Assembly (NCBI GenBank): GCA_014803485.1
Contig: JAAVBQ010000015.1
Coordinates: 8,393-44,083, forward strand
Direction: 5' to 3'
DNA length: 35,691 nt
Source of the DNA: a bacterium
Lineage (GTDB): Bacteria > Bacteroidota > Bacteroidia > Bacteroidales > P3
In this document: in pieces, positions 1 through 35,691 of the stretch
Layout: every line of letters begins with the position of its first letter
Position numbering within the stretch: the first letter of the stretch is position 1
Notes under the pieces: generated by a model
The model's database searches: none
What the model was told of the DNA's origin: nothing
What the model saw: the letters and a program-made list of their open reading frames with translations, nothing else
Translations under genes and position numbers: made by a program

Positions 1-167
1 ACATCGCAACCCCGAACATTGTCTTCGTAGGAGGTGCGGAACTCTCCGTCGGAAAAGGTGGCCACGTCCGACAACCCGAGCGGGGATCCGTATTCTTCGG
101 CGATTTTGTCCGCCAGATAGCGGGTGGCACGTCCGGAAAAAATCTTTACAGTCGCTTTGGTTTCCAT
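1..167 (-). CDS. prs: Ribose-phosphate pyrophosphokinase, N-terminal part (cut by window edge)
   Basis: Reading the minus strand from the ATG at 167 gives METKATVKIFSGRATRYL followed by a FSDGEF segment and a VRG segment. This matches the N-terminus of PRPP synthetase (FSGRAS..LA..IA..YG, FSDGE). The enzyme makes phosphoribosyl pyrophosphate from ribose 5-phosphate and ATP in the cytosol, for purine, pyrimidine, NAD, histidine and tryptophan synthesis. Only about 55 codons are inside the window; the gene runs off the left edge, so it is absent from the ORF track. It is divergent from nadB, whose pathway also consumes PRPP at the NadC step. A good minus-strand promoter lies 24 nt upstream of the start. 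Identification is by family pattern only; the catalytic region is not visible. Confidence 0.9.
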   Translation of the reverse strand, partial: METKATVKIFSGRATRYLADKIAEEYGSPLGLSDVATFSDGEFRTSYEDNVRGCD

Positions 168-190
168 GATGATTGGTTTTGAAACGCACG

Positions 191-222
191 CAAAAGTAGT
201 GGTTTGCCCCTTGGGTTGCAAA
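191..222 (-). promoter_or_regulatory. Bacteroidota-type promoter for prs
   Basis: On the minus strand a TTTG (219-222) is followed after 20 nt by TACTTTTG (191-198), an exact match to the Bacteroidota housekeeping consensus TTTG-N19-21-TAnnTTTG. The expected start of transcription is near 186, giving a short leader before the prs ATG at 167. Confidence 0.75.
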
Positions 223-248
223 TAAAATTTTTGATTTGCGTAAATTTG
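216..248 (+). promoter_or_regulatory. Probable nadB promoter
   Basis: TAAATTTG (241-248) is an exact TAnnTTTG match. A TTG at 216-218 lies 22 nt upstream, a slightly long spacing for the -33 element. The element overlaps the prs promoter on the other strand, so the two divergent genes probably share regulatory space. Transcription from here would start after the TTG that opens the longer ORF at 236, which supports the ATG at 296 as the nadB start. Confidence 0.5.
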
Positions 249-295
249 CGAGTTTGCGCAGGGGAAAATCCCTGCACCGTAAAAGTCGATACGGC

Positions 296-1858
296 ATGAA
301 AAAACATGTAGATTTTTTGATTATCGGAACCGGAATCGCGGGTTTGAGTTATGCCTTGAAAGTGGCTTCGCACGGAAGCGTGTGCATCATCACCAAATCC
401 AAACCCGACGAATCGTCGACCGCTTTGGCTCAAGGCGGCATCGCCACGGTGATGGACGCGCTCGATTCGCACGAGAACCATATCCGCGACACGCTCATTG
501 CCGGCGACGGGCTTTGTGACGAAGAGGTGGTGCGTTTCACCATCAACGAATCGAACGACCGTATTGAGGAATTGATTAAACAAGGTGCGGTGTTCGACAG
601 AAAACAGAGCGGGGAATTCGACCTCGGACGCGAAGGAGGGCACTCGGCGCACCGCATCCTGCACTACAAGGACCAGACAGGGGCCGAAATCGAACGCGCC
701 CTGTTGAAAGCCGTCAAGGAACACCCCTCCATCGAACTGTTGGAGAATTATTTTGCCATCGACATCATCACCCAACACCATTTGGGGATGGAGGTGACGC
801 GCCGCACGCCCGATATAAAATGTTTCGGAGCGTATGTGCTGAACCCTCACACCAACAAGATAGACACGATTTTAGCAAAATCCACCATGTTGGCCACGGG
901 CGGCAACGGCAATGTCTACAACACCACCACCAATCCCGTGGTGGCCACGGGCGACGGAGTGGCGATGGTCTACCGTGCCAAAGGGCAGGTAAAGAACATG
1001 GAGTTCATTCAGTTTCATCCCACGGGGCTCTACAATCCCTCCGAACGGCCTTGTTTTTTGATTTCGGAGGCCGTGCGGGGCGCGGGCGCGAAACTCTGCA
1101 CCATTAAGGGCGACTACTTTATGGGTCGCTACGACAAACGTCTGGAGCTGGCACCGCGCGATGTGGTCGCCCGCGCCGTAGACAGCGAAATGAAAATCAC
1201 CGGCGACGACCATGTGTATCTGGACTGCCGTCCCATTTCCAAAGACGAGATTTTCAATCACTTTCCCAATATCTACGCCAAATGCCTTTCGATAGGCGTG
1301 GACATCACCAAAGACCTTTTGCCGGTGGTGCCGGTGGCGCACTACAGTTGCGGCGGCATTGTGGTGGACGGCAACGCCTGCACGAGCATCAAGAACCTCT
1401 ACGCTTCGGGCGAGTGTTCCTGCACGGGTCTGCATGGTGCCAACCGATTGGCTTCCAATTCGCTTTTGGAGGCTTTGGTATTCTCTCACCGCGCCGCCCA
1501 ACACGCCATCGCCCATCTTTCGGAGGCCTCGTTCTGCGAGGATGTGCCGGATTGGGACGACGAAGGCATGGTGTTGAACGAGGAGATGATTCTCATTACC
1601 CAAAGTCTGAAAGAGGTGCAGAGCATCATGTCGAACTATGTGGGCATCGTTCGCTCGAACCTGCGTTTGAAGCGGGCCTGGGACCGTCTGGATATCATCT
1701 ACAAGGAAACCGAAGACCTCTACCACAAGTCGGTTCACTCGGTGAAGCTGGCCGAACTGCGCAACCTTATTAATATCGGCTATCTGATTATCAAGATGTC
1801 TATGGAACGCAAGGAAAACTGCGGTTTGTATTACAACCTCGATAACATTAAGAAATAA
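296..1858 (+). CDS. nadB: L-aspartate oxidase
   Basis: FAD-dependent oxidation of L-aspartate to iminoaspartate, the first step of de novo NAD synthesis, which then feeds NadA (not in this window). The protein of 520 residues has the dinucleotide-binding motif GTGIAG near residues 11-16, STALAQGGIA near 42, HPTGL near 241, RDVVARAV near 288, HYSCGGI, and the flavin-binding CTGLHGANRLASNS near 375-390. This distinguishes a soluble L-aspartate oxidase from the membrane-bound SdhA/FrdA relatives, together with the short C-terminal helical domain and no sdhB/C neighbours. The ORF track begins at a TTG (236), but the ATG at 296 (MKKHVDFLIIG) gives the normal N-terminus and lies downstream of the likely promoter. 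Length is normal for the family. Confidence 0.93.
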   Translation: MKKHVDFLIIGTGIAGLSYALKVASHGSVCIITKSKPDESSTALAQGGIATVMDALDSHENHIRDTLIAGDGLCDEEVVRFTINESNDRIEELIKQGAVFDRKQSGEFDLGREGGHSAHRILHYKDQTGAEIERALLKAVKEHPSIELLENYFAIDIITQHHLGMEVTRRTPDIKCFGAYVLNPHTNKIDTILAKSTMLATGGNGNVYNTTTNPVVATGDGVAMVYRAKGQVKNMEFIQFHPTGLYNPSERPCFLISEAVRGAGAKLCTIKGDYFMGRYDKRLELAPRDVVARAVDSEMKITGDDHVYLDCRPISKDEIFNHFPNIYAKCLSIGVDITKDLLPVVPVAHYSCGGIVVDGNACTSIKNLYASGECSCTGLHGANRLASNSLLEALVFSHRAAQHAIAHLSEASFCEDVPDWDDEGMVLNEEMILITQSLKEVQSIMSNYVGIVRSNLRLKRAWDRLDIIYKETEDLYHKSVHSVKLAELRNLINIGYLIIKMSMERKENCGLYYNLDNIKK

Positions 1859-1873
1859 AATCCATCCCTGCGC

Positions 1874-3760
1874 ATGCTTTTCAGGCGTTCTTTCTTCTTC
1901 CACTACCTTTCGCCCTACACGGGGCGGCTGGCTCTCAATGTGCTGTTAAGGACGCTCTCGGCGGTATTCACAACGGTACTGGTGTTTTCGGTGGCTCCCC
2001 TGCTCTCCCTGCTTTTCGGCACGGCGGGCGGCTTGGAAACCATGACCGGCTCGAACAATTCGGCGGTGAACGCGTTGATGGACGTGCTGGAAAGCTGGGT
2101 GACGTTCTCCATCGCGCACAACGGAAAAACCGTCACCTTGGTGTGGGTGGTGGCTTCCCTCTTCGGTGCCTATTTCCTCAAGGACCTTTGCGCCTATCTG
2201 GGATTGTATTGGTTCACCCCCATCCGCAACAAAATGGTGGCGACCCTTCGCCAAGACCTTTATCATCAATATTTGATATTGCCCCTTTCGTTCTACACCA
2301 AGGCACAGAAAGGCGATTTGCTCTCGCGTATCAGCCACAACACACAAGATGTGGACAATCAGATGCTCAACCAGATACAACAGGTTTTGGTAGACGTCAT
2401 CACCCTTGTCTTTTTGGTGGCGATGCTCTTTTTCATCAGCGTGCCTCTCTCGGTTTTCATTCTCGTTCTTGTTCCTGTTATCGGCTACATCACAAGTCTT
2501 GTATCACGTTCCCTGCGGCGCAAAAGCAAGGCTTTGCAGGATTCGGTGGGCAGGATTTCGTCGCAAACCAGCCAAAGTCTGGACGGAGTAAAGACCATCC
2601 GCAGTTATAACGCCACCGACGATGCCGTGGAACGTTTTAAAAAAGAGAATGCCATATTTTACAGATACCATCGTCATGTAGGCTATCGGACCTCGGTGGC
2701 TTCTCCCTTGAACGATATTCTGGGAACAACGGCGGTGGTGGCGGCTTTGATGATGGGAGGCTGGCTGATTCTGCACGAAAAAAGTCTGCGGCCCGAGGTT
2801 TTCATTGTCTATCTGCTCACCCTCATTCAGATTCTGCCTTCTTCGAAAAACATCATCACCGCCTATTTCACTTTCCGCTCGGGCAAAGGCTCGTTGGACC
2901 GTATCAAGGAGATTTTGCGCGCCGAGGAAGTTGTGGTGGAAAAACCCGATGCAGTGCGGGTGAACACCTTTGATAAAGAATTGGAATTTAAGGATGTTTG
3001 CTTTAAGTATGAGGATGAAAAGCAGACGGAGGATGCCGCTTCGGAACCGGAGCGGACAACCTTGCAGGATATAAATCTGCGCATAGAAAGAGGGAAATTC
3101 ATTGCGTTGGTGGGACCGTCGGGAGGTGGAAAGTCTACCTTGTTGAATATGATTCCCCGCTTCTTCGACCCTACCTCCGGGGCCGTACTTTTGGACGGAA
3201 AGGATTTGCGCGACTGCAAGATTTCGGATATCCGCGCCTTATCGTCGCTCGTTTCGCAAGACACGGTTCTCTTTAACGACAGTGTACTCAACAATATCCG
3301 TTTGGGAAATCCCAAAGCTTCCCGCGAAGCGATTATCGAAGCGGCAAAAAAGGCCGATGCCCACGATTTCATCCAAGAAATGGAAGAGGGGTACGACACT
3401 TCGGTGGGTGACGGAGGGAGCAAACTTTCGGGCGGTCAACGGCAAAGAATCAGCATCGCCCGTGCTTTGGTGAAAGACGCACCCATCCTGCTGTTCGACG
3501 AGGCAACCTCGGCACTCGACACGGCCACGGAAAACCGCATCATGCACGCGCTTCAACAAGTGGGGAAAGAACAGAACCGCACCATCGTTTCCATCGCGCA
3601 CAGGCTTTCGAGCATCCGGCAAGCCGACGAAATCATTGTGATAGACCAGGGACGCATCGTGGGACGCGGTACGCACGAATCCTTGTTCGAAAACCACCCG
3701 CTCTACCGCAAACTCTGCTTGATGCAAGACACACAGAACTTGCAGGAAAACAAGGAATAG
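1874..3760 (+). CDS. ABC exporter, MsbA-like (permease fused to ATPase)
   Basis: A 628-residue half-transporter of the ABC-B exporter type. Residues about 15-330 form six membrane helices with typical intracellular loops (PLSFYTKAQKGDLLSRI near 140; a DGVKTIRSYNA stretch in the middle). The ATPase half holds Walker A GPSGGGKST near 413-421, a Q-loop LVSQDT, signature LSGGQRQR near 518, Walker B ILLFDEATSALD near 538 and the switch histidine in SIAHRLSS near 574. It would work as a homodimer in the inner membrane. Closest known role is lipid A or lipid flipping (MsbA), but substrates of this family cannot be read from sequence. An acidic insert (EDEKQTEDAASEPER) lies at the start of the ATPase domain. 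The gene begins 15 nt after nadB and ends 2 nt before rsgA. Confidence 0.88.
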   Translation: MLFRRSFFFHYLSPYTGRLALNVLLRTLSAVFTTVLVFSVAPLLSLLFGTAGGLETMTGSNNSAVNALMDVLESWVTFSIAHNGKTVTLVWVVASLFGAYFLKDLCAYLGLYWFTPIRNKMVATLRQDLYHQYLILPLSFYTKAQKGDLLSRISHNTQDVDNQMLNQIQQVLVDVITLVFLVAMLFFISVPLSVFILVLVPVIGYITSLVSRSLRRKSKALQDSVGRISSQTSQSLDGVKTIRSYNATDDAVERFKKENAIFYRYHRHVGYRTSVASPLNDILGTTAVVAALMMGGWLILHEKSLRPEVFIVYLLTLIQILPSSKNIITAYFTFRSGKGSLDRIKEILRAEEVVVEKPDAVRVNTFDKELEFKDVCFKYEDEKQTEDAASEPERTTLQDINLRIERGKFIALVGPSGGGKSTLLNMIPRFFDPTSGAVLLDGKDLRDCKISDIRALSSLVSQDTVLFNDSVLNNIRLGNPKASREAIIEAAKKADAHDFIQEMEEGYDTSVGDGGSKLSGGQRQRISIARALVKDAPILLFDEATSALDTATENRIMHALQQVGKEQNRTIVSIAHRLSSIRQADEIIVIDQGRIVGRGTHESLFENHPLYRKLCLMQDTQNLQENKE

Positions 3761-3762
3761 CT

Positions 3763-4707
3763 ATGGAAGGTGTGGTTGTTTCGAGCACAGGGAGCCACTA
3801 TATGGTGGAGAGTTCCGAAGGAACGCATCTGTGTAAAATACGGGGAAATTTTCGGATAAAGGGAGTGAAAACCACCAATCCCGTGGCGGTGGGCGACAGG
3901 GTGGATTTTATGCAGGAGGGAGATTGCGGGTGGATTACCGCCGTACACGAGCGCAAAAACTGCATCATCCGCAAATCGGTCAATCTTTCCAAGCAGACCC
4001 ATATCATCGCTGCCAATATCGACATGGCTTTTTTAGTGGTGGGAATCACGCAGCCCCGCACGCCGCAAGGTTTTATCGACCGCTTTCTGGCTACGGCCGA
4101 AGCCTATCGCGTGCCGGTGTGTATCGTGGTGAACAAAACCGACCTTTTCGGAGAGCAGGAGCGCGACGAATTGCACGAAATCGGGGCGATTTACACGCCG
4201 TTGGGGTATGAGGTACTGGCTACCAGCACGGTGTCGGGCGAAGGCATAGACAATCTGCGCGGAATGATGAAGGGCAAAGTATGTTTGTTTTCGGGCAACT
4301 CGGGCGTGGGGAAGTCGGCGCTCATCCATAGTCTGGAACCCGATTTGAACATTCGGGTGGGTGAGATTTCCGCCGTGCATCAGAAAGGACAGCACACCAC
4401 CACCCATGCGCGTATGTATAAGCTCTCCTTCGGGGCGAAAATCGTCGATACGCCGGGCATCAAGGAGTTCGGCATGGTGCAGTTTCAGAAAGACGAACTT
4501 TCGCGCTATTTTCCCGAAATGCACACCTTGATAAACGATTGCAGGTTTAACAATTGCACACACGAACACGAACCGGGTTGCGCGGTGAAGAAAGCCGTGG
4601 AGGATGGCAGGATCTCATCGCTCCGTTACAAAAGCTATCTGAATATTCTGCACGGCGACGAAGTGCCTTTGCCGGGCTTGTTGGAAAATAAAAACGACCG
4701 AAAATGA
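3763..4707 (+). CDS. rsgA: Ribosome small subunit-dependent GTPase A
   Basis: A circularly permuted GTPase that assists late 30S subunit maturation. The 314-residue protein has the expected order: an N-terminal OB fold (about 1-75), then the G4 motif NKTD near 123, G1 GNSGVGKS near 178-185, G3 DTPG near 228, and a C-terminal zinc site CRFNNCTHEHEPGC near 260-273. The G4-G1-G3 order is diagnostic for RsgA/YjeQ. The start ATG lies 2 nt after the ABC exporter stop, and its own stop overlaps the next start (ATGA), so it is translated within a polycistronic message. Complete and ordinary. Confidence 0.95.
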   Translation: MEGVVVSSTGSHYMVESSEGTHLCKIRGNFRIKGVKTTNPVAVGDRVDFMQEGDCGWITAVHERKNCIIRKSVNLSKQTHIIAANIDMAFLVVGITQPRTPQGFIDRFLATAEAYRVPVCIVVNKTDLFGEQERDELHEIGAIYTPLGYEVLATSTVSGEGIDNLRGMMKGKVCLFSGNSGVGKSALIHSLEPDLNIRVGEISAVHQKGQHTTTHARMYKLSFGAKIVDTPGIKEFGMVQFQKDELSRYFPEMHTLINDCRFNNCTHEHEPGCAVKKAVEDGRISSLRYKSYLNILHGDEVPLPGLLENKNDRK

Positions 4708-5783
4708 ACAAACAAAAGATTATAGGCATCCTTGTGGGCCTTCTTCTGCTTTTCGTGGCTTTTTATTGGCTTTCGGATTTGATTGTCTATACACTTGTGG
4801 CCTTTTTGATTTCTATGTTGGGGCGGCCTATGGTGAAACTTTTTCATAACCGCTTCAAGTTTCCGAAAACCTTGGCAAGCATCACCTCTCTGGTGGTTAT
4901 CATCGGTGTCCTGAGTCTGATTGTCTGGTTGGTTTTCCCTCTCTTCCTGCGACAGGTGAACCAACTTGCCGAAATAGACTATTCTCAAGTTCTGGCCAAC
5001 ACTTCGGCAAGCGTGGACCGGCTTTTGGCATGGCTGTCCGAAAAAGGCATCGAAATTACGCAGGAAGAGGTGTCGGCCTATGTGTCTTCGGTGGTGAATC
5101 AGATTTGGAACAGCATTCATATCGAAGGGATTCTAATCGGTATCACGGGAAGTATCTCTTCGTTGAGCATCGGTATCTTTTCGGTTCTTTTCATCTCGTT
5201 TTTCTTCTTGCGCGACGAACAACTTTTCCGCAAGATTCTCTTCCTTTTCATACCCGACCGATACGAAACCCGGATGGGCAACGTTCTCAATTCGTCCGAA
5301 CGTCTGCTCAACCGTTATTTCGTGGGCATTTCGTTGGAGGTGCTGTGCATGATGACCTTGCTGTCGCTCGGCCTTTGGGCGATGGGTATCGACAACGCAC
5401 TTCTCTATGGGTGCATGGGCGGTTTCCTCAATATCATCCCCTATCTGGGCCCTGTAATCGGTGCCGTGCTCACTTGTCTCTTCACTATCTTCACCAATAT
5501 CGAGGCGGGGTTTACCGTAGAGTTGTTTTGGATGATAGTGAAAGTGGTGGGGGTTTTCGTAGCCTGCAACCTCATCGATAATTTCGTTCTGCAGGTGAGC
5601 ATCTATTCCACCAGCGTGATGGCACATCCGCTCGAGATTTTCTTTGTGATTCTGATTGCGGGAACCTTGGGCGGCATTTGGGGCATGATTCTGGCCATTC
5701 CTTCCTACACGGTATTGCGTATCGTGGGCAAGGAGTTCTTCAAAGACACCAAATTGGTGCGGGAATTGACACGGAGAATATAG
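4704..5783 (+). CDS. AI-2E family (PerM/TqsA-type) membrane permease
   Basis: A 359-residue polytopic inner-membrane protein with hydrophobic segments near 8-40, 65-85, 150-175, 210-235, 240-270, 275-300 and 310-340. It carries the family-typical patterns GGFLNIIPYLGPVIGAVLT and a conserved late segment ending in AIPSYTVLRIV. The family was named after E. coli TqsA, which exports autoinducer-2, but other members act as Na+/H+ antiporters or have unknown substrates, so no specific substrate is assigned. It overlaps rsgA by 4 nt (ATGA). No LuxS or LsrB relative is present in the window. Confidence 0.88.
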   Translation: MNKQKIIGILVGLLLLFVAFYWLSDLIVYTLVAFLISMLGRPMVKLFHNRFKFPKTLASITSLVVIIGVLSLIVWLVFPLFLRQVNQLAEIDYSQVLANTSASVDRLLAWLSEKGIEITQEEVSAYVSSVVNQIWNSIHIEGILIGITGSISSLSIGIFSVLFISFFFLRDEQLFRKILFLFIPDRYETRMGNVLNSSERLLNRYFVGISLEVLCMMTLLSLGLWAMGIDNALLYGCMGGFLNIIPYLGPVIGAVLTCLFTIFTNIEAGFTVELFWMIVKVVGVFVACNLIDNFVLQVSIYSTSVMAHPLEIFFVILIAGTLGGIWGMILAIPSYTVLRIVGKEFFKDTKLVRELTRRI

Positions 5784-5878
5784 GGGCTGACATCGCTTCA
5801 GGGCAACTTTTAACATTTTTTAGGAATAATTTTTTCGATAAAAACGGAGGTCGGGCGATTATAGGGAAAAACATTTGT

Positions 5879-6706
5879 ATGAACCCTATGATTACGGATT
5901 CCGTCGGGGCCCTGGACACCGCCGCAGGCACGGCGGCTGTCGACACGCCCGAGTTTTTATTTCCTTTCGATGCCCGCCGTTTTCTTCCCATCAAATACTG
6001 GGAAGTGCAGGACCGGCCGCGCGAAAAATTCCTTTCCGGCAAGATGCAGGAAATGAGTAACGAAGAATTACTCGCCATTCTTATCGGCTCGGGCAACGGC
6101 CTGCTTTCGGCGGTGGACATCGCCAAAGAGATGCTCGCCCATTTCGGGGGCAATCTTATGGATTTGAGCCGCCGCTCGCCCAAGGAACTGGCGCGCAAAT
6201 TCAAAGGTATCGGCCAGACCAAGGCCATCACCATTCTGGCGGGCCTCGAATTGGGAAAGCGCAGTTTTGAGATTCCCGCCGGCGAAGAAACGCTTATTTC
6301 CTCCAGTCACAAAGCCTTTCAGGTGCTTTACACCGATTTAGCCTCCTCTCCCTACGAGAAATTCATTGTGCTTCTATTGGCGCAATCGGGAAAACTGATT
6401 CGGAAGGTTCTGATAAGCGAGGGCGGTTTGACCTCCACCACCGTCGATGCCAAAAAAATCTTCAAGTTCGCCATCGACGAACACGCCTGCGGCATTGTTC
6501 TCGGCCACAACCACCCCAGCGGCAACCTCAAACCCAGCCCCGAAGACATCAACATCACCCAAAAGCTTGTCGAGGGCGCGCGCCTGCTCGACCTGCACAT
6601 CTTCGACCACCTCATCGTATGCGGAAAATCCTACTACAGTTTTTCCGACCACGACCTGCTCGGCGACCGAAGCCGCTTCGACCCCTACCGACTGGTGATG
6701 AAGTGA
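5879..6706 (+). CDS. radC: RadC-family JAMM/MPN+ domain protein
   Basis: The core matches RadC: an N-terminal block YWEVQDRPREKF followed by LSNEELLAILIGSG-like sequence, a helix-hairpin-helix segment FKGIGQTKAITI, and a C-terminal MPN+ metalloprotease-like domain with HNHPSGNLKPSPED (the HxH...S...D metal site). Despite the historic name, RadC has no proven repair role; the fold suggests a zinc-dependent hydrolase or nuclease. The track ORF starts at 5678 inside the upstream permease gene; that part reads as out-of-frame permease sequence. The ATG at 5879 (MNPMITDSV) or the next one at 5888 is more plausible. Even so the protein keeps an unusual extension of about 35 residues, rich in Ala, Thr and Asp, before the conserved domain. 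The 3' end overlaps the convergent response-regulator gene by 22 nt. Confidence 0.87.
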   Translation: MNPMITDSVGALDTAAGTAAVDTPEFLFPFDARRFLPIKYWEVQDRPREKFLSGKMQEMSNEELLAILIGSGNGLLSAVDIAKEMLAHFGGNLMDLSRRSPKELARKFKGIGQTKAITILAGLELGKRSFEIPAGEETLISSSHKAFQVLYTDLASSPYEKFIVLLLAQSGKLIRKVLISEGGLTSTTVDAKKIFKFAIDEHACGIVLGHNHPSGNLKPSPEDINITQKLVEGARLLDLHIFDHLIVCGKSYYSFSDHDLLGDRSRFDPYRLVMK

Positions 6707-7368
6707 GAATAAGAGCGGCCGACGGGAAGTGTCTTGTCGTTGATGAGCTTGACCGACTGCCGGTTATAACATTTGATTTTGTCGGATGCCACCATTAAGG
6801 ATTTATGAATCCGGATAAAAATATGGGCGTCGAATCGGTCACAAAACCATTTTAGGGAATTACGGGCCAATATCATTTCCCCATCTGTAAGATAAATTTT
6901 TGTGTAGTTCCCCATCGCCTCCATATAGAGGATTTCGGAAATCCGGATGGGGACATTGGCATATTCCTGCCTAACAACGATGGTTTTCTTTACGTCGGCC
7001 AAGCGGGTATATTCCAGACGGCGCACCGATTTTTCGACGGCGGATACAAACCTGTCATAGGAAAACGGTTTGTGAAGAAAATCGAAAGCGTCTAGATTAA
7101 ATCCCGCCAAAGCGTATTCCGCATATGCGGTAGTGAAGATGAATCCTATATCTTTGGGCATCTTTTGAGCAATCTGAAGGCCGCTGACATCGTTCATCTC
7201 TATATCAAGAAATACAAGATCCGGTCTTGTGGCGACAATAGCTTCAAAACCTTTATCCGGATCGCTGAAAACAGAAAGTTCAATTCCACCCAAACGATTG
7301 CAGAATCTACTGATTACCTCAAGCGCAATCGGTTCGTCGTCTATGGCAATGGCTCTTATCTTGCTCAT
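6685..7368 (-). CDS. LytTR-family response regulator
   Basis: A DNA-binding response regulator of 227 residues. The receiver domain (1-120) has the acidic pocket DDEP at 10-12, the phospho-acceptor Asp55 in LVFLDIEM, and Lys100 in FLHKPF. The C-terminal half (about 130-227) is a LytTR domain with ISEILYMEAMGNYTKIYL and IRIHKSLMV. Its start overlaps the stop of the sensor kinase gene (ATGA), so the two are co-translated. LytTR regulators bind pairs of direct repeats upstream of target promoters. The obvious target is the divergent RND/SusCD operon, and autoregulation is possible; this is inferred from position only. The tail overlaps radC by 22 nt in convergent orientation. Confidence 0.92.
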   Translation of the reverse strand: MSKIRAIAIDDEPIALEVISRFCNRLGGIELSVFSDPDKGFEAIVATRPDLVFLDIEMNDVSGLQIAQKMPKDIGFIFTTAYAEYALAGFNLDAFDFLHKPFSYDRFVSAVEKSVRRLEYTRLADVKKTIVVRQEYANVPIRISEILYMEAMGNYTKIYLTDGEMILARNSLKWFCDRFDAHIFIRIHKSLMVASDKIKCYNRQSVKLINDKTLPVGRSYSHFITSR

Positions 7369-8372
7369 AGATCACGAATCTCAAGGTTGACACTGAAGCG
7401 ATTGTTTCTGTCGCTTATATCAAGTGTATAGCGGTTGGCATACATCAAATCAAGACGTGCCCGGGTGTTTTCAAGTCCGACGGAAATTTCTTCTTTCCTT
7501 TCCTGTTTCATTATATCGTTTGTACATAGAAAGGTCAACTTCCTGGCTTTGACAGAAATTGAAATATCAATCAAGCAGTTAGTTGTTGAAGAAACTCCAT
7601 ATTTAAACGCATTCTCCACAAACGAAATAAAAAGCATGGGAGGAACCTGAACCGTATCGTCGTCAATCTCGAAATTGTAGTTGACAACCGTATGCTGATT
7701 TAATCTAAGTCGTTGTAATTCTATATAGTTTTGAATGTAGGCCGTCTCCGTCTTTATGGCAATCTTATCGGTATTGACGTGATAATATGTATACTTCAAC
7801 AGTTCCGTGAAATACATAAAGGCTGTTTCGGCTTTATCCGACTTGCTCACTACAAGACCATAAAGCGTGTTCATGGTATTGAAGAAAAAGTGTGGATTTA
7901 TCTGTGCCTTATAAAGCGCAAGCTCTGCCTGTTGTTTTTCGCTTTCCAACTTCTTTTTTTCAAAAGCAGCCTGAAACAATTCGATAAGCAAAGAAACGGA
8001 AAGACTATATCCTCCCACAACGAGAAACATAAAGCAAACGGTCTGTCGCCTCAAGATTCTACGCATATTCGGGCAACTTGTGTTCTGAATTTCATAGCCA
8101 GGAGGATAAGGAAATTGAGAGAGAAGATAGGCCGCGCCTATTATCACCACCACAAACACGCCGATTTGAACATACTTTCGCTGCATCGCTTTGCGTGGTA
8201 TATTCATTTTCCTTATGGCAAAATAAACGACATAAAGAGAAAGAAACAGCGTGCACGCGAATAAAGGATACCGGACAAGCCATTTTTCCACCGGAACCAT
8301 TGAGATAATCAGCGGCAGGAAAATCAAGCAAAAGAGAAGGTCGATATATAGCGCTATCCTTTGTATATTCAT
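7365..8372 (-). CDS. LytS/YehU-type sensor histidine kinase
   Basis: Inner-membrane sensor of 335 residues. Four hydrophobic segments (about 8-27, 35-53, 67-85, 111-134) are joined by short loops, with no large periplasmic sensing domain, so the signal is probably sensed in or near the membrane. A short coiled linker (FEKKKLESEKQQAEL) leads to the His_kinase motif QINPHFFFNTMNTLYGLV with phospho-acceptor His161. A reduced ATPase domain follows with N-box FVENAFKYG near 252-259. This architecture is the usual partner of LytTR regulators in Bacteroidota. It is divergent from the efflux operon across 134 nt. A promoter-like sequence ends only a few bases before this ATG (see findings), so either the message is almost leaderless or the real start lies further in. 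Confidence 0.92.
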   Translation of the reverse strand: MNIQRIALYIDLLFCLIFLPLIISMVPVEKWLVRYPLFACTLFLSLYVVYFAIRKMNIPRKAMQRKYVQIGVFVVVIIGAAYLLSQFPYPPGYEIQNTSCPNMRRILRRQTVCFMFLVVGGYSLSVSLLIELFQAAFEKKKLESEKQQAELALYKAQINPHFFFNTMNTLYGLVVSKSDKAETAFMYFTELLKYTYYHVNTDKIAIKTETAYIQNYIELQRLRLNQHTVVNYNFEIDDDTVQVPPMLFISFVENAFKYGVSSTTNCLIDISISVKARKLTFLCTNDIMKQERKEEISVGLENTRARLDLMYANRYTLDISDRNNRFSVNLEIRDL

Positions 8373-8376
8373 GATG

Positions 8377-8407
8377 CAAGGTTAATACTTTATCGGGAAT
8401 AGGCAAA
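8377..8407 (-). promoter_or_regulatory. Candidate promoter for the sensor kinase/response regulator pair
   Basis: On the minus strand TTTG (8404-8407) is followed after 19 nt by TAACCTTG (8377-8384), one base from the TAnnTTTG consensus. Transcription would begin close to the annotated ATG at 8372, leaving almost no leader. Confidence 0.4.
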
Positions 8408-8455
8408 ATGTTGTCCTGTCGTTCATCATCATATTCCGTCATTGGTCAATACTTT

Positions 8456-8486
8456 TTTGTGTAATATCGACGATGGTGTATCTTTA
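8456..8486 (+). promoter_or_regulatory. Candidate promoter of the RND/SusCD operon
   Basis: TTTG (8456-8459), 19 nt, then TATCTTTA (8479-8486), one base from TAnnTTTG. A small symmetric element ATTGGTCAAT sits directly upstream of the TTTG. The preceding stretch, with CGTTCATC and CGTCATTG as imperfect direct repeats, is where a LytTR regulator would be expected to bind. Predicted start near 8492 gives a leader of about 15 nt with an AGAGG ribosome site before the ATG at 8507. Confidence 0.5.
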
Positions 8487-8506
8487 TCTAAAAATACAAG
8501 AGGGTG

Positions 8507-9613
8507 ATGAAGAAAATTCATTTGTTAATACCTGTTCTACTGTTGGTTGCCTGCTCGTGCAGAAAACAGGCACCCCAGCAGAACCTTGTTGTCGGTTATC
8601 CCGTTGAAATCATAAAAACAACCGATGTGGTGCTCAACACGCACTATGCGGCTACCGTTACCGGATGCCAAACCGTGGAGATACGTCCGCAGATAGACGG
8701 AATGCTCACTAAAATCTGTCTGCGCGAGGGGGCTCCGGTAAGAAAAGGGCAGGTATTGTTCGAGATTGACCCGGCACAGTTCCAGGCGGCCTATGATATT
8801 GCCCAGGCCAATGTCAACAGTGCCGAGGCGGCCGTTTCCACCGCGCAACTTGTGCTCAACAGCAATAAGGAACTGTATGAAGAAGAAGTAATTTCGGATT
8901 TTGAACTCAACATGGCGGAAAACGAACTGGCCGAAGCCAAAGCCAAATACAAACTGGCCCGCGCCGAACTCGAAAAAGCCTCCACCAACCTTTCTTATAC
9001 CTTGGTTAAGTCTCCCGTGAACGGAATTGCCAGCATGATACCCTACCGCGTGGGAGCCCTGGTGAGCAGCAATATCATAGAGCCTTTGGTGACGGTGAGC
9101 GACGACGGCGAAGTGTATGCCTACTTCTCCTTGGCCGAAAATCAGATATTGGAACTGATTGCCCAATACGGATCCATGAAGAAGGCCATTGCCGAAATGC
9201 CGGAAGTGGAATTCAATATGATTAACGGAGAAACCTATCCCTTAAAAGGCCGTATAGACGCCATAAGCGGCACCATCAACAGCACTACGGGCGCTATCAA
9301 CCTCCGTGCCGTTTTCCCCAATCCCAAACGTATCCTGCACGACGGCGGCACCGGTTCGGTGGTGATTCCGTCGGTCTACACCAACTGCATGGTTATTCCA
9401 CAGAGCGCAACATACGAATTACAAAACAAAGTGTTTGTTTATAAAGTTGTGGACGGGAAAGCCTCTTCCACCGAAATCAAAATCGCTTCCAACAATAATG
9501 GAAGGGAGTATGTGGTGATTGACGGATTAAGCATCGGCGACACGATTGTTTCCGAAGGGGCAGGCTTATTGAGAGAAGGCACGGTAATAACATCAAAGAC
9601 GCAGAGCAAATGA
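8507..9613 (+). CDS. RND efflux periplasmic adaptor lipoprotein (AcrA/MexA type)
   Basis: Membrane fusion protein of 368 residues that links the inner-membrane RND pump to the outer-membrane channel. A lipoprotein signal peptide ends in LLLVAC with the lipidated cysteine at 16. The first lipoyl half (VEIRPQIDGMLTKICLREGAPVRKGQ) is followed by a helical hairpin rich in Ala and Glu (about 80-155), the second lipoyl half (LVKSPVNGIASMIPYRVG), a beta-barrel and a membrane-proximal domain. The track begins at a GTG (8504); the ATG at 8507 directly after AGAGGGTG fits better. It is the first gene of a five-gene unit and overlaps the pump gene by 4 nt. Confidence 0.93.
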   Translation: MKKIHLLIPVLLLVACSCRKQAPQQNLVVGYPVEIIKTTDVVLNTHYAATVTGCQTVEIRPQIDGMLTKICLREGAPVRKGQVLFEIDPAQFQAAYDIAQANVNSAEAAVSTAQLVLNSNKELYEEEVISDFELNMAENELAEAKAKYKLARAELEKASTNLSYTLVKSPVNGIASMIPYRVGALVSSNIIEPLVTVSDDGEVYAYFSLAENQILELIAQYGSMKKAIAEMPEVEFNMINGETYPLKGRIDAISGTINSTTGAINLRAVFPNPKRILHDGGTGSVVIPSVYTNCMVIPQSATYELQNKVFVYKVVDGKASSTEIKIASNNNGREYVVIDGLSIGDTIVSEGAGLLREGTVITSKTQSK

Positions 9614-12600
9614 CAATCAAGACATTTATAGATCGTCCCATTCTTTCGTGTGTGATCTCGGTAGCCATTGTGCTCTTGGGATTGCTTTCCTTGGTGGGAC
9701 TGCCCGTTGAGCAATTTCCCGAAATCGCGCCCCCGACCATCAATGTTTCGGCCTCTTATGCGGGTGCCAATGCCGAAACCGTGCAGAAGAGCGTGATTGT
9801 GCCTATCGAAGAAGCCATCAACGGTGTGGAGGATATGCTCTACATGGTCTCTTCGGCAACCAATACCGGAAACGCCACCATACAGGTATATTTCAAGCAG
9901 GGAACCGACGGCGACATAGCCATGGTGAATGTGCAGAACCGCCTTGCCTCCGCACAAGGCCTTTTGCCAGGAGAAGTCACCAAGAGCGGCATCAATGTAC
10001 TCAAACGTCAGACTTCCAACATCAAGATGCTTGCCCTCTATAGTCCGAACGGTGCCTTTGACCAAAAGTTCATCACCAATTATATAAAAATCAACATCGA
10101 ACCGAGGCTGTCGCGTATTGCAGGTGTCGGGGAAGTTTCTATAAGAGGAGCCGACTACTCGTTGCGCGTATGGCTCGATCCCGGAAAAATGGCACAGTAT
10201 GGGCTGGTGCCGGCGGATATACGGGCCGTTCTTGAGCAACAGAATCTGGAGTCGCCCACCGGTACGCTCGGCGCCGAGTCGGAAAACACATTCCGCTATA
10301 CGCTCAAATACCGGGGCCGCTATGAAAATGAGAGCGATTTCGAAAACCTCGTCATACGGGCTTTACCTAACGGTTCCATCTTGTGCCTGAAAGATGTGGC
10401 GAAGATTGAACTCGGGTCGAAAACCTACGAATATATAGGCTCGGTCAACGGCAAACCCGGCACTCTCTGCTTGATTTCGCAGACGGCCGGTTCCAATGCG
10501 AACACCATCATCGAAGCTATCGACAAGGAAGTCGAAAACATCAGAAAGAGCCTGCCCAAAGGTATGGAACTCGTGGATCTGATGAGCACCAAAGACTTTC
10601 TCGACGCTTCGATTCATCAAGTGCTCCGTACCCTTTTCGAAGCCATTCTTCTGGTTGTGCTCGTGGTCTACATCTTCCTCCAGAGCTTCAAAGCCACCGT
10701 TATCCCCACGGCTTCCATCGTTGTATCGTTGATAGGCACCTTCATCTTCCTCCATATCGCCGGATTCAGCCTCAACCTCATTACCCTGTTCGCTCTCGTG
10801 CTGGTTATCGGCACGGTGGTGGACGATGCGATTGTAGTGGTGGAGGCCGTGCAGGCAAAATTCGACGAAGGGGTCAGGTCTCCCTACGAAGCCACGGTAA
10901 AAGGTATGAACGGAATCTCGGCCGCCTTGCTCACCACCACTATAGTTTTTATGGCGGTATTCATTCCTGTGAGCTTTATGGGGGGAACGACCGGCACTTT
11001 TTATGCACAGTTCGGTCTGACTATGGCGGTGGCGGTGGGTATCTCGCTTCTGAACGCCATGACCCTGAGCCCGGCATTGTGCGCGCTGATTATGTCTCCG
11101 CACGATATGGAGGGGAAAAACAGCTTCTCATCGCGCTTTCACCTTGCCTTTGAAAGCGCTTTCAAACGCATCGTGGGCAAATATACGGAGGGTGTGAAAT
11201 TCATGATTTCTCGGAAGTGGCTTACAGCTCTTCTGTTGGTGGTGGCCTGCGGAGGTCTGGGTTATATGATGATGACGACCAAAACCGGTCTGGTTCCCCA
11301 GGAAGATATGGGAAACATCAATATCGATGTACAGACACCTGCAGGCACCAATCTTGGCGAAACCATGAAAATCATGGAGGAAATAGACCGCAGGATAGCC
11401 GACATTCCCCAGATAAAGGTTTTCTCCAAGACGGCCGGAACGGGCATGATGAGCGGTACAGGTCCGTCGTGCGGTATGTTCAACATCAGGCTGAAAGACT
11501 GGAAAGAACGCAAGGGCAAAGGGGATGACATCAACTCTGTAATCGATGAAATCTATCGCCGGACCGCCGACATCACCGGAGCCAAAATAATCGTATTCAC
11601 ACGGAATATGATTCCGGGTTACGGGGTCAGCAATGGCTTTGAAATTCATGTCCAGGACCAGAAAGGCGGCAATATCGAAGACCTGAAACAGATTACCAAC
11701 AACATCATTGCCGAATTGGGCAAACGTCCCGAAATAGCGCGGGCTTCCACATCGTTCGACACAAAATATCCGCAGTATCTTGTTGAAGTGGATGCTGCCA
11801 ATGCCCTCCGCCACGGGGTTCAACCCGGCGATGTACTCGATGCCCTTTCGGGTTATATCGGTGGAACCTACGCCTCCAACATCAACCGTTTCTCCAAATT
11901 ATACCGTGTTATGGTGCAGGCTTCCCCGGAGTTCAGGCTCGACACCAAGGCTTTGTCCAATATATTCGTAAGGAATGCTTCCGGAGACATGAGCCCTATC
12001 AGTCAATACCTCAAACTCAAACGTATCTACGGGGCACAGACGCTTTCCCGATTCAATCTGTTTTCTTCCATTCAGGTGAACGGAACGCCGGCTGCCGGCT
12101 ACAGTTCCGGAGAAGCCATCAAGGCGGTGCGTGAGGTGTGCGCGGAGTTTCTGCCCGCCGGCTATGGCTATGAATTCGGCGGCATGAGCCGCGAGGAAGC
12201 CTCGTCTGGCAAATCCACGGCTTTTATTTTTGTGGTCTGCATCGTATTCATCTATCTTATACTTTGCGCTCTCTACGAAAGCCTTTTCATTCCGTGGGCG
12301 GTTTTGCTGTCCGTGCCGTTCGGTTTGGCCGGCAGCTTTCTTTTTGCACGGATGTTCGGACTCGAAAACAACATCTATCTTCAGATTGGTCTGCTCATGC
12401 TTATCGGTCTGCTTGCAAAAACCGCAATCCTCATGACGGAATATGCTTCGGAACGGCGCAAATCGGGGATGTCGATAGTCGAATCTGTGATATCGGCCGC
12501 TCAAGCGCGTCTGAGGCCTATTCTGATGACCTCTCTTTCCATGATTTTCGGTCTGATACCCTTGGTGTTCGCCACCGGCGTCGGTGCCAACGGCAATATC

Positions 12601-12729
12601 TCCATCGGGGTCGGTACGGTGGGAGGTATGTTGGTCGGCACCATTGCGCTGTTGTTCATAGTTCCCGTGCTGTTTATCGTATTCCAGACGCTTGAAGAAC
12701 GCGTGATGCCTAAAAGAGAAAAGAAATGA
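9610..12729 (+). CDS. RND multidrug efflux pump, HAE1/AcrB type
   Basis: Proton-driven inner-membrane transporter of 1039 residues, the usual AcrB length. Features seen: the N-terminal start FIDRPILSCVISVAI with LVGLPVEQFPEIAPPTI, the TM4 proton-relay pair Asp405-Asp406 in GTVVDDAIVVVEAV, and LIGLLAKTAILMTEYA in TM10 with the relay lysine near 937. Two large periplasmic portions (about 35-335 and 560-865) follow the standard duplicated plan. AcrB-type pumps export hydrophobic drugs, bile acids or dyes rather than metals; no CusA-type metal relay was seen. The substrate is unknown. It is translationally coupled on both sides (ATGA with the adaptor, ATGA with the channel). Confidence 0.95.
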   Translation: MTIKTFIDRPILSCVISVAIVLLGLLSLVGLPVEQFPEIAPPTINVSASYAGANAETVQKSVIVPIEEAINGVEDMLYMVSSATNTGNATIQVYFKQGTDGDIAMVNVQNRLASAQGLLPGEVTKSGINVLKRQTSNIKMLALYSPNGAFDQKFITNYIKINIEPRLSRIAGVGEVSIRGADYSLRVWLDPGKMAQYGLVPADIRAVLEQQNLESPTGTLGAESENTFRYTLKYRGRYENESDFENLVIRALPNGSILCLKDVAKIELGSKTYEYIGSVNGKPGTLCLISQTAGSNANTIIEAIDKEVENIRKSLPKGMELVDLMSTKDFLDASIHQVLRTLFEAILLVVLVVYIFLQSFKATVIPTASIVVSLIGTFIFLHIAGFSLNLITLFALVLVIGTVVDDAIVVVEAVQAKFDEGVRSPYEATVKGMNGISAALLTTTIVFMAVFIPVSFMGGTTGTFYAQFGLTMAVAVGISLLNAMTLSPALCALIMSPHDMEGKNSFSSRFHLAFESAFKRIVGKYTEGVKFMISRKWLTALLLVVACGGLGYMMMTTKTGLVPQEDMGNINIDVQTPAGTNLGETMKIMEEIDRRIADIPQIKVFSKTAGTGMMSGTGPSCGMFNIRLKDWKERKGKGDDINSVIDEIYRRTADITGAKIIVFTRNMIPGYGVSNGFEIHVQDQKGGNIEDLKQITNNIIAELGKRPEIARASTSFDTKYPQYLVEVDAANALRHGVQPGDVLDALSGYIGGTYASNINRFSKLYRVMVQASPEFRLDTKALSNIFVRNASGDMSPISQYLKLKRIYGAQTLSRFNLFSSIQVNGTPAAGYSSGEAIKAVREVCAEFLPAGYGYEFGGMSREEASSGKSTAFIFVVCIVFIYLILCALYESLFIPWAVLLSVPFGLAGSFLFARMFGLENNIYLQIGLLMLIGLLAKTAILMTEYASERRKSGMSIVESVISAAQARLRPILMTSLSMIFGLIPLVFATGVGANGNISIGVGTVGGMLVGTIALLFIVPVLFIVFQTLEERVMPKREKK

Positions 12730-14075
12730 AATCAAGAATATATCTTTTGATTTTGCCTGCCGTTCTGTTGTTGCATTCCTGTGGTCTGTACCGGAACTAT
12801 AACACACCGGCCGTGGAATACGATACGGAAGTTCTATGTTCCCGGGATACCGCTTCTCAATCTGTTGCCTCCCTGTCTTGGAGGGAATTGTTTACCGACA
12901 GTCTCTTGGTGGAGTTGATTGACAGCGCACTTATCAGGAACACCGACTTGCGCATGGCCCAGCTCAAGACTAAAGAAGCGGCGGCCACACTCACCGCCTC
13001 GCGTCTGGCCTTCCTCCCCTCGTTCAGCCTCAAGGCGGAAGGCGGTATATCCAACACTTCTCCGGCCAATTTCACAATTGCCCCCTCCGCTTCGTGGGAA
13101 ATTGACATCTTTGGAAAACAACGCAATCTCAAAGAGGGGGCGAAGGCGGCCTTTTATGCATCCGAAGCCTATCGTCAGGTCGTGCACACACAGTTGATTG
13201 CAACCGTAGCCAGCAGTTATTTTACGTTGTTGATGCTCGATGAGCAACTCTCCATCAGTGAACGAACCCTGAAAACATGGGACGAAAACATCCGGGCGCT
13301 TCAGGCTCTCAAACGCGCCGGCCGCACCAACGAAGCCATTGTGTTGCAGGCACGGGCAAACCGTACAGCCGTTGAAAACTCGGTTCTCTCGCTACGCAAC
13401 CGCATCTATGTTCAGGAAAACGCCATCAGATCTCTGCTACTCTCACCCGATTGGGAAATCGAACGCGGTTCTCTGAACGAACAGATCTTTCCTGACTCGC
13501 TTACAGAGGGAATTCCTCTCGAATATCTATCGAAACGGCCCGATGTAAGAGAAGCGGAATTCCTGTTGGAAAACGCCTTTTACAACGTCAATGTGGCACG
13601 GGCGGCATTCTATCCGACACTTACCCTCTCGGGACTTATCGGTTGGACAACCTCGGCAGGAAATGTCGCCAACCCTTCGTCGTGGATTGGAAACGCACTG
13701 GGCGCGGTTGTAGCACCTCTTTTCAATCGCGGCACCAACAAAGCCAATCTTAAAATCGCGCAATCGGAATACGAAATCGCATTTCTCAACTTTCAGCAGA
13801 AGCTGTTTGATGCAGGAATGGAGGTGAACGACGCCCTCTCGGCATGGCAGACCTCAAAAAACCGTGTGAATCTCGATAAAAAGCAGATTGCGGCATTGCA
13901 AGGTGCCGTCCATAATACCCGCCTGCTGATGCGCAACTCCACCACAAACTATCTTGAGGTGCTTATTGCGCAACAGAGATTATTGGAGGCCGAACTTACC
14001 GAAGCCAGCGACCGGTTTGAGGTAATCCAGGCCATCATCAATTTGTATCGTTCTCTTGGTGGAGGAACAGAATAA
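12726..14075 (+). CDS. RND outer-membrane factor lipoprotein (OprM/NodT type)
   Basis: TolC-fold outer-membrane channel of 449 residues. The signal peptide ends in the lipobox LLHSC (Cys19). The N-terminal part has WRELFTDSLLVELIDSAL and the typical NTDLRMAQLKTKEAAATL helix start. The second repeat has the YLSKRPDVREAE motif characteristic of the NodT/OprM subfamily and VNVARAAFYPTLTLSG. It completes a tripartite exporter with the two preceding genes. Its stop overlaps the next start by one base (TAATG), an unusually direct coupling to a SusC gene. Confidence 0.93.
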   Translation: MKSRIYLLILPAVLLLHSCGLYRNYNTPAVEYDTEVLCSRDTASQSVASLSWRELFTDSLLVELIDSALIRNTDLRMAQLKTKEAAATLTASRLAFLPSFSLKAEGGISNTSPANFTIAPSASWEIDIFGKQRNLKEGAKAAFYASEAYRQVVHTQLIATVASSYFTLLMLDEQLSISERTLKTWDENIRALQALKRAGRTNEAIVLQARANRTAVENSVLSLRNRIYVQENAIRSLLLSPDWEIERGSLNEQIFPDSLTEGIPLEYLSKRPDVREAEFLLENAFYNVNVARAAFYPTLTLSGLIGWTTSAGNVANPSSWIGNALGAVVAPLFNRGTNKANLKIAQSEYEIAFLNFQQKLFDAGMEVNDALSAWQTSKNRVNLDKKQIAALQGAVHNTRLLMRNSTTNYLEVLIAQQRLLEAELTEASDRFEVIQAIINLYRSLGGGTE

Positions 14076-17000
14076 TGAAGAGGCCTCTTACCTTGCTTGT
14101 CTTTTGCCTTGTATCGGTTTTCGGCCTCCATGCCGCTGTGCCGAACGATACGAGTACCAGAACCGTCACCGGTTTTGTAACGGATCGCAAGGGAGAACCC
14201 CTTATAGGAGCCACTGTTCAGTTTAAAAACGATTTACAAAAGGGCACGACAACCAATATAGACGGACTGTTTATCCTTTCGGATGTGCCCGCCACCTGTC
14301 TACTTCGGGTGTCCTATACCGGTTTCATTCCCATGGATGTGGAAATCACACCCGATAAGGACGAATATGACATTTCGATGAGTATGAAGAGTTCCATGCT
14401 CAACGAAGTGGTAGTGGTTGGTTATGCAACCCAGAAAAAGGCCAATTTAACCGGAGCGGTCTCATCCATAAGTACCGGCACACTCGACGACCGCCCCCTC
14501 TCGAATGTCACCAATGCCCTCGCCGGTTTGGCTTCCGGTCTCACCGTCACCAATGCCGGAGGCAACACTCCGGGATTTGAGGCTCAAAGCATCACTATCC
14601 GCGGTCTGGGAACCATGAACGATGCGGCGCCGCTGGTAGTGGTCGACGGCATGACCGGTATTTCTTTGAGCGACATCAATCCCCAGGATATCGCCGATAT
14701 ATCCATTCTCAAAGACGCCGCCTCTGCGGCCATCTATGGTTCACGCGCCGCCAACGGGGTCATCCTCGTTACGACACGTCAGGGATCCGAACGGAAGCCG
14801 CGCATCACATACAGCGGCAATGTGGCTTTCGAGACCGTGGCGAAACGCCTTCATCTCGTCACCGACTATGCCGAATTCATGGAAATTCAGAATGCAGGCC
14901 TCATAGCCAACGGCCAGGCGCCCCGTTTTTCGCAGAGCAAGATAGATGAATGGCGAAACGACGGAGGAAAGAACCCGACCATTTATCCCAATACCGACTG
15001 GCAGGACCATATCTACCGCAATTCGTCGGTGGTGCAGAATCATAATCTTTCGGTAAGCGGAGCCAACAAAACCGTAAATTACAATATCTCCTTAGGTTTC
15101 GTGAATAATCCGGGGATGATTTATTATACCGATTACCAGCGTTATCAGTTCCGTACCAATATCGATGTCAAGATAAAACCATGGCTCAGCATGGGGACCA
15201 ACATTTTCGGATATATGGATATAAACAATCCCTCCTCCGAGAATGCGGCTGCCGGCGGCGATGTTATTTTTGGCTCGGGAGCCTTCAATACGGTGCCGGG
15301 TATGACGCTCTATGACCCTGTAACCGGACTATACGGCGGCATTCAAAATCCCGAGGAAGAAAATGTCAGCAATTTCAATCCATACCGCCGCCAATGGTTC
15401 TACGACACGGATTATCCTACAAAGACCATGCGTGCGGTAATGAATCTTCACGCGCAGTTGATGCCTGTCAAGGGACTTACCATACGGGGAGCGTTTTCCT
15501 ATAATTATTGGGGACGCAACATGGAGCAGCATCTCACCGACCGCGACCTTTACCGTTTTACCTTCGACGGACCGGTGATGATTCGTGAGGGTGTCGTGCG
15601 TACTTATATCCGCCGTTATAATTACAAAAACAATTTCCGTTCTTCCGAACTCACAGCCAATTATAAGTTTGATATAAGCCGCCTCCATGTGGATCTCTTT
15701 GCCGGCATGAGCCAGGAATATAATAAGTATGACCACGATTACTACATCAAATATGATCTCGTAGACCCGTCTCTCGGTTCTCTCGATGCGGCCATGACCA
15801 ACGGGAATATCTCGGGAAACTATAACGAATGGGCCATGCGGTCTTATTTCGGACGCATCAACCTCAACTGGGACGATAAATATCTTTTGGAAGTGAACCT
15901 GCGTGCCGACGGTTCTTCCCGATTCTCTCCCCAACATCGCTGGGGCTATTTCCCTTCGGTTTCGGTGGGATGGCGCATCACCGAAGAGAATTTCATGAAG
16001 AGTACCGCATCATGGCTCAATCAGCTCAAACTCCGCGCCTCCTACGGTTCGTTGGGCAACAACGCCACCACGAGCTATTATATGTATCAGTCTCTTTTCG
16101 CCACGGCCAACTATATTCTCAACGGAACCATAGCCGGAGGTCTTGCGCAGACCGTGCTTGCCAATCCCGACCTTACTTGGGAAAAGACCTATATGGCCAA
16201 CATCGGTCTCGATTTCGCTTTCCTGAACAATCGACTGAGCGGTTCGGTGGATTTGTACAATAAAGACACGAAGGGTATTCTCATTTCGCTGCCCGCTCCC
16301 CTTGAACATGGCACAAGCACGGTGCCCAACCAGAATGCCGGTGCGGTGAACAACAAAGGTTTTGAATTCGATTTGCACTGGAACGACCGAATCGGCAAAG
16401 TCTCTTATATTGTCGGCTTCAATACGGCCTTCGTCACGAATACGGTAACGAAATTTCAAGGAGATGTCTCTTCGATAAACGGAGTTTACAAGACCCAGGA
16501 GGGAAAACCGATAAACCAACTGTATGTTATGTCTGTCGACCGTATCGTGCGCGATCAGGCCGACCTCGACTATGTGCAGTCTCTTGTAGACAAGAATCCG
16601 GATTATTTCGCCACGTATCAGCGACCCGAATTAGGCGACTTCCTCTATCGCGATGCAAACGGTGACGGCAAGCTCGATGCCAACGACCGGGTGGAAATAG
16701 GCCACGGCACACTGCCCCGCCTAACCTACGGAATCAATCTCGGTCTGAGTTGGAACGGCTTTGATTTCAGCGTGTTCTTCCAGGGTACGGGCAACCATCC
16801 GGTCTATTATAACAATCAGGCTTTCCGTTTTGTCACCGTCATGGGACAGTCGTTGATTAAGGACATCACCGACAACGCATGGACACCGGAGAATCCTTAC
16901 GATTCAAAATATCCCATCCTGCGCAATAATGCGAACGAAAAGAACAACATTCCCAGCGATGCCTTCGTTCACAATGCCGCGTATTTCAGGTGTAAGAACA

Positions 17001-17188
17001 TACAGCTCGGCTATACGATACCGAAGAAGATCACAAAGAAATTCTTTGTCGAGATTTTGAAGGTCTACATCAGCATAGACAATCTGTTTACCATAACCTC
17101 TTTCCCGGGGCTCGACCCTGAAGTGGGGGCAACCGTAGGCTATCCCGCCGTGAGACAGTATTCTGTAGGCATCAACGTAACTTTCTGA
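14075..17188 (+). CDS. SusC/RagA-family TonB-dependent outer-membrane transporter
   Basis: Outer-membrane active transporter of 1037 residues. A Sec signal peptide (about 1-22) is followed by a carboxypeptidase-D-like regulatory domain (about 28-105, with VTGFVTDRKGEPLIGATV). Next come the NEVVVVGYATQKK segment characteristic of the family, a plug domain (about 115-225) with the SusC signature ILKDAASAAIYGSRAANGVI, and a 22-stranded barrel ending in an aromatic-terminated strand (VGINVTF). There is no STN domain for an anti-sigma partner, so regulation probably comes from the LytTR pair upstream. It pairs with the SusD gene 3 nt downstream. No glycosidase, lyase or peptidase gene accompanies the pair, so the substrate class (glycan, peptide, chelator or other) cannot be told. 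Confidence 0.95.
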   Translation: MKRPLTLLVFCLVSVFGLHAAVPNDTSTRTVTGFVTDRKGEPLIGATVQFKNDLQKGTTTNIDGLFILSDVPATCLLRVSYTGFIPMDVEITPDKDEYDISMSMKSSMLNEVVVVGYATQKKANLTGAVSSISTGTLDDRPLSNVTNALAGLASGLTVTNAGGNTPGFEAQSITIRGLGTMNDAAPLVVVDGMTGISLSDINPQDIADISILKDAASAAIYGSRAANGVILVTTRQGSERKPRITYSGNVAFETVAKRLHLVTDYAEFMEIQNAGLIANGQAPRFSQSKIDEWRNDGGKNPTIYPNTDWQDHIYRNSSVVQNHNLSVSGANKTVNYNISLGFVNNPGMIYYTDYQRYQFRTNIDVKIKPWLSMGTNIFGYMDINNPSSENAAAGGDVIFGSGAFNTVPGMTLYDPVTGLYGGIQNPEEENVSNFNPYRRQWFYDTDYPTKTMRAVMNLHAQLMPVKGLTIRGAFSYNYWGRNMEQHLTDRDLYRFTFDGPVMIREGVVRTYIRRYNYKNNFRSSELTANYKFDISRLHVDLFAGMSQEYNKYDHDYYIKYDLVDPSLGSLDAAMTNGNISGNYNEWAMRSYFGRINLNWDDKYLLEVNLRADGSSRFSPQHRWGYFPSVSVGWRITEENFMKSTASWLNQLKLRASYGSLGNNATTSYYMYQSLFATANYILNGTIAGGLAQTVLANPDLTWEKTYMANIGLDFAFLNNRLSGSVDLYNKDTKGILISLPAPLEHGTSTVPNQNAGAVNNKGFEFDLHWNDRIGKVSYIVGFNTAFVTNTVTKFQGDVSSINGVYKTQEGKPINQLYVMSVDRIVRDQADLDYVQSLVDKNPDYFATYQRPELGDFLYRDANGDGKLDANDRVEIGHGTLPRLTYGINLGLSWNGFDFSVFFQGTGNHPVYYNNQAFRFVTVMGQSLIKDITDNAWTPENPYDSKYPILRNNANEKNNIPSDAFVHNAAYFRCKNIQLGYTIPKKITKKFFVEILKVYISIDNLFTITSFPGLDPEVGATVGYPAVRQYSVGINVTF

Positions 17189-17191
17189 TTC

Positions 17192-18934
17192 ATGAATATG
17201 AAATCATCATACATCTCCGCGGTACTCTCGATAGCCATTCTGCTTGCCGGTTGCGAGAAACTCGACTATGCACCCGGCGACCAGATGTCGGAACAAACTT
17301 TCTGGAAGACCGAAGACCATGCGCGGCAGGCGGCCGTGGGTATGTATGCCGCCATGAAAGCCGACTGGTGCTTCGGGCTTGAGTTCACTTTCGATATGTG
17401 CAGCGACCTTGCCGACGGCACAACTCCGTGGGCCGACATTTCGCGGGGCACGACTTTCGCTTCCAACAGCAGCGGGGTACAGAACCACTGGCAATATCTT
17501 TACGAACTTGTGCATCGGACCAATACCGTGATTCGCAATGTCAAAGATATGCCCATCCGTCAGGAAACCATCGACCGCGTAACCGGCGAGGCAAAATTTC
17601 TTCGCGCCATGGCCTATTTCCGTATGCTCAACTGCTGGGGCGGTGTGCCGTATTACGATGAAACCTGCGATATCAACAAGGAATTTTCTCATTTGAACGC
17701 TCCTCGCAGTTCGGCTGAAGAAATCCGCAATCATGTGCTCGACGACCTCACCGAAGCCATACGGCTTTTGCCTGTAAAATGGGATGCCGCCGATCTCGGC
17801 CGTGCCACCAAGGGGGCCGCCTACGCCCTGCGCGGAAAAGTATATCTCTTTGACCGCCAATGGGAGAAAGCGAAATCCGACTTAGAGGAAGTGGTTTATA
17901 ACAAGAACCTTAATTATGGCTATTCGCTCCATCCCGACTATAACGAACTGTTCCGCCTCTACAACGGCAACCAAAGCCCCGAAATGATTTTCTCGATACA
18001 GTCCATCGACGGCAACGTGGCAGGATATGCGTTGAATATCGTGGGATATTTCGGCAATAAATCAACGATGCGGCTTATTGCAAGCAATTCCATTGTGCCC
18101 TCCACTACTTTGGTGGATATGTACGAGAACCTTGACGGCAGTCCGTTCGACTGGGACGATATTTTCCCCGGTTTCAACAAAGGAGGTTCGGAAGTCCGTC
18201 GTAACTATATGTGTGTGGTCATCAACCAGGAGAGCACCCAAGTGGTAGACCTGCTTGAATGCGACACCACAAAGGTACTGGATGCCTATCGTCTGCGCGA
18301 CCCGCGGCTTTGCCTAAATGTCATTACGCCTTATTCCCACTACCTCGGCACCGATGCCGGGTCCAACCCGATGGACAAACAGTTTGTTCTTGCCGATGCC
18401 TCGAAGGGCGGTGCACCGATGGAGGCGATGGCGTTCATACGCAATTCCGAGGGCTGGAACTCTTATTTCTGGCGCAAATGGATTCCCACCGGTAATCTCG
18501 ACGGTTACTGGGGAGAATACAACCGCACGCCCTACGAATTTCCATTGATTCGCCTCGGTGATGTAATTCTGATGCTTGCGGAGGCCTATAATGAATGCGG
18601 AGAAACCGATAATGCCATCACGGAAATAAACAAAATCCGCAGTCGTGCGGGAATGCCGGAACTCAACAGCGGCCCCTCGTGGCTTGCAGTGGGCGGCCAG
18701 GAGCAGGTGGCGGAGCGGATACGTCGTGAACGGGCCTTCGAACTGGCTGGCGAAGGGCAGCGTTACTGGGACCTCCGTCGCTGGGGATTGCTCGAAGCTT
18801 CGGTAAAGAATGCCACCGACATATTCGGAGACTTGATGTACACCCGTTCCTATCAGTCGCGCCACGAACTCTGGCCCATTCCGCTGGTGGAGCTGGAAAG
18901 GAACCCCAATCTCACGCAAAACGAAGGTTGGTGA
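17192..18934 (+). CDS. SusD/RagB-family surface nutrient-binding lipoprotein
   Basis: Surface lipoprotein of 580 residues that acts as the lid of the SusC barrel. The lipobox is ILLAGC (Cys21). The early segment SEQTFWKTEDHARQAAVGMYAAM and the TPR-like segment GEAKFLRAMAYFRMLNCWGGVPY are typical. The C-terminal RagB/SusD signature is present (YEFPLIRLGDVILMLAEAYNE, then INKIRSRAGMP, then RRERAFELAGEGQRYWDLRRWG and HELWPIPL). It starts 3 nt after the SusC stop and is the last gene of the unit. Complete; ligand not deducible. Confidence 0.95.
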   Translation: MNMKSSYISAVLSIAILLAGCEKLDYAPGDQMSEQTFWKTEDHARQAAVGMYAAMKADWCFGLEFTFDMCSDLADGTTPWADISRGTTFASNSSGVQNHWQYLYELVHRTNTVIRNVKDMPIRQETIDRVTGEAKFLRAMAYFRMLNCWGGVPYYDETCDINKEFSHLNAPRSSAEEIRNHVLDDLTEAIRLLPVKWDAADLGRATKGAAYALRGKVYLFDRQWEKAKSDLEEVVYNKNLNYGYSLHPDYNELFRLYNGNQSPEMIFSIQSIDGNVAGYALNIVGYFGNKSTMRLIASNSIVPSTTLVDMYENLDGSPFDWDDIFPGFNKGGSEVRRNYMCVVINQESTQVVDLLECDTTKVLDAYRLRDPRLCLNVITPYSHYLGTDAGSNPMDKQFVLADASKGGAPMEAMAFIRNSEGWNSYFWRKWIPTGNLDGYWGEYNRTPYEFPLIRLGDVILMLAEAYNECGETDNAITEINKIRSRAGMPELNSGPSWLAVGGQEQVAERIRRERAFELAGEGQRYWDLRRWGLLEASVKNATDIFGDLMYTRSYQSRHELWPIPLVELERNPNLTQNEGW

Positions 18935-18954
18935 GAGCGTTTTGCTTTAATGTT

Positions 18955-18962
18955 TAACTTTG
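18955..18962 (+). promoter_or_regulatory. -7 promoter element of rlmH
   Basis: TAACTTTG is an exact TAnnTTTG match. A TTG at 18928-18930 is 24 nt upstream, longer than normal, so only the -7 element is well supported. It lies inside the 5' end of the track ORF and argues that translation begins further downstream. Confidence 0.5.
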
Positions 18963-18985
18963 CAGAAAAACGTAAAAGAACGCCC

Positions 18986-19459
18986 GTGCAGATTACTTTC
19001 CTACAGAACGGCAAGACGGAAGAGTCCTACCTCAAGGAAGGCATTTCCATTTTTGAGAAGCGGCTCGAACATTATGTTCCGTATAAAAGCGAGGTGATTC
19101 CGGCCTTGAAGAACGCGCGGAACATGCCGGTGGCCAAGCAGAAGCAGGAAGAATTTTTGCAGATGCGCAAATGGTTCGAGAAGTCGGACTGCGTGATTCT
19201 GCTGGATGAGCACGGCAAGGAATACGGCTCGGCGGAGTTCGCCGAGTTTCTGCAAGCCAAGATGAATGCGGGCGTGCGCAACCTCATGTTCGTGGTCGGC
19301 GGGCCTTTCGGATTCGCCCCCGAAGCCTACGAAGCCGCCCACGGCCGTCTTTCTATCTCCAAGATGACCTTCTCCCATCAAATGATACGCCTCCTCTTCA
19401 CCGAACAACTCTACCGCGCCTTCACCATCCTCAAAGGCGAACCCTACCACAACGTCTAA
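18986..19459 (+). CDS. rlmH: 23S rRNA (pseudouridine1915-N3)-methyltransferase RlmH
   Basis: SPOUT-class methyltransferase that modifies pseudouridine 1915 in helix 69 of 23S rRNA, using S-adenosylmethionine. Motifs: SYLKEGISIFEKRL near the start, CVILLDEHGKEYGSAEFAEFL, the knot glycine loop FVVGGPFGF, and the C-terminal KMTFSHQMIRLLFTEQLYRAFTILKGEPYHNV, which is nearly invariant in RlmH. The track start at ATG 18950 gives 169 residues, but the TAACTTTG element at 18955 would place transcription start after it. The GTG at 18986 (VQITFLQNG) gives 157 residues, the usual length. Monocistronic, between the SusD gene and a strong terminator. Confidence 0.92.
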   Translation: MQITFLQNGKTEESYLKEGISIFEKRLEHYVPYKSEVIPALKNARNMPVAKQKQEEFLQMRKWFEKSDCVILLDEHGKEYGSAEFAEFLQAKMNAGVRNLMFVVGGPFGFAPEAYEAAHGRLSISKMTFSHQMIRLLFTEQLYRAFTILKGEPYHNV

Positions 19460-19486
19460 AGCGGAAAACATCCAAAAACCAATCTG

Positions 19487-19540
19487 TATTGGATAAAAAA
19501 CCTCTTTTTTGTCCAATACAACATTTTTATTGGATAAAAA
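19487..19540. repeat. Repeated TATTGGATAAAAA with an inverted copy between
   Basis: TATTGGATAAAAA occurs at 19487-19499 and 19528-19540, with the inverted core TCCAATA at 19512-19518. The second copy and the inverted core form a short hairpin (TCCAATA/TATTGGA). The first copy is also part of CCAATCTGTATTGG. The tract lies between rlmH and the bidirectional terminator and contains no gene. Confidence 0.6.
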
Positions 19541-19558
19541 CCGGATTTGATTTTATAA

Positions 19559-19593
19559 AAAAGAGGCGATATGTTATCCATATCGCCTCTTTT
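19559..19593. terminator. Bidirectional intrinsic terminator
   Basis: A perfect 15-bp stem (AAAAGAGGCGATATG / CATATCGCCTCTTTT) closes a 5-nt loop TTATC. T4 follows on the plus strand (end of rlmH) and T6 on the minus strand (end of the three-gene envelope operon, whose last stop is 22 nt away). Confidence 0.88.
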
Positions 19594-19614
19594 CCAAAAG
19601 TTGACAAAAAGTAT

Positions 19615-20643
19615 TTAGAACTTGATACCTAAACCAACACCATAAGGCTGAGCGCCAACAGTCAAAGACACTGTATTACGATAAGGCGCAATTCCATGTT
19701 GCTCATTCGCCGCCTGTAGAATTTTATCCATTTTCTTAAGCGACTTAACGTAAGTCGGAATACCTGCTATAACAAACCCTACTCCCACTGCAAAGAAACC
19801 AGCACCCGTACCAATGATGCTCCCATCAATATCATCTTCATCAAAATAACCATTCTTCTTCTCCTTCATAACCCACAATACCTCATCTAATATCATAGGA
19901 AGTCCTATAACGGCACACACTCCACCACTAGCAAAGAAAGATATACCAACAACACGTTGTTTCTTGGCATCCTGCCAACTATTAAAATAATTTCCCAAAT
20001 AATTTCTCGCTTGTTCCTTCGTCATTTTGTTTTGAACCATGTATTTATCTTGTACAAACAAGTTCGCTCCTTTACGCACAACTGTTGATTCAGAATCCAA
20101 AGTAATTTCATCTTCATCACCATATGCAACCTCCATTTTTCCACCTCGACCTATTACAGGTTCCGGCGAAGCGAACAAACGGCCTGCCATTGTTCGGCAG
20201 CCTTCTGCCATTTCTTGAGCGGACATGCCCATCTGTTCATAGTCGGTGCGCTCCAACTTGGCGGTTTCCACGTCCAGGATCTTGGCGGTAACAATCATAT
20301 TGGTGGCATCAATCTTGGCGGCTTCCGCCACCAATACATAGGCCGCCCCTGTCATTTCCCCCAAACGCTTGATTTGTTCATCGCTCACCATACCTGTGCG
20401 TTGAAAGTCCTGTTCCCCTTGTATCGCCACCATATCCACACGGTCATAACCCTCATAGCCTTGCGTCTGCGTAATAGCTTTCGCCAAGGTAGTGCGGAGC
20501 AACAATTTGACCCCGTAATTAATCGCATTATCCCGGTCTACCACTTCCAAAATGGCCACCTTTTTGGTAGGCGCTTCCGATTGCGCCCGTAGCAAAGGCA
20601 TGCCCATTAAAAACACACCCAATAACAACATGAATCGTTTCAT
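19615..20643 (-). CDS. CsgG/FlgO-like envelope protein with two C-terminal membrane segments
   Basis: A 342-residue exported protein. A Sec signal peptide ends near residue 20 (LLRAQ). Residues about 27-165 follow the CsgG/FlgO/TolB-N pattern: KKVAILEVVDR, a helix with LLLRTTLAKAI, YDRVDMVAI, then GMVSDEQIKRLGEMTGAAYVLVAEAAKID and VTAKILDVETAKL. Unlike CsgG it is followed by a stretch with two hydrophobic segments (VVGISFFASGGVCAVIGLPMIL and IIGTGAGFFAVGVGFVIAGIP), then a short C-terminal tail. It is the last gene of a tight three-gene minus-strand unit, 6 nt after its neighbour. The part encoding the C-terminal half is visibly richer in A+T than the N-terminal half. Function is unknown; the family relation is my reading of the pattern and not a database result. 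Confidence 0.75.
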   Translation of the reverse strand: MKRFMLLLGVFLMGMPLLRAQSEAPTKKVAILEVVDRDNAINYGVKLLLRTTLAKAITQTQGYEGYDRVDMVAIQGEQDFQRTGMVSDEQIKRLGEMTGAAYVLVAEAAKIDATNMIVTAKILDVETAKLERTDYEQMGMSAQEMAEGCRTMAGRLFASPEPVIGRGGKMEVAYGDEDEITLDSESTVVRKGANLFVQDKYMVQNKMTKEQARNYLGNYFNSWQDAKKQRVVGISFFASGGVCAVIGLPMILDEVLWVMKEKKNGYFDEDDIDGSIIGTGAGFFAVGVGFVIAGIPTYVKSLKKMDKILQAANEQHGIAPYRNTVSLTVGAQPYGVGLGIKF

Positions 20644-20649
20644 AACTAT

Positions 20650-21681
20650 TTAATTGTTAATAATATTATTGATTACTTTTTCTATCTCTTTGGAAACATC
20701 CTTATACGCCGCCCGTGCCGCTTCGGTAAAATTGAGCGTATGGCCGCCTTTCACCGTCACCTCATCCGCGTAAATACGCTGTCCCGTTACGGTTTTATCA
20801 ATAACAATCTGCGCATCCACATAAGCGAAGAATGTGGTTGTATTACCGATGGTGTTTGAATTATAGTTGCGCGCCGATGCCACCACACTGATGACCCAAT
20901 CGGCCTGTGTGGCGTCCGAAACCCAACTGCAACCCGCCTCCGACAACATCCCTTTGATTTCGTTCTGTAGTTTGAAATAAGGCTGTCCGTATAAATCGGC
21001 CGTACAAGACAGATATATCCGATTGGCATTCTGCAATTCAGATGCCCGTTGCTTTACCTGTCGCTCCAATCGGTTGCGTTGTTCCAACAAGTCTTCCAAT
21101 TCCTGCTTCGGAAATCCGAAAAAGCTCAACCAGAAAAACGGGGTTGCGATTTTTTCCAATTCAACAACCACGCCGTCCAATTCCGCCCGAGCCTTGGCGT
21201 TAAAACCCGCCTGCACATAATTTTCCGCCACTTTCAGCGCGTTTTCCATTTTGCTCAAACTTATGCGGGCTTCTTTCTCATAGTATTGACAGGCTGTGGA
21301 TTTATTGATAAACGCAATAGCCTTCCCCTCTTGGGTCTGCGGATTATAAACGGTTGCCGTTTCCACAAAACGCAAATCGACATCGGTACTGAAACGGATT
21401 GTGGAGACATATGCCGTACGTGACCGACCGTCTACCGCCTGTTTGTGCATAAGGGCCTCATCTTCCACACGGGTTTGCACCGTCTTGGCGAGGTTGGTAC
21501 GCGCCACGTCCAACAAGTATTGTTTAAACACCGTTTCCAACAAACCGCGTACATTTTTAGCACTTTGGACATCGTAGAAGTAACCGCCGTAGGTATATTT
21601 CACCCATTCCGGCGGTACTTCCTGCCCCTTTATCATCAAAAACATACTGCCGAAAAGCAGCATGAACAAAATCCTTTTCAT
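20650..21681 (-). CDS. Envelope protein with LPP20/FlgT-like N-terminal region
   Basis: A 343-residue exported protein with a signal peptide (about 1-19, ending IKGQ). After PPEWV, residues about 45-135 show the alternating pattern of LPP20/FlgT-N domains (a helix with ARTNLAKTVQTRVEDEA, strands with VDLRFVETATVY, then KAIAFINKSTACQYY). A coiled-coil region follows (about 140-215, LEDLLEQRNRLERQVKQRASEL). The C-terminal domain (about 220-340) has MLSEAGCSWVSDATQADWVISV and a YADEVTVKGG segment, resembling TolB-N/FlgT-middle folds. Neighbours are an LPP20-like lipoprotein gene 1 nt upstream and the CsgG-like gene 6 nt downstream. I do not recognise a characterised homologue; a role in an outer-membrane or periplasmic assembly is inferred. 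Confidence 0.7.
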   Translation of the reverse strand: MKRILFMLLFGSMFLMIKGQEVPPEWVKYTYGGYFYDVQSAKNVRGLLETVFKQYLLDVARTNLAKTVQTRVEDEALMHKQAVDGRSRTAYVSTIRFSTDVDLRFVETATVYNPQTQEGKAIAFINKSTACQYYEKEARISLSKMENALKVAENYVQAGFNAKARAELDGVVVELEKIATPFFWLSFFGFPKQELEDLLEQRNRLERQVKQRASELQNANRIYLSCTADLYGQPYFKLQNEIKGMLSEAGCSWVSDATQADWVISVVASARNYNSNTIGNTTTFFAYVDAQIVIDKTVTGQRIYADEVTVKGGHTLNFTEAARAAYKDVSKEIEKVINNIINN

Positions 21682-21682
21682 C

Positions 21683-22309
21683 TTATTTGCCCCGCGCCGC
21701 TTCCATAATGGCCTTGTTCACCTCGATGAACTGCTCCAATTCTTCTTCGCTCAAGTTCGAAGGTCGAAACGCACCCGCGCTATTGAGTAAATCTTGGAAC
21801 CGGTCGCCACGAATGCCGACCTTGGCCGTTACTTCATACATCCGCGTAGCCGAACTATAAGCTATTGTGGCCTCCCCAAAGGGTTCACAGGCCTTTGTAA
21901 GACTAATGCTGACTTGTTTCCAATACGTTGTTAAAGCTTGTTCCACATGACCGTTATTCGCAACATTTCCACGTTCAGCCGCAGCCTGCACGGCATTATT
22001 CAACACCATTGCTATTGTGGCATAGGCTTCCCGATTGGCCATTTCAATGGCAACCTGCTTGTTGTCGGCTTTTCCGATGCCGGCAAACCACTTATACGGT
22101 GTCTTGACGATTTTCGTCCCTTCTTCATTCAATCCCTCATAATTTGTATAACCGGTCTGCTGGTAATGCTCCACAATAACCCGTTCGCCTTCCAAGCTTT
22201 TGCTTTTTTCTCGTCCAAGAACGACATCCGTTGATTTGGTGTGATGTTTGGCACCCGAACAGGCACACATCATTACGGCCAGACCGCACAACAAAATTGT
22301 TTTTTTCAT
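21683..22309 (-). CDS. LPP20-like outer-membrane lipoprotein
   Basis: A 208-residue lipoprotein: signal peptide with lipobox MMCAC (Cys17). The central part (about 70-170) has KWFAGIGKADNKQVAIEMAN, then REAYATIAMVLNNAVQ, and a strand-rich end with RMYEVTAKVGI. This is the LPP20/FlgP pattern (an A-x2-A helix followed by a Tyr-containing strand). In flagellated bacteria FlgP forms an outer-membrane-associated ring together with FlgT and FlgO; here no flagellar gene is nearby and Bacteroidales lack flagella. First gene of the minus-strand unit, preceded by a plausible promoter. The tail LSEEELEQFIEVNKAIMEA is helical. Confidence 0.78.
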   Translation of the reverse strand: MKKTILLCGLAVMMCACSGAKHHTKSTDVVLGREKSKSLEGERVIVEHYQQTGYTNYEGLNEEGTKIVKTPYKWFAGIGKADNKQVAIEMANREAYATIAMVLNNAVQAAAERGNVANNGHVEQALTTYWKQVSISLTKACEPFGEATIAYSSATRMYEVTAKVGIRGDRFQDLLNSAGAFRPSNLSEEELEQFIEVNKAIMEAARGK

Positions 22310-22332
22310 ATTGTCTCGTTTTAATTAGGGGA

Positions 22333-22364
22333 CAAAGGTGGTGATTTTTTGCGACCAAAACAAA
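22333..22364 (-). promoter_or_regulatory. Candidate promoter of the three-gene envelope operon
   Basis: On the minus strand TTTG (22361-22364) is followed after exactly 20 nt by CACCTTTG (22333-22340), one base from TAnnTTTG. The predicted start near 22328 gives a leader of about 19 nt before the ATG at 22309. Confidence 0.5.
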
Positions 22365-22374
22365 CGTAACTTAT

Positions 22375-22487
22375 TGTATTTTATTATTATAAAAGAGTTC
22401 AGGCGCACAGGAATGCGCCCGCCCGCAGAAAAACCTACCCCCTCTCTATCAACCCCTTCCGCCCTTCTTTTATAATAATAAAATACA
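22375..22487. repeat. Perfect 22-bp inverted repeat flanking 69 nt (possible MITE or structured RNA)
   Basis: The left arm (22375-22396) begins TGTATTTTATTATTATAAAA and ends GA; the right arm (22466-22487) is its exact reverse complement. The 69-nt interior is much richer in G+C and pyrimidines, and contains its own hairpin GGCGCA-N6-TGCGCC (22402-22419). No open reading frame of note is inside. No clear target-site duplication is seen at the outer edges. It lies in the 448-nt gap between the envelope operon and the abiE locus. It could be a miniature inverted-repeat element, a stable RNA hairpin or a divergent-region insulator. Confidence 0.7.
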
Positions 22488-22682
22488 TCATATAATAACC
22501 GGACGCATCAAAAAAAGTTATCAACAATACAAAAAAGTTAAAATCAGCCCGTCAAAACATAAAAACCACCCTCTCGCCCACCCTCTGGCTTCGTTAAAAT
22601 CACCCTTCCGACGATATATAGAAAACAAAACCTGAAATAATTGTGCACATCACAAAACCGCAACACTTCAAAATTCTTGTTT
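22488..22682. other. Non-coding AT-rich spacer upstream of the abiE promoter
   Basis: No gene is seen. It contains two tandem AAAAAAGTTA copies (near 22511-22520 and 22531-22540), two CCACCCTCT copies near 22566-22582, and AAACCTGAA (22628-22636). The reverse complement of the last, TTCAGGTTT, occurs again at 22728-22736 in the abiE leader. Composition is lower in G+C than the flanking core genes. Confidence 0.5.
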
Positions 22683-22736
22683 TTTGCGTAAAAAAAAAGA
22701 ATTTTTGATTATCTTTGCACAGATAATATTCAGGTT
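22683..22736 (+). promoter_or_regulatory. abiE promoter with overlapping operator-like inverted repeat
   Basis: TTTG (22683-22686) and TATCTTTG (22709-22716, exact TAnnTTTG) are 22 nt apart. The -7 element lies inside a perfect inverted repeat ATTATCT-N6-AGATAAT (22707-22726) that would also cover the transcription start. TTCAGGTTT (22728-22736) sits just downstream. AbiEi antitoxins are known to repress their own promoter through inverted repeats, so this is the likely operator. Confidence 0.65.
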
Positions 22737-22757
22737 TATATTAAAAAAAACAAGATA

Positions 22758-23477
22758 ATGGTTATACGGGAGCAAGTACGGCAAGAGATAGATTCACTAC
22801 AGGAAGGCGTTGTGGTGACAGCTTCCGATTTTGAAGTGCCTCGCCATTATCGAGCCACTTTAATCAAGGCTCTCAACCAATTTGAATATGCCGGTATACT
22901 TAAAAAAGTGTCAAAGGGGAAATATTACAAGCCCCGCCAATCGCGTTTTGGAGAAATGACGCCTTCGGAGAATGAAATAGTAAAGGATTTTCTACAGAAA
23001 GGTCGCAAAACGATAGGTTATATCACAGGAACTCGGGCTTTCTCGGGTTTGGCGTTAACCACACAAATATCCTCCGATATTCTGATTGGAACCAATGTGG
23101 CTCGGCGGCCTCTGCAACGCGGGCAATACAAGATTTCCTTTTTATTGCAGCCCAATTCGATTACCTCGAAAAACATACCCTTGTTAATCATTCTAGACTC
23201 ATTGCGCTTGATTAAGGAAATACCGGCTTCCACTCCCGAGGAAGCACTCCCACAAATCATTGCATGGATTAGAAATCTTTCGGCAAGTGAACAAAAACGG
23301 CTGGCATCTTTAGCTATGAAATACCGTCCTTACGTGCGCGCACTAACGGGAGCGATATTGGAATATCTCGGCTGTCCGTTTTTCGACCTGCAGGAAAGCC
23401 TGAATCCGATAAGCCGCTACTGCCTCGACATCCCGAAGTCTGTATTGCCCACAAGCACTAAATGGAACATAGTATGA
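22758..23477 (+). CDS. AbiEi-family antitoxin (DUF6088-type)
   Basis: A 239-residue cytosolic protein. The N-terminal part (about 1-60) is a winged helix: EGVVVTASDFEVPRHYRATLIKALNQFEYAGILKKV then KGKYYKP. The middle has the GYITGTRAFSGLALTTQISSDILIGTN stretch typical of the Bacteroidota AbiEi/DUF6088 group. The C-terminal half is helical. In type IV abortive infection systems AbiEi is both the antitoxin and the repressor of its own operon. Its TGA overlaps the toxin ATG (ATGA at 23474). The reading frame is intact although the partner toxin is broken. Confidence 0.85.
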   Translation: MVIREQVRQEIDSLQEGVVVTASDFEVPRHYRATLIKALNQFEYAGILKKVSKGKYYKPRQSRFGEMTPSENEIVKDFLQKGRKTIGYITGTRAFSGLALTTQISSDILIGTNVARRPLQRGQYKISFLLQPNSITSKNIPLLIILDSLRLIKEIPASTPEEALPQIIAWIRNLSASEQKRLASLAMKYRPYVRALTGAILEYLGCPFFDLQESLNPISRYCLDIPKSVLPTSTKWNIV

Positions 23478-24297
23478 ACCTGCATAAAGACCCTCAATTA
23501 TTCAAAGATGCCGTAAACATGGCGGCACGCTCTATTGCCGACGGTGGCTTGGGAATAAATCCCTTGTTCATAGAAAAAGACTATTGGATTTGCCGTTCTT
23601 TGGCTTTAATGGTAAAAGGCGATTTGAACAGACTAACGGTTTTTAAAGGAGGCACAAGTCTTTCAAAAGCATATGGTATCGGTGCTCGATTTTCAGAAGA
23701 CATAGATGTAGCCATTATAAAGACTAAAGATTTCCTTCTTCTATAAAAACAGGTCAAATACTTATTGAAATAAATTCTTTTTCAAATCCTTATCCATTTG
23801 AAGCGCGAAAAATCCAAAGTTTTCTCACTCAATTTCTGATACAAACAGGGAACACTGAAATAGTGGAAGACTATGCCATGCAACCATTTTCTATACAAGT
23901 ATTGGATAAGCGAAGAACCCTTACCGAGAAGATGGTTTCCCTACTTCGTTGTTCTTTGGCGAATAGCCCCGAACGACAATTATCGGCCAAAATCCGTCAT
24001 TTCTATGATTTATACTTTTTATCGCTTGATGATGCAACCAATCAATATCTTCATTCGGATGCCTTTTTATCCGAACTGAAAGAATTATTCATTCATGATC
24101 AACATCAATTTGACGAACCGAGTGGTTGGAAAGAGAAAAGCATAGAACATTCCCCTTTGCTCACTTCTTTTGAAAAAATATGGAAGCCTTTAGAGGTTGT
24201 CTATAAAAGAGAACTTCCCGGTTTGGCTTATCAATCAATCCCTGAAGCGACCGATATCAAGGATTGTTTCTGTCGGATTTTGGAATGTTTGCACTAG
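23474..24297 (+). pseudogene. AbiEii-family nucleotidyltransferase toxin, disrupted
   Basis: The first part (23474-23746) reads LFIEKDYWICRSLALMV, then FKGGTSLSKAYGIGARFSEDIDVAI, the nucleotidyltransferase motif GG[TS]-x-DxD of AbiEii toxins, and stops after DFLLL. Homologous sequence resumes in the +1-shifted frame (codon phase of 23863) from about 23731: TGQILIEINSFSNPYPFEARK, then PFSIQVLDKRRTLTEKMVSLLR and SAKIRHFYDLYFL, ending at the TAG 24297. The usual segment between the catalytic motif and the INSFSNPYPF region (roughly 60-70 residues from memory of the family) is missing, so the gene suffered an internal deletion that also shifted the frame. The track lists the pieces as two ORFs (94 and 144 residues). 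The catalytic motif is in the separated N-terminal piece, so toxicity is unlikely. Confidence 0.85.
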
Positions 24298-24665
24298 TTG
24301 TTACTTCCCCCCTTCTTCCCGTACTTCTTCAAAAAGATGTCGTAGTGTTCGGTGCCCCAGGCCAGCATGGCGTCGATAATAGGCAGGAGGGTTTTGCCGA
24401 GGGGGGTGATTTTATATTCCGAGCGCGGCGGCAGTTCGGGGAACACGGTTTTGGAAACCAGGCCGTCTTCGGTCATTTCCTTGAGTTGGATATCGAGCAC
24501 CCGAGGAGCGGCCTCCGGCAGACATTTGTGAATCTCGCTGGGGCGCATCGCCTCCCCGGAGCGCAATTCATCGAGGATACACGATTTCCATTTGGATTCT
24601 ATCAGACTCATCGTGAGCCGCAAGGGGCAATCGAGATCCACGGGTATTTTCTTTTCGTAGGCCAT
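24294..24665 (-). CDS. HxlR-family transcriptional regulator
   Basis: A 123-residue winged-helix regulator: DCPLRLTMSLIESKWKSCILDELRSG, then AMRPSEIHKCLPEAAPRVLDIQLKEMTEDGLV, and the wing FPELPPRSEYKITPLGKTLLPI. The cysteine before PL is the position used for thiol-based sensing in HxlR members such as YodB and HypR, so a response to electrophiles, quinones or disulfide stress is plausible. The track ORF extends to 24818, but the region upstream of the ATG at 24665 carries the promoter element TACCTTTG, so MAYEKKIPVD is the start. It is divergent from the NTF2-like/flavoprotein pair, its likely target. Its stop codon shares CTAG with the stop of the broken toxin gene on the other strand. Confidence 0.9.
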   Translation of the reverse strand: MAYEKKIPVDLDCPLRLTMSLIESKWKSCILDELRSGEAMRPSEIHKCLPEAAPRVLDIQLKEMTEDGLVSKTVFPELPPRSEYKITPLGKTLLPIIDAMLAWGTEHYDIFLKKYGKKGGSNN

Positions 24666-24693
24666 AGCGGTGTCGGTTGAAAATGCAACTCCG

Positions 24694-24722
24694 CAAAGGT
24701 AGCCAATACTCCTAAAAATCAA
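24694..24722 (-). promoter_or_regulatory. HxlR gene promoter
   Basis: On the minus strand TTG (24720-24722) is followed after 18 nt by TACCTTTG (24694-24701), an exact -7 match. Predicted start near 24689, leader about 24 nt. Confidence 0.6.
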
Positions 24723-24764
24723 CATACAGAATAAATTTTCGGTATATGAATAATTTTTCGGTAC

Positions 24765-24795
24765 TTGTTTTCCGTGCCATACTCCAATAATTTTG
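24765..24795 (+). promoter_or_regulatory. Promoter of the NTF2-like/flavoprotein operon
   Basis: TTG (24765-24767), 20 nt, TAATTTTG (24788-24795, exact TAnnTTTG). The predicted start near 24800 leaves an unusually long leader of about 100 nt with a small hairpin CCAAG-TTCC-CTTGG (24845-24858). The divergent HxlR promoter is about 45 nt away, so one bound regulator could control both. Confidence 0.65.
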
Positions 24796-24900
24796 CAGTC
24801 GTAAAACAAAAACCTCAACCTTTAAGTTAAGCCGAGTGCAGAGGCCAAGTTCCCTTGGACTATGCCGAGGCGATTAAAGGTCGGTTGAAAACCAAACACT

Positions 24901-25284
24901 ATGAGAGACGAAATCAAAGAATACGAAGCGGTGCAGCAAGCCGCGATGAAGTTTGTAAAAAGCGTGGCCGAGGGCAACAGCGCGCATGCCAAGACGCTCT
25001 TTACTGAAGATGCCGTGTTGTTCGGCATGCTCGACGGGGTTCTGGAACACGGTTCCATTCAACAGTTCTACCACAATGTGGATACCGTGGGTGCCGGCAG
25101 TGATTTCAAGGCGCGTGTGGATGTGCTCGCCGTGGAAGAAACGGTGGCGGTGGTGCGTGTATTGGAAGAAAAATGGGGCGGCCGCATCGACTTCACCGAT
25201 TTCCTGCTCCTGCTCAAGCTCAACGGCGAATGGAAATGCGTGGCCAAAGCCTATAATCAGAACTCCAATACCATAAAGAAATGA
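24901..25284 (+). CDS. Nuclear transport factor 2-like (lumazine-binding-like) small protein
   Basis: A 127-residue protein without signal peptide. The pattern fits the NTF2/SnoaL-like cone fold of the Lumazine_bd_2 group: a first helix with EAVQQAAMKFVKSVAEGN, FTEDAVLFGMLDG, a strand pair VDVLAVEETVAVVRVLEEKW, and a late FTDFLLLLKLNGEWKCVAKAY strand set. Such proteins are often accessory to redox enzymes or bind small ligands; enzymatic function is not assured. It overlaps the flavoprotein gene by 4 nt (ATGA), indicating joint expression under the HxlR regulator. Confidence 0.85.
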   Translation: MRDEIKEYEAVQQAAMKFVKSVAEGNSAHAKTLFTEDAVLFGMLDGVLEHGSIQQFYHNVDTVGAGSDFKARVDVLAVEETVAVVRVLEEKWGGRIDFTDFLLLLKLNGEWKCVAKAYNQNSNTIKK

Positions 25285-25904
25285 AAGTTCTCGTAATCAA
25301 CGGCAGCCCGCATCTGCACGGTTGCACCGACCGCGCGCTCCGGGAAGTGGAAAACACCCTGCACGAAAACGGAGTGGAGACGGAGCGCGTGGATGTCGGG
25401 AATATCGCGGTGCGCGGCTGTGTCGGCTGTAATTTTTGCAGTGAACACGGGCATTGTGTATTCAACGACCTCGTAAACGAAACGGCGTCCAAATTCGCCG
25501 AAGCCGCCGGTTTGCTTGTCGGAAGCCCGGTCTATTACGCCGGTGCCAACGGGCAGTTGCTTGCTTTCCTCGACCGTCTGTTTTACAGCACGTCCGGAGC
25601 TTTCGACAAGGCGATGAAAGTGGGCGCGGCGGTGGTTTCTTCCCGCCGCGCGGGTTCCACCTCGGCCTTCGATGAGATAAACAAGTATTTCGGTATCAGT
25701 GCTATGCCTGTTGTTTCCAGCACGTATTGGAACGAAGTGCACGGTTTTACGGCGCAAGATGTGGAATCCGACTTGGAAGGTTTGCAGACGATGCGCAACC
25801 TCGGCAAGAACATGGCCTTCATGATGAAAGCCATCGAAGCCGCCGCCCAAGGAAAAGGCCTCCCCTCCCAAGAACGGGGCACCTTCACCAACTTTTTGGC
25901 GTAA
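25281..25904 (+). CDS. Flavodoxin-like NAD(P)H-dependent oxidoreductase with cysteine cluster
   Basis: A 207-residue cytosolic flavoprotein of the NADPH-dependent FMN reductase/iron-sulfur flavoprotein group. The FMN-binding start is VLVINGSPHLHGCTDRAL. It is followed by a cysteine cluster GCVGCNFCSEHGHCVFND (CxxCxxC with a fourth Cys 5 residues on), which in Isf-type proteins can hold a 4Fe-4S centre. The LLVGSPVYYAGANGQLLAFLDR segment forms the second flavin loop. The family reduces quinones, flavins, azo or nitro compounds, or passes electrons. Second gene of the HxlR-adjacent pair; the frame ends where the MATE remnant begins on the other strand. Confidence 0.88.
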   Translation: MKVLVINGSPHLHGCTDRALREVENTLHENGVETERVDVGNIAVRGCVGCNFCSEHGHCVFNDLVNETASKFAEAAGLLVGSPVYYAGANGQLLAFLDRLFYSTSGAFDKAMKVGAAVVSSRRAGSTSAFDEINKYFGISAMPVVSSTYWNEVHGFTAQDVESDLEGLQTMRNLGKNMAFMMKAIEAAAQGKGLPSQERGTFTNFLA

Positions 25905-26274
25905 CGACAGCGGAGGAGCCCACCCGTATCTGCCGCCATATATTGACAAAAAAGCCCTGCAAATCCCAGCAGAACCGCAGCACGTAAGAGAAATACCAGT
26001 CGAGCACGATATTGATAACGGACGGAATCACATTGCACAACATGGCATATTTGGGCGAACCGTCCAGACGTATCACCATCATGCCGATAGACTCGAACAG
26101 CAGAAAAAAGATGCCCGGAATAAGCCATAACAGATAATCCATCGTATGCGGTAGCAAACGGTCGGAACTGCCCAGCAGGCGCACCACGGTTTCGGGCGCG
26201 GAAGCCAATAGCAGGCACAACAAACCCACCGCTGCAATAAAAAAGCCGGATAAGAACCGGGCGCACCCGACATC
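25885..26274 (-). pseudogene. MATE-family transporter gene fragment
   Basis: In one minus-strand frame residues read GFFIAAVGLLCLLL, then VRLLGSSDRLLPHTMDYLLWLIPG, then FESIGMMVIRLDGSPKYAMLC and IPSVINIVLDWYF. This matches the middle of the N-terminal half of MATE drug/Na+ antiporters. About 95-100 residues of a normal protein near 450 are present. There is no upstream start: the frame is closed by TAA at 26275-26277, within the hairpin. The match fades after WDLQG, where unrelated sequence runs to a stop at 25885, overlapping the flavoprotein gene end by 20 nt. Both ends have been lost, so this is a decayed remnant. The track shows it as a 114-residue ORF from a GTG. Confidence 0.8.
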
Positions 26275-26283
26275 TTATCCGGC
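26245..26283 (-). terminator. Hairpin with T tract downstream of the AraC gene
   Basis: A perfect 11-bp stem GCCGGATAAGA/TCTTATCCGGC encloses a nested CGGG-CGCA-CCCG hairpin. On the minus strand it is followed by TTTTTTATT. This fits an intrinsic terminator for the araC-family gene, which ends at 26353. A second small hairpin GATAGT-TGCG-ACTATC (26286-26301) sits just before it. A -7-like CAAAGGTA (26320-26327, TACCTTTG on the minus strand) and GGAGG-ATG also lie between the gene and the hairpin, so a short leader-like RNA is an alternative. Confidence 0.65.
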
Positions 26284-26352
26284 CTGATAGTTGCGACTAT
26301 CATCCTCCGATGAACACGGCAAAGGTAGCAAAAAAGAAATTTGCCCCGACAG

Positions 26353-27261
26353 TTATTGGGCCGAGCGGTATTCGTTGGGAGTCATGCCGGTCTGGTTTTT
26401 GAAGAATTTGTGAAAAGACGGGATGGATTGAAAATGGAGGGAATATCCGATTTCCTTAATCGTAAGGCTCGAATATCGAAGCAGGTTTTTCGCCTCCAAT
26501 ACCAAAAAGGTATCAATCCAGTCGGTGGCGGTCTTCCCGCTGACATTCTTCACCAAGGTTGTCAGATATTTCGGGGTCATATACATCTTTTCGGCATAGA
26601 ACGCAACACTCTTCTCGGTCATGAAATTCTCGGATACAAGCGTGAGGAACTCCTCGTATTTTACCTGCGTGCGCGACCGTACCGGTTTTGAAGTCTGAAG
26701 CTTGGACAATTCTCCGTTCCAGATATTCCCGAGAAGATACATCAAGGAGGTGCCTATGGAACAGATGGCGTCTTCCGTACCGAGGAGATCGGTCTTATAT
26801 AGGTCTGTCACCAAGGTATAGTAGTCCGACAATATGTTTTTTCCCTCTTGGTCTATGGTGATGCAGGGATTGCTCAAAAGTTTGACACTTTGTTCGAAAA
26901 GATCGTTGATCTTAATCAGTCCTCCCTTGAGAAAATCCTTGGTCGCCACCACAAGAATCATCTCGCTGTCTTTAAATTCTTGGTCTTCATCCTCTTTTAT
27001 CTGTATCGTGTTGCCCGGTATGTAGAAAAGCATCATATCCTGATGCACCTGGAACGTGGTTACGTTGATGTCTATGTCAAAATGTCCGCGTGTGCAATAT
27101 ATCGCCGCGTATGCGTTGAGCCGCACGGGATGCCGAAGCGCGAGCACATCTTTCCTGCAAATCTTTGTTATGATGAATTTGTCTGCCATTCTGGTCTTTT
27201 CTGACACGCCTGTCATCTTTGCCAGTTGGGTTATGTCTATCTCATAATAAGGTCCTGTCAT
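26353..27261 (-). CDS. AraC-family transcriptional regulator
   Basis: A 302-residue regulator. Residues about 40-130 form a cupin-like sensing domain (LNAYAAIYCTRGHFDIDINVTTFQVHQDMMLFYIPG). The C-terminal domain (about 205-302) carries two helix-turn-helix units: MTEKSVAFYAEKMYMTPKYLTTLVKNVSGKTATDWI and LTIKEIGYSLHFQSIPSFHKFFKNQTGMTPNEYR, the second close to the AraC signature. It is divergent from the TolC/HlyD/ABC-2 export operon across 166 nt of DNA rich in symmetric motifs, so local control of that operon is likely. The inducer cannot be predicted. Confidence 0.92.
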   Translation of the reverse strand: MTGPYYEIDITQLAKMTGVSEKTRMADKFIITKICRKDVLALRHPVRLNAYAAIYCTRGHFDIDINVTTFQVHQDMMLFYIPGNTIQIKEDEDQEFKDSEMILVVATKDFLKGGLIKINDLFEQSVKLLSNPCITIDQEGKNILSDYYTLVTDLYKTDLLGTEDAICSIGTSLMYLLGNIWNGELSKLQTSKPVRSRTQVKYEEFLTLVSENFMTEKSVAFYAEKMYMTPKYLTTLVKNVSGKTATDWIDTFLVLEAKNLLRYSSLTIKEIGYSLHFQSIPSFHKFFKNQTGMTPNEYRSAQ

Positions 27262-27309
27262 AATGTCTCCCTCTTAGGTGTCGTAAAAATAGCGATTATT
27301 TCCATTCTG

Positions 27310-27423
27310 ATTATCCATATTTCTATAAATAGGAATAATGGATAATATTCAAAGAGTTTTAAATATCCATAAGTCTGAAATTGGACTGAAATTTGTGACA
27401 ACGGATAGCAAACAAATATGGAT
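27310..27423. promoter_or_regulatory. Candidate AraC-regulator operator array
   Basis: TATCCAT elements recur in alternating orientation: TATCCAT at 27312-27318, ATGGATA at 27338-27344, TATCCAT at 27364-27370 and ATGGAT at 27418-27423. The first three start exactly 26 nt apart and the fourth 54 nt further. The first two are part of a perfect 9-bp inverted repeat ATTATCCAT/ATGGATAAT (27310-27346). They lie in the divergent region between the regulator and the export operon. No convincing TAnnTTTG element was found for the operon, in keeping with an activator-dependent promoter. Confidence 0.6.
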
Positions 27424-27427
27424 TTTT

Positions 27428-28930
27428 ATGAAGAGAAGAGTTTTGATCACGGTGGCCGCGTTGCTTCCCTTTCTTCTACAGGCTCAGCAAAGACTGACCC
27501 TGGAGGATTGTCGGCAGATGGCGATTGACGGCAACAGGGAACTGAACCAGAGCGCCATTGAAATACAGATGGCGACTTATGACAGGGGCATCGCACGAGC
27601 CAATTATTTTCCGCAAATCAGTGCCAAGGCCGCCTATCTGTACAACAATCATGATATCAACCTCATCGGCGACGAAGCCTCGCAACTTCTGCAAAACGGC
27701 GGAACACTCATTCAGGGGCAGTTGACAGGAAAAATGAATGAACTGACGCAGGCCATCATGTCGAACCCTGCGGCCGCGCAGGAATTCATGGCAAGCCCGA
27801 TGTGGCAGACCATGTTCGGCGCGCTTTCCAATATGGATGTTTCCGGGGCCATCAACTACATAGGTTCCCAAATCGACGAGGCCCTTCATCTCGATATACA
27901 CAATGTGTATATGGGAGTGTTCAGCGTCACGCAACCTCTGTTTGCAGGCGGAAAAATCATCGCCGCCAACAAGATTGCCGCCTTGGCGGAGCAACTGGCC
28001 AAGGATAAATATGACACAAAGTATCAGCAGGTTATTGTCGGCATAGATCAGTCTTACTGGCAGATTGTGGCCATAGCGGCGAAGAAGGAACTTGCAGAAA
28101 GCTACATGGGTCTGCTCAATAAGATGGTAAGCGATGTCAATGCCTTGGTGGCGGAGGGTGTCGCTACGGAATCCGATCTTCTGAGCGTGAAGGTCAAGGC
28201 CAACGAGGCTGCCGGTATGCTGCTCAAGGCCACCAACGGGTTAGCTCTTGCCAAAATGTTGCTCTGTAAAGAAATAGGTCTTCCTCTCGACAGCGAAATC
28301 ATGCTTGCCGACGAAGGAGGGGAAAAGGTGCCGGTGCCTGAATTTATGGAGGTAAAGACCATGGATGAAATATGGGAGGACCGTCCGGAAATCAAAAGCC
28401 TGGATATCGCTGCCGAAATCTACGCCAACAAGGTGAAGGTTGTACGGGCCGATATGTTGCCCACCATAGCCGCCACGGCCAATTATCTGGTCAGCAACCC
28501 CAACGTGAACGGCGGTTTCAGAAATGAATTCGGCGGACGCTTCTCGGCGGGCGTGATGATGAACGTTCCGATATTCCACGGCTTTGAGGCGGCCTACAAG
28601 ACTCGGAAGGCCAAGGCCGAAGCGCAGCTCTACAGAAGCAAACTGGAGGATGCCAAGGAAATGGTCTGCCTCGAAGTATCCAAATATACGAATGAGCGGA
28701 GCGAGGCTTTGGAAAGTCTGCTGATGGCCGAATCCAATCTGGAGAGTGCGGAAGAAAACCTGCGGACCGCAACGATAGGGTTCGAAGAGGGCATTGTAGA
28801 CGCCAATACGGCTATGGCCGCCCAGACGGCCTGGCTCAAGGCGCATTCGGAATATATAGAATCGGGCATCGCGTTGCAGATGGCATCCGTCAACCTGCAG
28901 AAAGCGCAAGGCAATATAAAGGAATTATAA
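27428..28930 (+). CDS. TolC-family outer-membrane channel protein
   Basis: A 500-residue outer-membrane efflux protein. A Sec signal peptide ends at LLQAQ, and the mature part begins QRLTLEDCRQMAIDGNRELNQSAIEI, the usual opening of Bacteroidota TolC proteins. Two helical repeats follow, with VTQPLFAGGKIIAANKIA in the first half and VMMNVPIFHGFEAAYKTRKAKAEAQL in the second; the GG/FHG-type strands mark the channel barrel. The track ORF starts at 27338, but that N-terminal part is operator DNA; the ATG at 27428 (MKRRVLITVAALLPFLL) gives the signal peptide. First gene of the operon; 21 nt separate it from the HlyD-like gene. Confidence 0.92.
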   Translation: MKRRVLITVAALLPFLLQAQQRLTLEDCRQMAIDGNRELNQSAIEIQMATYDRGIARANYFPQISAKAAYLYNNHDINLIGDEASQLLQNGGTLIQGQLTGKMNELTQAIMSNPAAAQEFMASPMWQTMFGALSNMDVSGAINYIGSQIDEALHLDIHNVYMGVFSVTQPLFAGGKIIAANKIAALAEQLAKDKYDTKYQQVIVGIDQSYWQIVAIAAKKELAESYMGLLNKMVSDVNALVAEGVATESDLLSVKVKANEAAGMLLKATNGLALAKMLLCKEIGLPLDSEIMLADEGGEKVPVPEFMEVKTMDEIWEDRPEIKSLDIAAEIYANKVKVVRADMLPTIAATANYLVSNPNVNGGFRNEFGGRFSAGVMMNVPIFHGFEAAYKTRKAKAEAQLYRSKLEDAKEMVCLEVSKYTNERSEALESLLMAESNLESAEENLRTATIGFEEGIVDANTAMAAQTAWLKAHSEYIESGIALQMASVNLQKAQGNIKEL

Positions 28931-28951
28931 AGATTAAAAGAACTTAATGAT

Positions 28952-29932
28952 ATGGAACGAAAAAGAAACAGTCTGGCCGCTGGAATCATAGGCCTTGTAG
29001 TTGTTATTGTCATCATCGGCATTATCGGATTTTTTGTCTCGAAACCCAAACCTGCGGTGGTTTGCGGAGAGGCCGAGGCGAACGAATACCGTGTTTCCGG
29101 CAAAGTGCCCGGCAGAATCGAGGAACTGTATGTGAAAGAAGGCGATTTTGTACACAAAGGGGATACGGTTGTGTTCATCAACTCGCCCGAAGTGATGGCC
29201 AAACTTGCGCAGGTGAGCGCCCTGAAGGCCGCCGCCGTGGCGCAGAGCAGAAAAGCGGAAAACGGTGCGCAAAAAGAGATGATAGAGGGGGCCTACCAGT
29301 TGTGGCAGACGGCGCTCGTGCAGGAAGAAGTGATGAAAAAATCCTTCGAAAGAATCCGCAAACTGTATGATGAAAAAGTAGTGACCGCCCAGAAATACGA
29401 CGAGGTAAAAGCGAAATACGATGCGTCCGTGGCACAGGAAAAAGCTGCGAAGAGCCAATACGATTTGGCACTTGCCGGGGCCCGTTCGGAAGACAAGGCG
29501 GCGGCCGCTGCGGTGGTAAACCAGGCCGAAGGCGCCTTGATGGAGGTGCAGGGCTATCTTGCCGAACTGTATCTGGTTGCTCCCTGCGACGGCATCGTGT
29601 CCGCCATCTATCCGAAAGAAGGGGAACTTGTGGGACAGGGTGCCCCTATCATGAGCATTATGGATATGAATGATGTCTGGTTTACGTTCAATGTCCGCGA
29701 GGACAAGCTTCACGGTATCAAAAGAGGCGATATCCTGACGCTTTCGGTGCCCGCGCTCGATGGAGAGACCATCCGTGCGAAAGTGACCTATATGGCCGCC
29801 AGAGAGTCTTATGCCACGTGGCGTGCCACGAAAGACACCGATTCATACGATGCTAAAACATTTGAAGTGAGAGCAGTACCCGAATCGAAAACCGAGGGTC
29901 TGCTTCCGGGAATGACAGTGCTTGTGAAATGA
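28952..29932 (+). CDS. HlyD/EmrA-like membrane fusion protein
   Basis: A 326-residue periplasmic adaptor anchored by one N-terminal membrane helix (about 11-29). A biotinyl-lipoyl-like first half (YRVSGKVPGRIEELYVKEGDFVHKGD) is followed by a long alpha-hairpin (about 85-190, rich in Ala, Lys, Glu) and the second half (LYLVAPCDGIVSAIYPKEGELVGQG), then a beta-barrel (DVWFTFNVREDKLHGIKRGD). This is the YbhG/EmrA-type adaptor seen with ABC-2 permease pairs. It bridges the TolC-like channel and the two permeases; its stop overlaps the first permease start (ATGA). Confidence 0.92.
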   Translation: MERKRNSLAAGIIGLVVVIVIIGIIGFFVSKPKPAVVCGEAEANEYRVSGKVPGRIEELYVKEGDFVHKGDTVVFINSPEVMAKLAQVSALKAAAVAQSRKAENGAQKEMIEGAYQLWQTALVQEEVMKKSFERIRKLYDEKVVTAQKYDEVKAKYDASVAQEKAAKSQYDLALAGARSEDKAAAAAVVNQAEGALMEVQGYLAELYLVAPCDGIVSAIYPKEGELVGQGAPIMSIMDMNDVWFTFNVREDKLHGIKRGDILTLSVPALDGETIRAKVTYMAARESYATWRATKDTDSYDAKTFEVRAVPESKTEGLLPGMTVLVK

Positions 29933-31080
29933 GAGAGATTATCAAAAGAGAACTGGAGCTGTGGAAGCGGAGGCCGATCTATGTGCTTGCCCCGCTTGCG
30001 GCCATGCTGTTCTGCGGACTGTTCTTCCTGACTTTTTTCGGAAGCGGTTCCGTTCAGGAACTTCCCGTTGCCGTGGTCGACAACGACAATTCTTCCCTCA
30101 CGAGGAATTTCGTAAGGCAGCTCGACGCCACCGAACTCGGAAAGGTGGTTCGTTTCGACGACTATGCAAGTGCGCGGGAAGCGATGCAAAACGGAGAAGT
30201 GACGGCCATCTGCGTGCTTCCGGAGAACATGTATTCCGATGTGCTTTCCGGGCGGAAACCGGTTGCCTCGTTCTACCTCAACACCATGTATTATGTCGGT
30301 GGAATGATGAGCTACAAGAACCTCCTTACTATGTTCAACCTGAGTATAGGAGCCGTCCAAAGGGAAACCATGCGGGCCATGGGGATGCCGGAGGATGCCA
30401 TAATGGCCACCATACAGCCGATTCTAATCGACGTCCATCAAATCGGAAACCCCACCACCGACTACAATGCCTATCTTTCCAACATCCTTCTGCCGGGGCT
30501 TCTGGAACTGCTCACCATCATCGTGGTGGCCTATGCCCTGGGGACGGAAATCAAGTACGGGACTTCTTTGCAGTTGCTGGAAATGTCTTCGGACTCCATT
30601 GTCAAAGTGTTGTTGGCTAAATTGATACCGTATACGCTCTTGTTCTCGGTGTTGGGATGCGTTTTGGTTCTGGTGCTCTACGGACCGATGCATTTTCCGC
30701 TTGCCGGCTCCATTTGGGCGATGATGCTGAATATTGTGCTCATGGTCCTGGCCAGCGAGGCTTTTGCGGTCTGCATTGTGGCTTTGCTGCCGGTCTGCCG
30801 TCTGGCCGTGTGCATCAGTGCGTTCTTGGGCATTCTTGCCTTCTCGCTTTCGGGATTCACCGTGCCTCTCGAACAAATGCCGGGATTCTTCAGGGGGATG
30901 GCGACGATATTCCCGCTCAGGGCCTATTACAATTTCTATGTTCAGGAAACGATTTTCGCCTCCGGATTTGCAGGTTGGTGGAAGGAAGTCATTCATTATA
31001 TGATATTCTTCCTCGCTCCCCTGCCCCTGCTCCCCCGGTTGAAAAACGCATACAGGTATAACAATTACAGGAAGGATTAG
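29929..31080 (+). CDS. ABC-2 type permease (YhhJ/YbhR-like), first of two
   Basis: A 383-residue inner-membrane permease. One N-terminal helix (about 18-37, YVLAPLAAMLFCGLFFLTFF) precedes a large periplasmic domain (about 40-180, starting ELPVAVVDNDNSSLTRNFVRQ). Five C-terminal helices follow, including LLPGLLELLTIIVVAYALGTEI and the late LSGFTVPLEQMPGFFRGMATIFPL, the ABC2_membrane_3 pattern. Such proteins normally need a separate ATPase, but none is encoded in this operon. It is paired with a related permease 3 nt downstream, so a heterodimer is likely. Confidence 0.9.
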   Translation: MREIIKRELELWKRRPIYVLAPLAAMLFCGLFFLTFFGSGSVQELPVAVVDNDNSSLTRNFVRQLDATELGKVVRFDDYASAREAMQNGEVTAICVLPENMYSDVLSGRKPVASFYLNTMYYVGGMMSYKNLLTMFNLSIGAVQRETMRAMGMPEDAIMATIQPILIDVHQIGNPTTDYNAYLSNILLPGLLELLTIIVVAYALGTEIKYGTSLQLLEMSSDSIVKVLLAKLIPYTLLFSVLGCVLVLVLYGPMHFPLAGSIWAMMLNIVLMVLASEAFAVCIVALLPVCRLAVCISAFLGILAFSLSGFTVPLEQMPGFFRGMATIFPLRAYYNFYVQETIFASGFAGWWKEVIHYMIFFLAPLPLLPRLKNAYRYNNYRKD

Positions 31081-31083
31081 GAA

Positions 31084-32205
31084 ATGGGATATATAAAGAC
31101 GTTTTGGGACGATTTCAAACGGTTGTTCCGTCAGGAATTCGCGGCTGTTTTCAAAGATAGTGGAGTTATCGTCATCTTCTTCGTGGCCGGCCTGGGTTAT
31201 CCCCTGCTGTACAATATGATATATGCCAACGGCAACCTGGAGGACGTGCCCGTCGTGGTGGTGGATCAGGCAAACTGCACCGAAAGCCGGCGTTTTGTCC
31301 GTGAGGTGGATGCGACACGGGAAGTGGCCATCAGCGGCTACTGCGCCACGATGCAGGAGGCGGCCCAACTGATGCAGGAACGCAAATGCCACGGTATTAT
31401 CTATTTTCCTTCGGATTTCGGTCAGAAGATAGCCTTGAAGCAACAGTCGCCGATAGGTGTCTACTGCGATATGGGAAGTTTCTTCTATTACAAGAACCTT
31501 ATGACGGCGGCCAATCTCGTGATGCTGGACGAAATGTCCCTCATATCACCGACGGTAAAGCCGATGTCGTTCGAAGAAAACAACCCCTACAACAGGAGCA
31601 ACGCCTTCAATTTCTTCTTCATCACGGCCGCCCTGATGCTCGTTATCCAACAGACGATGTTCTACGGGATGAGTATGCTCGCCGGTACGCGCAGGGAAGA
31701 GAAAACGGGGCTGATTCAAGGGGCCTCGGGCAGGGTGGTGTTCGGCCGAGGAGCGGTTTACTGGTTGGTTTATATGATGATAGGTATGTATATCGTATAT
31801 CTGATACCGACGTGGTTCGACATTCCTATGGTCACCGACTTTTGGACAACGATGGTTTTCCTCTGCATCTATGTCACGGCCTGCGTCTTCTTCTCGATGG
31901 CTTGCAGCACGTTTGTCAAACACCGGGAGACACCGATTGTAGCGCTACTCTTCCTTACTCTGCCGGAACTCTTCCTGACGGGATTTTCCTGGCCTCAGGC
32001 TTGTTTTCCGAAGTTTTGGGACAAGTTCGCCTATCTCTTCCCCTCCACATTCGGAACCCGGGCCTATATCAATCTCGCGGGCACCGGCGCTTCGTTGGAG
32101 AGCATCGCACCTATGCTCAAAATCCTGCTGATACAGACGGCGATTTATTTCACAATATCAATAATAGCTACCAAATACGAACACGTTAAATTGAATAGAA
32201 AATGA
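31084..32205 (+). CDS. ABC-2 type permease, second of two
   Basis: A 373-residue paralogue of the preceding permease with the same plan: N-terminal helix (about 24-43), periplasmic domain opening VPVVVVDQANCTESRRFVREVDATREV, then five C-terminal helices with NAFNFFFITAALMLVIQQTMFYG and LFLTGFSWPQACFPKFWDKFAYLFPSTFG. The matching openings (PVAVVDNDNSS versus PVVVVDQANCT) show that the two permeases arose by duplication. No Walker motifs. It overlaps the following beta-barrel gene by 4 nt (ATGA). Confidence 0.9.
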   Translation: MGYIKTFWDDFKRLFRQEFAAVFKDSGVIVIFFVAGLGYPLLYNMIYANGNLEDVPVVVVDQANCTESRRFVREVDATREVAISGYCATMQEAAQLMQERKCHGIIYFPSDFGQKIALKQQSPIGVYCDMGSFFYYKNLMTAANLVMLDEMSLISPTVKPMSFEENNPYNRSNAFNFFFITAALMLVIQQTMFYGMSMLAGTRREEKTGLIQGASGRVVFGRGAVYWLVYMMIGMYIVYLIPTWFDIPMVTDFWTTMVFLCIYVTACVFFSMACSTFVKHRETPIVALLFLTLPELFLTGFSWPQACFPKFWDKFAYLFPSTFGTRAYINLAGTGASLESIAPMLKILLIQTAIYFTISIIATKYEHVKLNRK

Positions 32206-32846
32206 AAAGAATCATCACTTTAACTACAATCATCCTGCTAACGGCCACATCGGCATTCGCACAGGTGAACATCGGTGCGGGTTATTCGGGCACAAGCATG
32301 AATCCCTCCGAGGGAGATAACCAATGGTACAACGGCTTCCATGTGAGTGTCGGATATAATATCCCGCTTGGACTCGGCTTCGAATTCAGCCCGTCCATCG
32401 AATACAACTACCTCAACCGCCATAAAAAAGAGACGGTGGAACTCGAAAACATCAGCGTCACCACCAAAAATAATTTCAACGAGCATTATCTGAACATCCC
32501 TCTGATGTTCAACTATGGCTATGAGATTACACCCAACGCCCGCATCTTCATTTTCGCCGGTCCCACAGGAAGTTTCGGACTTTATGCCGACCATACGGCG
32601 AAAACGGAATCCTCTCTCGGCGACAATTCGGGTTCAAGCGACAAGACAACGGAATCACTCTGGAAAAGCGGCAGCGATTACAGACGCTGGGACGTTAAAA
32701 TAGGCGGTGGTATCGGCATCGACATCTGCCGGCACTGGAGAATACAGGTAGGCTATGACTACGGGCTGATTAACCGTACCAAGGTGGATGATATGAAACT
32801 GCATCACCATAACCTCAAGGCCGGCCTCACGTATATGTTCCGCTAA
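32202..32846 (+). CDS. Small outer-membrane beta-barrel protein (OmpW/OMP_b-brl-like)
   Basis: A 214-residue exported protein. The signal peptide ends at SAFAQ. The mature part alternates amphipathic strands (VNIGAGYSGTSM, YNGFHVSVGYNIPLGLGFEFSPSIEYNYL, HYLNIPLMFNYGYE, WDVKIGGGIGIDICRHWRIQVGYDYGL) and ends with the aromatic terminal strand AGLTYMFR, typical for an eight-stranded barrel of the porin family. It is the last gene of the export operon, translationally coupled to a permease. It may be an accessory surface component or simply a co-regulated envelope protein. Confidence 0.85.
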   Translation: MKRIITLTTIILLTATSAFAQVNIGAGYSGTSMNPSEGDNQWYNGFHVSVGYNIPLGLGFEFSPSIEYNYLNRHKKETVELENISVTTKNNFNEHYLNIPLMFNYGYEITPNARIFIFAGPTGSFGLYADHTAKTESSLGDNSGSSDKTTESLWKSGSDYRRWDVKIGGGIGIDICRHWRIQVGYDYGLINRTKVDDMKLHHHNLKAGLTYMFR

Positions 32847-32891
32847 ATCCGTTCCAGGGCATAGGAGGCGGACAAATCGACGGGATGTCGA

Positions 32892-32928
32892 TGTAACGTA
32901 GATTTCTCGTATATTTGTAGACGTTACA
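32892..32928 (+). promoter_or_regulatory. dnaE promoter flanked by an inverted repeat
   Basis: TATATTTG (32910-32917) is an exact -7 match 21 nt before the dnaE ATG; no good TTG lies at the -33 position. It is enclosed by a perfect 8-bp inverted repeat TGTAACGT (32892-32899) and ACGTTACA (32921-32928), a likely regulator site covering promoter and start. A second small palindrome ATCGAC-GGGAT-GTCGAT (32876-32892) touches its left arm. Confidence 0.5.
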
Positions 32929-32938
32929 ATAGAACCCT

Positions 32939-35691
32939 ATGCCCTACTTCACCCACCTGCACCTGCACACCCGCTATTCGGTTTTGGACGGCGCCTCCAA
33001 AATCTCCGACCTCATGAAGAAGGCCAAGGCTTTCGGCATGGATGCCATGGCCATTACCGACCACGGCAATATGTATGGGGTGATGGAGTTCGTCACCGAG
33101 GCCAAGAAAGCGGGAATCAAGCCTATCGTGGGCTGCGAGGTGTATGTGGCGCCCAAAAGCCGTTTTGAAAAGGTCGGAGGCGAGGGCAAGAACAGCTATC
33201 ACCTCATCCTGTTGGCAAAAAATCCCACAGGCTATCACAACTTGGTGAAACTATGCTCGTTCAGCCAACGCAAGGAAGCCTTCTACTACAAACCCCGCAT
33301 CGACCACGAGCTGCTTCAGCAATATCACGAAGGGCTTATCTGCTGCTCGGCTTGTTTGGGGGGCGAGGTGCCGCAGGCTATCATGAGCGGCGAAGACAAT
33401 TGGCTTAGGGAGACTATCGAATTTTATCACAATCTCTTCGGCGAGGATTATTATTTGGAGATGCAGATGCACGGGCACCCGCAGCAACTGGAGGTGAACA
33501 AGCGTCTGGCCGAACTCGCCGCCGAATACAACATCAAGTGCATCGCCACCAACGACGTGCATTTTGTGGAGGCCGAACACTACGAGGCGCACAAGGTGCT
33601 TATCTGTCTCAACACGGGGCATAAGCTCAACGAAGAGACCAAAATGGTCTATACGGGGCAGGAATATTTCAAGAGCGGGGACGAAATGGCCGCCCTCTTT
33701 CCCGACCACCCCGAATACTTGGAAAACACGCGCGAAATCACCGAAAAGGTGGAGACCTACGAGCTCACGCACGAGATTCTTCTTCCCAAATTCACGCTTC
33801 CCGAACCTTTCGTTTCCGAAATGGAATACTTGCGCCACCTCACCTACGAAGGGGCGAAAAAGCGCTACGGCGAGGATTTCGAAAAGGACGAAAACATCAA
33901 GGAGCGGATTGATTTTGAACTCGGCACGATTGAGCGTATGGGCTTCCCCGGCTACTTCCTCATTGTGTGGGACTTTATTCGGAAAGCGCGTGAAATGGGG
34001 GTTCTGGTGGGACCGGGCCGTGGGTCGGCCGCAGGGTCGGCCATCGCCTACTGCATCGGCATCACCAATGTGGACCCCATCAAATACGACTTGCTTTTCG
34101 AGCGTTTCCTAAATCCCGGACGTATCTCCATGCCCGATATCGATGTGGATTTCGATGATATAGGGCGGGAACGGGTGATTGAATACGTAAAGGACAAATA
34201 TGGCTCGGAACGGGTGTCCCAAATCATCACCTACGGCACCATGGCCGCCAAGTCGTCTATCAAGGACGCGGCGCGGGTGCTCGACCTGCCTTTGCCCGAA
34301 TCGAACCGCTTGGCGGGCTTGGTTCCCGACACTCCCAATATCTCGTTGGAAAAGGCGTTCAAGGAAGTGCCCCAGCTGCAGGAGGAAATGGAGAACAGCC
34401 CCAACGAACTGGTGCGGAAGACCCTCAAATATGCCCGCGAGCTGGAGGGTTGCATCCGGAGTGTGGGCGTGCATGCCTGCGGTATGATCATCGCCCCCGA
34501 AGACTTGGTGGAATATGTGCCTACGGGCGTTTCCAAAGATTCAGAAATGCCTGTCACCCAATACGAAGGCACGTATGTGGAGTCGGTGGGTCTGCTCAAG
34601 ATGGACTTTCTGGGGCTCAAGACCCTCACCATTATCAAGGACGCTTTGGACAACATCCGCCTGCGCCACGGCATAGACATCGACATAGACCATATTCCCT
34701 TGGACGACGCGGCCACCTACGACCTCTTCGGGCGGGGCGAAACCAACGGTATCTTCCAGTTTGAATCGGACGGCATGAAGAAATACATGCGCGACCTCAA
34801 GCCCAACCGTCTGGAGGATATCATCGCCATGAACGCCCTCTACCGCCCGGGGCCCATGAAATACATCCCGCAGTTCATCGACCGCAAGTTCGGCCGCGAA
34901 AAAATCGCCTACGATATTCCCGATATGGAGGAATATCTCAAGGATACCTACGGAATCACGGTATATCAGGAACAGGTGATGTTGCTCTCGCAGAAACTGG
35001 CCGATTTCAGCAAGTCGGATGCCGACACGCTCCGCAAGGCAATGGGTAAAAAGAAGTTGGATGTATTGGCCAAGATGAAGACCCACTTCATGGAGGGTTG
35101 CGAAAAGCATCAGCATCCCGCCGAGGTATGCGAAAAAATATGGACGGACTGGGAAGACTTCGCCTCCTATGCGTTCAATAAGTCGCACGCCACCTGCTAT
35201 GCATGGGTGGCCTATCAGACGGCCTATCTGAAAGCGCACTACCCTGCCGAATTCATGGCTTCGGTGTTGACGAACAACCTCAGCGACATCACCAAGATAT
35301 CCTTCTATATGGAGGAATGCCGCCGCATGAAAATCAACATTCTCGGCCCCGATGTCAACGAAAGTTTCACCGGTTTCACGGTGAACAAAGACGGCGCTAT
35401 CCGTTTCGGTCTGAGCGGCATCAAGAACGTGGGGACGGCGGTTGTGGACCTTTTGGTGAAGGAACGCAACGAGAACGGTCCGTATAAGGATGTGATGAAT
35501 TTTGTGCAACGCAGCGACTTGCGGGCCCTGAACCGTCGCTGTATGGAATCGTTGGTGAAAGCAGGCGGTTTCGACGGTCTGGGAGGCATCACGCGCGCGG
35601 CCTTCTTTGCCCGCCAAAAGCCCGACGCACCCGACTTCATCGACAAACTTTTGCAATACGCCGCACAGTATCAACGCAATAAAAACTCCTC
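32939..35691 (+). CDS. dnaE: DNA polymerase III alpha subunit, N-terminal part (cut by window edge)
   Basis: Catalytic subunit of the replicative polymerase. The open frame runs from the ATG at 32939 to the right edge without a stop (917 codons), so it is missing from the ORF track. The PHP domain opens with MPYFTHLHLHTRYSVLDGAS and has ITDHGNMYGVMEF. The polymerase core has GPGRGSAAGSAIAYCIGIT, the catalytic acidic motif PDIDVDFDD near residues 399-407, ALYRPGPMKYIPQFI, and SDADTLRKAMGKKK and FNKSHATCYAWVAYQTAYLKAHYP further on. The DnaE (not PolC) plan is clear, since no exonuclease domain is inserted in the PHP region. It starts a new transcription unit after the export operon. Confidence 0.95.
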   Translation, partial: MPYFTHLHLHTRYSVLDGASKISDLMKKAKAFGMDAMAITDHGNMYGVMEFVTEAKKAGIKPIVGCEVYVAPKSRFEKVGGEGKNSYHLILLAKNPTGYHNLVKLCSFSQRKEAFYYKPRIDHELLQQYHEGLICCSACLGGEVPQAIMSGEDNWLRETIEFYHNLFGEDYYLEMQMHGHPQQLEVNKRLAELAAEYNIKCIATNDVHFVEAEHYEAHKVLICLNTGHKLNEETKMVYTGQEYFKSGDEMAALFPDHPEYLENTREITEKVETYELTHEILLPKFTLPEPFVSEMEYLRHLTYEGAKKRYGEDFEKDENIKERIDFELGTIERMGFPGYFLIVWDFIRKAREMGVLVGPGRGSAAGSAIAYCIGITNVDPIKYDLLFERFLNPGRISMPDIDVDFDDIGRERVIEYVKDKYGSERVSQIITYGTMAAKSSIKDAARVLDLPLPESNRLAGLVPDTPNISLEKAFKEVPQLQEEMENSPNELVRKTLKYARELEGCIRSVGVHACGMIIAPEDLVEYVPTGVSKDSEMPVTQYEGTYVESVGLLKMDFLGLKTLTIIKDALDNIRLRHGIDIDIDHIPLDDAATYDLFGRGETNGIFQFESDGMKKYMRDLKPNRLEDIIAMNALYRPGPMKYIPQFIDRKFGREKIAYDIPDMEEYLKDTYGITVYQEQVMLLSQKLADFSKSDADTLRKAMGKKKLDVLAKMKTHFMEGCEKHQHPAEVCEKIWTDWEDFASYAFNKSHATCYAWVAYQTAYLKAHYPAEFMASVLTNNLSDITKISFYMEECRRMKINILGPDVNESFTGFTVNKDGAIRFGLSGIKNVGTAVVDLLVKERNENGPYKDVMNFVQRSDLRALNRRCMESLVKAGGFDGLGGITRAAFFARQKPDAPDFIDKLLQYAAQYQRNKNS

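Follow-up and report, generated by a model that had tools for sequence, protein, structure and literature searches.

A SusC–SusD importer pair joined to an RND efflux operon beside a divergent LytTR two-component system in the Bacteroidales

Introduction

Among the Bacteroidaceae, an inducible tripartite RND pump that requires a neighboring regulator has been described in P. vulgatus (BVU_1673-1675, with the putative regulator BVU_1672; PMC12694919). Here, we analyze a 35,691-nucleotide stretch of DNA from a gut-type member of the Bacteroidales (the window) in which the genes for such a three-part exporter run directly into a SusC–SusD (SusCD) pair. Our literature searches returned no publication that describes this linkage or places SusCD pairs under a LytTR system of the efflux type. 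The window derives from one assembly, representing one strain of the species, that is 77% complete and comprises 57 contigs.

Results

Using Pfam and NCBIfam profiles to assign gene families, we identified five consecutive plus-strand genes: an RND periplasmic adaptor (8507..9613; TIGR01730, 235 bits; RND_mfp/HlyD), an RND pump of the AcrB/MexB/CmeB type (9610..12729; ACR_tran, 983 bits), a NodT/TolC-type outer-membrane channel (12726..14075; TIGR01845, 241 bits; outer_NodT/OEP), SusC (14075..17188; TIGR04056 SusC/RagA, 911 bits) and a SusD lipoprotein (17192..18934; SusD_RagB, 163 bits). The open reading frame tool starts the adaptor at GTG 8504; ATG 8507 is the likelier start. Adaptor and pump, and again pump and channel, meet in ATGA overlaps, channel and SusC share a TAATG overlap, and SusC and SusD are separated by a 3-nt gap. 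Direct reading of the reading frames and junctions confirmed the preliminary description, which had reported this five-gene linkage with a divergent LytTR pair, for every gene and junction and at the same positions. Because the genes overlap, a single transcript is predicted to extend from the adaptor to SusD. The next gene, rlmH, carries its own promoter-like sequence, and the operon therefore most likely ends with SusD. At the other end, the 3' end of the regulator gene overlaps radC by 22 nt.

With an adaptor, an AcrB-type permease and an outer-membrane channel in one operon, the exporter is a tripartite RND system of the HAE-1 class, whose predicted function is proton-driven export of drugs or lipophiles; the closest solved relatives of the pump are CmeB and MexB. 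The importer has the hallmarks of SusC/SusD (RagA/RagB): a TonB-linked barrel of family TIGR04056 that includes a plug and a carboxypeptidase-regulatory domain, and after it a SusD-family lipoprotein. The locus does not qualify as a polysaccharide utilization locus (PUL), as no carbohydrate-active enzyme or PUL regulator occurs among the neighboring genes checked. The earlier remark that glycan- or peptide-degrading enzymes and a sigma/anti-sigma pair are missing was likewise borne out among the genes checked around the operon. GC content does not separate SusCD (50-53%) from its neighbors (48-55%). A second efflux-type operon lies at 26353-32846 of the window, with an AraC-type regulator divergent to a channel gene, a probable adaptor, one or more ABC-2 membrane proteins and an outer-membrane barrel.

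Divergent from the adaptor, on the minus strand, are genes for a PF06580 histidine kinase (7365..8372; Pfam His_kinase and family alignment) and a LytTR response regulator (6685..7368; Pfam Response_reg and LytTR). The kinase N terminus contains four hydrophobic segments, and we found no recognized sensory domain in the protein, a combination that suggests sensing within the membrane. The kinase had previously been called LytS-type; this label fits its PF06580 kinase domain and does not extend to the N terminus, which offers only the hydrophobic segments. The two genes (6685-8372) are clearly AT-richer than their neighbors, at 40% GC for the kinase and 45% for the regulator.

Upstream of the adaptor is a LytTR tandem operator (8421..8453, plus strand) composed of GTTCATCATCATA (8421-8433) and ATTGGTCAATACT (8441-8453) at a spacing of 20, and the -7 promoter element TATCTTTA (8479..8486, plus strand) is found 25 nt past it. 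None of 3977 background stretches or 4000 shuffles scored as high as this operator, and with a position weight matrix built without the window it was equaled by 0 of 1000 shuffles. A spacing of 21 scored poorly for the window operator, and a spacing of 20 resolves the alignment. Related pump loci share the tandem repeat GTTCGTCA(T/C)CACA with half-sites 21 bp apart and a -7 box 25-26 nt beyond the operator. The pump operator was recovered independently in nine new loci (0/1000 shuffles, matrix without the window); L250 and L252 gave no match to the pump-operator matrix, probably because the start codons chosen shortened their intergenic stretches. As judged from sequence, the PF06580 kinase, the LytTR regulator and the tandem repeats at the target promoter together make up a LytTR two-component system (TCS) of the adjacent operon, in which the regulator is predicted to bind and activate the pump promoter. 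In some pump loci, a second LytTR-like tandem repeat is present beyond the channel gene (L108, 14440-14910; L009 and L010, after 14520). In two of these loci, L108 and L010, the repeat is followed by a gene for a secreted protein of ~105 aa (PepSY-like in L108), which is likely another member of the LytTR regulon.

The nearest relatives of the pump comprised 80 loci when one genome per species was searched, and 91 loci were screened once congeners were added. In 54 of these loci the channel gene is present with 1.5 kb or more of sequence past its end, and SusC was the next gene on the same strand in 0 of the 54. Of forty further loci from across the phylum, one (L220, in G638) has a SusC–SusD pair following the channel; this pair is unrelated to that of the window (SusC 23% identical) and lies 556 nt away. 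A coupled SusCD pair thus follows the pump in 0 of 94 related pump loci. The preliminary description had staked its proposal on the five-gene order recurring in related genomes, and none has it. A conserved five-gene operon is ruled out by this absence, together with that of SusD from the window's own family. This kinase family occurs in 15 genomes of an order-wide sample of 393 Bacteroidales. The TCS is divergent from a pump in 11 of these and from a lipoprotein–SusCD unit in two, one has too little flanking DNA, and the window alone has both pump and SusCD with the TCS. By gene order, TCS and pump are a conserved unit, and the pump–SusCD arrangement is present in no other genome that we examined.

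The SusD ortholog has a different distribution. The 189 other genomes examined from the window's family all lack it, whereas 33 of the 198 from another Bacteroidales family (f26) carry it, as do 1 of 250 f9 genomes and one f79 genome. We fetched 20 SusCD loci from f26; a divergent TCS is present in 17, a coiled-coil lipoprotein gene separates TCS and SusC in most, and no genes conserved downstream of SusD were found. By the same measure of gene order, the divergent TCS, lipoprotein, SusC and SusD are a conserved unit in f26. The lipoprotein (L170, 7694-8554; L172, 10942-11796; L186-L203) is ~285-300 aa long, matches no Pfam family and is conserved in f26. An operator of the LytTR tandem kind is also found upstream of the lipoprotein gene, the half-site in SusCD loci being GTTTATTGACACA. 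When a matrix trained on these stretches was applied to the DNA preceding SusC, 11 of 13 f26-type loci gave a match (10 at 0/1000 shuffles and one at 1/1000), mostly with a -7 box 26 nt after it. No such operator precedes the window SusC.

Phylogenetic analysis places the SusCD pair of the window within f26 (99/96 on the starred branch), and monophyly of f26 without the window is rejected (p-AU 9.7e-5). In the TCS tree, 18 SusCD-linked systems form one clade (100/100) with the window outside, branching close to its base; neither grouping the window with the pump-type clade nor grouping it with the SusCD-type clade is rejected. The window kinase and regulator sit on a long branch of this tree. 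Relative to f26 SusCD-linked loci, the window SusD is 78-85% identical, whereas identity between the kinases reaches only 38-43%; when f26 loci whose SusD proteins are about as similar are compared with one another, their kinases are 45-80% identical (mean 54-62%). The SusCD tree, the TCS tree and the divergence of the kinase together indicate that SusCD most likely arrived by horizontal transfer without the donor TCS. Two results disfavor transfer of the TCS together with SusCD: the kinases are too divergent, and the window falls outside the clade of SusCD-linked TCS. The dN/dS values are ~0.04-0.06 for SusC and SusD (versus L187), and on these values and their reading frames both genes are intact and strongly constrained.

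Neighbors of SusCD homologs provide information regarding cargo. An ortholog in G306 adjoins sigma/FecR genes and GH38, GH92 and GH2 enzymes, and more distant homologs adjoin sulfatases and heparinase-like lyases. By analogy with these neighborhoods, the SusCD cargo is probably glycan-derived.

Sister species record the history of the site. G009 has an empty site: downstream of radC come genes for a cupin and an HxlR-type regulator and then rlmH, with nothing of the segment that runs from the LytTR regulator to SusD in the window. The window retains a 26-bp remnant of the cupin/HxlR intergenic region just before rlmH (18940..18965, plus strand; 96% match to G009, L151). Arrival of the entire segment on a mobile element is not favored: the G009 site shows that cupin–HxlR was replaced, but among the genes examined we noted no sign of an integrase, a transposase or flanking repeats. 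In G004 (L005, 7306-13831), the pump lies between an AI-2E transporter gene and radC with no TCS, operator or SusCD adjoining. The G004 pump is 97% identical to that of the window, and at the DNA level the pump is 92% identical and neighboring core genes 90%; this equal divergence indicates a pump native to the window lineage. The letters that follow the channel stop in G004, TAACGGAGAGGCCT, resemble those of the window, TAATGAAGAGGCCT, a weak hint that the pump–SusC junction may be older than the split between the two.

Discussion

We consider it fairly probable that a native RND operon under a divergent kinase/LytTR pair gained an f26 SusC–SusD pair at its 3' end, and that pump and importer are co-induced. 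The evidence for this is read from DNA: the gene junctions, the unit of TCS and pump, the f26 unit of TCS, lipoprotein, SusC and SusD, the operators and the nesting of SusCD within f26. Judged by the trees and operators, the two halves of the operon have different histories, each under LytTR control separately, and their joining is real and specific to this lineage. Since the nearest relatives of SusCD are under a sister sensor and the pump operon is under its own, exporter and importer are probably switched on together.

In the mechanism we propose, the intramembrane-sensing kinase would detect an envelope or lipophilic signal and phosphorylate the LytTR regulator, which would bind the tandem repeat at 8421-8453 and activate the promoter at 8479. 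One message of ~10.4 kb would then yield pump and importer through coupled translation. On joining the pump operon, SusCD would have lost its own LytTR operator and promoter but remained controlled by a member of the same broader regulator family, which would have kept its induction by a related cue. The two transport systems need not handle the same molecule, and co-induction is no proof that the arrangement benefits the cell. Against this account stand the spacing of the window operator, 20 rather than 21 bp, a TCS compatible with either the pump-type or the SusCD-type clade, and the single incomplete assembly. Of the meanings suggested earlier, co-induction by one envelope signal gains support from the conserved tandem operator at the promoter and from f26, where the TCS belongs to a sister clade and SusC is preceded by an operator of the same type. 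Conserved export and recapture, and conserved exchange of a toxic nutrient, are left unsupported, as the five-gene order occurs in no related genome.

SusCD could instead have landed behind the pump by chance and be transcribed by read-through, with the shared LytTR ancestry coincidental and the junction without physiological meaning. The uniqueness of the five-gene order to this genome is consistent with such an origin, as is the relocation of the pump in sister G004, which marks the region as unstable. However, SusC and SusD are intact under strong constraint, the TAATG coupling is exact, and in the family from which SusCD came the pair is driven by a sister TCS through promoters built in the same way, an association expected for few SusCD pairs by chance. 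We regard a meaningless junction as unlikely, though it deserves serious consideration. We give far less credence to the proposal that SusCD takes back up a chelator, signal or nutrient released through the pump. The predicted co-transcription in this genome would suit it, but in all the other genomes examined the two modules are apart, we saw no biosynthesis gene, and the enzymes beside SusCD homologs (GH38, GH92 and GH2, or sulfatases and heparinase-like lyases) point to glycans.

Two further accounts concern how the order arose. The near-basal position of the window TCS relative to the SusCD-linked clade might suggest that TCS, pump and SusCD together represent the ancestral order, the f26 locus being a descendant that lost the pump. 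This is very improbable given that the window SusCD is nested inside f26, is absent from the window's own family and is far nearer to f26 than the window kinase is. An assembly error joining two organisms at the channel–SusC junction might be suspected of a single, incomplete, 57-contig assembly with foreign SusCD genes, yet that junction is an exact stop–start overlap, native DNA with the native-site remnant resumes 5 nt past the SusD stop, and G004 keeps GAGGCCT after its channel stop, matching the first SusC codons. We therefore find an artefact hardly credible.

A broader speculation is offered tentatively and with considerable doubt. One clade of intramembrane kinases and LytTR regulators may sense a single kind of envelope cue in Bacteroidales and command either a drug-type exporter or a SusCD importer; the window would join both and have been kept as the cue calls for both. 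Host glycolipids, for example, might be such a cue, the glycan being food and the lipid toxic. The analysis delimits a regulon open to testing, marked by two 13-bp half-sites at a distance of 21 bp and placed 25-26 nt before a -7 box, that would link efflux and SusCD uptake in gut Bacteroidales. It also suggests how an importer pair passed from one bacterial family to another can retain its type of regulation, namely by coming to lie under a sister of its former regulator.

Comparison with known systems

The closest counterparts of the window are Bacteroidales loci in which a TCS is divergent from adaptor, RND pump and channel (for example L083 of Phocaeicola sp., L010 of Bacteroides muris, L246 and L247). 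They share its divergent kinase/LytTR pair, the order of the three pump genes, the tandem operator and the -7 spacing, but lack SusC/SusD, and L108, L009 and L010 differ further in having an operator-like repeat after the channel gene. The f26 loci (L170, L186-L205) resemble the other half of the operon, with SusC/SusD ~70-86% identical to those of the window, a divergent TCS of the sister clade and the same operator architecture. Unlike the window, they have the coiled-coil lipoprotein in place of a pump, and their SusC usually has its own operator. With canonical Sus-type PULs, in one of which the G306 ortholog lies, the window shares the SusC–SusD pair; it differs in lacking an enzyme, a surface lipoprotein and a sigma/anti-sigma pair and in using the promoter of an efflux operon. 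P. vulgatus BVU_1673-1675, by its published description, is similarly an inducible tripartite RND pump that needs a neighboring regulator, whereas no SusCD is described there (PMC12694919).
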